Assembly: GCA_027563935.2 (NCBI GenBank) | Contig: CM050450.1 | Location: forward strand, 33,405,439-33,469,438 | Origin: Costus lasius | Lineage: Eukaryota; Streptophyta; Magnoliopsida; Zingiberales; Costaceae | Direction: 5' to 3' | Length of the DNA stretch: 64,000 nucleotides | In this document: in pieces, positions 1 through 64,000 of the stretch | How the letters are laid out: every line of letters begins with the position of its first letter | How positions within the stretch are numbered: position 1 is the first letter of the stretch | The notes under the pieces: generated by a model | The model's input: only the letters and a program-made list of their open reading frames with translations | The model's database searches: none | What the model was told of the DNA's origin: nothing | Program-made: the position numbers and the translations under genes

Positions 1-2
1 CA

Positions 3-1946
3 AAGACACTATATGAGTTATGGTATGGGAAACAGCCGAGCTTGACATTTATCAAAATCTGGGGTTGCGAGGCTTATGTCAAAAAGCTCGCCTCTGGGAA
101 ACTGGAGAGCAGATCGAGGTGGCGAATATTTGTTGCTCGAACGGCTATTTTTCTTGAGAAGGAATTTCTTCTGCAAGAGGCCAGTGGGAGAGAAATAAAG
201 CTGGATGAAAATCCAGAAGAGGGACAAAGTAGTCAAGCTCAGTTGGATGAGGCTGAGCAAATAGAACAGGTTAATGTTTAACCTGAGGCTCAGATATCAC
301 GGGAACCGCGTAGATCGGGAAGGATTCGTCGTCAGCCTGAGCGCTATGACGGAATCTACATCATTAATGATGAACCCCTTACTTATGCGGATGCGGTCAG
401 TGGACCGGAATCAGCAAGTTGGCTTGAAGCTATGCGAGCCGAGATGGACTCCATGTCAGATAACCAAGTCTGGGATTTGGTTAATCCGCCTCCGGGAGTA
501 ATCCCTATAGGCTGTAAGTGGATCTTCAAAAGGAAGACAGACATGGATGGTAACGTAGTTACCTATAAGGGCAGGCTAGTTGCGAAAGGTTTCAAACAAA
601 TCTACGGGATAGATTATGATGAAACTTTCTCTCCTGTAGCCATGTTCAAATCCATTCGGATTATTCTTGCGATAGCAGCATATTATGATTATGAGATCTG
701 GCAAATGGATGTGAAGACCGCTTTCCTTAATGGAAAACTAGAAGAGGATGTGTATATGACACAGCCTGAAGGTTTCATCAATCCATCAGAACGTCATAAA
801 ATATGCAAATTAAAGAAGTCCATTTATGGACTTAAACAAGCATCAAGAAGCTGGAATATTCGTTTTGATGAATCAGTCTGTGAATTTGGTTTCATCAAAA
901 ATGAAGATGACCCGTGTGTGTATAAAAGGTTTAGTGGGAGCGTGATTACTTTCTTAGTCCTCTACGTCGATGATATCTTAATCATTGGAAACGATATTCC
1001 TGAACTGCATGCAGTCAAAGCATGGTTAAGAAAATGTTTCCAGATGAAAGATTTAGGAGAAGCAGCCTATGTACTAGGTGTGAAGATCTATAGAGATAGA
1101 TCTAATAGGCTTCTCGGGCTGTGCCAGAGTACTTACATCGATAAGGTCCTGGAGAGATTTCATTTAGAAAATTCTAAAAGAGGATATCTTCCAGTCAGAC
1201 ATGGTCTGAATCTTTCAAAGAGCCAGTGTCCTCAAACACAGTCTGAGAAAGATGAGATGGACAATATGCCTTATGCTTCGGCTATTGGGTCCATCATGTA
1301 TGCGATGTTGTGTACTCGCCCAGACGTCGCTTACGGGTTAAGCGTGACCAGTCGGTTCCAAAGTAATCCAGGGAAGGCACACTGGATTGCAGTCAAGAAC
1401 ATTTTGAAATATCTTCGAAGAACCAAAGATATGTTCTTGATTTATGGAGGTCAGGAAGAACTCAGTATTGAAGGATATACTGACGCTTCGTTCCAATCTG
1501 ACCAAGATGATTTCCGATCGCAATCAGGCTACGTTTTTAGCTTGAATGGAGGAGCAGTGGTGTGGAAGAGTTTCAAACAATCAATTGTTGCTGATTCCAC
1601 AACAGAAGCCGAGTATGTTGCAGCCTCAGAAGCATCAAAGGAGGCAGTGTGGATTCGTAAGTTCATTCAAGAACTTGGTGTTGTTCCTTCGAGTGCAGAT
1701 CCACTGGTTATCTTCTGTGATAACACTGGAGCGATTGCACAAGCAAAGGAACCACGGTCACACCAGAAGTCCAAGCACATACAGAGAAGGTTTCATTTGA
1801 TCCGTGAGATCATAGATCGAGGAGAGATCAAGATCTGCAAGGTACATACAGATGACAATCTAGCTGACCCGCTTACAAAGCCTCTGGCGCAGCAGAAGCA
1901 TGAAAAGCACTGTAATAATATGGGTTTGAGATTTCTCAACCATTAG
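3..1946 (+). pseudogene. Copia pol: end of integrase, reverse transcriptase, RNase H
   Basis: One frame runs from the window start to the stop at 1946 and encodes the end of integrase, RT and RNase H. RT shows the catalytic YVDD box (LYVDDILIIGND, near 960-995). RNase H shows the GYTDASFQ and STTEAEYVAASEA blocks, ending about 20 bp before the LTR. Damage is light: one in-frame TAA at 279-281, between integrase and RT, and an apparent loss of roughly 25 residues near 110-125 where integrase should read through a GYP-type block. The 504 codons from 432 to 1946 are open. The protein would copy element RNA into cDNA in cytoplasmic virus-like particles. Few lesions suggest a fairly young insertion, consistent with its nesting inside another element. 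Confidence 0.9.
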
Positions 1947-1966
1947 TTTAAGTGCAAGTGGGAGAT

Positions 1967-3599
1967 TGTTGGGGTATGCCCTTAAGGCTAATGTTTGAGG
2001 CCTTGGGCTGTTATCAGTATCATGTATAAACTATGTATATGTTTATAAAGGCAATTGTTGTTATTCAGATTGTTACATTATCTGCTGCTGTATGTATACT
2101 TCTGAATAATGTCTCATTGGTGTTTCAGCTTGGCTGACATGCAGTATTGTCCTTAGTCGAGATATCTTGGTGAACATGAGACAGCCTTGATATGATTGAG
2201 ACTAATATGTGTTCTAATCTTATAGGATGCTTCGAGCATGGAATAAGATTTAGACGCATAGGTGCATTGGATGTACTGGACTGACCCTACTTAGGATATT
2301 CAATTGTTTGTCACAATGTGAATAAATCCTTATAAGAAAGCAAGTGGTATACTCCCTCTGACTTGAGATCACTTGTGTTTCTAAATGATGATTGGCATTG
2401 TTTTGAGGTAGTTCAATATCATTTGAAAGATAATGGTTAAGGATTATCTTGGATGGTGGGCATGACTCATGATAGGACACTGGTGATAGATATAGGATTG
2501 CCTCTCCTAGTTGGAGTGTGATGTTCTAAAGGGCCCCCTGGATGAGATGGTTGAGAAAGTGTATGGCCATACCCAGATGACTATGTTCATCTGATCTAAC
2601 CATTCTCATCATGTTGGAATTACAGGCTTGACAGGCTTGTCCAATGAGAACGTCCAGTGGCAAAGGGAACATGTATGCCGAGTGAATTGGATTCACACTT
2701 GTGCTATGGTTTGGGTGTAGTCTTGGAAGACTCTTTCCTTCATATCGGGAGACAGTGATATGTTGCTAGATACCCCTCTCTGATCGTGATAACGTAAGTT
2801 ATCGTTACCGACATTGAAGGAAACCCTTAGGGTCGCACAATTTGATGATATGGCTTACTTGTGTCAGATCGTGTGGACTGAATTGTTCTGGTTCAGTTTA
2901 AAGGAATTTAAACTCTGATTGGAAGTGAGATCTGGTCTGATCATGTTTGATTGATTAGGGCTTGAGATCGGTAAGCTTCAATCGAGAGAATTGATGCTTG
3001 ATCATAGAGATCAAGAGGGTCGAGAGATGTGTGGTTAGATCTTGAACCATTTGGTTTAAAGAGATCAAGACCATGGTGGGTTCGATTTGGTCTTTGAACC
3101 AAATAGAATTGAACTGGTTCACTTGGTGAACGCATGGTTCAATTTGAGAGAGGAGTTATCGATGGCTTCAAGTGGAGTTAAACATGGGGTTATGGACTTA
3201 CTATTTTTGGAAGCCGTTTTCTTTGAGAAAACGCCCCCACGTTCGAACGCCTATCTCTCTCTCGCCCCCCCCCCTCTCCTCTCGTGTGGATGATCTTCAC
3301 GACAAGAGGAAGTTCGGCCAGCAAAAGGGAGAAAGACATCTCCTCAAACACGATCTAGGACTCCTTGGATCTTTGCTAGCACAAGGAATACAAGGAAGAA
3401 GTCATCATCTTCTTGTGTGCGATTTCCTTTGGAGAAGAGCCGCTCGCCCTTTCTTCTTCCAAGTCGCCACTCGATCAATGGCAATGGTAACGCATTTTTA
3501 TGGTTGCTCATATTATCTTGCCTCTCGATCCTATCAAACCTAGTTTTTTGCCTATGCAAGATCTCCTAGATGCGCATGTGAACTAGGGTTTGACCTTCA
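1967..3599 (+). repeat. 3' LTR of the Angela-type element
   Basis: It starts TGTTGGGGTATGCCC directly after a purine-rich tract and ends TTCA at 3599, where homology to the gypsy LTR at 7583 begins. The length is about 1.63 kb. It shares phrases with the copia LTRs at 27726 and 58710, such as the 'ttagggtcgcaca' type block near 2827. A C-tract lies at 3265-3276. The end is inferred from the junction rather than from a second LTR copy. Confidence 0.75.
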
Positions 3600-4519
3600 A
3601 TTGAACGGGTTTAAATCAATTTCAACATAGCCGACAGTTTATTTCAAAATAAACCGAACCCAAAACTTAAATAAAAACTCGAACCGGCCGCCGCTGCGCC
3701 GCCCGACATCCGCCGTGCAAGGCTGCCGGACTTTCGTCCGCAGCTTACTTCGGCGAGCTCCCGAGGGCGCGTTGAAGGGCCATTCGCTGCCAAACTTCGC
3801 CAGCACACTTCTGACGACGAGGCGAGGATCCACGACCAGCTACGGTGAGGTTTCGACGCATGGTCGAACCACCCGAAGCAGCAGAAAGTATCGACGGTGG
3901 CGCCACCGCCGTCGACACCCAAACCCTAGCCAAAACCCAAACGGAACTTCACCAAAGCAGCAGGAAAGAAGGAATACCTCACTGAGACAATGTATCGAAG
4001 CCCAGAATAGAAAACGCGAGTCGATAGAGATGCTGGAAGACTGAAACAGGAGGCGGCGCCGCTCGAACTCCGACGACGAGTTTGAGCGCGATTTCTCCTT
4101 CCTGGTGGCGCTCCGAGGGGTGAAGATGTTCAAGGGTTCAAGTCCCATCAACGAGAGCAGAAGCCCCATTATATAGAGGCAAAACGCATTCTAAACGGCG
4201 AGAACGCGGCGGCGACCAAATCGCCGCAAAGATCGGGGAAGACGACGAGTTCGCTCGTCCCCCTAATTTAATTCAAAATCTGAATAAATAAAAACTGCAG
4301 CGTTTTAATAACAAAATGTGAATTAGCCCGATGGTTTGGCGGCGTCGATTGTTTACGCGTGACGCGGGTTCGAGTCCCCGCGAGCGCAAAAATCAAATTT
4401 TATAAAACTCGAATTTTAAACCTTTTAAAAATTCCAAAAAAAAACTAGAAAAATCATAAAAATCCAAAATAAAATTTTTGAATTTCCAAAATTAAATTTA
4501 TAAAATTAAGGTTATAACA
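3600..4519 (-). repeat. 3' LTR of the gag-only gypsy element, truncated by Angela insertion
   Basis: It aligns over its whole visible length with 7583-8506 with few differences. It ends ...ggttataaca at 4519, immediately next to the complement of the polypurine tract. The remaining roughly 1.4 kb lies beyond the Angela element, outside the window. Confidence 0.88.
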
Positions 4520-4535
4520 TTATCCACCCCTTAAA
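4520..4535 (-). other. Polypurine tract of the gag-only gypsy element
   Basis: On the minus strand this reads TTAAGGGGTGGATAA and abuts the LTR start TGTTATAACC. It follows a stretch resembling the 'gaggaccaaattcttttaaggg' end of Tekay-type gypsy elements, as I recall that family. It primes plus-strand cDNA synthesis. Confidence 0.8.
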
Positions 4536-4602
4536 AGAATTTGGTCCTCCAAATTCAGAGTACACAAAAATAATAGCATAACTATAACTATGAAAACAAA
4601 AA

Positions 4603-5952
4603 TTACACCAAGTCCGGAGTTTCCTCCTGAGTTTCCTGTTGAGTCTGCTGAGTCACTGCATAAACTCTTGCTGGAGCTGTAGATTGCTGCTGAAATCCTC
4701 TCTGTGGCATCTGATTAATCTGACCAGTTCTCTCCTGATAAGTCCTAGGTCTAGAGCTCTGTTGGTAACTTTGTTGATGGCTCTGCTGATAACTTTGCTG
4801 TGGGGGTTGAAATCCTCTTCGTGGGCAATCTACCTTATAATGACCCCAACCTTTGCAATAGTTGCACTGAATCTCATTGGAAGGGCATACATTAGCCAAA
4901 TGTCCTTCTTGATTACACTTAAAGCATTTTCTCACAGACCTTGCTGAATTAAAGCTTGGTGCATATGAAGAATGTACAGGTCTCTGATGGCTATTAAATA
5001 CTGCTCTTGATCTTTTCCCTCTATTATCATAGGTTTCTGTCTCTACTGATCTAGTTGTCTGGCTTACTTTTCTCTTTTCTGCTAATTCTTGTACCTCTTC
5101 AATTTGTTTTTCTTTAGCCACATCTATTAAAGAAGCCTCTATCCTGAATGCTGTATTTACCACTGCCTGAAAACTATCTAAGGGAATAGTATTCATCTGT
5201 TCCTTTATTGTATAGTGTAATCCTTTAATAAAAAGTTGATATTTTCTCCTTTCGGTGGTTACTAACTTTGGAAATAAATCTGACAATCTCTCAAAATCAG
5301 TTACATAAATATTTACTGTCCTTTTCCCTTGTTTTAAATTTAGGAACTCTTGCATTTGGCTATCCTGAAAAGATTCTGGAAAATATTTCTCAAAAAATGC
5401 ATCTCTAAAATCAGTCCAAGAGATAGGGTCATTTCCAAAAGTAACTCTCATTCCAGACCACCATGTCCCAGCTCTATCAGATAAGAAATATGTGGCCAAT
5501 TCTACCTTCTGCTCATCTGGACATCCTAATGCTCTAAAGGTTTGCTCTACTTTTAGTAACCAATCTCTAGCAGCCCAAGGGTCAGTAGTTCCTCCAAAAT
5601 CACGAAATCGATCTTTTCCTAACTGTGAGAATTGCATCAGCATATTAGCTGACCTAACTAGTTGGTTTACTACTGGTTGTGGTACTAACGATGGAGAAGA
5701 AGATTCACCCTCATCCCTTACTGCTACGTGTACTACAGGGGAAGCATGCGGTGCTGCTTCTAAGGTTACTAAGGCTTCATACCCACTTCTTCTTCTTGTA
5801 GGGGCTCTAGGTAGGTTTTGAGGTAACTGTACCTCAGCTTCAGGAGGATTTCTAGCTTCTCCAATGCTGTGGGCACTCACCCTCTGACTTCCACCTCCAC
5901 GGCCTCTACTTCCTTGACTTGGGATTGCTCTGCCTCTAGTTCTTGGTGCCAT
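4603..5952 (-). CDS. gag: Retrotransposon Gag (capsid plus two zinc knuckles)
   Basis: This is an intact 449-codon ORF. The N-terminus is basic and Gly/Arg-rich (MAPRTRGR...). Residues about 125-235 match the retrotrans_gag capsid domain, with W-rich blocks such as DPWAARDWLL and TWWSGM and the FRDAFFEKYFP block. Two CCHC zinc knuckles follow near residues 345-380: CFKCNQEGHLANVC and CNYCKGWGHYKVDC, both with C-X2-C-X4-H-X4-C spacing. The tail is Gln-rich and ends PDLV. In full-length Tekay-like elements the same phrase leads directly into protease, so the ORF appears to stop just at the Gag/protease boundary. Gag packages the RNA into particles. It is the only ORF of this element, and the start is the first ATG about 190 bp after the primer site. 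Confidence 0.93.
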   Translation of the reverse strand: MAPRTRGRAIPSQGSRGRGGGSQRVSAHSIGEARNPPEAEVQLPQNLPRAPTRRRSGYEALVTLEAAPHASPVVHVAVRDEGESSSPSLVPQPVVNQLVRSANMLMQFSQLGKDRFRDFGGTTDPWAARDWLLKVEQTFRALGCPDEQKVELATYFLSDRAGTWWSGMRVTFGNDPISWTDFRDAFFEKYFPESFQDSQMQEFLNLKQGKRTVNIYVTDFERLSDLFPKLVTTERRKYQLFIKGLHYTIKEQMNTIPLDSFQAVVNTAFRIEASLIDVAKEKQIEEVQELAEKRKVSQTTRSVETETYDNRGKRSRAVFNSHQRPVHSSYAPSFNSARSVRKCFKCNQEGHLANVCPSNEIQCNYCKGWGHYKVDCPRRGFQPPQQSYQQSHQQSYQQSSRPRTYQERTGQINQMPQRGFQQQSTAPARVYAVTQQTQQETQEETPDLV

Positions 5953-6139
5953 CCTGTCAACAAAATAATCATGTTATATAATAATTGTTTACCTATTCAT
6001 TTATTTCAACCTTAACCCAAACTCAGTCCCGAGGTTCCTATATCCTTAGGTTTTCTTACTCAACCTATAGCTCTGACCTGTGGGTTATGGGCCCACAGAA
6101 ACTTATACCTCTGAACCTATACCTCTGTATCAACCTATA

Positions 6140-6151
6140 GCTCTGATACCA
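6140..6151 (-). other. Primer binding site (initiator tRNA-Met type)
   Basis: On the minus strand it reads TGGTATCAGAGC, the standard plant tRNA-Met primer site. It lies 7 bp inside the end of the 5' LTR (6159). The phrase 'cctatagctctga' recurs in the 6060-6150 spacer. Confidence 0.9.
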
Positions 6152-8150
6152 TTTAAATTGTCACGCCCCGGCGGGAAGCCGGCTATTTCTAGCTCAGGGT
6201 TCTCCAGGGAGTAACAATATTGATAGGAACCAGAGAACTACAATAATCCAATATTATTTATTTAATAAACAATCCAATCTTAACATCTACAGTTTTATAA
6301 CACAATATCTGAATACAACTATCCAAATTATCAACTGAATAAAATACAAAAGACAACTATCTCAACTCGGGCTGGTATCTGCTATCTACTCTATCCCTCC
6401 CAAAAGCTAACTCTGTACCTGGAAGAGAAACAAAGGGAGTTAGCAAAAATGCTAAGTAGGAATCAACAAACATGGTGAGGGAATCAAATAACAGGAAAAT
6501 ACAATAACTGAAACAACGATATACAAATAATATACGAATGTCGTGCAAATCATCAAGCTGGCCAACATATCTCAATTAAGAGCCGCACTCATTTTCAGAG
6601 TGTTTCCACTGTTGCTCATGCAATGGAACGACTGTCCTAAACAGCCCGGAGTGTTGCGTCCAACACTGACGTCCGTAGTATTGTCCTCAAGACAACTGGC
6701 GGTGCCGTACCGGCATCTCAGATAGTCCGATGCGCATCGGAACTATAACTCAGATAAACAGGCCACTGCAGAATAAATCATCCAGGTCAGCGGTCAAAAT
6801 ATATCACGACTTTATCATCTCAGATTTATAACGGTTCCATATACTTATGTGTCAATATCACAGATACACAATTGTTCAACCAGGCTCATAAGCCAATATA
6901 TCAGATATCTCAAAACAGGTTTGTTAACCATTTATACACAAGCAGAATATGACCAAATAAACAAGATAATTGAGGTCAACAGGAATTCAGAAACAAATCA
7001 AGCAGACGAAGCAATCAGATATCAGTGTCAATTAATTCCATCATATACATCATATATCAAGTCAAAGGATTAAGTAGCAAATCCTATTATTGACACTGTA
7101 AGAAAGGAGTAGGGTAAGATTCCTACCTCAATCGTTGTTATTCTGAATCCTTTTGAAAAGTCAATAATTGATTATCAAACGATGCAAGCCGATTAATGGA
7201 TCAACCACTCTGAAACATGAATTTGTACATGAACTCTATCATTAAACATTCTAATTTGAAAACCAAAACTACTAACATGTAGAACATAACCCTAAACCTA
7301 GAGAACCAGTCTCAGATCATATGAACCGAACCTAAAACCCACTGAACCTGACAGAATTGCACTGAACTGATCAAATTTACCCTGAACCAAGTCAGACCGA
7401 GACTTAGAACTTCAATTACACAAAATATAAACTTCATCTAAGACCACACATACTACCATTGGATAGGCAATTTCATTATCTTTCCAACGGCTATCTGAAC
7501 CGGCCCGGATTCAACCGAATCAGGGTCGAACCGGTCGAAATTCAAGTACTGACCTGAAAATAGAATTGAACCGCTCAATCCAATTGAACCGGTTTAAATC
7601 GATTTCAACATAGCCGACTGTTTATTTCAAAATAAACCGAACCCAAAACTTAAATAAAAACTCGAACCGGCCGCCGCTGCGCCGCCCGACATCCGCCGTG
7701 CAAGGCTGCCGGACTTTCGTCCGCAGCTTACTCCGGCGAGTTCCCGAGGGCGCGTTGAAGGGCCGTTCGCTGCCAAACTTCGCCAGCACACTTCTGACGA
7801 TGAGGCGAGGATCCACGACCAGCTACGGTGAGGTTTCGACGCATGGTCGAACCACCCGAAGCAGCAGAAAGTATCGACGGTGGCGCCGCCGCCGTCGACA
7901 CCCAAACCCTAGCCAAAACCCAAACGGAACTTCACCAAAGTAGCAGGAAAGAAGGAATACCTCACTGAGACAATGTATCGAAGCCCAGAACAGAAAACGC
8001 GTGTCGATAGAGACGCTGGAAGACTGAAACAGGAGGCGGCGCCGCTCGAACTCCGACGACGAGTTTGAGCGCGATTTCTCCTTCCTGGCGGCGCTCCGAG
8101 GGGTGAAGATGTTCAAGGGTTCAAGTCCCATCAACGAGAGCAGAAGCCCC

Positions 8151-8160
8151 ATTATATAGA
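8151..8160 (-). promoter_or_regulatory. Putative LTR TATA box
   Basis: The minus strand reads TCTATATAAT, the best TATA-like sequence in the LTR. It is conserved at 4168-4177 in the other copy, with GC-rich DNA downstream. It is a candidate core promoter for element RNA. Confidence 0.5.
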
Positions 8161-8300
8161 GGCAAAACGCGTTCCAAACGGCGAGAACGCGGCGGCGACC
8201 AAATCGCCGCAAAGATCAGGGAAGACGACGAGTTCGCTCGTCGCCCTAATTTAATTCAAAATCCGAATAAATAAAAACTGCAGCGTTTTAATAACAAAAC

Positions 8301-8372
8301 GCGAATTAGCCCGATGGTTAGGCGGTGTTGATTGTTTACGCGCGACGCGGGTTCGAGCCCCTGCGAGCGCAA
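8301..8372 (+). repeat. tRNA-like segment inside the gypsy LTR (pol III A/B-box look-alike)
   Basis: It has an A-box-like tagcccgatgg (8307-8317) and a B-box ggttcgagccc (8350-8360). The latter lies in a GC-rich arm (gcggg ... cctgc) resembling a T-arm with an 8-nt loop. The same segment occurs at about 4322-4391 with B-box ggttcgagtcc. It could be a SINE head or tRNA relic captured by an ancestral LTR, or chance. No acceptor stem pairs cleanly. Confidence 0.35.
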
Positions 8373-8506
8373 AAATCAAAATTTTATAAAACTCGAATTT
8401 TAAACCTTTTAAAAATTCCAAAAAAAAAAATCTAGAAAAATCATAAAAATCCAAAATTAAATTTCTGAATTTTCAAAATTAAATTTATAAAATTAAGGTT
8501 ATAACA

Positions 8507-10982
8507 TATAAACCTTTAAGTGACCAATGCGTAAGTGAGACACAAAGAAAACTTGTGAAGTGTGGGTGTGGGTGTAGGGTATTATGTAATAAGAATATTG
8601 AAAGAGGCTATGGCAGAATTTTCCGTCATCGAATTCGCTCCTAGACCAGGAAAGAAAGGGGGGGGGGGGGACAGAATTTTCCATCATCGAATTCACTCCT
8701 AGGCCAGGAAGACATTCCTAATTATATCTAGGGCAAAAGACAAAATTCAAAATTGTGGGTCATGTTTTTATTTTTGGACATATTTGTATAATCCATCACT
8801 TCATTTTATAGTATTCTTTCCTTATTAATTATCTTTTATGTACATTCAAATATATTAATATAAATTTTTTGTTTAATATTATATTCATATCTCTATATAA
8901 TTATACTTTATATTGTATTGCCTCCACATACCCTCGGGTCTTAGATTCGCCTCTGACTGTTCCATTGCTTCCATTGATTGGAGCCCACGCAAGATTGTCA
9001 TCTGGTAGGAGCTGAAAATCCTGGGAAGCAAAGATAAATCACTCACGTGTCCAAACCAGCTACAGCTCACTGTAAGCAAGGAAAGAAAGGGGATTCGGCC
9101 CCCTCCCTAAAGGGGGCCCTCAGGTGTTCTCTAACTAAATAGCCGCTCAATCTGCATATTCAAATTTGGTTACCATTGATATCCTGCATTCATGCATGCA
9201 TAAACTCCATTTAAGAGCCATATACTTGAGGAGATCTAGGGCTAAAATCCGTTCTTCATCAAATATTTAAACAGGGATCTAACTTTGACAAGTGACTAGT
9301 TTGTTGAATATCTGAGCTAAGCAAGTAGCATCCCATCTCATGCTCTTTGTTTGGTACCCTCGCCACACCCTACAGGCCTTGGATATATTACTTATAAGGA
9401 TCAACCATTCATAGAATTTTTAGATTTTTTTTTTCCAAAAGTCTCTCAAGGTTTATTTTGAGAACCATTCACTTGATTTATCAATCCCCTTCTAGTTAAC
9501 GTAGGCTCAATTAATAATGGTGTATGTGATCCTTAGACTTAAGGTCACTATATATTCCTATATAATATATTACACACTTTGATACAATCAATCACTCAAA
9601 ACTGGTTGCTCATAAATGTTGTAATTGATTATGTCATGAATCAGAGAGAAACATGAATGATCAATATAGGATTTATCTATATTATGTAACGAGGAGTATT
9701 GGTACTTGGAGCCCTTTAGTCAAGTGTCTATGTTCAATTAATTGGGTATCAATTATATTTGGTACTTGGGAATTAAGAAATATAATAATTGAACTATGCA
9801 AATATTAAATACTGCATAGTTTATGTTCAATCTAAATACTATAGACAAAAAGATTAAACTGCATAGAAATATTATCATATAAATGTTATATTGAATACAT
9901 TGACATTATTGTGACTGAGGTTTTAGCCGCTCACCATTTATGATATTATAATGAGATTTTAATATTACTATTAATGCCAACATGCTAGGTCATATAATTA
10001 GATCAAATTAGAATCTTAAATATGAAAATAATTATAAAATGATATGATGGTGATAGTGATCATCAAGTAGCAATAGGTCTTGATTTCAAACTATAGACAT
10101 GACACTTTTTTTCTTTTACATAATAAAATTAAAGTATTTAATTTGAATTTTCAAAAAAAAAATGAAGTCAAAGTACATAGCATGAAAACATAGGCACATA
10201 TGTGGAGGTGGCATTCAAAATTACAAAGGGTCGATACTTGAAACCCCAATCCTAGGTGCCTCTACTTCAAACATGGGAGCTACCGCTCTTTGGTTTTTTG
10301 AAGATGTTGTCACATATAACACATAATACATGCTACATTGTTTTTATAAAATGGACACCATCATATTTAGGGTGAATGAAAAAAGAAAAATTCATACATG
10401 TGTAGCCTCCTCATGTATCACCCCTGTGTTCTTCTGTGGTGCTTCCTACCTTTTTACATCTCCTTCTAGATGTGAGACGAGGAGAAGAACATGAAGCTAG
10501 CTGCAAAAAGTAGATGACAGATAATTTCAACTAATCATGTGCAGATACCGTATAGGTGTGGAGCACACGTGCTCTTTTTACAAAGATTTGACCTTATAGC
10601 ACTTCAAAATATATGATTTTAAACTATTAATTAGTTCTTCGTTGGTGGAAATAAAATTTTATATTTTTGCTATATTGTATGATGCTTATTCCCAAGAGTA
10701 ACTAGCATGTATGTCTCTAGTAGCGCCTTGCTATAAAATGAGTGATAAAGCAGGTTAATCATGGTCGAAGAGTGGAAAGGTGTGGTGCATTTCTAACTTT
10801 ATGTTTCCTCTCAGGGAAAAGTGCAGGGAAAGAAAAGATTTTGTGAGTTTCTGTTGGTTTCTTGGGCCGATGAAAAAGTTTAGAAGGAAAAGTAGTGGAA
10901 AATTGTTTTTTCTCCCTCTCTAATCCTCCCAAATTGGGCAAAAAAAGGTAGGAAACGATTCATGACATGCTCTGAGCAAGGG
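8507..10982. other. Non-coding stretch with small repeats and a copia LTR relic
   Basis: I see no gene here. A roughly 39-bp direct repeat (8614-8653 and 8672-8710, 'cagaattttcc.tcatcgaattc') flanks a run of 12 G (8659-8670). About 9505-9700 resembles the copia solo LTR at 28085-28250 (the 'gatccttagactt.aggtca' and 'gattatgtcatga' phrases) and is probably a decayed LTR piece. The rest is AT-rich. Confidence 0.45.
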
Positions 10983-11325
10983 AGAAAAATTTTCTAAGCG
11001 GTCGCAGATGCTTAGAATTTTAGGCGGTCGTCCATCATGACTGTTCACCCCTTTGAACCCGAATCTCAAAGTATTCAACGGTAAGTAAAGAAAAAATCCT
11101 CCGTTAACCTTCTGTTGCTAATCACTATTCGCTTAACTCATTTCACAGCACCTTTCTTTCTGGATAAACTCCCATCGCGACCTCTTCGAAGCAGCTCTTC
11201 AGCAAAGCCCTAGCCGGCGATGAGATCACCCAACATCCGGAGCTTACTACCCACTTAGAGTGCCCACTTGGAGGATAAACTCTCTCCCATCGCTGAGCCC
11301 TTTGAAGCACATCGTTGAAAGCCCT
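10983..11325 (+). repeat. Left terminal inverted repeat
   Basis: This is the complement of 11950-12270 with scattered indels. Conserved blocks include the 'aggcggtcgtccatc' terminus and the 'aagcacatcgttgaaagccct' inner edge. Confidence 0.85.
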
Positions 11326-11949
11326 AGCCGGCGCCATCGGATTAGAAAATTTTTAAATGGTCAAAAATTTTCTACTTTTGTTGCAGTTTTGTATTAGAAA
11401 ACATGTTACTTGACCACACCATGGGCGAGGATTCAACCATAAAATCACATATTTCAGACTTTTCCAGGAGTAAGGTACCGCAGACATAAGATGCAAGTCA
11501 AAATCAATAAATACTTAGTTGTAAAAGATAAACTCAGAACTCGGCAATAGTTTCCAGCAGTGCTGAGAAGAGGAACAAATAATCAAAAAATTCCTAATCA
11601 AGCAACATAGCACCACGACATTGTATATTTGTATGAAGCTGGAATATAGCAAAATCCACTATACTAGAAGGTACAGGACTATAAGATGAGCATTGCAAAC
11701 AACACATAGATCCACATAAAGGCAATTCCACAGTCCACAGTCCACAATAAAGACAATACCATTATAGCACAATAAATTTTACCATACAAATGTCTTAAGA
11801 CGACAGTGCATAATTCCACAACACATATCATAGTTTCATAAACATTCCACAAGATGACTATACCATAATTCCGCATTCCACATTCCACAATACCACAATC
11901 CCATAAAATACAAAGTGAATAGACCACAATTCCACAAAATACAAAGTGA

Positions 11950-12270
11950 AGGGCTTTCAACGATGTGCTTCGAAGGGCTCAGCGATGGGAGAGAGTTTAT
12001 CCTCCAAGTGGGCACTCCAAGTGGGTAGTGAGCTCCGGATGTTGGGTGATCTCGTCGCCGGCTAGGGCTTTGCTGAAAAGTTGCTTCGAAGAGGTTGTGA
12101 TGGGAGTTTATCCAGAGAGAGAAAGGTGCTGTGAAATGAGTTAAGCGAACAGTGATTAACAACGGAAAGTTAATGGAGGTTTTTTTTTTATTCGGGTTTA
12201 AAAGGGTCAACGATAGTGATGGACGACCGCCTAAAATCCTAAGCGCTCGTGACCGTTAGAAAATTTTTCT
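11950..12270 (-). repeat. Right terminal inverted repeat
   Basis: This is the mirror of 10983-11325. It ends in agaaaatttttct at 12270, followed by the degenerate target duplication. Confidence 0.85.
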
Positions 12271-12394
12271 AAGTAAGGGAGTGCATGCTCCAAGCTGACG
12301 CTGATTGACACGCAATGCTTGAGAACATAGGCAATACCCTAGCCGCCACAGTTCTGCTCGAGACATGACATCGCGCCCGAGACAAACTCAGAGC

Positions 12395-13040
12395 AGGAGT
12401 TCGCCGCCATCACCCAGCTCTACCATGCCTCGCCCTACTACTAGCTCGCCCACTTCACTGCCAACCAGACCATCATTGACACCTTCGAGGCTGAGGAGCA
12501 CTGTAATTGTCGACAGCTCCACATGCGGGAATTTCAATGTCTCCTATGATTCTAGTGGCCCACCCTCATCCAATCCCTCTTCGACAAGGCTTTGCCCACT
12601 AGCACAATCTCCCTATGCCTGAGTAGATTCGACCGGAGCGTGTAGGAGCTTAAGGAGATTGAGACGAGGCTCGTCAATTTCTCCAAGGGGTGTGGCAACC
12701 TCACGCTCGCATTCAACAGTGTCCTTCGTAGCTTCATGGCTAGCGACCTCAATATCGATAAGAAGGTGACTCACGTCGTGAACCTGGCCTTCCACCCACA
12801 AACCTTGCACAACTCGTCGAAGTGCTCTCAATGCTAAGGTCTGTCCACACATTGAGCCCCTCCATTGTCCTCCTCGTAGAGAGAGAAGGCATCCATGGCA
12901 ATGGTGAGCCCCTTTCTCCGGTGCCTTTTCTCCCAACCCCCGTCGCTCACAACGCCGTGCAACAGAGTTTGCCCACTCGCTCACAACTCTATTACTTGCA
13001 CGATGCTCTCACCTGCACGACGCCGCTAGCTCACCCACTC
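12395..13040 (+). pseudogene. GRAS-domain transcription factor pseudogene (SCARECROW-like)
   Basis: Successive frames give recognisable GRAS blocks in order. EFAAITQLYHASPYY then LAHFTANQTIIDTFEAEE is the leucine-repeat/VHIID lead-in. VIVD in another frame is the VHIID core, followed by WPTLIQSL. Then come ELKEIETRLVNFSKGC and NLTLAF, and finally RSVHTLSPSIVLLVEREG (12837-12890) before a SLHYF-like block near 12975. Stops (for example TAG at 12442-12444) and at least two frame changes disable it. The PFYRE/SAW end is missing or unrecognisable. GRAS proteins are nuclear transcriptional regulators. The GC-rich codons contrast with the AT-rich surroundings. It lies about 115 bp from the Mutator-like element, so it could be a local gene remnant or a transposon-moved fragment. 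Subfamily assignment is uncertain. Confidence 0.65.
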
Positions 13041-14649
13041 ACTGCAAGCTCACTCACGACTCCTTCCTCATTTCTTTGCTCACAAGGACACATAAGGTGG
13101 AAAATTGTACTAATTTTTTATCCTTGTAATTTTCCTTTACTTACCTTCATCATTTCTTTTCTCTCATGTTTTTCATCCCTCTCCGGAATCTCAGGAAACA
13201 CAGTGTAAGTGTAATGAGATGAATGAATGAAAGAGTCGTGAGTAAATAAAATAAAAGACAAGAAAAAAAATTATGATATAAAAAAATGCATGAGACAATA
13301 ATTAATACTAACTTGAGCAACAGTGAAATAAGAACAGTTGACGACATATAATTGCATCTTAAAACAAACACTCATATCAAGTTGGGAGAGCCAATAAAAA
13401 CTCAGCCTTGCAATGGCAAAAAGATTGGAGCAGCAGTCTTCCAAACTTTAGTAGCTTACAGGTCGTATATAGCTACAAGGAAGAAGCTTTTGTCAGATTA
13501 GGGAGATCAATAGAGAAAGGAAGGAGGTTGAGGGTTACTAAAGGAGGGGAGTAGGGAGAAGAGAAGAGGGGAAGAAGCAGATGGAACTCAAAAGGACAAC
13601 AACATAGCCATGTTTGTTTCGTCACATCTATTCAAAATGTTCACTATGGTGGTCCTTTTGCGGGCTTAAAGAAGGCTCACTATGAGTGAAAAAATCTATA
13701 CCTTTCGATAATTAATTTGATGCACAGTGGCATAATTTTTAAATGCTAAATATTTTCAAAATTAGTTTTGTAATATTTTAATAGAAAATTCATTTACTAA
13801 CATTCTAAGGGTAGATCATACACAAATACTCACAAACAAAGCTAGAATGCTAAATGTAAATTACAATAAATCTAAAAACTTATAGTAGAAGATCCTTTGA
13901 GATTGAAATGAAATGATCAACATCTCAAACTTCTACATTCCATTAACGATAACATGAATTGTATAGATTGGTTACAATCATACACATACAACTATACATG
14001 TATAAACTTTAAAGAGGGGAGAGTAGTCCTTACAAATTTCTTTTAAATAATTTGTATAAAATAAGTAGAAAAATGGGAGAAGAAAAAGGGCACTGCTCCT
14101 CGTTGTTGAAGGGAGCCACAAGAAGAGCAGAGAAGAAGGGACACAACTTTGAACTCCTTGAGTTTTCCTTCTCGCTATAAAAACAAAAAGAAAAAAAATG
14201 AAGTATCATGTAACACTTAATTAAACATTGAAGAGTAAGAAAGAAGAGAGGAATTGAGTCTCGGCTTCAAGATGGGAAAAGCAGGAAAGCATCCTTGAAG
14301 TTGCATTGGCTTCAAGAGACAAGAGAGGGAGATGAGGATGATTTCCAAGCAAACACAAGTAAAGATTACTCAAAGGATTTCATTCATGATGCATACAAAT
14401 GCAAAGTTACAAGTATTTGTAGACAAGAGGGCACAAGGGTTATGTTGTCAATCTTAGCTAGATAGTGTGAACACCAATGATCGATGGAATACGTTGCTTA
14501 ATCCTTGGAGATCACGATTGAAGACTTCAAGAAGATTTGTGTCTTCTTAGACCATATGGATGGCGCTTATTCAAATTCAAATTCCTTCCTCGTAAGAGAT
14601 GGCCGACTAATGGAAGAATTAGCATGAGGTTGGCACATCCTTATTGGTA
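13041..14649. other. AT-rich non-coding stretch
   Basis: No conserved ORF, LTR or RNA gene is seen. The only features are purine-rich runs (13500-13580, 14040-14300) and poly-A/T. Confidence 0.4.
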
Positions 14650-15060
14650 GAATATATCTGCTCTAACTTACCAAACCACTTAGATCCAATAAGTATATCT
14701 AACATATTATCTAAGCGAGGTATAGAAAATCAATATTTAATTGTTATTTTGTTAATGGCTCTACATCTATATATGTACCAACTTACATCCTTCTTAGGTA
14801 TTAAGAGGGTAGGCATAGTACAAAGGCACAAACTTTCTCTTATGAACCTTTTACCCAGTAGTTCATGTATTTGTCTTTTTAACTCTTCATGTTCTATAGG
14901 GTTCATATAGTAGCGGGGTAAGTAGGAAGAGTTCATCTAGGCACTAACTATATAGCATCTTGGATGTCTTTTAAAGGTGGGAGTCCTTTAGGGAGCTCTT
15001 CAGGGGCTAGTTCACTTTTGCTTTCGAACATAGTTTATACCTCTTCAAGAGTCTCTAGTT
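14650..15060 (-). pseudogene. Ty3/gypsy reverse transcriptase relic
   Basis: The minus-strand translation gives ELPKGLPPLKDIQDAI, then [42 protein letters not shown] and IPRLDNMLD. This is the start of a chromoviral-type RT domain, with in-frame stops and at least two frame changes. The catalytic YxDD part is absent. It is an old fragment with no LTRs nearby. Confidence 0.75.
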
Positions 15061-15689
15061 TTGATTCCACGTTTATTCCTTTAAGGATTAATGTATAATG
15101 TTATAATTTCTTGATATTCTTCATGAAATTTTGGGCTATGATTAGATGAATAGGTTGCTAGGGGGTATGCTTAGTTTCAATTACCTTGCCCCTGGAGGTG
15201 GAAGATCTTAATTCCCTAGGCATTGAGGAGTAGAACTTAAAGCTAGAATAACATATCACGAGAGTAAAGGTCGGTTTATCATAGAGTTGGGCATTCAAGA
15301 GGAGACATTTCTAACCTTAGAGTAATTTCTCTTTAGCAACACTCAAGCAAATGAAATAAAAATTTGTTATAGTTTTCTATTAAGTTTCAGAGTGGTGAGA
15401 ACTTGTCTTAAATTTTTCTAATCGATTTTTCATAAATTATTACTTCATTTAAATTTCTCTATAATTATTTTAAAAGCTCAATTTGCTTAGCTAGTATAAA
15501 AATAATTTATTCATACTTAACACATAGGCCCCTATGGGATAAATATATTTTATTGCTTTAATGTATTCATGCACTTGTGGATACATTAACACACTTGCCT
15601 TTTCTAGGGTTATTAATAGACAAAGGGATTACATTGCATATAAAAAAAACTTTGTTACTAGCCAAGAGTTGTCCATTGACGATATTTTC
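15061..15689. other. AT-rich non-coding stretch
   Basis: No gene or clear repeat is seen. Part of it may be decayed gypsy pol continuing upstream of the RT relic. Confidence 0.3.
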
Positions 15690-16790
15690 TGATGGCTTGG
15701 GTAATAATAATGTGTTGCTAGATACCTCTCACTACTTATGATGACTTATCCGATTCATCATTGTTAATGTCATTAGGGACCTACAGGGTCATACGCGTAG
15801 AGACTTGAAGGTCACATTTTGATTGGATAGACTTATATCGAATTATAGATTAATTTAGATCCATTTGAGACATTGGAGATATCAGATTAAGGTAGGATCA
15901 AATGGACATTTTATATATATCGATCTACAATGAGAATTGGGCTAGACGCCCATGACACCCATTCCAAGTGATCTAGAAGAGCTAATTGGACTTTATGTCT
16001 AATAAGGAGGTCGACCTTAGATCTAGGGCACAAATAAGGCCTACACAGGTGACTAGGTGCATTGTAATGCACTATATAAGCCTCATTGGGCTTTGAGGCC
16101 TAGGAGGGCAAAGACTAAGGTGCCTACAAGTGTATAGCACCAATAATGGGGCCGTAATGACATGAAAAAGGGGATTAGATCACTACATTAGGCTCAAAAC
16201 TAAATGAGATTGATAGAGGCACCTATAAGGACCTAGTTCTTGCAACAGGCCATCATTGGTAGTGGCACCAATAAGGTTGGCACAGGTAGCAAAGGTAGGG
16301 GCACATATGCCTTGCTTGGTAGTCAACTACGTGATCTAGGAACCAAAGGGAATAGGGAATTCCATCAGAATTGCCCTCAATGATAAGCTCCTTTCCTCAT
16401 GCTATTTGTGCCTAGCCTTGGCACAACTAGTTCCTTGAAGTGGGCAGTCCATATTGCTAAAAGAGCAAAGGTCGACCAACACCAATACATGCACATCCCT
16501 TGCTCCTCTCTCTAGCCGATGCCAATACATACACATATGTTCTTCCCTCTAGCCGACGCCCTCTCTCTCTCCCTTGCTCCTCTTTGTTGCTAACAACTCC
16601 ACATCCTTTCTCCATGTGATTGTGAGCTCCAAGGAGAATTTCTAAGAATCCTTGCTCTCAAGGCTATCACCAAGCATAGAGCAAGGTAATCTTCAAGGGG
16701 TTATTGTGTGGATACTCGTAGAGGGTGAATAGTTGAGTGCCTATAACTTGTCAGTTGCCAACTACAAGTATGCATCAAGGTAAATTTTCT
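15690..16790 (+). repeat. Decayed copia LTR fragment
   Basis: About 15710-15815 matches the LTR phrases at 2760-2840 and 28485-28570: 'gttgctagatac.tctcact', then 'gacctacagggtc' after a short spacer. The downstream part (16060-16700) holds leader-like, CT-rich sequence. Exact ends cannot be fixed. Confidence 0.45.
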
Positions 16791-18403
16791 ATCTCACCTT
16801 TTGGGCCTTGTCTCACATGAATCCTCTGGGATGGAAAATCAATTTCAGTTTCCATTGCATTAAATTATTGCTAAACTGTTATTTTTTTTGCAGTTTCCCC
16901 AACTCATACAGCTTCCTTTTCTACTTGAGGAAAATCCTTAAGTTTTGGTACCAATCCTTAAAATTTATTCCCATCAATCTCTCCTTATCAAGGAGTGATC
17001 TCAATGAGAGTGTTGCTAGAACAACAACCATGATCTACAATCATACAGAAAGGCAAGATAAGTACTACGAAAAATGATTTAATTGAGACTTAACTAAATG
17101 ATTATGCTCCCTCTATCTCTTCATTAAATTGGCAACCCTCCAAGCTAATTTGAAAATGTGAGAGTAGGATCCTAACTCCATAAGGGGCTTTGCATCCCTC
17201 AAGGGAGGGACAGGCTACATAAAATGATCCCTTGTTTTGTCAGGTAGGCTCCCTAGCCAATTGCACTTAGTGCAACTTCACTTAGCCAAAATATTCACTT
17301 AGCCAAAATAGTCTAGTCATCCTATGTCCAATGAAAGCTAAAACTATATAGGATTCTAACCTTACAACATGTGCCTCTAAAATTTTAACATGTTTAAAAT
17401 ATGTGAAACTTTTAGTTAAGTTTAACATAACTGTTATATCTAGGGCCAATATGTGTCTCACAAGGGCACGTCCCGATGTAAACATATGGGGATTAAGTCC
17501 ATATATTGAAACCACACACCACCTAAAGATAAGTGGGTGTGTCCCATAAGAGTGAAATACACATCGCAATACCACCAATCGATAGTTTAATGATGCCTAC
17601 ATGCTAGAAAGCATACAAACTTGATATTTAAAAGACAGTTTATAAAAACTAAAAGTCTCACTAATTTTTTCTTTTAATTTTTTATTCTAAAATGGAAGAT
17701 TTCATGTAGTGAAAGATCAAAATAGAAATCATAAAACAATATAGTATGGACAAAACAAAACAAGAACCATTATAGGTATGCTTAAGTGATCGATATGGTT
17801 ATAGCTCTCTTCGTATGCATCGTCTATCATGAGCCAAGTGACTCTCACACATATCCAAGCGTAACGAGCCCTAACAAACTTGAATCAACCCATGCCCAAG
17901 CCAACTACACCAAGCACCAATCTGTGACCACCAACATCCATGAAACCAAGTCCTCCAAGTGTCACCACCGCCCATGGCTGATAGTGCATGCTCAAGACAT
18001 GATGGCAGAGAGCTCCTTAGTCGAGAGCATTATGTTATGATGCTTGAAATGCCTCGAAAACACTAGAAGATAGGATTACCTAGATGCAACGTTGGGTAGA
18101 CATCATGGGTGAAAGATTAGCTTTTGTCGGCTAAAAATTCCTTCTTTTGTCTCCAGCAAATTTCGTTCGATGCTAAGTGTCTTCCTGTCATGCTCCGACA
18201 CTTACAATTTGTGCTAGGGTTAGAGTGGGAGTTGTGGTGGGGTTTTTTTTTTTCCATTAATACCCCATATTTCTCTCCAAATAGCATGACTTTAGTGGAT
18301 GACATAGTTGCCAGAACATGCACGGGCAAAGATGAACTGATCGTCATTACTACAGTGAGACCTATACTTAACAATGGTTGACCTACTACCACAACACAAA
18401 TGT
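16791..18403. other. Non-coding stretch
   Basis: Nothing recognisable on either strand: AT-rich with short spurious frames. The 17780-18040 section is less AT-rich but has no family match I can name. Confidence 0.3.
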
Positions 18404-18483
18404 GCACCCAACTGGTTGGCTAGTTGTGTCTGATAACTAAACTTTGAAGTAGCATGTTGCAGGTTTGAACCTCTTGTGGGTGC
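18404..18483 (+). repeat. tRNA-like / SINE-head relic
   Basis: The ends gcaccca (18404-18410) and tgggtgc (18477-18483) would pair as a perfect 7-bp acceptor-like stem. Inside are an A-box-like ggttggctagttg and a B-box-like ggtttgaacct (18462-18472). The anticodon arm does not fold as a normal tRNA. A T run follows at about 18502-18508, as in a pol III terminator. It is a tRNA pseudogene or SINE head. Confidence 0.4.
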
Positions 18484-19369
18484 AAATTCAAGCAAGAACT
18501 CTTTTTTTATAAAACTTATTAAATTTATTTGTTATTTAATTATAAAAATTTAAATAAAATTATAAAAATTTCCTAAACTCCTCAAAAAAATTAGACTTAA
18601 TATTTCTAAAGTCCTAAAATTATTTTTGGATATAAAATCAAAAATTTAGCATATTACAATTTTACTTTATAAAATTCTAGACAAAATGTTCACCATCTAG
18701 ATACTTTTATTTGCTCCAAGATGGCTTTCTTTTAGTGGAAGTTCCATTTAACATTACTCCTTTTGGCCACTTGTCCACACCTGGCCTATATCCCATAGCC
18801 CATTTGTCCTTCATAAACCCATGTATCAATAAAGCAAGTAGCAGACTAATTTGTGTTGAGCTCATCATAAGTACCTCGATGCCTTGGGATTTGGTCAGTT
18901 TTCATCAGTGAGTTGTATTAATTTTAAAGTGGCTAGTTATACTTGGTTACTTGGGTACCTCTTTAGTAGGAAACATTGAGATGGAAAGGTTAACCTTTTA
19001 GCGGTCTGTATCAAGTTTGTATGGCATCTATTGTCACATAGCTTATGTGATTGGGTGCTAGCTTGTAAGGATTTGCATGACTCAGTTTGTGTTTTGGGTT
19101 AATTGACCAGAGATTTACATAGCTCTGTCGTCAATATGAAACCTTCAATGACTTGGGCGCCGAAGCCATTTTCCACTCACCCATCCAGTTCCTCCCAGCT
19201 GAACACCCATGAAGAGGATTATGTATCTGCTCCAGCCAAGAATCTCCCTGGGTCTTCTCCCATGCAAACTAATATTCCGGTATCTTATTCTCATTCTAGG
19301 GCATGTCCAGGTGGTAACTCTAGCAAGCCTCCATGATGCAGGAGCATACAACATAGAAGAAGGGGAAAA
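18484..19369. other. Non-coding stretch
   Basis: AT-rich DNA with no supported gene. A frame at 19103-19336 is Ser/Pro-rich with no family match. Confidence 0.3.
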
Positions 19370-19452
19370 CTTGCTCCAGGAGGCGCCCCACAAATTTTCT
19401 GTGAGTTCTGGCATCATAGAATGTTCCATGGTCGACCCAACGACCGAGACCG

Positions 19453-19608
19453 CTGCCCGCGGCTTCTGCAGCGGCGCTCCAGACCACACATCCCGATCTA
19501 TACAGAACATTCCTCAGGGTACCAAGCGACCTGCCCGCGGCTTCTGCAGCGGCGCTCCAGACCACACATCCCGATCTATACAGAACATTCCTCAGGGTAC
19601 CAAGCGAC
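19453..19608 (+). repeat. Exact 78-bp tandem duplication
   Basis: Two adjacent copies (19453-19530, 19531-19608), both starting ctgcccgcggcttctgcagc, look identical by eye. 78 bp is 26 codons, so the frame is kept. Identity implies a recent duplication. Confidence 0.9.
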
Positions 19609-19830
19609 CGAAGTCACACCCGAAGAATTTTCTGTGGATTCTGGCAAGTATGCACAGAATGTTTCGCGGTCGACTCAGCGACCGAAGTCACACCCTGAGG
19701 AAGTTCCTGTGGAAAAAGTCAAGTATGCACAGAATGTTCCACGGTCGACCCAGCGACCAAAGTCACACCCCGAGGAAGTTTCTGTGGACTGTGGTAAAAA
19801 AGTCACGGGGTGTGGAACTGGTCATGGGGT
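19606..19830 (+). repeat. Divergent ~75-bp tandem repeats
   Basis: About three copies of a unit running from 'cgaccgaagtcacaccc' through 'aagtatgcacagaatgttcc' to 'cggtcgacccag'. A further degenerate copy overlaps 19390-19450. The 25-codon period keeps the frame. Confidence 0.8.
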
Positions 19831-20194
19831 GACCCGTGGAAATCCTGAAACTGCCGATTTGCCCCAACGGCCCCGTTTTGACGTGCACAACCCTCCCCAC
19901 CATGTTCATCCATTTGAGGAGGATCCAAAGGAGCCCAACAAAGTGATTATTCGGCTATCCCGACGCACATCCCATCCGCCGGATCGTTTCATGGGTGTCG
20001 TCAGCCCACTTGCAATCCACACCGAAATGATCCAGCCCAAGGGTGCCATAGACCAGCCCCTAAGCGGCCCAACTCTGGAAGGACACCGCAATCATGTCAG
20101 TAACACGGCCCAAGAGTGTGCCACGACGTCGGTGACTCAGCCTACGACGTCCAAATTCTGCTGCTTCGTCGCGGTATGCTCCAAACACGTCTAA

Positions 20195-20775
20195 CTACCT
20201 TCGCAACCACCTCGTACCAGCAGGAATCAAAGGACCTGCGCCAGTCCACTTTAGTTGCTAGAAGTTTGTTAATCTTTTGTCCCTTGTAGCAGTTTTTGTC
20301 CTTATGTAGCAGTCTTGACTACTTTTGGGCTGCAAAAGTAGGTAGTTGGTAGGAATTCAGCCCTTGTCTTGTTCCCCTCTCTTATCCTATAAAAGAGAAG
20401 GGGTGGGCTAGCTTCATTCTCAGTTCTCTAGAGTGGTAGAGTGCTCCAACTTGTGGATATCCAGGAGAGTGCCTCGATTCCAAGGTTGTACGCGTCTTGC
20501 CTCGATTTCGAGGCGTGTGAGAGTCGTGGTCGGTGCCTCGACTCGAAGGTCCATTTCCAGCATTATAAGAAGTAAATCCCACCGCCCCGGTGGGTCAGGT
20601 TCGCCTGTTTTCCATTCCCTCGTGTTCTTTTCCGCTGTAGTTTCCCTCTTTTCCACAAGTATCCGCACGGCGGAGGCGTGGTCGTTCCTTGTTTTTGGTT
20701 TGTTTCAGGCGCATAGGCACGCGAGTTGTACGCTGCGAACCCGCTGTCCCCCATTGTGACGTGCTAAGCTTAAAA
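20195..20775 (+). repeat. Putative LTR or leader fragment with TATA box
   Basis: It has no ORF of note. The 'cttatcctataaaagagaag' stretch at 20382-20401 is a good TATA box. It is followed by CT-rich leader and a 'tgcctcga.tc.aagg' phrase repeated three times (20466-20550). Position after a pol-like tail suggests a gypsy LTR, but no second copy or primer site is visible to fix its ends. Confidence 0.35.
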
Positions 20776-21149
20776 TTTGCTAGGAGAGCGCACTAAATGA
20801 TAAGAGGTTAGTGACGTATTTTCAGTAGTTGCGTGTCGTTGATTCCTTCTCGCATTTATGTTGCCCCGATCGAACTCGACGCTGATTTCTTCGTGCTTTC
20901 CTGCTATTTTTTGAACGCTTTTCACTTCCCTCGTCTAAAGACCCTCTCCCGTTTTCACGTGCATTGTGTAATCCCTTAGAGTACGGCTTTAAGGACCCTC
21001 CTACCCACTAGTAGCTGCATCACTCCAAATCTAGATTCCTGTGAAGGTCTTGGTATGAAGACTCCTTTAAACTTATTAGATGATATAAATAAACAGGTAT
21101 CTCACAAATAGATCAAACAAATGCCCTAGAACCATTTAGGGCTTTGCTT
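20776..21149. other. Non-coding stretch
   Basis: Nothing recognisable. Confidence 0.3.
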
Positions 21150-21513
21150 TCAAATTCCATGAAGAAAAAACTTAAAAAACTAGAAAAGAACAAAAAAAGC
21201 CAAAATGATTGTGTTGGATGAAGGCTTCATTAGCCCTAATTTTGCTGTTAGCTCACCAAAGGATCCTAAGAGCACAAATCCTATACCCATGGATTTCTCA
21301 TGAATTAGAATATTGAAGCTATTCTATGCTGGAATATTAGAGGATTTAATGCTACAAGGAAACATTTGCTAACCTTCCTAAAGCAATATAGGATTAAAAT
21401 GGTTTGTTTATTGGAAACCAAAGTTAAGGAGCAATTATCAAACAAGATTATCAAATCTATTTTTCTACGATGGGATTTCTTCTAGAATTATAATGTTGTG
21501 TCGGGTGGCCGCA
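21150..21513 (+). pseudogene. LINE (L1-type) ORF2 start, cut by the Athila element
   Basis: From about 21316 the frame reads ILCWNIRGFNATRKHL, then MVCLLETKVKEQLS and FLRWDFF. This is the opening of the apurinic-endonuclease domain of plant L1-type LINEs, including the catalytic N of WNIRG and E of LLETK. One in-frame TAG lies near 21484. The upstream 21150-21290 Lys-rich stretch may be the end of ORF1. Homology stops at the Athila LTR border (21514). The RT part is not found to the right of 35623. Confidence 0.7.
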
Positions 21514-23181
21514 TGACACGATCCGCAAGTGCACGGTTATGTCGAAGTAATATAAAAGATGTCGAATCCCACAGGGAACAGAGTTAAGTATCAAAAGGTC
21601 TAAGTTTCAATAGCTAGACGAACAAAAATGAGGTTTTGCAAACTTCAATTGTAAACGAGAAACTAAATCAACGACTAAGAAAATATGAATGAGAAAGATC
21701 AGGGCTATGGTATCCACCACGCTGACAATTAAATATGCGATAAAAAGATCGATTATATGGAACCTATCCCTAAGGTACAGGATGCCCCCTCTCGGTGGTA
21801 CACCCCGGTGTTTATGTAGAACGGTCTCCTACTCTCGCGGTGGATCGTTCTGAACAAACCCTATGCGTTCTATGGAAGGGTAAGAAATCCTCGAGTGAAT
21901 TCCAAGCACTCTCGTGTCATGGATTCACAAGTCTTACAGAGAAGATCCACCGTCATGATTCTCCTCTCGGTATGAATCGTGCCGGCTAACACATGAAGAT
22001 ACGTGGCCAATGTAAAATCATGAAATACGCAAGTAAAGTAAAATATGTAAATACAAAGATCCAAATAATTGTTTACAATAAGAATTTGCAAGTATCAAAT
22101 GTCAGCAGGTTTCAACCGAGCCCTAAAAAAGGTTTTACGCTACGGAGTACATGGAATTACTGAAAGTTCTCTCAATAAGCATAGAAAAAATACAAGAAAT
22201 CATTTCTAAAGGGGAAGAGACGCTAAACCAAAGCCGATCTCTAGGAATTGAGACGCTAAACCAAATCGCCATAAAATCCCTGTGTCGCCTCTGTTCGTCC
22301 ACCCTTGTCGCCTTTCACTCGATTTCTTGATGATTAGGGCATGAAAATTGGGGCTTTTATATTCCACGCGTTCTCCTTCAAATCAGGTTTTCAAAAAGTC
22401 CTCCCTTTCCAAATTTGGACATCAATCGGGTAAGAAATCCACGAAAATCCGATTAGAAGTCGGGTGCTCGTTCGCTGGGGTTGGAATCTCGGGTGATCCC
22501 CGCCGGGTTCACCTGCCTGTGAAACGCTCTGGGCTGTATTGGTCGAGGGAAGCACGGGTGAACCCCGCTGGGTTCACCTGCCCGTGATGTGCTCTGGACG
22601 CTTTTGGTTGTTGTCGCAACAGAGAGAAGCACGAGTGACCCCCCCCCCCCCCCCCGGGTTCACCTGGTCGTGAAGTCTTCTGTGAACATCCTGATGTCTG
22701 GCGAAAGCACCGATGAACCCCGTGGGGTTCACCTGGTCATATTTTTCAGGATAACTCCGATTGAGCCCAAATTTGACGGGCAGCTTCGTTTTCACGTGAG
22801 GAATCACCCTGTGACTTTAAAATCTCCAAAAGACATCAAAATTAGGTGATTTCACCTGAAATTCCATAAGAACAAGAAAAAGTGAAGATTCCAAAGTTTT
22901 TAGGCAAATAAGTCTTAACAGAGTAAGAAAATACCGTTAACTCCGATTGAGCCCAAATTTGACGGGCAGCTTCGTTTTCACGTGAGGAATCACCCCATGA
23001 CCTTAAAATCTCCAAAAGATATCAAAATTGGGTGATTTCACCTGAAATTCCATAAGAATAAGAAAAAATGAAGATTCTGAAGCTTTTAAGCAAATAAGTC
23101 TTAACAAAGTATGAAAATATCAATATAGCCCTAGATTTATCATGAAAAATTAAGGAAAATCATTATTAAGGTAGGGCATCA
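21514..23181 (-). repeat. Athila 3' LTR (complete)
   Basis: Plus-strand ends are tgacacgatccgcaag and ...gggcatca. It contains four hairpin motifs (22492-22733) and an internal tandem duplication of about 189 bp beginning at 22749 and 22938, both with 'actccgattgagcccaaatt'. One hairpin has a run of 17 C. Confidence 0.88.
22492..22733. repeat. Array of four GGTGAACCC hairpins in the Athila 3' LTR
   Basis: Inverted repeats of form GGTGAACCC-n4-GGGTTCACC lie at 22492-22513, 22557-22578, 22634-22664 and 22712-22733. Position 22557-22578 is a near-perfect 9-bp stem. Confidence 0.85.
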
Positions 23182-23200
23182 AAACACTCCAGACTTAAAT
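23182..23200 (-). other. Athila polypurine tract
   Basis: The minus strand reads GATTTAAGTCTGGAGTGTTT just before the LTR start TGATGCCC. The preceding 'gaggacaagcaaag' stretch is characteristic of Athila elements as I know them. Confidence 0.8.
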
Positions 23201-24413
23201 CTTTGCTTGTCCTCAAGCAATAAAATAAGATGAAATACATGATGGGTATAAGAGTAATCTTTCGTGTTGAGGTATACATCCAAGTTAGAAAAACATTCAA
23301 TAGCAATCCAAGATCTAATCAAGAGAAATCAAGTAAATGGTTGTTTCAAGTGTTCAGCAGTTTGATCCCACAATAACTAGATGCCAAAAAACTTAGTAAG
23401 CAACAAACATAAAATTCAATCAAGCCTACACAGTACTTATGCAATTCCAATTCTTCCAAGTCAAGTCGTTGGGGTTAACTCAAATACTTTATTTAGGGTA
23501 TGATACACTGATTATTGCATTAGACTTCAACTCATATTCTTAGGTACCATTGTCAATTTTTTGCAATGCCAAGTAGAGGAGTCTTTTTATAGGTTTCATT
23601 TCACATCTCTTAGATCTCAACTCATATCCTTCGGTACCACTGCCAATTTTTCGCAGTGCCAAGTAGAGGAATCTAAGAGTGAGTTTTTTTATGCATATAA
23701 GCAGTTGATAACATATCCTTTTAACAAATGTAGTGTCCCCCGAACAACAAAAAGGAATTCAAAGAATAACTAAGTGAATATGCATCTCAAAATGATTTTC
23801 ATGTAAGTCGCCAGCTTGAGTTGATTAAATAGTCTTAGGAATGTTTGACCCACTAATGAACAACTTAAAGTCAATTCCAAATTACAAGATTTCAGAATCA
23901 TAGAGCACATGGACATGATTATAAAGTATCTCTAACAGAGAGGTATTTTCAACAATCTTTGATTATTCCTAACCAATCATGCATTCAACATTTTATATTG
24001 AAATAGCTATCATAAGACAAGACTACTATACCCCTAGCATGGTAAACATATAAGCTGATGAATTATAAACATCACAAAATTGGGATATAACCACATGCCA
24101 GCTTATGGGACAGAAATTTCACTCAACAAGTAGGATAAGAAACAGATGCAAACTTAGATAATGGTTACACAATTGTCATGTGGAGTGGGGCCTGAAGATG
24201 TGGACCAGGCCCATGAATAGAATGGCATATAAGGTATAATGCCACATATCATCCATCACAAATATAAGTGCATACCATAGTCATATCATTCATAAACAAT
24301 CACATAAGAAAAACTGAAATGAAGACAACTCACCTACTCAGAATTTTGCATAGTCCTCTATGCAATGCCATGGAAGTGAGAGGAGCGGGTGTCAATGCTG
24401 ATGTCCGGGGAAG
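23201..24413. other. Athila 3' untranslated spacer
   Basis: No ORF. A roughly 60-bp repeat occurs at about 23527-23588 and 23617-23677 ('tcaactcatat.ctt.ggtaccat' ... 'gccaagtagagga'). The remainder is AT-rich, as usual between the env-position ORF and the 3' LTR. Confidence 0.6.
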
Positions 24414-25893
24414 CTACTTCCGTTTGCGCGAGCGAGAGCCAGAACCCCGTGAGCTCTTGCTCTTCCCACGTGCACTGTAGTCAGGCTCAGCCTCCTCGTC
24501 GGAAGAGATGTCCATACGTGTCATGTTCTCTTCATTGATGAAGGCAAGCCTCTCATCCATCGCGGATAGCTTCTCCCATACCGACCCCATCATCTTGTGC
24601 TGCCGCTGCATATGTGCCTCCATAGACTCCCATCGGGAAGAATGATCTTGCTGAATGTAAGAGAGATTGGTGTCCATATGAACGATCACTTCTCGTTGGT
24701 GGAGTTGCTCCTCCTTAATTTCCTACAATATAGCCATCATAGAGTCAGAGGAAAAGTGCCACCAAAGGAGAATGCGTCGGGTGCAGGTGGTGCGGTATCG
24801 ACAGGGTCAGGTTGTGGATCATCGACTGGCTGGATGTGCCAGTTCCCTCGCACCCTCACAGTGGTGCGCTCAGGGTTCAGTAGTGGAAGGCTGAATGAAC
24901 TCCCTTTGAAGGTCATGCAATAGGAGTCTCCCTTGCAAATAATCAACTTCATGGCGACGCAAGACTCGATCTCGAGCCTGTTGTTGCCAGTAGCCTTCAA
25001 TGTACCATATGGGATGACGCCCAAAGAAACTGCCAAGGGTGTGATAAGACCACCAATCACAATCGCCCTTTTCAATGAGCGCGCAACGCGGCTAAACTAC
25101 TTGGCAAGGTAATATCCCGAATCCTCCCGGAAGCTATGAACTATACACCAGAGATAAAATAGCTTAGTTTGTCTTACCATACCGTTGCTCTCACCGCGGC
25201 CCAATATAGTATGAGCCAATACGCGGTGAACATATTTGATGGCCGGGTTGTAGAGGCTAGAGGCATGGGCGACCCGAGCGGAGTAGATGTGCTCGTTAGT
25301 TATCGCGCCCCATAAGCCTTGCTCGTTGTACTCGGTGGGGAACTTGTGGGCACAAGACTCAGGAAACCCATAATACTGCGTAGTTGGGAGAGAGTGAGAG
25401 TGTGCTCGATATTACCTAGGCAGAAAGTTAGGCGGCCGGGATCATCTTCGAGAATAGGATCCGCCTTTACCTCCAAAGAGCTTAGAAATTCCAGCGTTAC
25501 ACCAACATATGTAGGAGAAAAGAGTTGCTGGAATTGCTCCCAACCCACTACAGCATACATCAGATTGACGTCTTCCATCAACCCGAGCAGTTGTAAGGTC
25601 CCTCTGTCAAGATACCTGGTGTTGAGTACTCGGCGTTGACGCAGTATATGGTAGCGTTCTTCTTGGCCAGCATTGCTGAAGACAATCCCGAATTCATTTG
25701 GTGGAGAAACATATGGTTGCGGCCGGCTGGCAGGGATGCGTCCTCGCCGAGAGGATGAAGATCCAGGGGTGGATGACGGTGGCGGTTGGGAAGGGGGAGT
25801 CGGCATGTACTCCTTGTCGTCCATCGCTGAGGAGTCAGAGAAGACTGGCGGAGGTGCGGTTCACTTAGAAACCATAGTCTTCATTTTCAGAGC
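24414..25893 (-). pseudogene. Athila env-position ORF (ATHILA ORF-1 family)
   Basis: It starts near MDDKEYMPTPP (25824) with a Pro/Ser-rich head. The core block VTLEFLSSLEV ... GRLTFCLGN ... LTLSQLRSIMGF (about 25385-25510) matches the Pfam family of Athila ORF-1 proteins as I recall it. The frame then shifts near 25380, continues through 25075-24737, and ends with a coiled, Met/Glu-rich and Arg/Ser-rich tail (24689-24414, ending SRSRKRK). The position after integrase is where Athila elements carry their putative envelope-like gene. No clear transmembrane segment is seen. At least one frameshift and stops make it non-functional. Confidence 0.7.
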
Positions 25894-26217
25894 CATAGAT
25901 GTCAGTGAAGATCGAAATTGACAGGCGAGCTTGGACGAGAAAATCCGAACGGAAATGCAGATCGAAGGCGGCGTCGTGACTGGCGGAAAGAACTCAAGGA
26001 GCAGGTGACGCTAAAATCCGGAATGGAATAGAGGAGAGACCTGTTCAGATTGCAGGGAAGCTTTAATCGAAATAGCAGAGATCTCCTTCGTGTGCTAAGA
26101 GGATGAGAGGGCGGCGTGATCGGCTCGATTTCTTCAAGATCAGGGGGCGGCAGCAAGTCGGCGGGAACCCTAGTCGCGTGGCGACCCTGGGTTGTGCAGA
26201 GACCTGTTAGAAATACG

Positions 26218-26526
26218 GGTGAACCCACCCGGGTTCACCTGTCTGTGAAGTCCTCTAGTGGAAACTGCTGCTACAGAAACACGGGTGAACCCGCTGAGGT
26301 TCACCTACCAGTGAAGCTTCCTGGACATAAATATGGAAGATCTGATACAGTGGGCTTCACATGGGGTTCACCTGGTGGTGATGTGCACTGTAAACTCCCA
26401 GAGGCTGGAATTTCATCGCTCTGCCCTGGATTGCCATATTTAAGTTGTTGTCGTGAGAAAATTTCTGAAAATCAAATTGTTAGTCGTGACCAGAGCACTT
26501 CACGGGTGAACCCCATGGGGTTCACC
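26218..26526. repeat. Second hairpin cluster, in the Athila pol-env spacer
   Basis: GGTGAACCC/GGGTTCACC-type palindromes at 26218-26239, 26284-26304 (imperfect) and 26505-26526, with a half-site near 26355-26372. They resemble those in the LTRs but stand in different context, so either an LTR piece was copied in or the motif is an element-wide feature. Confidence 0.75.
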
Positions 26527-26838
26527 TGGTGGTGAAGTTCTCTAGTCAGCCCAAAAAATTCTGCATTGAAAACCATGCCGCCGCATCTATTTACTGCAAC
26601 ACAAAGGATCATTAAATTAGCAGAAATCCCACTTAGAAAACTAAAAACTAAGTGAAAAGAAATCAACTGTAACAAAGAGAAACGATGCATGGAAAGTAAA
26701 AACGGTTAAGAACTTTGGTTGCCTCCCAAGAGTGCTAGTTTAAGGTCGATAGCTTAACCATAAAAGTTATTAGAGAGGAAAATCTGTGGGGTCTGAAAGG
26801 GCAAGAACTTTCCCTTTTTCAATCAGCTCATTTTCAAA

Positions 26839-29800
26839 CTAGTGCTTGAGACAGTGCCCGTTGACTGTAAAACTCCTAGTTTGTTTCGTCCAAATTGTGA
26901 TAGCACCGTATGGTTGAACTTGCTGAACTGTAAAAGGCCCAGACCACCTCGTGCGGAGCTTCCCTGGAAATAGCCGAAGTCTTGAATTAAAGAGAAGCAC
27001 TTTGTCCCCTTCACGAAATTCCTTCTTTACTATGCGCTTGTTATGCCAATACTTGGTGCGTGCTTTGTAGATCTTGGCATTTTCGTAGGCAAAAAGGCGC
27101 ATCTCTTCCAACTCATCAAGTTGCAGCCTTCTCCTTTCACTAGCGCTTTTGAAATCGTAGTTGATTTGCTTGATGGCCCAATATGCCCTGTGCTCAAGTT
27201 CAACAGGTAAGTGACATGATTTCCCATAGATAAGTTGGAAAGGAGACATACCGAGGGGTGTCTTGAATGCGGTCCTATAAGCCCATAAAGCATTCGGTAG
27301 TTTAATTGCCCAATCCTTCCGTGATCGCGATACAGTTTTCTCTAATATTTGTTTGATTTCTCTATTAGAGACCTCTACCTGACCATTGGTCTGAGGGTGG
27401 TAGGGCGTGGCAATCTTGTGCTTGACATCGTATTTTTTTCAAAAGTGCTCCAAACCTCTGCTCAATGAAGTGGGAGCCGCCATCACTAATCAGAACGCGT
27501 GGAACTCCAAATCGAGGGAAAATAGTCCGCTTCATAAACTTCATAACGACTCTAGAGTCATTAGTAGCTTCAGCGGATGCCTCAACCCATTTCGACACGT
27601 AGCCAACGGCAACCAGAATGTACCATTTTCCACATGAAGAAGGGAAAGGACCCATGAAGTCTATCCCCCATACATCAAAAATTTTTACTTCCATTTTTGA
27701 GAGGTTTCCAGTCCGTTGGCAACTATGTTGGTGTATATGCCCTGACACCTATAATTGGTCAAACTATGTACTACTTTACTTTGATATTTCTTATATCATC
27801 CTGGCATTGTCGTTATCAATGTTTGTCTGCACCTGCGATTGTGTACTTACATGATAATGTCCCTGGAGATAGATTGGATCTGTGCTCAAATAATTATCCC
27901 CAGTCGATGTACGTGAGTGGATATGGGACAGCCCTGGTACTTGTGAGACTGGTATATGGGCTAGTTAGGCACGAGGTACTAACGCAGACATATGGGTATA
28001 TCAGTGGTAGATATACTAAACAAGACCCGCTATGAGGCAATGACTTAGTGTCATGAGTTATCCTCACAAGTGATGGGAGATGCATTGATCCTTAGACTTG
28101 AGGTCATTGACTCTTCTGTATGATTAGAGATATACTTTGACACAACCTAACACCTCGCCGTAATTAGAAAGTTATAACGGTTGTCATTGAGTATGTCACG
28201 ACCCATATTAGAAGATCAATGTAAAGACAAAAGGATTTGCCCCTTCCTATGGGAAGCATGATATCCATGGAGCTCCTCTATGGTTCTATGACTGAAAGTG
28301 TATGGCTATACCCAGGTGAGAACCTGTTTTAGTCATGACCATGTGATTGGGTGAAAACAAGTGATGACACACTTGTCCAATTAGATATCAGTTTGGCAAA
28401 GGGACTATAGTGTATATGTACCTAGTCGCGATGATGGGGATGTCGATGTCGATATCCATTCCGATGACTTGGGTAGCAGTGATGCACTGCTAGGTGCTAC
28501 TCACTGCTTGTGGTGACCTTAGGTCAGCACTGCCAACGTCAGAGGAACCTACAGGGTCGCACACCAAGATACTCGAGTTCTTGTATTGATCGGAAAGCCT
28601 TATGATCAAGTTATTGGATAACTCAGATCCATTTTAGAGATTTCATGAGCGCCAATGGGCTTGATGAGTTGGAAGAAACTTATTGGAGCCAACTTCCATT
28701 TTTGGCATATTGACCAATGTTACCATGGTTAGCCTCATTTGACCTTGGGTTAAGTTGGATTGGATCCAATGACTTGGTTAACATGCATAATGGACCTTGG
28801 GCTAGGCCCATTGCTAAGTTGGGCTTGCTAATAAGTTGTCATGAAGAGATATGAGCCTAAAAGGGTATAATGGGGAGAATTTATCCATGAAGGCGCCTAA
28901 GAGGCATAATGGGGTGATGCTTGGCGTCTTTGCTTCATTAGGAAGTAAAGGACGCCTAGTCCTTCATCCTTTGATGGAATGAATGCCTCTAAGGCATGTC
29001 TTGGGCTGATATGGTGCTTGGGCAATTATGGATAGGTTGAATGAGGTTTATGGTAAAGTCTTGGAGACTTTCCTTGCCTCAAACCTCCTCATCCTAGCCA
29101 CACACTTGTCATGATCCTAGCCCTTGCCCAAACCGCCTCTTGCCCCTATTTATTGAACCCTAGCTGCCCCCTCTCTTGTGTTCAATTCCTTGGAGGCATG
29201 AGAACATCAAGAGGGGCGAAAGCAAGGACTACTAGCGCAACTTCTTCCTCCTTCCTAGCCTCAAGCTTCTTCCTCTATTCTCCTCTTGGCGCAAGAGAGA
29301 TAAGGACTTGGTGGCAATCTCCTCTCCATCCTTCTTCCATTGGCGCATCATCCTTGGAGGTGGTGCAAGGTTGAAGAAGGTGACACAAAGGCTTGGATCT
29401 TCTTCCCGAGGCTAGCACCAAGCGTGGAAGAAAAGGACTCGAGGAATCCGAGTGTGTGAGATTGCAGAGGGCGAACACTTGGAGGTGGCACAAGCTTTAG
29501 GACTCGATCCTAAAGCTTGCTAAAGGTACTTTCTATCACATCATGTCGATCCCCTCGCTTGACGATCTTCACTGGATTTTTGGGACTGGCCTGTTTCGGG
29601 GATATTGCTTCTGCTGTGCAATGTATTTGAAATGTCTATCTCTGAAAATTATAAAATATCCCCGGGGTTTCCCAACAACTATCACAAGTGGAAACAAAAT
29701 GTTTAGCATCATGAAATATAGAGGGCCAATACAAACCAGACTGTAGAACTTTAAAAGCTATTTTAGAGGCCCTCACGTGTCCTCCATAAGGTGAAGAGTG

Positions 29801-29840
29801 ACAATGGGTCAACACATCCTGTATCTCCACCTCTGGTATG
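26839..29840 (-). pseudogene. Athila integrase, split by a copia solo LTR
   Basis: Zinc-binding head: HCHSSPYGGH and CDSC (29830-29678). After the solo LTR the frame resumes QRTGNLS, then the core with DFMGPFPSS and ISDGGSHF (27725-27390), supplying two of the catalytic acidic residues. The C-terminal part includes [28 protein letters not shown] and [10 protein letters not shown] up to 26839. It would insert cDNA into the chromosome. The solo LTR occupies 27726-29677 and there are further frame changes near 27400. Confidence 0.88.
27726..29677 (+). repeat. Copia solo LTR inside Athila integrase
   Basis: It starts TGTTGGTGTATATGCCC and ends GGTTTCCCAACA, with TGTTGG/CCAACA inverted ends, 1,952 bp. 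Both sides of the integrase reading frame resume exactly, with acta(t) repeated at the edges as target duplication. No internal coding DNA is present, so it is a solo LTR left by LTR-LTR recombination. It is the inverted relative of 58710-60779. Confidence 0.9.
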
Positions 29841-31815
29841 CATCATCTGTACAACCCATCTGCGCATCACCAGTACAAGTATGGCTTGTCCCAATAATAG
29901 AACTTTACATCATGTAGAAACCTCTTCTTCCTCTGAAAAGTGAGATCGGGAGGAAAAATATTAGACACAATGTAATTGACATAGTCTGCATACCATGGGA
30001 CTTGTTGATGTAATAAAGCATAGAGATGTTCTTCAGGAAATGTGTCGTTAATCTCCAACTCGTCATCAATCTTCTTGTCAGCGCCACGTTCAAGTCTGGA
30101 AAGATGGTCAGCCACTAAATTTTCACTCCCCTTCTTATCTCTAATCTCTACATCGAATTCTTGCAAGAGGAGGATCCATCGAATGAGCCTTGGCTTGGCA
30201 TCCTTCTTGGTCATCAGATATTTTATGGCTACATGATCAGTAAAAACAATCACTTTCAAGTTAACTAAATAAGAACGGAATTTATCGAAAGCAAAGACAA
30301 TCGCTAGCAGCTCTTTTTCCGTGGTCGCATAATTTGTTTGGGCATCGTCGAGTGTTCGACTGGCATAGTAGATGGCATGAAGCTTCTTGTCTTTACTATG
30401 TCCCAAGACTACCCCCGACATCTTGGTCACTGGCATCGCACATCAACTCAAAGGGTAATGACCAATCTAGGGGTTGAATTATTGGGGGCAGAAATTAATG
30501 CTTCCTTAAGTTTCATGAAGGCTTCGTCACAATCCCTGTCAAAGCAAAATACAGCATCTTTAGCAAGTAGATTAGTTAAGGGGCAAGTTATCTTAGAAAA
30601 ATATTTAATAAATCGTCTATAGATGCCCGCATGTCCAAGAAAACTCCTGATCCCCTTTACTGATGTAGGTGGCTTAAGATTCTCAATAACTTCAATTTTT
30701 TCTTTGTCCACCTCTATCTCTCGCTCAGAAACTAGATGCCCGAGGACGATGCCTTCCTTGACCATGAAGTGGCACTTCTCCCAGTTCAGAACTAGGTTCA
30801 CCTCTTCACATCTTTGCAAAACTTTAGACAAATTAGATAAACAATGTTGGAAAGAGGAACCATACACAGAAAAATCGTCCATAAATATATCCATAAAATC
30901 TTTATTAAAGTTAGAGAATATGGCTATCATTGCTTGTTGGAAGGTAGCTAGGGCATTGCAAAGGCCGAACGATATCCTCCTGTATGCGTATGTGCCATAG
31001 GGACATGTAAATATTATTTTCTCCTAGTCGTCCGGGTGGATAGGGATTTAGAAGAAACTTGAAAACCCATCCAAAAAGCAAAAATAAGAACTATGCGTTA
31101 ATCTATCCAACATCTGATCGATAAATGGAAGAGAAAAATGATCTTTTCTCGTAGCAGAGTTCAACTTCCTATAATCAATGCACATCCTATATCCTGTAAC
31201 CGTGCGCGTCGGTATCAGCTCGTCTGCTTCAGTCTTTATCATTGTGACGCCACCCTTCTTGGGTACAACGTGTACTGGACTTACCTAAGAGCTGTCTAAA
31301 ATTGGATATATTACTCCAACGTCTAATAGCTTGAGCACTTCTTTCTTCACCACATCCTTCAAGTGCAAGTTGAGATGGCGTTGAAACTCCATAGAAGGTT
31401 TGCTGTTGTCTTCCAATAGGATCCTGTGCATGCAAACAGAGGGGTTAATCCCTTTGATGTCATCTAATGAATAGCCTATTACCTTCCTGTGGAGATGAAG
31501 TTCCTCCAGCAACAATTCGGTTTGCTCCTTGTCCAACGCCGCACTGACTATCACAGGGTATGCAGAATCATCACCTAAAAACTCATATCTCAGAGTGCTA
31601 AGTAGGCTTTTGAATTCAATTTTCTGCTTCACATGATTCTCCTGATTTTCTTTTCTCACGTCATCCGTGCTTGTGTCGTCCTCCAGTAGTGCAACATACT
31701 TCTCAGATTCTCCATCAAAGTCTCCATCAACAGAATTTGTTAGGGCAAGTTCCAATGGGTCTACTTCTTTCCTAAAGGGCTCAATCTGCTGTATAGCTTC
31801 TTCAACAATATCCAC
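29841..31815 (-). pseudogene. Athila reverse transcriptase and RNase H
   Basis: RT runs from about 31400 to 30450, with PKKGG, YRMCIDYRKLNSATRKDHF, FGLCNALATFQQAM and the catalytic box FMDDFSVYG (FMDD in place of YMDD-like), then RSFLGHAGIYRRFI. RNase H (30436-29867) has [22 protein letters not shown] and [10 protein letters not shown]. In-frame stops occur near 31260 and 31040, and a frame change lies near 30450. The upstream 31815-31500 section is the acidic protease-RT linker. Confidence 0.9.
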
Positions 31816-32250
31816 ACTACAGTATGTACCTGCAAAAGAGGGTTTTTCAATGAGTCAGATAGATCAAATTGAATAACGTTGTCAATGATGTTCAAGGACA
31901 GTTTCCCATTCTTGACATCAATAACAGTACCAGCAGTGGCAAGAAAAGGTATCCCTAGAATGATAGGGAGCCTGTCATCCTCATCAATCTCCAAAACAAC
32001 GAAATCAGCAGGGACGAAATAATTTCCTACTTTAATAGGCACATCTTCTAAAATACTGACAAGCTGACGAACATACCTATCTGCAAGCTGTAGAGAAATG
32101 TTAGTAGGTTTTAAGTCCCCTAAGTCTAGCCTTTTACATAGTGACAATGGCATGAGGCTGACACTTGCTCCTAAATCGCACAAAGCTCTATGAAAAGACA
32201 TCTCCCCAATTTGGCAGGGTATGAAAAAACTGCCTAGGTCCTTGAGTTTC
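31761..32250 (-). pseudogene. Athila protease
   Basis: Contains the aspartic-protease block CDLGASVSLMPLSLC (32175-32130) and IILGIPFLATAGTVIDV (31965-31910), a typical Athila arrangement with DLGA at the active site. It would cleave Gag-Pol. The frame is open here, but it is embedded between damaged gag and RT. Confidence 0.85.
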
Positions 32251-32264
32251 TAAGGCAGCTTGTT

Positions 32265-34025
32265 CTAAATGATGGCGTTGCACTCCTCAGTGAGAGCAAC
32301 GGTTCCCTGATCTTCCAGCTTCTTCTTATTTGATAAGATGTCTTTCAGGAATTTTGCATAAGTTGGCATCTGCGAAAGAGCATCAACAAAAGAGATGTTA
32401 ATATAGAGTTTCTTCAAAACCTCTAAGAACTTATTGAACTGCTTGTCCAATTTAGCCTTCACGAGCCTCTGTGGGAAAGGGATCGGCGGCTTGTATGCAG
32501 GTGGTCCCCACATAGGGCCGCTCATCTTCAGCCGGTTCTGGTGCTGCTGGCGTTGCATCTGAACATAGTTCCTCAGGCTCGGGCGTCACATCATCTCTTC
32601 TGTCATCGGTTCCATCTTAGGGTCTTTGAGCTGTTTGCCACTCCGAGTGGAGATTGCATTGCAATGCTCGCTCGGGTTAACTTCTGGCTGAGATGGTAGT
32701 TTACCTGGTGCTCTAGAGGATGAGCTAGCCTATTGGGCTAGCTGATTCTCCAACATCTTGTTGTGTGTCTCCAGAGAATCCATTATTGTCATTATAAGCT
32801 TCATCATGTTACTCAAGCCTTCAATTTGCTGGCTCAACTACGAATTATTGTTTGGCTTCAGCTGTGGGTTGAAGTTCCTATTCTGAAATCCAGGTGGTCT
32901 GAGAATGCTTTGTTGGGGCTGCCTGAAATTTTCTTGTGGGGGCGCGGCTTGTTGCGGTGGGGCTTGTCCTGGTTGCATTGGCTGAGTTGTTCGGTATGAG
33001 AAGTTCGGGTGGTTGCGCTATCCTAGGTTGTATGTGCTGGAATATGGATTATTGTTGGGATTGAAGTTTCCAACAGCATTCATTTACTCAGAATGATTTG
33101 TAGCCAACTGCCCATCTCCTACCTAGCAATCAGCCCCTGCATGCCCTGCAACTCCACAGACCTCACAAGATATAGAGTTAACATCCATCGAATTTACAAA
33201 CCAAGAATCAATCTTTCTGATTAAATTATCCACCTTTGTTGTAAGAGCAGTCAGAGTGTCTAGGTCGTACTTACCTGACTTCTTGCTAGGTGTACTCCGC
33301 TCAGATGTCCATTGGTGATGATTGATCGCCATGTCCTTGAGGAGGTTCATTGCATCTTCAACCCTTCTATTCATTAGAGCACCTCCTGCTGCAGCATTTA
33401 CTGTAAGCCTTGTGTTACAATCCAGCCCGCTGTAGAACGTGTGGATCAGAACCCAAGTCTCAATTCCGTGATGTGGTCACATTCTTTGCAGCTCTTTGAA
33501 TCTATCCTAGGCCTCATATAATGATTCTCCATCCTTCTGCATAAAACTTGTTATCTGATTCTGCAATTGAATTGTTTTGGATGGAGGGAAATATTTGGAG
33601 AGAAAAGCTTGAGATAACTCAGCCCATGTTCTTATTGAAGCTGAAGGTAGCGTGTGAAGCCAAGCTCTCGCTATGTCCCTTAAAGAGAAAGGAAACAATC
33701 GCAACTTAATAGTATCAACAGAAACACCGTTAATTTTCAGCATATCACAGTACTCTAAAAATATAGAGAGATGCATGTTGGGCTCCTCAAGATGAGAACC
33801 ACCAAACTGATTTTGTTGCAGCATAGAAAGTAATGCAGGTTTTATTTCAAAGTTATTAGCCTCTACAGTAGGCGCTATTCCCAATTGTAACCCGTGGGTA
33901 TAGGGAGCAGCATAGTCTTTCAGCGTCCTGTTATTGTAGTTGTTCCCCACCGGTTGAGGTATCTGGACATTATTTGCATCAAGCTGAATGTGCTCCATCT
34001 GATTTTCGCCTCCTGGATGGCTCAT
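32265..34025 (-). pseudogene. Athila gag
   Basis: Starts MSHPGGENQ at 34025. The capsid block includes LRLFPFSLRDIARAWL and WAELSQAFLSKYFPP (33700-33570). One zinc knuckle CEVCGVAGHAGADC (C-X2-C-X4-H-X4-C) lies near 33165-33123, followed by Gln/Pro-rich and coiled stretches down to 32265. In-frame stops near 33505, 33120, 33020 and 32590 break it. Confidence 0.85.
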
Positions 34026-34267
34026 GTCCTCCTTTTTCTAAAGTTGGTTGTGCTTTCTTCTAATCCTGAACGTGCGCTCGATCTTTGGATCAATGTCGAA
34101 GAATTTGCCTGTCCTAGAACTTTTTTGCATAAAAGGGGTCAGTTAAAATTTCAAAGTTCTAAGACAGATAACAGATGCAGAGTAAGAAGAATAGCAGTGC
34201 AGTAGTGTAGTAAAACTAACCAAAGCCTAGTCTACCAATTCTTAGAAATATACTGATATTAAACGTT

Positions 34268-34287
34268 GTTCCCCGGCAATAGCGCCA
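34268..34287 (-). other. Athila primer binding site (tRNA-Asp type)
   Basis: The minus strand reads TGGCGCTATTGCCGGGGAAC. It differs slightly from the tRNA-Asp-complementary site known for Athila and lies 6 bp inside the LTR end at 34294. Confidence 0.88.
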
Positions 34288-34293
34288 AAAACT

Positions 34294-35623
34294 TGACACG
34301 GCCCGCAAGTACACGGTTATGTCGAAGTAATATAAAAGATGTCAAATCCCACAGGGAACAGGGTTAAGTACCAGAAGGTCTAAGTTTCAATAGCTAGGCG
34401 AATAAAAATGAGGTTTTGCAAACTTCAATTGTAAACGAGAAACTAAATCAATGATTAAGAAAATATTAATGAGAGAGATCAAGGCTATGGTATCCACCGC
34501 GCTGACGATCAAATATACGATAAAAAGATCGATTATATGGATTTAAGTGTTTTGCATAAGGAACCTATCCCTAAGATACAGGATGCCCCCTCTCGGTGGT
34601 ACACCCTAATGTTTGTTTAGAACGGTCTCCTACTCTCACGGTGGATCGTTCTGAACAAACTCTATGCGTTCTATGGAAGGTTAAGAAATCCTCGAGTGAA
34701 TTTCAAGCACTCTCGTGTCATGGATTCACAAGTTTTACAGAGAAGATCCACCGTCACGATTCTCCTCTCGGTATGAATCGTGTCGGCTAACACATGAAGA
34801 TACGTGGCCAATGTAAAATCATGAAATATGCAAGCAAAGTAAAATATGCAAATACAAAGATCCAAATAATTGTTTACAATAAGAATTCGCAAGTATCAAA
34901 TGTCAGCGGGTTTCAACCGAGCCCCGAAAAGGGTTTTACGCTATGGAGTACATGGAATTACTGAAAGTTCTCTCAATAAGCATAGAAAAACTACAAGAAA
35001 TCATTTCTAAAGGGGAAGAGACACTAAACCAAAGCCGATCTCCAGGAATCGAGACGTCTTGATGATCGAATCTCGCCAAATCACCATAAAATCCCTATGT
35101 CGCCTCCGTTCGTCCGCCCTTGTCTACTTTCGCCTGATTTTTCGATGATTAGGGCATGAAAATTGGGGCTTTTATATTTCACGCATTCTCCTTCGAGTCA
35201 GGTTTCCAAAAAGTCCTCCCTTGCCAAATTTAGACATCAATCGGGTAAGAAATCCACGAAAATTCGATTAGAAGTCGGGTGCTCATTCGCTAGGGTTGGA
35301 ATCACGGGTTAACCCCGCTGGGTTCACCTGCCGGTGAAACGCTCAGGGCTGTATTGGTCGAGGGAAGCACAGGTGAACCCCCGCCGGGTTCACCTGCCCG
35401 TAATGTGCTCTGGACGCTTTTGGGTGTTGTCACAACAGAGAGAAGCGCGGGTGAACCCCGCCGGGTTCACCTGGTCATAAAGTCTTCTGTGAACATCCTG
35501 ATGTCTGGCGAAAGCTCTAGTGAACCCCATGGGGTTCACCTGGCCGTATTTTTTAGGTTAACTCCGATTGAGCCGAAATTTGACGGGCTGCTTCGTTTTC
35601 ATGTGAGGAATCACCCCGTGACC
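34294..35623 (-). repeat. Athila 5' LTR, outer end deleted
   Basis: It aligns with 21514 onward until about 35623, then homology stops abruptly and exon sequence of another gene begins. It lacks the LTR start, roughly 180-370 bp depending on the tandem duplication. It carries four hairpins (35306-35328, 35372-35394, 35449-35471, 35519-35540) and a 22-bp segment ('atttaagtgttttgcataagg') absent from the other LTR. Confidence 0.88.
35306..35540. repeat. Array of four hairpins in the Athila 5' LTR
   Basis: GGTGAACCC/GGGTTCACC inverted repeats at the same relative positions as in the other LTR, so they predate the insertion. Confidence 0.85.
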
Positions 35624-38600
35624 ATATGTTCCAAACAAGCAGCACTAAATCCAAATTTATTATCTAAATACAAACCCATATAGGTTGGAGATATGTAATC
35701 AAAAGCCAACAACTTCGTCTTCTTGGGATTATTCCGACCTCTAGCGACCAAAAGACCAGCATAAGCATCTACAACCTACAGTTAATACAATCAGCATAAG
35801 CATATGCTAAACAAATAGTATAAAATAGTAAAATAAATAGGTATTTATACATACATCATCACTAACGTCCATCCCAAACATCAGCTGAATAACTTTCACC
35901 TTGTTAACTCTCCATTCGGTACCCATGTGCAAAAACTTCTCTGAGAACTTCATATATAATGTCATATCATTTCTTTCTTCAGCAGACAATGCCCCATATC
36001 CATAATAATCTGTTTGATCCACATACTGAAAATATAATATGGACATATAGATGTCAATCACTAAAATCAACAAATGCATGAAGGATAATTGAAAAGGATA
36101 GCCATCAACAATAATCTAGTTGATAAAGAATTGGTACAGTAGATAATAATTGATACCTCATCAATATTCATATAGATCTTGGACTCATCAAATGTAGTGG
36201 GAGGAACTGGGTACTTCTTGTTCAATTCCTCTTGTGAATAATGGCACAGTAGGCCCCATTTTCTCTTTCTTTGTCTTTTCCCTTGCATATCCACTGCACC
36301 AGATGTGCTGGGGTCTTCTGCATTTGTGTCCTCTTCATCATCTGACCAATCGGTATCTTCATCAGATAGCTGCTCCCTTTCAGCTACCATTTTCTTTATT
36401 TTGTTTTCATACTCCTCAACTAGTAATTTTGAAGCCTCTATTTGGTTTTCTTTCTCAACATTTTGGGAGTGAATTATCTCCTGTAACTCATCTATTTGGC
36501 TCTGAAATGCTCTAGACAAGCTATATTTCTCGTCGATCAATTTCTCTACTCTGCCTGAAATTTCAGTCACAGCTGATTTCAGTTTCTTATTTTCCATAAC
36601 AAGTCTATATCTATAGTAATCTAGGTCTTTCTTCATATCAGTTTCCTTTTTGTTGTAATGCTCAATAATGTCTTCCTTCTCTTCAGTGAGCTTCAGTACT
36701 TGAGCTTTGAGCTGTGCTATATCTGTATCATCATTTGTAAGCTCATTTACCCTTCCTTGTAATTCTTCAACTTTAAATTTTAATTCTGCCTCCATTTCCT
36801 CTTTCTCCTTCCCAATCTCCTTTATCTCATCCTCAGCTTCTTTCAGCTTCAGCTTCTCCTCTTCAATACCTTTCTTGTAAAATTCAATTTCCTTCTGCAT
36901 ACCTATTTGCAGCTTATTGTAATGTGTATGCACGCTTTCTATCTCTTCTCTTAGCTTCTCTACTTCTAATTTCAGAATAGCTATCTGAGATATATTATCA
37001 TCTTTATTTACCTATATCAAAACAACAAAATATCATTCAAGTACATACTGGAAATTATGTATGTCGTTTAGTATAACACTGAAAATTATGGTATAACAAG
37101 GCAATAATTTGGTATAACACTTATGTAGTTTAGTATAACATTAAAAATTATCGTATAACAAGGCAATAATTTCGTATAACACTTATGTAATTCAGTATGA
37201 CACTGAAAATTTTGGTATAACAAGGCAAAAATTTCGTATAACACTTACGTAGTTTAGTATAACACTAAAAATTTTGGTATAACAAGGCAAAAATTTCGTA
37301 TAACACTTACGTAGTTTAGTATAACACTGAAAATTTTAGTATAACAAGGCAAAAATTTCGTATAACACTTACGTAGTTTAGTATAACACTGAAAATTTTG
37401 GTATAACAAGGCAAAAATTTCGTATAACATGTCATTTACCGAATAGCAAGTACATATTTTTGCATAACAACTTAATATTTTTAATATACTAACAATGTCA
37501 AGTTGAGCTGATAGGGTCCCAGGTGTAGGGTCTGGTGTACTATGTGACGGGCCAACATCTTCATGGCTCTACGCACAAAATTAACAAAAAACCCCGTTAA
37601 GTTATTACGGTATACAACATGCACAGTTTGTAAACATACTTACACTATGTGATGGGCCCACATCTAACTCTTGTACACCGTGTGATGGGCCCACATCTAA
37701 CTCTTCCTCGAGAGCTGTTTCTAATACAGGTGGAGTATTTACAACATCACGCTCCACCTCAACAGCTTCAAGTTCAAAAATAATCTACAAACAACTAAAT
37801 AGTATTAGAAAACCAAATTTGACAAATGACTTACTACACCTACAAATTTACATACTTACCGAATATTTATTTAATTTACAACATTTTTTTAAATACGTTG
37901 TCCATCGAGTACAATTCACATTTGCCCAACGGAACAACCGAGGGTATACTCCTTCCACCTTTCTATCTATATACAAGGTGGTATGATCATAAAACCAAAT
38001 CTACAACAAAGAAGAATACAAACAGTTAGCTTGTAATTAACGTAATTAATTTGAAATACAAGTTCAGATAATGCAAAAGACTTACACCAAGAACAATGAC
38101 ACAACCAGCAAATCCACGTCCCTTCTTCTTTGAACTGGACGTCAATTCCGTGCATAAAAACTTATGCACGGCTTCTGCCCAATTGTAATCACCCAATCTT
38201 GAGAGGTCTTCTACGAAGCATACAAGCCCCGCATCCAAGCTGTATGTCAGGCGACTGAATAGAAAACAGGAAAAGAAATACAAAATGGCTAATCTTCTTA
38301 TCCTCTCCTCATTTCCTTCAAGGCCTTGTGAGCATATGATTCTCAATTTTTCTTCAATTATATTCCTATTAGGTAACTTCCCCTCAAATTCTTCAGAGAA
38401 GAATCTAGTACTTGGTCGCTTATTTTCCCATCTTACTAACTCCCCAACCCGTGGGAGACCAAGGATGATTGATACATCCTTAACCAAGAATGGCACAAAA
38501 TTGTCATTTATGTTGAATCCCTTCCTTTCAGGTTCCCATATGGACTGCAAAAATTCTACTGCTATCATATCCAAGGCAACGAATGCCCTTTGCAGCAAAT

Positions 38601-40316
38601 GTCCAAAGGGGGTCTCTAGAAGCTGTACTTTAATAGCCTCACCCTCTGGCTCCGTGTTCACAAATGTATGAATCCGGCTTAATGAGCATCTACTGAGAAC
38701 TCGCCGACGTTTGCTGACCTTGTCATGATATTCCCTTTCATCTGAAGAGGTACTAGCTGTGCTTTCATCCGTAACCCTCATCCTCTTTGTATAAAACCTA
38801 CTGTTAAATATGTTATAACTAAATTAACATGAAGAACTCAAAAGGTGAGTTGAAGCTATTATACCAAAATGTGATGCAGTTATACCAAGTTTGAGGCATG
38901 TATATCAAAATAGGATGTTGTTATACCAAATTAGAGACATGTTATACCTAAATGGGATGCTGTTATACCAAGTTTGAAGCATGTTATACCAAATTAGAGA
39001 CTTGTTATACCAAAATGGGATGTGTTATACAATGTTAGAGACATGTTATACCTAAATGGGATGCTGTTATAACAAGTTTGAGGCATGTTATACAAAAATG
39101 GGATGTGTTATACTATGTTTGAGGCATGTTATACCAAAATGACCAGCTGTTATACCAAAATAGAGACATGTTATACCAAAATGGGATGTGTTATACTAAG
39201 TTTGAGACATATTATACCAAAATAGAGACATGTTATACTAAAATAGAGACATGTTATACCAAAATAGAGACATGTTATACCAAAATGGGATGTGTTATAC
39301 CAAGTTTGAGGCATGTTATACCAAATTAGAGACATGTTATACCAAAATGGGATATGTTATACTATGTTTAAGGCATGTTATACCTAAATGGGATGCTATT
39401 ATAACAAGTTTGAGACATGTTATACCAAAATGAGATGTTGTTATACTAAGTTTGAAGCATGTTATACCTAAATGGAATGTTGTTATACCAAGTTTGAAGC
39501 ATGTTATACCAAAATGGGATGTTGTTATACTATGTTTGAGGCATGTTATACCAAAATGAGATACTTTAATACCAAGTTTGAGGCATGTTATACCAAAATG
39601 GGATGCTGTTATACTAATTTTGAAGCATGTTATACGTAAATGGGATGCTGTGATACCAAGTTTGATACCAAATTAGAGACATGTTACACTAAAACGGGAT
39701 GTGTTATACCATGTTTCAGGCATGTTATACCAAAATGACCAGCTGTTATACGAAATTTAGGTCTTGTTATACCATGTATGTGCAGTGTTATACCATGTCT
39801 GTCAAGTGTTATACCGTGTCTGTGCAGTGTTATACCATGTCTGTGAAGTGTTATACCATGTTTGTGCAGTGTTATACGAAATTTAGGTCTTGTTATACCA
39901 TGTATGTGTTGCCCTCATTGTATAGAACCTATTGTTAAATATGTTAGAACTATATTAACATGAAGAACTCAAAACCGCCGAAGCTATTATACCAAAATGA
40001 GGTTCTGTTATAACAATTTTGAGGCATGTTATACCATAATAAGGTGCTGTTATACTAAGTTTCAGGCATATTATGCGTACAATTAATACTATCAGAAGAA
40101 TTAGCAACTAACAGCTTCCTTTTAAGACTATTTCCCAAACAGATTCACGCACAATACAAATTATGCAAATATCATCAAAGTGGGTTGCTATTATACCAAT
40201 TTTCCACGCATGTTAAATCAAAAATAGGTCATTAATACAACAATGTACGTATTAATAAGATAAATTCCGACATTATACCTTAAAGGAACATTGGAGTCAT
40301 CGGAGGAACTCGCCAT
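35624..40316 (-). CDS. Transposon-type 8-exon gene: plant-mobile-domain/DUF1985-like N-terminus plus coiled coil, 3' truncated (VANC/KAONASHI-like candidate)
   Basis: Deduced exons, minus strand: 40316-40279, 38797-38086, 38000-37860, 37784-37644, 37568-37494, 37011-36157, 36025-35855 and 35775-35624 (cut). All inferred introns begin GT and end AG, and the exon lengths keep one frame for about 761 codons with no stop. Residues about 60-300 resemble plant mobile domain or DUF1985 proteins (VKDVSIILGLPRVGELV; the hydrophobic block RRLAILYFFSCFLFSRL; DYNWAEAVHKFL; then WFYDHTT). Exon 4 repeats ELDVGPSH. Exon 6 is a long Glu/Lys coiled coil ending in an acidic stretch and a basic GKRQRKRKW, a possible nuclear signal. 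Exon 8 (VVDAYAGLL) resembles the lead-in of Ulp1-type proteases. Introns 1 and 5 hold motif arrays. The fusion of these parts occurs in Mutator-like element genes (KAONASHI, VANC), but a domesticated host gene is possible. The product could be a nuclear DNA-binding anti-silencing factor; that is inference. Confidence 0.65.
37060..37437. repeat. Intron-5 array: six ~62-bp units with ~18 GTATAACA motifs
   Basis: Each 62-bp unit carries three motifs (agtataacact, ggtataacaagg, cgtataacactt) about 20-21 bp apart. The last three units are nearly identical and the first three more diverged. On the gene's own strand the motif reads TGTTATAC. Confidence 0.9.
38855..40075. repeat. Intron-1 array: ~50 TGTTATAC motifs every 20-21 bp
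   Basis: Motifs gttatacc, gttatact, gttatacg and gttataac are separated by short spacers such as aaatgggatgct, aagtttgaggcat and aattagagacat. Example starts: 39232, 39253, 39274, 39294. Several kinds of spacer are mixed, so the array is a mosaic, not a simple satellite. The motif is on the opposite strand to that in the intron-5 array. A sub-block with tgt-rich spacers lies at 39770-39905. Confidence 0.9.
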
Positions 40317-41064
40317 GAGATCCTACAAAAAAACAAAGAAGATTAGAAAACCCTAGCCCAAACAAGAACAAGTCATATACCGTCGCAGGTCATCAAGCAA
40401 CAATGGGACGTTTGCGGAGGTTGTCGGAGTTCATAGCAGGACGTCGGAGGTCGACTGCATAAAAAACACAAAGTTAGGGGTCGACCCGAGCAGGCACTCG
40501 GAGGCCTCGGAAGTCGTAAACACATAGTAGAAGGTTGTCGGAGGTCGTCGGAGGCCGTCGGAGGTCGTCGGAGGGTGTCAGAGAAGATCGGGCGACAACT
40601 TTTGTCACAACAGCAAAGTAGGGGTTGGGGAACAGATTAGGAGAGTAAAAAGTAAGGGCGGGTTGGGCGGGTTGGGCGGGATGCGAAAATTTTCGGAGTT
40701 AACTCTGGTTTGTTAGTTCGTAACGGACTACTAGCATGCCAAGTATTTATCGCAGCTGACATATTTATTTATTGGATGCATGATGCTGTGCCACAGTGCC
40801 AGCATGCTAAGTATTTATCGCAGCTGACACATATACTCACGGCTGACAGAGGAAACTGAAGGGAAGGGACGCGAGGCGGCTATCACTATTTTAATTTTAA
40901 ATTTTCTAATCAATTAAATTTAATTTATATTAATTTTAAAACTAAAAAATCAAACTGATTTTATTTTAGTCTTTTCTAAACTGAATGGACTCGAATCAAT
41001 TTATTATAAAACTAAATTAAACTAATTAATTTAATTTAATTGGGTTTAATTTATCATATTGAAT
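40317..41064. other. Upstream region of the motif-array gene
   Basis: Includes a CGG-rich stretch with 'ggtcgtcgga' repeated (40390-40570), a triple 'gggcgggtt' (40655-40680), a MULE-like 'gcgaaaattttcgg' palindrome (40683-40696), and a direct repeat 'agcatgc.aagtatttatcgcagctgaca' (about 40731-40760 and 40801-40830). These may be promoter or the transposon terminus. The 40880-41060 part is A/T-rich. Confidence 0.4.
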
Positions 41065-41440
41065 TGATTAATGGACTGGTCTGCTATGAGATTTCCAAGT
41101 TCTACTTCAAGATTTTGAACAATAATAAAATTAAAAATTTATCTCCACATTATTGACTAAACAGTGCAGTAGAACATTTTGAAGAGGAAAAATGATGCAA
41201 CCGTTGGCTCCTCCAATCACTTAGCCAAAAATTCTTTCTATGTTATTTTCTAATCTTACGAGAAAACAAAAGAATATCGATGGAAAATGAAGAACGTCCT
41301 TACATTCATCCACCGGATGTGACCTTCTTTGGACTGTAGCTACATATGATAGACATCGACGAGTCAACTGTGTTTAATTCCACGAGATGGATAACTGGAC
41401 ATCTCAATGGGTGAGTCTTTGCAGAGTCAACGACAACCAG
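41065..41440 (-). promoter_or_regulatory. Orphan copy of a WAK upstream/5' UTR region
   Basis: It aligns with the region upstream of WAKa (58410-58709, then 60787-60835, then about 62560-62600 after removing two solo LTRs). Shared phrases include 'gatgagattt', 'ttattgactaaa', 'gatggaaaatgaagaacg' and 'catagac.tc.a.gagtca'. The coding sequence expected to its left is absent, so this is a promoter-only remnant of a third WAK copy. Confidence 0.6.
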
Positions 41441-44149
41441 AGAATATGATGGAAAAAATGACAGTCCTCTCTAAATAATTGAGAAGATCTAATCCTCCCG
41501 TTTCATTTATCAAAAAATATTAAAATAGATTAACGATATTAAATTAGAAGTCAGATTATGTTTTCTCTTGGAAAAAAAATCAGAAAGAAAAAAAAAAGTT
41601 AGAGTATCTCATTTAATTATATTTATAATATAATTATGTTTGGATAAAAAATAAAATCCGATAAGATTTCTGAAATTAAACTATCTCTAATCGACGGTAT
41701 TTTAAATGTACCATTGGCTTTTCGCACACTTTATTTTACCTTTTCCTTTAATTATCTTTTTGTTTTCTTCTGTACATAGATATCATGCTTCTTTGATTAT
41801 GATTATTTTTTTTATTTTGATTTACAAGCCATTAGTAGTATGCTGAAAACAAATTGTATAATCACTCTTCATAAAAAGTAGATTAGATGAAGTATTGTTT
41901 CCTTTTGCATTGAAAAGTTAATATAAGTGCAAATAGTTATATTTTAATACTTATCATTAACTACAGAGTGCCCTGTTTAGTCTAAAAACAAAATTTATCT
42001 CTCTTTTTATATAAATGTTATGCAAATTCTATTAAGCACTCTACCTTATGAAAATTTAGAATATGACATATCAATAATGCAATAATATATTTATTCATAT
42101 GCACATGTGAAGCATATTTTCATGACTTATGGCCAGTATTAATATAGGTTGGCGGACTCCGAAATAGGGTTTAACGAGTCATTAGATGTGATAATTATCG
42201 ATATTTTTTTTAAATATGTGTACTAATCGTCACTCCTTTAAGTGAGTTTTATGTTAGCTCTTTTTTGTCGAAAGAGCATGTTGGTATATTATATTTATAA
42301 TATCGCTTATAAATGTATTATAATATTTCTTTTACAAATTTATTAATTGTGGTTTACCGCTCAAATCACTAATTATAAGAATTTTTTTTTACAAATGTAT
42401 GAGTTCAATCTTTTGGCCTCCTAAATTATATTGTTGGAATGTTTTTTTAATTTGTTTTATTTTTCGAGGAGCCTACTTAGCTTTTTGCCAAATTATGTTA
42501 TGATTTTTTAATTAAGAGTTTATCTATTTAGTGTGTGCTTTGTAATTTTACTGTTATTGCTTCCTGAGATTTATATAACCTTCTATATTTCCATCCTACA
42601 TCAGCTACTTTCATGTGATCAATGAAGCCTTCATTTTTGTTATTTTTTTTCTCTTTATTTCTATCTCTCCAAGTAAACCCAACATAAAAAATTTAAGAGC
42701 AATAATATAATAGTCTACCAAATATTTTAAGTTCATAGAGTTGATAGAAAATATCAAAATGAGATAGAAAAATCAATAAGAATAAAACATTTTATAAAAT
42801 TGAACAGTTTGTGCAAATGTATTCAAATTACCAAATAAGCCTAAATTTTGCGTAATTTTAACAAAGTTTTAATAATAATTCACCCTTCATTCTTTAGGTT
42901 GTTGGTAGGGTTAATAAAAAAATTTTATTAGAAATATTTATTTAATAGAAATTAAATATTCCAACTAAAATGGTAATTACGGATGTTATTACATATTACT
43001 CTAATAAATTAGCACAAATGACTACTTTTATATACACACAATATAATTTATATATTAAAATGATTATGTTTCTCATACTAAATTTATTTATTTATAAATA
43101 ATTAGAGTTAAAATTAAATGTTCATGTTCACATGAACCATCTATCATCCGTCAAATCAAATTGAAACTTTTTTTTCCATATTTCTCATGTTATTCTAAAA
43201 ATTGTTGGCTCAAAAAATAACAATTTATCTATTTATATTTTACTGAATTTTTTGAAACTGAAACCGAATCAAAATTTAAAAAAACCGATCTGCCAGAACT
43301 TCTTAAAGTATTCATTTTAGAGGTACGAAAAGACTGAAACAAAAAAGTATTAATAATATCAATTTAGTATATTTAACACAAGAAATTATTGAATGTATCA
43401 CAGTAATAAGTTGTTTCTTCCAGCTAATTTTTTTAAAATAACTTTACTATTTGTGTAAGAGGCTAAAGAAGAGTAAAGAAAGATTCAGAATTCAGAATCA
43501 TAATTTATAAAAATAGGTAAGAAGAGTCAATTTAATCCAAATATTGCATATTTTAGTATCCCTTTAGAGATGTTGTGAAGGTTAAATAAAGTAAAAAATA
43601 AATTTTTGAAAAAATAAATTTCTAATAAATAGATGTTTTAATGTTTCAGTTAAAATGTTTTTCAGGAGTAAAAATAAAAGTTTTACTCATTAAATATCGA
43701 AATAGAATTGTTCCTAGTCTTATATTTTCAAAAACAAAAAAGGAAACAAAGAATCTTCCAAGCATATTCCAAGTATTCCAAGTAAAACAACTGAAGGAGA
43801 TAGCAAAATTTATTCAATACCTAAAAGAATGCAGAATTTCCAAATTACACTCTCGGAATATGAGCTTTATTCAAACTAATCGAAAATTAAAAAAAAACTA
43901 TTATCAGACCAATATAAGAATATGCATACATTTAAGTAGAGACACTATATATATATATATATATATATATACTATGGGTTTTGGATATGCTATTGTCTAT
44001 ATTTATCTTGCATATTTTAGTGACGATACTATTTTGTTCTCCATGCTATAATTCCTAGATGCCCCTTGGGTTGCCTGATTAACCAAATTGTTGCATGTAG
44101 ATTTGTGGTTCTCATGTTGCAATAGACTTTCTGATCCATCTTTCTCCCT
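41441..44149. other. AT-rich intergenic stretch
   Basis: No gene is supported. There is an AT dinucleotide microsatellite at about 43947-43972. The frame at 43641-44051 is Lys/Ile-rich chance coding. Confidence 0.4.
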
Positions 44150-45274
44150 CTAATATTTTTCTTGTTTTATCATTTTTCTCGGATGCTGTAACTCGAATTC
44201 TACTTCTTTCATTGTGGGCCTATGATCCCCCTTTAGTTGGAGACATTTTTCCGCGATAAGCATAACTTCATTGAGCTCTTCTTCTGACCCTTCTTTCATA
44301 ACACATGCCTCCAAAATATCAAAAACATGTTCTTCTCTTATTGCTCCTAAAAATTACATTTACAAATTGACTTGTCCCCCCTGATCATTATAGAAAATTG
44401 GCTTCTTGCTTGTTAAAAGCTCTACAAGGATTACTCCAAAGCTATAAACATCACTCTTCTCTGTCAATTGCCCTGTTTGGTAGTACTCAGGATCCAAGTA
44501 TTCGAATGTGCCTTGCACAAATGTACGTATGTGAGTTTGATCACATGGAATCGATCTTGAAGCTCCAAAGTCTGCTACTTTTACAGTGTAGCAGTCGTCT
44601 AAGAGTATGTTTGATGACTTAACGTCCCCGTGGAAGATAGATATGGAGGCTACAGAGTGCAGATAAGAGAGAGCAGATGCATCTTCTGTAGCAATCCGTA
44701 AACGAGCATCCCAAGGTAACAAAGAGCTATCACTTTGGTTGTGAAGGTGATCGAATAATGCTCCATTTGAGACGAATTCATAAACAAGCAACGGGACTTC
44801 AGTTTCCAAACAACATCTGAAAAGCTTGATCACATGTCTATGATTAATTTGGGAGAGAATGACAACCTTATTTATGAACTTATCTATCTCCTTCTTCTTC
44901 GTAATCTTAGACTTTTTGATGGCAACTATTCTTTGATCCAATAGAATGCCTTTGTAAACCATTCCATGTCCTCCACGGCCGAGAATTCGAGTATCATCAA
45001 AATTGTTAGTTGCCTTCTCTAGTTCTTTCAATGTGAATATCTTTGTCTTCTCTGATGTATCCATACTTGTCGACAGTAGTTGCTGTAGTAACAAACCGTG
45101 ATTTTGTCGAAAGTGTCTTCTTCTGATTTCTTCATGTTTCCTTCTCTTCCATTTTTGAGCACAGAAGGTGAAACTCGTAGCTAGAAGAAGAATGCCGACG
45201 CCAGTAGTCATGCCAATTATTATACCTGCGTTAGAATAGATCTCTTCGTAGTAACGTTCAGATTTTGTCTCCAA
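44150..45274 (-). pseudogene. WAKb: transmembrane and kinase exon of a wall-associated-kinase-like gene
   Basis: Starts with a membrane segment ([19 protein letters not shown]) and a basic stop-transfer. Then comes a Ser/Thr kinase domain: glycine loop [15 protein letters not shown]-binding VAIKKSK, catalytic loop [16 protein letters not shown] in VADFGASR, and [14 protein letters not shown]. The HGD form is common in WAK-like kinases. Two in-frame TAA codons (44360-44362 and 44354-44356) replace residues just after QVNL. The same frame then continues for about 65 codons (REEHVFDILEA..., LKGDHRPTMKEVEFEL) to a stop at 44150. Without the lesions this would be a plasma-membrane receptor kinase signalling from the cell wall. 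The second EGF (calcium-binding) exon expected upstream is not found. Confidence 0.85.
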
Positions 45275-45339
45275 AAAACATGTTAATTTATAAAGCTTTA
45301 CCTAGGAAGAGAATATGCCTTTTGTTTGAAGTGCAGAAT

Positions 45340-45590
45340 TCTTGAATTGGATCAAGATACGTGTTGAAATTCAAACTTGAAGGATTCTGCGATAGCGATT
45401 GGGCTGGAGACACTGACGATCGGAAGAGTACAACAGGATATGTATTCTATATGAATAGTGCTGCTTTCACATGGAGCTCGAAGAAGCAACCGATCGTGAC
45501 GTTGTCAACTTGCGAAGCAGAGTACGTCGCACTCAACTCATGTGTGACTCAAGCAATATGGTTGAGGAACCTGCTGGAAGAATTACACTT
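45340..45590 (+). pseudogene. Copia RNase H fragment
   Basis: The frame reads LEGFCDSDWAGDTDDRKSTTGYV, QPIVTLSTCEAEYVALNSCV and IWLRNLLEELHF, standard copia RNase H including D and E catalytic positions. It stops abruptly at 45590, where LTR sequence of an opposite-strand element begins. No RT is visible upstream. Confidence 0.85.
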
Positions 45591-47640
45591 CGCACCTTTT
45601 GACTTAGTAGAATTCAAGTTTTACTTTTCAACATTCCCCCTAAAACTTGAAATTCCTCTTTGGATCTTCATCTGGGTCTTCATCTCGGTCTTCTTTTGTG
45701 GGTCTTCGTCTGTGGGTTCAACAGTGATCTTCACTTTACTGTAAGTGGATTCTAATAGGTATTTTTGGCTTCCTCCTTGATGACGCTATAAGTACGTGAA
45801 TTAAAAGATGTGATGTAGGGTTCCTTCCTTCTCGTCGAGTTTTCTCCTCTCGACGTATCTCTTCTTCAATGTCGCGGTTCTTCTCTTAACCCGACTTTTC
45901 TCTACGCTAAGGTGCCTCGTTGACCTTGCGTTTCTTCCTCATCACGGTGCTTCGATGACCGGACGTTCCCTATTATGGTCTCTCTCTGACCGAACAAACT
46001 TCCACACTGCAGTATCCTTGACTGACAGCAGCTTCTCCTTCAGGAAAGCCAAATCACACTTTTTCCTTCACACCGGCGACTCCTGCTAGCTCTTGCGAGT
46101 CGTCTTCCTCCTCTCAACAACACGACCCCTTTTTTTTGGCGGCGGAAGCAACAGTGGCTTTTGGTAGCAATCTTCAACTCCGATTAAGAATTTCTTTATG
46201 GTGAGGATCTTCTCAACGACAGATACGGTAGAGTGCTTCAAATTTCTTTCTTTGGCAGCAGCTTCTAAGTCACGGTTTTACCTTTAACCGAACTTCTTTT
46301 TTCTCCTTTGTCACGGTCACCCTTTGCCGGACTTCTCCAAGCTTCACTACAGCTTGTCTGTGCCGTAGCTTACTTCTACGCAAGATGATAATCTATCATC
46401 TGCAACTCTCTACTGCTCCACGCATGACGTCGATCGTCAGCAGCTTATTTCTTCCTCTCTTTTGAATGCACTCTATTCTCCCTTTTTTTCTCTCAACGAT
46501 TCAATTCAATTTTGTCTTATTCATGATTTCTTTCTTTTAACATCTTAACACTAATGTTGACTTTTCAAACCTTTTTTTTTGGCCGATCTCTCCTCGATTT
46601 TTTTCACCCAATCTCTCGCTCCTTTCTCAAAAATTAATTTAATTTTAACTTTTTCTTGATTTTTTCAATTTTCTCACCTAAATTCTCCTCAATTTCTCAA
46701 TTCTCTTTCGATTACTCAATTCACTCAATTTCTCTATTTTCTCTCTCCTCTTTCAAAAAAAATTTTTTCGCTCTCTGACATCTCTCTCTCCTATCAATTA
46801 ATTTTCTTTTCTCACTGACAGGCACTTTCCCTAATTACCTTTTCCCTTTCGATTTCTCACCTTTTCCTCTTCTGTTCGCGGCGACGGCAACAGCATTCAC
46901 TTGGCGGCATGATTTTGCTTCAGACTTCTTCCTTCTTCGTCGATTTCTCTTCCTGCAGCGGTGGATCTTCCAGTAAAAAGGTATGTAGGGTTGGTGTGAG
47001 TTTTTCTTCTCGTCCGCGAGATTTCCTGCAGCGTTGTTCTCTGGTGCGCACGAGATTTCCCTTCTTGGCCACCTCGTCGCGATCATTGTGTGTGATCCGA
47101 CGATCTTTCCTTGTCACGGCTTCTCTCGCCGGACTCTCCTCCTGTCACGGCTTCTCTTGCCGGACTATCTTCTTGTCACGATCCCTGTATGTGACCGGAC
47201 TTTCCTCCTTCGCACAAACCTTGTGCTGCTTGCAGGCTCGACGAGACACTTTGTCCGTCGGCGATTTCTTTCTCCCTTCCTCAACACCAAACACTCACAA
47301 CCTTCCTACTGTTTTTTTTTTAACGACGGCTTCCTTCCCCACCGGCTCTGATATCACTTTGTTAGAAAAGGGAAAATGAGGGAGCCGTCGGAGAAACAAG
47401 TTGCTAGAAGGGATAGAAGTTCAAAATGCAACTTGATCTATTAAACTAAAGAAAAGCTTACATATTTATAGGGATCTCATGTCCCTTAATCTACCACTAA
47501 ATTAAATACAAAAAGATAACTAACAGACTAGATACATTTGCCTGTAATAATGTCCACAAAATTCAAAGTGTCCAAACATATCTTCTTGAAGTTCTCTCGC
47601 ACCTTTTGACTTAGTAGAATTCAAGTTTTACTTTTCAACA
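45591..47640 (-). mobile_element. Non-coding LTR retrotransposon derivative in the WAKb intron
   Basis: Minus-strand order: 5' LTR 47640-47360 (281 bp, TG...CA), primer site rc of gctctgatatca (47356-47345), a roughly 1.7-kb internal region without element proteins, a purine tract rc of ttccccctaaaacttgaaa (45652-45634), and 43 bp of 3' LTR (45633-45591) identical to 47598-47640. The rest of the 3' LTR is lost at the RNase H junction. The plus-strand internal region is pyrimidine-rich. It is probably a TRIM/LARD-like non-autonomous copia derivative. It sits between the EGF and kinase exons of WAKb. Confidence 0.72.
47360..47640 (-). repeat. 5' LTR (281 bp) of the non-coding element
   Basis: Bounded by the primer site on one side and the 43-bp match to 45591-45633 on the other. 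The minus strand carries a TATA-like CTATAAATATG near 47462-47472. Confidence 0.75.
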
Positions 47641-47815
47641 ATACGCCCCTTCTGGACAATAACTATAAATACCAATTCTATTAAAGCAAATTGCATTGCA
47701 GATATATTTATCCGGACGCTCTCATTCATTAATATCTAACAAGAAAAAATGAAACAAAAAATTAGTAATTTCATGCCCTGGGACTATTTTCCAGTAGAAG
47801 CAACAGGAGTAATAC

Positions 47816-48297
47816 CTTTACAGCCATTAGGAACGTACAGGTTTCCTTCATATCCTTTGTCACATTTGCAGCGGTATCCCGTATGGTTGCCGCTGTAGTT
47901 CGTGGTGTTTGCATCTAGACAGACACTGTGATTGCTGCGACAAGCAAAAGTTCTTGTGTTACGCTTTGCCGCCATGCAAGACTGATTATGGATCACCCAA
48001 CTAAAGATGACGCTCTCGTTAAGGAGTAGGAACAGAGAAGACATGTCAGATGGTCTATCAAAAATGTCACTACTTTGTTTTGAGTTCCATCTGCCCTTCC
48101 TCCAGCAATATGTTGCTCACTGAAGCTTGAAAATAGCTTGTGTTCACGAAGAGACTAGGACGACCATAGATCGTTGAATGGCAAAATAGAAGAAATGGCT
48201 GGGATATGTAGCAGCCTTCTTCTAGGCCGAACGGATAAGGCACTTCAATATTCCCGCATCTTCTTGTACAGTTCAGTAAAGCATCTGCTGACACCAA
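47816..48297 (-). pseudogene. WAKb: damaged first exon (galacturonan-binding and EGF parts)
   Basis: The frame from 48297 reads LNCTRRCGNIEVPYPFGLE, the signature of the WAK galacturonan-binding domain, then FLLFCHST. The frame shifts by one base near 48068 and resumes as DRPSDMSSLF, then an EGF-like domain (NHSVCLDA, GYRCKCDKGYEGN, LYVPNGCK). The exon ends at a plausible donor G|GTATTA (47816/47815), where WAK genes normally carry an intron. The middle of the extracellular region is missing and no signal peptide is visible before 48297. It probably belonged with the kinase exon at 44150-45274. Confidence 0.78.
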
Positions 48298-48337
48298 AGA
48301 AATTTGGACAATCTAGTAAAATCGGCCTTTTATCGGA

Positions 48338-49107
48338 GAAAATTTTGAAAAAAATTTGGAGTTGGGTGCCCTATCGCCAATACACGAATCCAAAAGTATA
48401 TTTATTAAATCTTAAAGTTAAGTCAATTTTACAATTCTTAGTCAACGTTCATAATGTTTAAACTCAGATTTAACCCTGGTTAAAGTCAACATTCACGAAA
48501 ACTACATTGACTTACACGAAAACTGGTATCATTTTCACGAAAAACTATTATTATTTCACAAAAAACTATTACCATTTCACGAAAACTGAACTGATTTTAC
48601 AAAAAACTATTATTATTTTACGAAACTGAACTCATTTCATGAAAAATTGTTACGAAAACTGAACTCATTTTGTGAAATCTCACCTATTTTTCATGAAATA
48701 TCATCTATTTTTCGTGAAATCTCACCAGTTTTGTGAAATCCTGCCCAGATTTTGTGAAATCCCACCCAAATTTCATAAAATCTCACCCAGATTTCGTGAA
48801 ATCCTACACAAATTTCATGAAATCCACCGAATTTTTGTGAAATCCCTCATAATTTCAGGCAATAATATTAATTTTTATTTAATTCACCTAGATGTTTATG
48901 TAAGTCAACTAAAAAATCATGAAAATTAACTTCAACCAGGGTTAGAGCTGAGTTAAGACATCTTAAAATTTGACTGAATATCATGAAAGTTAACCAGGCT
49001 TTGAGATTAGCATTTATACTTTAAAAATTGTATCTTGCCGATGATGGCACCCAACTGTAGATGCGGCAGTTGGGTACCCAGCTACCAAAATTTTTTCGAA
49101 AATTTTC
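48338..49107. mobile_element. Foldback/Mutator-like element with palindromic ~21-bp repeats
   Basis: The ends gaaaattttgaaaaaaattt (48338) and, reversed, gaaaattttcgaaaaaattt (49107) begin imperfect inverted repeats. These extend inward at least to the 'aactcag.tttaaccctggtt' block near 48465 and its mirror near 48945. The flanks tatcgga/tatcaga (48331-48337, 49108-49114) may be target duplication. The core (about 48485-48860) is an array built on the palindrome TTTCRTGAAA at roughly 20-23-bp spacing. No ORF of note. Confidence 0.65.
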
Positions 49108-49430
49108 TATCAGATTCACTGCTAGGGAAAAGTAACGCCATCATCCTTCATTTTTCTTTATGATTTATGTTGCTAACTCTGAAAAAATATTTTTTTCTAA
49201 TAAAAATATAAAACATTTCCACGTAATGGTTTGTCATTTGATTGGCCGGTGGCACCTGATTTATCTTATATTTTAACATGGGATTTAAGAGGTTTAATGT
49301 AATAACTATTTTAGTTGTTTTAATAAATGAACCTGCTGAGTATTGACACTGTTGTGCAAGGTCTCGTTAGAGGAATGACGTAACTATTCATTAGCATGGT
49401 CATTGCACGTGGCAGTGGATGCAACATTAC
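49108..49430. other. Probable WAKa intron
   Basis: AT-rich and non-coding. It lies just 3' (minus strand) of the WAKa splice donor GTAATG at 49430-49425. No kinase exon for WAKa is found further on that is distinct from WAKb. Confidence 0.45.
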
Positions 49431-49448
49431 CTTGGCAGCCGAGTTGGG

Positions 49449-49734
49449 CGTTAAAAATAAGTAAACACGACTCTTGGGCGTGTGTGTGATGTAAGAGTTG
49501 AGGTGTCGTAAGTTGAGGTTTAGTGTGTCGTGAGAATTAGTGTTGTCGAGAGTTAATGGTATTTTATTTTTACCCATAGGTTACTAATTTATTTTCCTAT
49601 AAATATGTATATTTTACTTGTTTGTTTGAGAAGCAGTAGCATTTTAATACAAGTGATTATGTTGTCTCTCTGTCTCTTCATTGTGTTGTGTGCTCTCTCT
49701 CGTCACCGTGCTTCCGCTTGTGTTGCTGCCAACA
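49449..49734 (+). repeat. Left LTR of the gag-only copia element
   Basis: Starts CGTTAAAAATA, the expected TG being CG here, and ends gctgccaaca. It contains the TATA-like ctataaatatgtat near 49599-49612. 286 bp. Confidence 0.88.
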
Positions 49735-49752
49735 GCGGTATCAGAGTGAGGT
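49735..49752 (+). other. Primer binding site (tRNA-Met type, degenerate)
   Basis: gcggtatcagagtgagg follows the LTR directly; ggtatcagag is the conserved core. Confidence 0.75.
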
Positions 49753-52700
49753 TGAAGAACAACTGTAGACACAGTAGAAGCCGTTGTGGAAAGAAGCTGT
49801 GTGCAGTTAACAACTGTGTGTTGTTTGGAAGATACGTACGTCGATATTGAATATTGGGGCGTACCTCCGCAACACATTATTTGTTGATTGTTACACCGTT
49901 AGGTCTTTTCTCCGGCCAGTTAATCTCAGTTTTTGCCTGTCGACGTTGTAGCCAAGATCTCGTGCAACTGGGGCCGTTACTCGCTGGCGAGAAAAATCTT
50001 GCAGATATTGTGAGATTTGTTACTAAAGATTGGAGATCCTCTTTGAGAGTGGAGGATCCGTTGACCAGAGAAGAAAAATCTCACCGACGTTGTGATATTT
50101 GTTTACGAAATAATTTCACTGCTATTGTGAGATCCGAAGATAGCCGACGGTTGAAGATTGTATCGTTGAGAGACATAGATCTATTGACGAGAGAAGATTT
50201 TGAGAAGATAAAATCTCATGAGAGGTTGTGAGATTTGTTTGAGAAGGAAAATCTCTAGTGAGATTTGCTGAAGTGTCGTTTGAGAAACGACGAGATAAAA
50301 CTATGTTGGAGCAAATTTTTCTTAAAAAAATAATAAAAAATAAAAAAATAAAAGAGAGGGAAAAGAGAGAGAAAAAAAGGGTGAGAGAATAAAAATAATA
50401 ATAAAACTAAGTCTATGGCTAAAATAAAAAAATTAGCAAAACCAAAATAAAAAAAATATATATATAAATAAAATAAATAGAACCAAGTCTACGGCTAAAA
50501 AAAATAAAAAAAGGATAAAATCAAATAAAAATAATAATAAATTTTTAAGCAGTTTTCTCCTATAAAAGAGAGCCTGAGCGCATGTAAAATGAGGAGAGAG
50601 AAAAAAAAATTTACAACATCTAGATGCTGATGTTACGAAGAACATTACGAAGAGATTTCTTTCTCTTCACATGTATACATTTATATCCCTCTTCTTCTTC
50701 CTCACTCTATTCTCACGGAGAGGATACTCCTACAAAATGACTTTTACGGAAAGCAGACTAAATCAGAAAGGATACTCCTACGAAAATCACTTTTATAGAG
50801 AGTAAACTCCGGACTAATTCGGAGAGGATACTCCTATAAAATCACTTTTGCGGAGACTAAACTCCGATCTAAATCCTAGAGAACGATACTCTAGTAAAAA
50901 AAATATCGATTAAAAAAGAATAAAAACTATTGTTCATCACTCAGCCGACGTCCACTCGACGCTATACACCCCTACCACAAGAACTTTGCATCCGACCGTC
51001 GGATTGCGTTCAAATTATGACTATATGATTTCCTCATGCTTGTGAATCTACAGCCAAGAGGATCCATCTATCCGATCACCAGATCGCCAGAATCGAGCGA
51101 AAAACCGCTGGTGACCCCTATTTTGAATGAAGCTTCGATTGGCAGCCAATTCTCCACCATACGCCTCCAAACTTCAGCCATAAGTCCTTCTCGACATAGA
51201 GAAGGTACTCCCAGAGCCAATTGACCGGAGGATCAGCAAGCAGCCAGCGGCGACGAGCCGGCGGTGGACGAGAGACGAAGAAATAAACGAACGGCTGAGA
51301 TTAATTCAACTTTTATGGATGGTTCAGATCTAAATCAGATCAATGCTCCAGATCATTTCATACGAAATCGGATAGTCAAGATCAAGCACATCAAATAACT
51401 TACATCCAATGGCTGTGATTCATTCTCTTCAAATCGACAGTACAGATCTGAAATAAATCCGACACTCCAGATCATTTCAAGCTTGATCAGACGGATCAGG
51501 TCAATTTGATCAAATAAATTACATCCAACGGCTGAGATTCATCCTATTCAAATTTAACGGTCCAGATCTGAATAATAATGTACGGTCCCGATTACTTCAA
51601 ATCAAATTGGACGGTCAAGATCGAGCTCATCATATAAATTAAATCCAACGGATGAGATTCGTCCATTTTAAATCTAACGGTTAACATTCAAATCTATTCG
51701 GCAGTTCAAATCTGAATATAAAATAAATGAGCGGCTGATAATGATCGGAGCATATCTCAGTCAATCGGTTGATGTTTGACATGATCAAGATGTCGATCCC
51801 CACTATATCAAACCCGATCTTTCCCACTATGATATTGGATTTTTGATTCGAGACTTGGAGTGATACAAATATGTGAATTTATATGAACGGTCATGATAAA
51901 TCAGATTTATATCTAAATCAACGGCCGAAATTGGTCTGAGCATATCTCGATCAATCGGTTGACGTTCTACATGATCAAGGAGTTGATCCCTATCAAATAG
52001 AACATGATCTTTCCAGATATGATATCGGATCTTCGATCCGAAACTTGAATTGAAGCAGACTTGTTAATTTGAATAAATAGTCATGATAAGTTTGATGAAA
52101 TCAACGACTAATATTGGTTTGCATAAATCTCAGCCAATTGAATAGTTTCCAAAGTGATCTGAATATTGATTCCTATAAATTTGGATCCGATCTTTCCAGA
52201 TCCACCCTCAGATTTTTGATCAAAGATCCGGATCCAAATAGGTCTACAAATCAATCTTTCAATTAATTATTCTAAATCTCGGCCAATCAGATGACATCCA
52301 TAGTGATCCGAATGTTTATCCTTACAAATTTGGATTAGATCTTTCCAGATTCAAACTCCAATTTTTGATCAAAGATTTGGATCAAAGCAGATCTACAAAT
52401 CAAACGTTCAGCGGTTGAAATTAATTCTCCCGAATCTCAGCTAATTAGATGACTCTCAAAATGATCCGAACATCGACTTTTACCAAATTGAGTCAGATCT
52501 TTCTAAATTTTATCTTGAATTTTCGATCAGAAGCTTAGATCTAAGTAGATTTACAAATCCACCATCAAATTCTAAACGATTGGCCCCTTGGCTCATTCAT
52601 CCAAACTTCGCATGTTTAGCCCCACTGCTCGTTCACCCAACCCATGCACTCAACTCATTCAAACATAGTTGTGGATGATAAATCCCTGACACATATTGTT

Positions 52701-52840
52701 AATAACGTTGTTTGGGAGGTGCGTACGTCGATACTTCGTATCGGGGCGTAGTTCCTCATTGTTGTTACAACATAACTCAGATTTTTCTCCATGACTTATG
52801 ACAAATGCATATTAGTTTTGAGAGTAATTTTTCAAATTGA
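49753..52840 (+). other. Leader of the gag-only copia element: low-complexity and degenerate repeats
   Basis: Contents in order: repeated 'gagaagaaaaatct' phrases (49990-50270); A-rich low complexity (50310-50560); three to four ~57-bp 'ggatactcctacaaaat' units (about 50716-50900); three ~120-bp 'acatccaacggctgagattc' units (51290-51710); and about five 150-190-bp degenerate units built on 'atctc.g.caatcggttga' (51730-52560). A block near 49815-49870 ('cgtacgtcgatatt..tattggggcgta') recurs at 52720-52760. Confidence 0.6.
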
Positions 52841-52844
52841 ATAT

Positions 52845-53540
52845 CTAACAAGCCACAAGACCGAATATCTTAACCCAACAAGCCATTGAGGCTGGGTAAT
52901 TTCTTAAATCGAATATCCAACATGCCGCAAGGCCGGATATCTTTACCTCACAAGCCATTGAGGCCGGATAATTTCTCAAATTGAATATCCAACACGCCAC
53001 AAGGCCGGATATCTTTACCCAATAAGCCATTGAGGCTGAGTAATTTCTCAAATCAAATATCCAACACGCCGCAAGGCCGAATATCTTTACCCAACAAGCC
53101 ATTAAACCTGGGTAATTTCTCAAATCGAATATCCAACACGCTGCAAGGCTGGACATCTTTACCCAATAAGCCATTGAGGCTGGGTAATTTCTCAAATCGA
53201 ATATCCCACACGCCGCAAGGCCGGATATCTGTACCTAACAAGCCATTGAGGCCGGATAATTTCTCAAATCAAATATCCAACACGCCGCAAGGCCGGATAT
53301 CTTTACCCAATAAGCCATTGAGGCTGAGTAATTTCTCAAATCGAATATCCAACACACCGCAAGGCCGTATATCTTTACCTAACAAGCCATTAAGCCTGGG
53401 TAATTTCTTAAATTGAATATCTAATACGCCGGAAGGCCGGATATCTTTACCCAACAAGCCGTTGAGGCAAGGTAATCTTTCAAATCAAATATCCAACAAA
53501 CCGTTGAGGCCGAATATCTCTGAAATTAAACATCCAATAA
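52845..53540 (+). repeat. 72-bp tandem array (~10 copies)
   Basis: The unit is a dimer of two related ~36-bp halves: one with 'ccaacacgccgcaaggccgg' and one with 'acaagccattgaggctggg'. Because 72 is a multiple of 3, long meaningless frames are open on both strands. Confidence 0.9.
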
Positions 53541-53559
53541 GCCATTGAAGCCATATTTT

Positions 53560-53957
53560 TCACGAATTCAAATGCTCACAAGTCATCAAGACCGAGCACA
53601 TGTCGAATTCAAACGCTCACAAGTCGTCAAGACTGAGCACATATCGAATTCAAATGCTCACAAGTCGTCAAAACCGAGCACATGTCAAATTCAAATGCTC
53701 ATAAGTCATCAAGACCGAGCACATGTAGAATTCAAATGCTCACAAGCCGTCAAAACCGAGCACATATCAAATTTAAATGCTCACAAGTCATCAAAACTGA
53801 GCATATTCAAATTCAAATGCTCACAAGTCATCAAGACCGAGCACATGCCGACTTCAAATGCTCACAAGTCATCAAGTTCGAGCACATGTCAAATTCAAAT
53901 ACTCACAAATCATCAAGACTGAGCACATGTCAAATTGAATATCTAACAAGCCATTGA
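53560..53957 (+). repeat. 41-bp tandem array (~9 copies)
   Basis: Unit 'gaattcaaatgctcacaag' plus 'tcatcaagaccgagcacatgtc', starting at 53564, 53605, 53646 and 53687. Its core resembles the 36-bp half unit of the neighbouring array. Confidence 0.9.
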
Positions 53958-55439
53958 GGCCGAATATCTCCTTAGACACCAATCACCCATGTTGACGAAG
54001 ACTTTTCTCTTTTTGTCATTTTTCTTTCTGAGCTCATCATGTGTCTTTGTTTTAATATTTAATGAATCATTTCGTTTAGCCATTTTATTTTTATTTTATT
54101 TCATAACATAAATCTCTCAATGGTACCCTAACTTTTAGGGATAATTAATAATGAGTGCTTATACTCATTGAAAGTCATAACCTATCAAACAAAAAATCTT
54201 ATTTTTATAAGATAGAATTTAAAAAGATATAATTATATTAATCACATGAGCAAAAAGAACCCCACAAACTACTAGACGAAGACAAGCAGCGTTGTTGCTT
54301 GTAGATTCGTCCGACTACTTGCTTCTCACAGATCCAGTTCTGAAAACGAATGCCGACCTCGTTTGTTCATCTCTATTTTTGGTTCCCGTTGTTTTGCTGT
54401 TCGCAGCGCCTACCGACGAGCCAACTCGGTGCCAGATCCTGCCTGATCTGCTCTTATGTTTTTTGACTCTTGTCGTTTCACTGCCGAGTGTCGTCCCGGT
54501 ATATGGAGACGAGAAGAGTCTCGTCCAAAACAATCTGCTGCTCTGTTTCATCGACTCTGAGAGTCGTCATCGTTCACCGGCTCAGCGCCACTCGCGAACG
54601 TCTGCTTCCTTGTCGTGCCAAGTGATGGTTCACCGCAAAATCGTCAAAGATCGTCACCTGCTCGAACCCTTTACAACTAGCAAAAAAAGAGGCGGGTGAG
54701 TTTCGTTGCCTGCCGTTGCGCTAAGATTTTTAGTGGCAAGTCATGTCGCCGAAATCGAAGAAAATCAACGCTCGTCTCTCGGCGAGCATCAAAGAAGAAG
54801 AGAGCGGCTGAATCTCCGCCGCTTATCTTTGTTTTTCGGCTCCAGAGATTCGTCGCCAGCTGCTGCGGTTCACCGGCTCTTAGCCGCTCCCGAACGAGAC
54901 GAACGCCAACTCTTTCGACATGAGCTGATTTTCCGCCTCCAGCGAATCACCGACTATTGTCGTTCACCGGATCAAAGCCGCCTGCAAACGTCAGCCTGTA
55001 CACTGATTTTCGCCTCCTTGCTGAATACGAACGCGAGCAATGCTCACAGAAAAATCTTGATTCAGTGCTTGTCTCTCGCGGCTGGGTCCCGCCCCCCGAT
55101 TGACGCTCCTCACGCCGGACATCAGACACGGAAGCCGGATGTGACGCTCACGGCTGAAATCCAGCACTGCTCGTAGCCTTTGCGCACGAACACACTGAAC
55201 ACGAGCAAACATTCGCAGACGAATTTTTGGTTCGGCGCTCGTTGAACCAAGGAAATTTTGACCTAATTTTGGTCAACTAATTCGGTTCAATTTGACTGAT
55301 TCACTCAGATTGATTCAATTAACTCAGATTGTTTCAATTAAGATCTGTGATTAATTCAGTGGGCCAGGCACAATTTATAGAAGAACTTTGGTTCATATTT
55401 TATTGGACTAGAATTTAGAACTTTGTGGGTGAACTGACA
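53958..55439 (+). other. Distal leader of the gag-only copia element
   Basis: No recognisable protein. 54280-55220 is GC-richer with Arg-rich chance frames. 55250-55400 is 'gattcaattaactcag'-like repeats just ahead of gag. Confidence 0.4.
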
Positions 55440-56330
55440 AACAACACCGTGATATCATTCCAAGTTCTAAAATTCTCTAGTGAAAAGTTTGATAACTAGT
55501 GTATCCGGATGAAAGCAATATTACGTGCACATGATGTGTGGGATATCGTAAAAAATGGATATGTTGCTCCAGCTGACCGAGCTTCTCTAACTCAAGCATA
55601 GAGAGACCTTTTTCAAGGTTCAAGAAAGAAGGATCAGAAGGTTGATTCATTGATTCATCAAGCATTGGATGAAGCTACATTCGAGAAAATATCCATTGCA
55701 ATAACAGCCAAGCAACTATGGGAGATATTGCAAAGTGCTTGCAAAGGTAGCTTAAAAGCTAAAAGAGTTCGCTTTTAAAGCTTGAGAGGAGAGTTTGAAG
55801 GTCTTTGTATGAAAGAATCAGAGAAGATATCAGATTATATCTCAAGAGTTGCAACAATTGCAAATCAGATGAGAAGACTTGGTGAAGAAGTACCTGAAAT
55901 TAAGGTAATTGAGAAGATTCTCAGATCTCTGACTGAAAAATTTGACTATATTGTCACGGCTATAGAAGAATCAAAGGACTTGGAAGAAATGTCTTTAGAA
56001 GAACTATCAGGTTCCTTAGAAGCCCACGAGGAGAAGTTAAGTAGAAGAAGAAAAGAACCTTTGGATATGGTTCTACAATCAAGATTAAATCTAAAAGATA
56101 CTAGAAAGAAAAGAAGTGTTCAAGAACAAAATGATACTACTCATTTTGCATCAAGAAGAGGAAGAGCTCAAAGAGGAAGAAGTATACAAGACCAAGATGA
56201 TGATTCTTCATAATCAAGGAGTGGAGGAGCTCAAAATAGACTTAATTAAACTCAGAGAAGATATGATAAGTCAAATGTTAAATGTTATAATTGTCATAAT
56301 TTTGGCACTATGCTAGGGAATGCAATCGTG
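55440..56330 (+). pseudogene. Copia gag (UBN2 type) with zinc knuckle
   Basis: The frame from 55440 gives the copia gag pattern: FSSEKFDN*CIRMKAIL, RDLFQGSRKKDQK, QALDEATFEKI, AKQLWEIL, then the open stretch 55782-56213 with [19 protein letters not shown] and [14 protein letters not shown]. After a stop at 56213 and a 1-base loss, a CCHC knuckle C-YN-C-HNFG-H-YARE-C can be read near 56279-56325. In-frame stops fall near 55498, 55600 and 55777; at least one is Trp to TAG. Gag would form particles. It is disabled here. Confidence 0.85.
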
Positions 56331-56416
56331 CTCGAAATGAAAGAGTTTATCTATCTCAAGAAGAAAGCAACGAAGATCAAAAGAAGAAAGATGAAGAGTT
56401 AGATTGTAAAATTCTA

Positions 56417-56725
56417 ATGGCATATAAGAACTCTACACCGGAGGTAGATTCTTGTTACGTTGACATGTGTGGAGATAAATTTTGGTTTATAGATTTTGAT
56501 GATGAGAATGACAATGACATTACCACGTTTGAAGACTCTCTAAAGATGGATGTACAAGAGGAAGTCATAGTTACATATTTGGAAGCATGCCTAGATGACT
56601 ATAAAGAACGAGAAAGAGTCTATGATAAGATAAATGTGAATAATGAGCATGAGCAAAGAAAAGATGAAGAACAAGAAAAGAGAAATCAAAAGACTAGCAT
56701 TGACGAATATGAAATTATGCCTTAA
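56417..56725 (+). CDS. Acidic ORF after copia gag, unknown function
   Basis: 102 codons, rich in Asp, Glu and Lys (CGDKFWFIDFDDENDNDI, then EHEQRKDEEQEKRNQK). It is in the place where protease/integrase should begin but has no D-S/T-G protease motif. Downstream, GESSRQRLQRD and EMGESSRH repeat in another frame. It is probably the fused linker left after pol deletion, not an independent gene. Confidence 0.3.
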   Translation: MAYKNSTPEVDSCYVDMCGDKFWFIDFDDENDNDITTFEDSLKMDVQEEVIVTYLEACLDDYKERERVYDKINVNNEHEQRKDEEQEKRNQKTSIDEYEIMP

Positions 56726-57197
56726 GCTACATTTTGGGAGATTGGAGAGAGTTCAAGACAGAGGCTACAGAGAGACACTGAGGATGATGATGATTTTATG
56801 CTAGATACAGTGCCGCAGGCAGAGGTTACTAACAGAGGACCATTAAATGGAGTATCTTGGGAGATGGGAGAGAGCTCAAGACATCCCCACATAACAGAAG
56901 TAGAAGACTTGTATGTTGAAATGGTATTTTTATATGTCACTTTGCAAATGTAGATCCCATTAACTTTGTTGAAGTTAATAAAGATGATCAATTCAGAAGG
57001 ATCATCAATGAAGAAATAGAAGAGCATGCTAATACAAAAGGTAAAAGAGTATATAGCAGAAGAAAGAAGAAAAGACATAAAGCAAAGCTCATGAGAATGA
57101 GATACCAGCAGTGTAAAGGCATTGGTTAATATCTGTGACAGATGTTTAGAGTTAGTTAGTCTCAAGTTAAAGTGTTGGAGTCGTGTTTAAGGGGGAG

Positions 57198-57487
57198 TGT
57201 TAAAAATAGTAAACATGACTCTATGTCGTGCGTGTGTGTGATGCAGGGGTTGAGGTGTCGTGAGTTGAGGTTTAGTGTGTCATGCGGATTAGTGGTGTCG
57301 AGGGTTAATGGTATTTTATTTTTAGCCATAGGTTGCTAATTTATTTTTCTATAAATATGTATACTTTACTTGTTTTGTTTAAGAACTAGCAGCATTTTAA
57401 TACAAGTGATTACGTTATCTCTTTGTCTCTTCTTTGTGTTGTGTGCTCTCTCTCGTCACCATGCTTCCGCTTGTGTTGCTGCGAACA
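57198..57487 (+). repeat. Right LTR of the gag-only copia element
   Basis: TGTTAAAAATAGTAAAC to gctgcgaaca, 290 bp, preceded by the purine tract aagggggag (57189-57197) and followed by TTGGG. Confidence 0.9.
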
Positions 57488-58409
57488 TTGGGCACATAGG
57501 GATTTCCATGGAAGCCCCAGGAACTCTAGCAGAAATATCCGATTCCAACCGCAGAATAGTTATACATCCAAGCATCGAAGCAATCGCTGTTGCTGCTGAG
57601 GCAAGCGTAAGAGTCGTGTTTCTTCTTAGCCTCTTCGCAGGTCGGCTGATCGTTAATGAGCCAACTCAGGTCGACCTCCACTTCCCCTTCAATCCCATCT
57701 AGTTGCTCTGATTCGTAGTAGTCACTCGAGATGAAGGCCTTGATGGTGGAGTCATTCGTCAGACGCAGCACACTCTGATTGAGCCGGGTTAATTGAATCG
57801 CTAATGACTTGGTCAGATGTTTCCAGTTGTCCATGTATGGAGAAACATAGAGCCGGCAGTAACCGATGCCATCAGGTTGAAAATTTTCTTTGGGTCTTGT
57901 GTAGTTGATCGGGCAGAGAATCTTGTTGCGAGTGGGATCGATTAAAGTGGCATCCGCAATGCAACAACTGACCCACAACTTTAGGGATGTGAATGCATAT
58001 TCGTGGTCGCTGAATCCGAGATCACCTAGCGAAAGAAAGTTGTAGGGACCGTCAGCCGGGAGATTGATCAGGGATATGTGGGTAGATACCACTTCAACGC
58101 TCATGGTGGTGACAGCTCTCTTGATGAACAAGGTACCGTACTCGGCGGTGATGCTCTTGTTGAGTTCCATATCGGAGTGGCCGAGCAAGAGCTTGGGGGG
58201 AGTGGTCGAGTCATTGCAGACGAGCTCGAAACTAGGGCGAAAGCAACTGGGGCCGATGCCAAAGGGGTACTCTATGCTGAGGCCGCCACAGCTGGTTGGG
58301 CAGGTGGACAGGAGGGGAAATGTTGGAGACACCATTGCGGAGGTCGCCGATGTTAGTTGTAGTAGCACCAGTAGTAGCAGGGAGATCTTACGCACAGACT
58401 TCATCATTG

Positions 58410-58709
58410 ATTCATTTGTCTGCGATGAGATTTCTAGATTCTAAGATTGGAAGTTCAACCCTACATTGTTGACTAAATAATGCAATCTTGAGGTGGAAAA
58501 ATGGTGCACCCGTCGGCCCCTCCAATCTATTACCAAATGCTATGATTCCTTCTATGTTTTCCTAGTCTTATCGTTTCAGGGTATTCAGTATACAAAAATC
58601 AAACTTAATACCAAAGGGAGAGTGCGATCGAAAATGATATAATGAAATACGGTGATGGAAAATGAAGAACGAGAAATAACGCCCCCACTTTCATTCATTG
58701 GGGTGTGAC
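58410..58709 (-). promoter_or_regulatory. WAKa 5' UTR and proximal promoter
   Basis: Lies directly upstream of the WAKa ATG and is similar to the orphan copy at 41065-41440. Upstream continuity is broken by a solo LTR at 58710. No strong TATA box stands out. Confidence 0.5.
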
Positions 58710-60779
58710 TGTTGGGAAACCCCGGGGACATTTTATAATTTTTCAGAGTCATAGACACACATACATACATTGCACAGCGGAAGAATGTCCCCGAAACAGG
58801 CCGGTCCCAAAAACCCAGTGAAGATCGCAAGCAAGAGAGTCGACACGATGAGTTAAGAAATACCTTAGAGCAAGATGAGGTCGATGTCGTGATAGGCGCC
58901 CAAGCGTGCGCCCTCTGCAGTCTCACACACACGGATGCCTCGAGTCCTCTTCTTCCACGTCCAGTGCTAGCCTCGGGAAGAAGATCCAAGCCTTAGTGCA
59001 CTTTCTTCAACCCTTGCGCCATTTCCAAGGTAGAAGCGCCAATGAAGAAGAAAGATGGAGATGTTGCCACCATGTCTTCAACTCCTCATCCTTACTTGCA
59101 CCAACTCCTAGAGAAGATGCGCCAAGATAAGAGGCAAGAGGGTGAAGACACCAAGTCCTATCCCTGCTTGCTCCAAGAGAAGAAGGATAGAAGAGACTTG
59201 CGGTTAGGATGAAGATGGAAGAGAAGACTTTCGCCAAAGCCTCCCTCTTTGCCCTTCTAATTCTTGCTCATGCCAAAATCAATCCTTTGCTCTCACTTAT
59301 ACCCATGTATATATAGAGAGGCAGAGGGGGCAGCAATAATAGGGTGTGGGCGCAATTCTCAAAGGAGGAGGCGGCTAGGGTAAAAGGGAGGGAGTAATTA
59401 GGGTTTGAGGTAAGGAAAGTCTCCAAGACTTTACCATAAACCTCTCCTAATTATCCATATGCGCATGAGACCTTCCAAAGAAGTCTACCAAGCCATATTA
59501 GCCCCAAGACTTGCCATAGAAGCAAGCATACCATCCAAGGTAGAGGGGCAAGGCGCCTAAAGCTGCCTAATGAAGCAAATTGCGCCACTTCTCCCCATTA
59601 TGCCCATAGGCGCCTAAGGGAGAAGTTTTGTCCCCATTATACCCTTTTAGCCTTTCCTCACTTCATGAGAACTTGTTATTGGGCCTCATTGGATAATGAG
59701 CTAGCCCAAACTTCATTACATGGGTTGATTAAGTACTTGGATCCAATCCAATGCAACCCTAATCCAAATGTGACCTAATCATGGTCAAATACGGGTCAAC
59801 CTGCCAAAAATGAAGTTTGGCTCCAATAACATTCTTCCATCTCATTAGGCCCATTGGCGCTGATGAAATCTCCCAATTAGATCCGAGTTATCCAATAACT
59901 CGATCATAAGGCTTCCCGATCAATACGATAACTCGAGTATCAAGGTGTGCGACCCTGTAGGTTCCTCTGACGCTGGCAGTGCTGACCAAAGGTCACCACA
60001 AGCAGTGAGTGGCACCTAGCAGTGCATCACTACTACCCAGGTCATTGGAATGGATATCGACATCGACATCCCCATCATCGCAACTAGGTACAGATGCATT
60101 ACAGTCTCTTTGCCGAACTGATATCCGATTGGACAAGTGTGTCACCACTTGTTTTCACCCAATCACATGGTTATGACTAAATCAGGTTCTCACCTGGGTA
60201 TGGCCATACACTTTCAGTCATAGAACCATAGAGGAGCTCCATGGATATCATACTTCCCTTAGGAAGGGGCAAATCCTGTGTCTGTCCATTGACCTTCTCA
60301 TATGGGTTGTGACATGCTCAATGACAACCTTATTACCTCCCAACTATGGCGAGGTGTTAGGTTGTATCAAAGCAAGTCCCTAACCATATAGAATGATCAA
60401 TGACCTCAAGTCAAGGGATCAATGCATCTCCTGTCACTTGTGAGGATAACTTATGACACCAAGTCATAGCCTCATAGCGAGTCGGTCCAGTATATCCTCC
60501 AATGATATACCCATGTGTCTGTGTTAGCACCACGTGCCTAACCATCCCACATACCAGTCTCACAAGTACCAGAGCTGTCCCATATCCACTCAGGTACATA
60601 GACTGGGGACAATCATTTGAGCACAGATCCAATCTGTCTCCAGGGACATTATCATGTAAGTACACAATCGCAGGTGTAGACAAACAATGATAACGACAAT
60701 GCCAGAAAGATATATGAATATCAGAGTCAAGTAGTACAAAGATGGACCAAAACTAGGTCCTAGGGCATATACACCAACA
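58710..60779 (-). repeat. Copia solo LTR in the WAKa upstream region
   Basis: Plus-strand ends TGTTGGGAAACCCCGGGG and ...gcatatacaccaaca. It is the reverse complement relative of 27726-29677 (shared 'aggttcctctgacg', 'ggatatcgacatcgacatcc', 'tcaggtacatagactgggg'). gtgtgac repeats on both sides (58703-58709, 60780-60786). About 2.07 kb with no element genes. Confidence 0.88.
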
Positions 60780-60840
60780 GTGTGACCCACGGAGGAAGTC
60801 GAGTTATATACCATAGACGTCAATGAGTCAAATGTATTAT

Positions 60841-62554
60841 TGATGACACCAAAATATATAATAAATTTTGTGTCCTTTGATAGGTATTTTTGTGTCATAT
60901 TTATGCTCTTTTGCTTGTTTTTAAGCCTTATTTGTCAAATATTGTGGAATCTACACGAATTCTTATTTTTCATGATTTTTAGGTAAAAAGTGCCATATTT
61001 TGATGGATTTTGTAAGATTTAAGCACACCAATGGATTCCAGACGTTGAGACGAAGCTACCTGTCAATTTTCATGCAAATCAGAGCAAGTTCGAAAATTAC
61101 ACCCCGGGTGTAATATTTATTACGGGCTGTAATTTTCTGCCCATATTACACCCCTGCCATAATGAAAATTACGGTACCGTATTTTGGACCCAAAATTCAC
61201 ATAACCAAAATACGACAGTGCCGTAATGAAAAACACGGCGGTAATTCTATCCAGCAACCCGATTTTTACGGTCAATTTTGAAGCCCGATTTTTGCGCGAT
61301 CGATTTCAGATGATCCAGGCAATCAATTTGATATCTGAAAGAAGCTTTAAACTCGTCTCAACAAGGAAAAGACGAGGAGAGCAAAAGCCCCAATTTTAAT
61401 CCACTGTCGAGGGAGAAATTAGAGGAGGTGTCCTTAGGGCACGGCCTCGCGCCGATAGGCGTAGAGGCCATCTCAGGCTGCAATTTTCACAAGGAAGCTT
61501 CGCCTGGAGGAGGAGAGGATACCCCTAAAGTTTCAAAGCGAAAGGAGATCGATCGGAGGAGAAATCGACGAAATTGCAAGCGCCGGCATTGTTCACGCAA
61601 GCAAATTACGGCTGTAATTTATATTACAGTTGTGTTGTAAAGTTTTTTTCCCCTTCCTTTTGATTTCTGATCCTTTGAAACTATGGTTTATTGTAATTCT
61701 CTTACCATGCTAGCTTAGACATTGTTTTGGGACATAAGGGTGTAATCCCCTTAATTTTTAATGACTAGATGATTTTTATTTTGTCAGAATAATTTTGTGT
61801 TGATAATTCTACTCATGTGACAATTGCCTTTAATTCTCCATAGTTTTTATATTGTCTTCATGTTTTAGAGTTTTTACAATATGGACTAAAAAGTGATTTG
61901 TGAAAACTTGGAACCCTAGAATTGAATGTTAGAAACTCACCGTAGGAAACTAGGTTTGTTCTTATTTCTCGATTTTAGAAGTATTATTGTCATGTTGATA
62001 ATCTAAATCTAGGATTGAGTTATTGTGATAAACGTGAAGATACTACAAGAAATTGTGTATTGGATAGTTGGAGAACCATAAGTAGAACCTGTGTTGAGAT
62101 TCGGATGCACGAAAGTGATCCTCGAGTTTCCACTTGAGAAAAATTGACTTAGAATTCGGATGTATGAAAGTGATCCTTGAGTTCTTTGTTGATGATTTAC
62201 TTATTTTCAGTATTGAATAGATCTTGCATGAAAGTGAGGATCGTCGGTTCTTTGTATGATTGTCTGCACGAAAGTGAGACAATTCCTTTATGAAGTAAAT
62301 TATATCTTTATCATAATAAAATTTGATTGACGCACATCTATTCATATCTAGTCATAGAAATTAAGATGGATGAAACCCTAGTCCCAGTTTCTCTCTCTAA
62401 TTATCTTTTAGCGTACTTTTCGATCATTTACTTTCATCATATTCGGTTTGCTTAGCTAGTGAGAAAACATCTATTCGATACTTGGCAAACAAGGTCTCTG
62501 TGGTTCGATATCTTTTTTATTACTTCGAGTATCCGTGCACTTGCGGACACAACA
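60841..62554 (+). repeat. Athila-like solo LTR
   Basis: Starts TGATGACACC and ends cgtgcacttgcggacacaaca, sharing the cgtgcacttgcgg end with the Athila LTR at 21514 (minus strand). ATTAT occurs at 60836-60840 and 62555-62559, an exact 5-bp duplication. 1,714 bp. It contains inverted repeats at 61097-61113 and 61170-61181 and a four-fold 'cacgaaagtga' phrase near 62100-62280. No internal element sequence. Confidence 0.88.
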
Positions 62555-62559
62555 ATTAT

Positions 62560-62678
62560 TTCCACACTGGAGGGAGACTGACAACTGCTGTCTGCTAGTC
62601 TCGCCTGGATTCAGGAGCTAAGTCTGTGAGTATATTAAAGAGGAAAGTTCCATGTATTTGGTTCAACATTATACTAGT
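62560..62678. other. Distal WAKa upstream DNA
   Basis: A short piece that, after removal of the solo LTR, continues the alignment with 41390-41420 ('attccac.' ...). No gene. Confidence 0.4.
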
Positions 62679-64000
62679 TGTGATGCTCCCGAGATTTAGC
62701 ACAAATCCCAAAGCACACCGAGATAAAGCGATGGTGGGACCCCTCATCATCAACCGTGTTGGACGACTCGGGCGTGCGATTGTGTCACTGAGGTTGATAC
62801 AAGTCCATAGGGCGAGGGTCGAGTCAAACCATGGAGTGTGGGTTCACACGTGGATGTGAGTTTCTGACTCGACCCATGGACCCCGGACCCTCTCGCGCGA
62901 GCTTGCGAGCGTGCGCAATGAAGAGGGTCAACCGTGGGGCGATTCTGAGCTCTAATCAGCCCCGAACAGGCCTGAACCATTCTTCCAAGCTAAACCGAAC
63001 CGGTTTAGTCGGTCCACGGTCCGGCACGCGCGCGGAAGAGGGGAATTTTCCCCTGTTCTTCTTCCAGCGCTGCGATCAGTGCCGTCCACCGTTGATTCAG
63101 CCAGCTAGAGGTGTGCTCACTAGATCTGGAAGGTTGCTGGCGGTTCGTCCGGGCGTGGCGGCGAGGGCGACGGTGATTTGGGCATGGATTCCTACGTGGA
63201 CTAGCCTAGGGCGGATTTTCAAATCTGCCCTAGTGGAAGCGTGATTTCTGGCGATTCATCACCGGAGATCGGGGCTTACGTGGCGGCGAGGGTGGATTTC
63301 CATCCTCGTCGAGGGGAGGCTGTCCGATCGAGCATTTAAACACTTGGGCAGGTCTGGCGACGACGAAATCTCAGATCTGAAAATAGAGCTTCCTTCTTTC
63401 GGTCGGCAACGAGGCTCCGGCCGTGGACTCATCGGCGTGAGGCTCCAAATCTTCTTTCCGGTGCCTTGAGGTAAGGAGGAGGCTTTCTCCTCCGGCGCCG
63501 GCAGTTAGACGCGGGAGAGAGATCGAAATTTCCGATCTCCGGTTCCATGCGAGCAGCGCGTCCATTGGGTTCAAATCTCGTCAATAGCAACTTCTCCGGC
63601 GATGAGATCTCCTACCATAGGCGACCAGATCCCGACCCTTCGGTGTGACTCCAGTGGTCGGACGGTGATGGACGAAGAAGGGGACTCTTCCCCTGTTTCC
63701 AGCCGAGTGTGCGCCCTACTTTGGACATGAGCCGTGAAGGAGGAAAGGGGAAAGAGGTTGTTGCACGTGTTCGCCCGCGCGACGCGCTTCGACTCCAACC
63801 GGACTTTCCGAAGCAGCTTTCTGGAGGATCTCGGTGGGCTCAGCTTGTGGAGTGGTGGCACGCTACGAGGGTAAACCCTCCCTCGATCTATCATGTGTAG
63901 TGGTAGTAGGACGGTTTTCCTGTGTGTAGTGGATAGGAATTTTTACCACCGTCCGGACTTCGTGTGGCATTTCGTCCAGACGATTCTTTGTGCTATTTGC
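62679..64000 (+). repeat. Putative start of another gypsy-type LTR, running off the window
   Basis: TGTGATGCTCCCGAGATTTAGC at 62679 resembles Tekay-type LTR starts, as I recall them. The following GC-rich DNA, with many open but unconserved frames on both strands, resembles the GC-rich LTR core at 6159-8506 in style. No second LTR, primer site or target duplication is visible, so this is tentative. Confidence 0.35.

Follow-up and report, generated by a model that had tools for sequence, protein, structure and literature searches.

A plant mobile domain gene with motif arrays in its introns in Costus lasius, probably a truncated copy from a Mutator-like transposon family with a VANC-like layout

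On the minus strand of a 64,000-nt stretch of the Costus lasius genome (GCA_027563935.2, CM050450.1, 33,405,439-33,469,438, forward strand; hereafter the window), between positions 35624 and 40316, lies a gene that carries arrays of a short motif in its introns, and the reality of this gene is confirmed. Judged by the sequence of its relatives, it is a truncated copy from a Mutator-like DNA transposon family with a VANC-like layout. Fuller copies contain two convergent genes of plant mobile domain (PMD)-coiled coil-Ulp1-like type, with a FAR1/MULE transposase between them at one locus, and 20-21-bp arrays of GTATAACA occupy introns 1 and 5 as well as intergenic parts of these copies. What probably explains this arrangement best is binding of the PMD protein to its own arrays, by which it would counteract silencing.

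The severed gene and its protein

The gene model, as originally predicted, joins eight exons bounded by GT-AG into one frame of 761 stop-free codons (Table 1). Exon 2 stays open over 237 codons and exon 6 over 285, lengths that did not arise in any of 1000 shuffles of the bases of each exon. The splice between exons 2 and 3 is supported by the PMD score, which climbs from 23.2 to 35.7 bits once they are joined. Exon 1 is matched at 95% by another copy (L085). The end of the frame at 35624 is not a natural one, as the frame runs into an LTR; ATHILA, RT, RNase H and gag domains lie between this LTR and its partner, and the retroelement is of the gypsy type. Inspected by eye, the borders of the LTR show no 5-bp target duplication, and no trace of the lost Ulp1 part was noticed beyond the retroelement among the frames listed for 15000-21560. 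No terminal inverted repeat was found at the window copy, a lone match with five mismatches at 41409 (plus strand) being taken as chance. The ratio of observed to expected CpG, which is 0.32 for intron 1, 1.4 for intron 5 and 0.44 for the exons, gives no clear picture.

Table 1. Features of the window copy and its surroundings, in window coordinates
Feature	Position	Strand	Remarks
5' region common to other copies	40317..40733	-	homology ends at about 40733
Exon 1	40279..40316	-	ATG at 40316; gene model
Intron 1	38798..40278	-	1481 bp
Motif array, intron 1	38859-39908 and 39985-40074	.	within 38859..40074
Exon 2	38086..38797	-	first part of plant mobile domain
Plant mobile domain PF10536	37911..38538	-	exons 2 and 3, residues 100-280; coordinates derived from residues
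Exon 3	37860..38000	-	gene model; adds 12.5 bits to PMD score
Exon 4	37644..37784	-	gene model
Tandem peptide DVGPSH x3	37542..37697	-	exons 4-5, residues 327-353; coordinates derived from residues
Exon 5	37494..37568	-	gene model
Intron 5	37012..37493	-	482 bp
Motif array, intron 5	37066-37429	+ (copies)	62-bp units, three cores each
Exon 6	36157..37011	-	coiled-coil-like region, 285 codons
Exon 7	35855..36025	-	gene model; relatives 83-98% identical
Exon 8	35625..35775	-	3' part missing; in relatives runs on into Ulp1 (Peptidase_C48)
LTR severing the gene	34294..35622	+	partner LTR 21514-22815, 89.5% identical

The original prediction had described the N-terminus as resembling a PMD or DUF1985, and the profile searches upheld the former, on borderline scores, and not the latter. 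PF10536 reached 33.7 bits on the whole protein against a curated cut-off of 34.9, and 35.7 bits on the 284-aa N-terminal part, where it covered profile positions 27-216 of 347. No match to DUF1985 (PF09331) appeared, whether with the full-length protein (E up to 1) or with its first 284 residues (E up to 10), in searches where HMMER filters discard most matches above E 0.1; of 33 DUF1985 matches across the genome, the nearest stands 517 kb from any of the 46 places where the gene occurs. When the window protein was compared directly with eight further PMD proteins from the same genome, nothing significant emerged (best E 0.9); their loci, 3.7-4.1 kb each, hold no copy of the motif, two of them matching the whole profile and six only part of it per stretch. 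The partial exon 2 of a paralog had no Pfam match. The predicted coiled coil corresponds to exon 6, a coiled-coil-like region that matches ATG16 at E 1.9e-4 and 22.1 bits, below that profile's cut-off of 33.7. A protein database search with the 765-aa read scored 7992 candidates and found none at E 0.001 or better, a PDB sequence search returned nothing at E up to 10, and a predicted structure of exon 2 alone (mean pLDDT 37) was set aside.

The Ulp1 (Peptidase_C48) part, also among the families named for profile search, has no counterpart in the window copy and is present in relatives only. In L062, PF02902 scores 26.2 bits on exon 8, 37.8 on exon 9 and 66.8 on the two joined, while the paralog L091 gives 36.4 bits and the paralog in L093 27.3. 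At what we take to be the catalytic His-Asp-Cys positions, the Ulp1 part of L062 keeps His and Cys, and the Asp site is Asn in the relatives read by eye, a replacement by which the protease may be inactive. Between the two paralogs, dN/dS is 0.34 across exon 2 (179 codons), which we count as constraint on the protein; exon 6 carries stops in 18 of 27 copies, the window's included, with a median dN/dS of 0.63 among the copies.

The transposon family

The gene is multicopy in the 1.28-Gb genome, with 46 places. One copy, on C2, measures 12,182 bp and is bounded by terminal inverted repeats (96% inverted over the first 23 bp, 91% over a further 69 bp) and by a perfect 9-bp target duplication, GCAGGGGTG; other copies break off at that same inverted repeat. 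Within it lie two convergent paralogous genes. Its arrays proper start some 0.83 kb in from each end and take up introns and internal spacers, and single exact motifs stand nearer the ends, 147 bp from the right one and 695 bp from the left. Among frames of at least 80 codons in its flanking parts, inspected by eye, none was noticed that resembled a transposase. At L093, where the interior of the locus was read, a 767-aa frame with MULE (PF10551, 107.4 bits), FAR1 (71.7 bits) and SWIM domains sits between the two genes and between two arrays. A MULE domain lies within 12 kb at 6 of the 46 gene places (0.13 expected), and arrays are also found between the genes and on both sides of the transposase, in both directions. 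Taken together, the inverted ends, the 9-bp duplication and the FAR1/MULE transposase of its relatives identify the window copy as a piece of a Mutator-like element. A further array-rich stretch (C1:791-793.8 kb) carries an inverted-repeat end on one side, at C1:793823; since a left end and a duplication were searched for and not found, we make no claim that it is a complete non-autonomous element.

The motif arrays

Introns 1 and 5 had been described as consisting largely of motif arrays, and every one of the 60 exact copies of GTATAACA/TGTTATAC in the window falls there: 43 in intron 1 (minus strand), 17 in intron 5 (plus strand) and none elsewhere. Those in intron 1 read GTATAACA in the direction of the gene, mostly 21 bp apart, and those in intron 5 run the opposite way, neighbouring copies in the two introns being mostly 20-21 bp apart. 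Such spaced pairs number 51 in the window, against none in 100 shuffles. Allowing up to one mismatch adds 34 copies across the rest of the window, four on the other strand of intron 1, one in exon 2 and one in intron 7. Intron 1 also holds a 62-bp copy of the exon-2 border (38782-38843 and 39913-39974, 92%). The window's two arrays of 21-bp period have the core in common and little else, and within them core exceeds spacer in conservation (0.963 vs 0.695 and 0.993 vs 0.679; column-permutation p 0.0008 and 0.006). Five further arrays gave 0.94-0.98 for core vs 0.71-0.85 for spacer, permutation values being confined to the window's two, and the 72- and 41-bp arrays of the window showed no core-only conservation.

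Arrays beside related genes, for which a genome-wide search had been proposed, were found at many of them. Intron 5 could be read in 25 other copies and carries an array of at least 12 exact motifs in all 25, with 634 motifs pointing one way and three the other; likewise, all 25 copies with a readable 3' side have at least six motifs 3' of exon 8. The relatives' exon alignments contain no motif in 45,786 bp. There are near-duplicates among these copies (L062/L063; L073/L074/L077); L078, in which only exon 6 and a small remnant of exon 2 are left, has no motif, and in L076 exon 5 went undetected. Genome-wide, the triple motif occurs 8,747 times against once for a reversed control, and 95% of 1,108 same-strand neighbours lie 20-22 bp apart or at multiples of this distance. 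The motif also turned up in 20 stretches of a bacterial collection and one of a viral collection, mainly in near-perfect short tandem repeats, several with a 9-10 bp period.

A candidate anti-silencing pair, its rivals and its kin

In the mechanism that we favour, the PMD protein, which may dimerise or multimerise through its coiled coil, would bind the evenly phased candidate GTATAACA sites, spaced by two helical turns, in its own introns and between the genes. Once bound, it would remove or block silencing chromatin at the arrays and permit expression of the element and of those relatives that bear arrays, much as VANC proteins act on VANDAL elements of Arabidopsis; the density of sites would confine the effect to the family. 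Published accounts offer a precedent, in that VANC21 binds arrays in the introns of VANC21 and VANB21 and upstream of VANA21 (PMC5735166), and an anti-silencing role for MULE-captured PMD proteins has been put forward, in the accessible part of that paper as a speculation that names no target (PMC5418596). According to the portions available of other sources, PMD genes of tea yield phasiRNAs and unpublished VANC structures have been announced at meetings (PMC10673657, PMC12859917, PMC8756742).

The same arrays could instead be binding sites of the FAR1/MULE transposase, comparable to the subterminal repeats of other DNA transposons, with the PMD-Ulp1 proteins otherwise employed. The L093 transposase, lying between two arrays and likely to bind DNA itself through its FAR1 domain, lends this some credit, as do the lone motifs near the ends of the 12.2-kb copy; yet the arrays proper of that copy begin well inside it and occupy introns and internal spacers, and it has them although no transposase-like frame was noticed by eye in its flanking parts; we hold this reading to be unlikely. 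Distinctly unlikely, in our view, is that they regulate transcription or splicing of the element's genes as sites for a host factor, with anti-silencing absent. Enhancers are common in introns so near an ATG, intron 1 starts 38 nt from the first base of the ATG and the motif core is constrained; but arrays also lie between the genes and to both sides of the transposase, in both directions, and a host-factor site would not obviously need more than 8,000 triple arrays in a single genome.

Might the arrays have no reader at all, being neutral minisatellites spread with the transposon? Tandem duplication is evident in higher units of 62, 42 and 83 bp, at the 62-bp period in intron 5 the core does not differ from the spacer (p 0.99), and bacteria too have this word repeated at 20-21 bp, mostly in near-perfect form. 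Neutrality, however, predicts even divergence, and the core-spacer gap in the window's two 21-bp-period arrays is 27 and 31 percentage points, which leaves this reading very improbable. It is scarcely credible that this is a normal host PMD gene whose introns happen to be repetitive: host genes make up most of two of the three PMD clades, according to the accessible part of PMC5418596, but this gene is multicopy, and its relatives lie inside an element with inverted ends and a target duplication, or beside a transposase.

How close, then, does the putative anti-silencing pair stand to known systems? Of the VANC-like gene originally proposed, the intron arrays, the related genes with arrays and the Mutator-like residence held good, and so did the PMD similarity, on borderline scores; DUF1985, which was not found in the gene and whose matches in the genome lie more than 500 kb from the gene places, did not. 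Of the three outcomes named beforehand as refuting the proposal, two were put to the test and neither came about. What the family has in common with VANC21 and VANC6, as the available portions of PMC5735166 and PMC10398659 describe them, is an element-encoded protein other than the transposase; dense same-direction arrays in non-coding DNA, including introns of two element genes and the vicinity of the transposase gene; array growth through tandem duplication; and a variable protein region with tandem peptides, here DVGPSH x3 in exons 4-5. As predicted, the motif is near VANC21's YAGTATTAY without being the same: GTATAACA is compatible with it at 8 of 9 positions (chance 0.012, for a likeness noticed after the fact) and with AGTTGT[CA]C at 6 of 8 (chance 0.13). 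A GTNNNAC framework is common to the motif here, the YAGTATTAC type and AGTTGTAC, but not AGTTGTCC. VANC differs in having DUF1985 and another motif where this family has a PMD, the core GTATAACA and an anti-silencing function that is only putative. The terminal inverted repeats of VANDALs are absent or degenerate, whereas they are clear here and come with a 9-bp duplication and a FAR1-type transposase; VANDAL relatives in other Brassicaceae do have them (PMC6446971, from the part available). By domain, termini and motif, the family thus appears to be not VANDAL/VANC itself but a variant built from different parts.

Those parts have counterparts elsewhere. An element protein with a repeated motif and a link to demethylation is also found in En/Spm TnpA; that element, however, is a CACTA transposon with subterminal repeats, and its protein is another one. 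KAONASHI (KI/KIU) MULEs likewise have an Ulp1 domain in a MULE gene, KIU-carrying VANDALs reportedly recognise motifs in non-coding regions, and in Jittery-like MULEs of grapevine and melon the ULP lies downstream of the transposase; the available descriptions include neither a PMD nor intron arrays, and here there are two convergent paralogs (PMC13317346, PMC2528002). A PMD inside a MULE is on record as well, in the form of PMD-C-transposase fusions in grasses and Amborella, according to the accessible part of PMC5418596, as against the stand-alone PMD-coiled coil-Ulp1 gene of this family, which comes with putative target sites. Tentatively, the family may represent a second assembly of sequence-specific anti-silencing, in which a PMD protein in a FAR1/Jittery-type inverted-repeat MULE would take the part of the DUF1985 VANC and read GTATAACA sites spaced by two helical turns, through a pair of paralogous readers on either side of the transposase.

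The published proposal on anti-silencing by MULE-captured PMD proteins thereby gains a concrete protein and a candidate target. If the mechanism is true, PMD proteins act on both sides of silencing, for the host (MAIN/MAIL1) and for the transposon, and sequence-specific anti-silencing would be a layout reached via different domains and not a peculiarity of VANDALs. GTATAACA could then serve as an address for locus-specific epigenome editing. With natural arrays present in their thousands, effects of dose and spacing can be tested inside a single genome.

Gene structure and motif arrays in the window

As the original prediction had it, the minus-strand gene consists of eight exons that are separated by GT-AG introns and hold 761 codons without a stop. 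Its N-terminus had been thought to resemble both the plant mobile domain (PMD, PF10536) and DUF1985; a PMD was recovered from Pfam, whereas DUF1985, like Peptidase_C48, is absent among the Pfam matches of the window copy. The whole protein scores 33.7 bits against a PMD cut-off of 34.9, and its N-terminal 284 residues 35.7 bits; exon 2 alone gives 23.2 bits, with 12.5 bits gained by the exon 2-3 splice. This similarity is borderline: the partial exon 2 of a paralogous gene has no PMD match in Pfam, and comparison of the window protein with eight further PMD proteins from the same genome gave nothing significant (best E 0.9). The coiled coil is represented by a coiled-coil-like stretch with a weak ATG16 match, and the peptide DVGPSH occurs three times across the exon 4-5 border.

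Features of the window gene and the adjoining LTR pair
Feature	Position	Strand	Remark
Exon 1	40316-40279	minus	open-frame gene model
Exon 2	38797-38086	minus	open-frame gene model
Exon 3	38000-37860	minus	open-frame gene model
Exon 4	37784-37644	minus	open-frame gene model
Exon 5	37568-37494	minus	open-frame gene model
Exon 6	37011-36157	minus	open-frame gene model; coiled-coil-like
Exon 7	36025-35855	minus	open-frame gene model
Exon 8	35775-35625	minus	open-frame gene model; runs into LTR
LTR	34294-35622		gene's open frame runs into it
Partner LTR	21514-22815		89.5% identical to LTR 34294-35622

We read the end of the gene at 35624 as a cut, because the open frame continues into an LTR; the stretch between this LTR and its partner contains ATHILA, RT, RNase H and gag domains. 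In the 5' direction the other copies are homologous up to about 40733, and nothing like the terminal repeat of the 12.2-kb copy described below was found in the window, besides one match with five mismatches at 41409 that was taken as chance. With both of its ends cut, the window copy is a fragment, its eight exons nevertheless open. Elsewhere, protein kinase and wall-associated-kinase galacturonan-binding domains at 44360-45301 and 57526-58440 are apparently parts of host receptor kinase genes.

Introns 1 and 5, where motif arrays had been predicted, hold all 60 exact copies of the 8-bp core word GTATAACA in the 64 kb, searched on either strand: 43 on the minus strand in intron 1 and 17 on the plus strand in intron 5, a common core in opposed directions, spaced mainly by 21 and 20 bp. 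Allowing one mismatch adds 34 copies in the rest of the window, as well as four on the other strand of intron 1 and one each in exon 2 and intron 7. When array units were aligned by period, without selection on the core, the core was the best-kept stretch of both gene arrays, its conservation being 0.963 against 0.695 in the remaining columns (permutation p 0.0008) and 0.993 against 0.679 (p 0.006). With the units of intron 1 aligned at 42 bp, the values were 0.981 against 0.801 (p 0.0004); intron 5 at 62 bp, where units are recent copies, had no core concentration (p 0.99). Neither did the control arrays, minisatellites at 52824-53498 and 53565-53936 with units of 72 and 41 bp (p 0.80 and 0.67), and in two 21-bp arrays at 48.5-48.8 kb it was not significant (p 0.25 and 0.29). 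A small element at 48337-49108, with 21-bp inverted ends (90%), carries 15 words like TTT[CT]RYGAAA set 19-21 bp apart except for a single interval of 33; they may represent another class of motif that shares the spacing of GTATAACA.

Relatives of the gene across the genome

All relatives come from this one genome, a 1.279 Gb assembly in which the window protein matched 105 exon stretches in many places, a lower bound drawn from 59 of 2,968 candidates scored; exon-6 matches beyond the window are 74-93% identical. Thirty loci were fetched, of which two are the window's own and two (L084 and L085) one gene copy, leaving 27 other copies. That related genes with arrays exist elsewhere was borne out: intron 5 carries at least 12 exact motifs in all 25 copies showing exons 5 and 6 (634 in one direction, three in the other), and at least six lie 3' of exon 8 in 25 of 25 copies showing exons 6 and 8, near-duplicates (L062/L063; L073/L074/L077) being counted. 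The exact motif is absent from 45,786 bp of relatives' exon alignments. One copy (L076) has motifs with exon 5 undetected; another (L078), reduced to exon 6 plus a small piece of exon 2, has none. Upstream of exon 2, seen in three other copies, gene-direction motifs outnumber opposite ones by 35 to 0 (L085), 25 to 0 (L088) and 27 to 0 (L092). Over the 30 loci, L084 and L085 both included, 95% of 1,108 same-strand neighbours no more than 100 bp apart are spaced by 20-22 bp or multiples. Five further arrays, one from a locus without a visible gene, gave core values of 0.94-0.98 against 0.71-0.85 for the spacer, taken without a permutation test. Genome-wide, the triple motif with 12- or 13-bp gaps occurs 4,581 + 4,166 times, and the backward-read pattern 1 + 0.

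Beyond the LTR junction, relatives continue through the rest of exon 8 into a ninth exon, together encoding an Ulp1 (Peptidase_C48) domain whose parts in L062 score 26.2 and 37.8 bits apart and 66.8 bits joined. At what we take to be the catalytic positions, His and Cys are present, and both the paralog and the relatives that were read have Asn at the Asp position (YNSL or CNSL in L062, L069 and L091). Active Ulp1 proteases have Asp here, and the domain is maybe a former protease, now a binding module. Exon 6 contains a stop in 18 of 27 copies, the exon 8 frame is shifted in L081 and L083, and dN/dS among copies of this gene is only mildly below 1 (median 0.63, 337 pairs). Many copies are broken.

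Several loci merit separate mention. Four copies (L062, L075, L086, L090), 78-92% identical to the window gene in exons 2-5 and mostly 92-99% in exons 6-8, look like recombinants of two gene lineages. Three near-identical copies about 24 kb apart (C3:5036237, 5060308 and 5084407) form a segmental tandem duplication. The interval C1:791262-793823 (L031-L056) holds dozens of GTATAACA and one inverted-repeat end; no gene was seen there nor a left end found, and the locus is perhaps a fragment, or else a relative that consists of arrays alone. Other PMD loci (L022-L029) lack GTATAACA; the many partial PMD matches, covering profile positions 1-167 and 272-346, look as if they came from a large PMD family carried by retroelements.

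The mobile element and its second gene

One copy, on C2 (L092, L076, L091), is 12,182 bp long, has inverted-repeat ends (96% over the first 23 bp, 91% over a further 69 bp) and is flanked by a 9-bp duplication, GCAGGGGTG, without mismatch. When the 5' end of this copy served as the query (40 of 367 candidates scored), 29 of 42 other rows started no more than 10 bases from the first base of the repeat and 13 further in; none reached more than one base past it. The copy also holds a convergent second gene built in the same way, with its own intron-1 array and an Ulp1 exon (36.4 bits); exon 2 of this gene is 68% identical in protein to that of the window gene (dN/dS 0.34, 179 codons). Long arrays lie between the genes; arrays start about 0.83 kb inside either end, preceded by single exact motifs 695 and 147 bp inside the ends. 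Inspection of L091 and L092 by eye showed no frame resembling a transposase; what reads by eye as thaumatin-like coding sequence lies beside this copy (L092 3690-4090, L091 6860-7040).

At C5:104.11-104.12 Mb (L081, L093), read without its element ends, the order is first gene (exon 8 frame broken), array, 767-codon frame, array and Ulp1 exon, the last (27.3 bits) part of a convergent second gene. The 767-codon frame matches MULE (107.4 bits), FAR1 (71.7 bits) and SWIM domains, and all 59 exact motifs in L093 point in one direction. With 150 of 1,086 MULE candidates scored, a MULE domain lies within 12 kb of at least six of 46 gene places (the 105 rows collapsed, the window's own included), where 0.13 would be expected. 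The family belongs to the Mutator-like elements, and its transposase is of the FAR1 type.

Resemblance to VANC and a possible anti-silencing role

The motif had been described as near that of VANC21 and distinct from it, which holds: by chances computed for random 10-mers at 33% A and T each, in a post hoc comparison with the motif already seen, TNGTATAACA fits YAGTATTAY at 8 of 9 positions (0.012) and AGTTGT[CA]C at six out of eight (0.13), and has a GTNNNAC frame (0.0069) in common with the VANC21 C-type and VANC6 AC-type motifs, not the CC-type. We do not file the family under VANC or VANDAL, because DUF1985, a VANC feature, was not found among the Pfam matches of the window protein, the termini are inverted repeats where those of VANDALs are degenerate, and TNGTATAACA departs from both known motifs. 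The termini weigh less as a criterion, since other Brassicaceae have elements that group with VANDALs and carry inverted repeats (PMC6446971). Three DUF1985 matches (C7:79355089, C9:36853041, C9:14076494) lie 5-7 kb from MULE domains and may mark canonical KI/VANDAL-like elements that coexist with the PMD type; the top three loci for DUF1985 (L094-L096), which lie elsewhere, have no GTATAACA. Ulp1 domains are published for Jittery-like MULEs of grapevine and melon (PMC2528002), and motif recognition is described for KIU, Ulp1-bearing VANC genes (PMC13317346). No PMD-Ulp1 gene accompanied by motif arrays of its own turned up in the literature covered, which takes in part of the eudicot anti-silencing work and bounds any claim of novelty.

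The layout and its conservation, the gene family and the element stand as observations. From them we infer that the PMD protein would read GTATAACA, because the sites lie only in the element's non-coding parts, are evenly phased by two helical turns and keep mainly their core, and because VANC21 sites in Arabidopsis have a like layout: dense arrays of one direction, expanded by tandem duplication, sit within the introns of VANC21 and VANB21 as well as upstream of VANA21 (PMC5735166). At such sites DNA methylation is lost through the action of VANC proteins (PMC5735166; PMC10398659), and Ikeda and colleagues call an anti-silencing role of MULE-captured PMD proteins a "tempting" speculation (PMC5418596); by these analogies, binding of the arrays would lead to anti-silencing. 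If the PMD protein does read the motif, the system would act like VANC.
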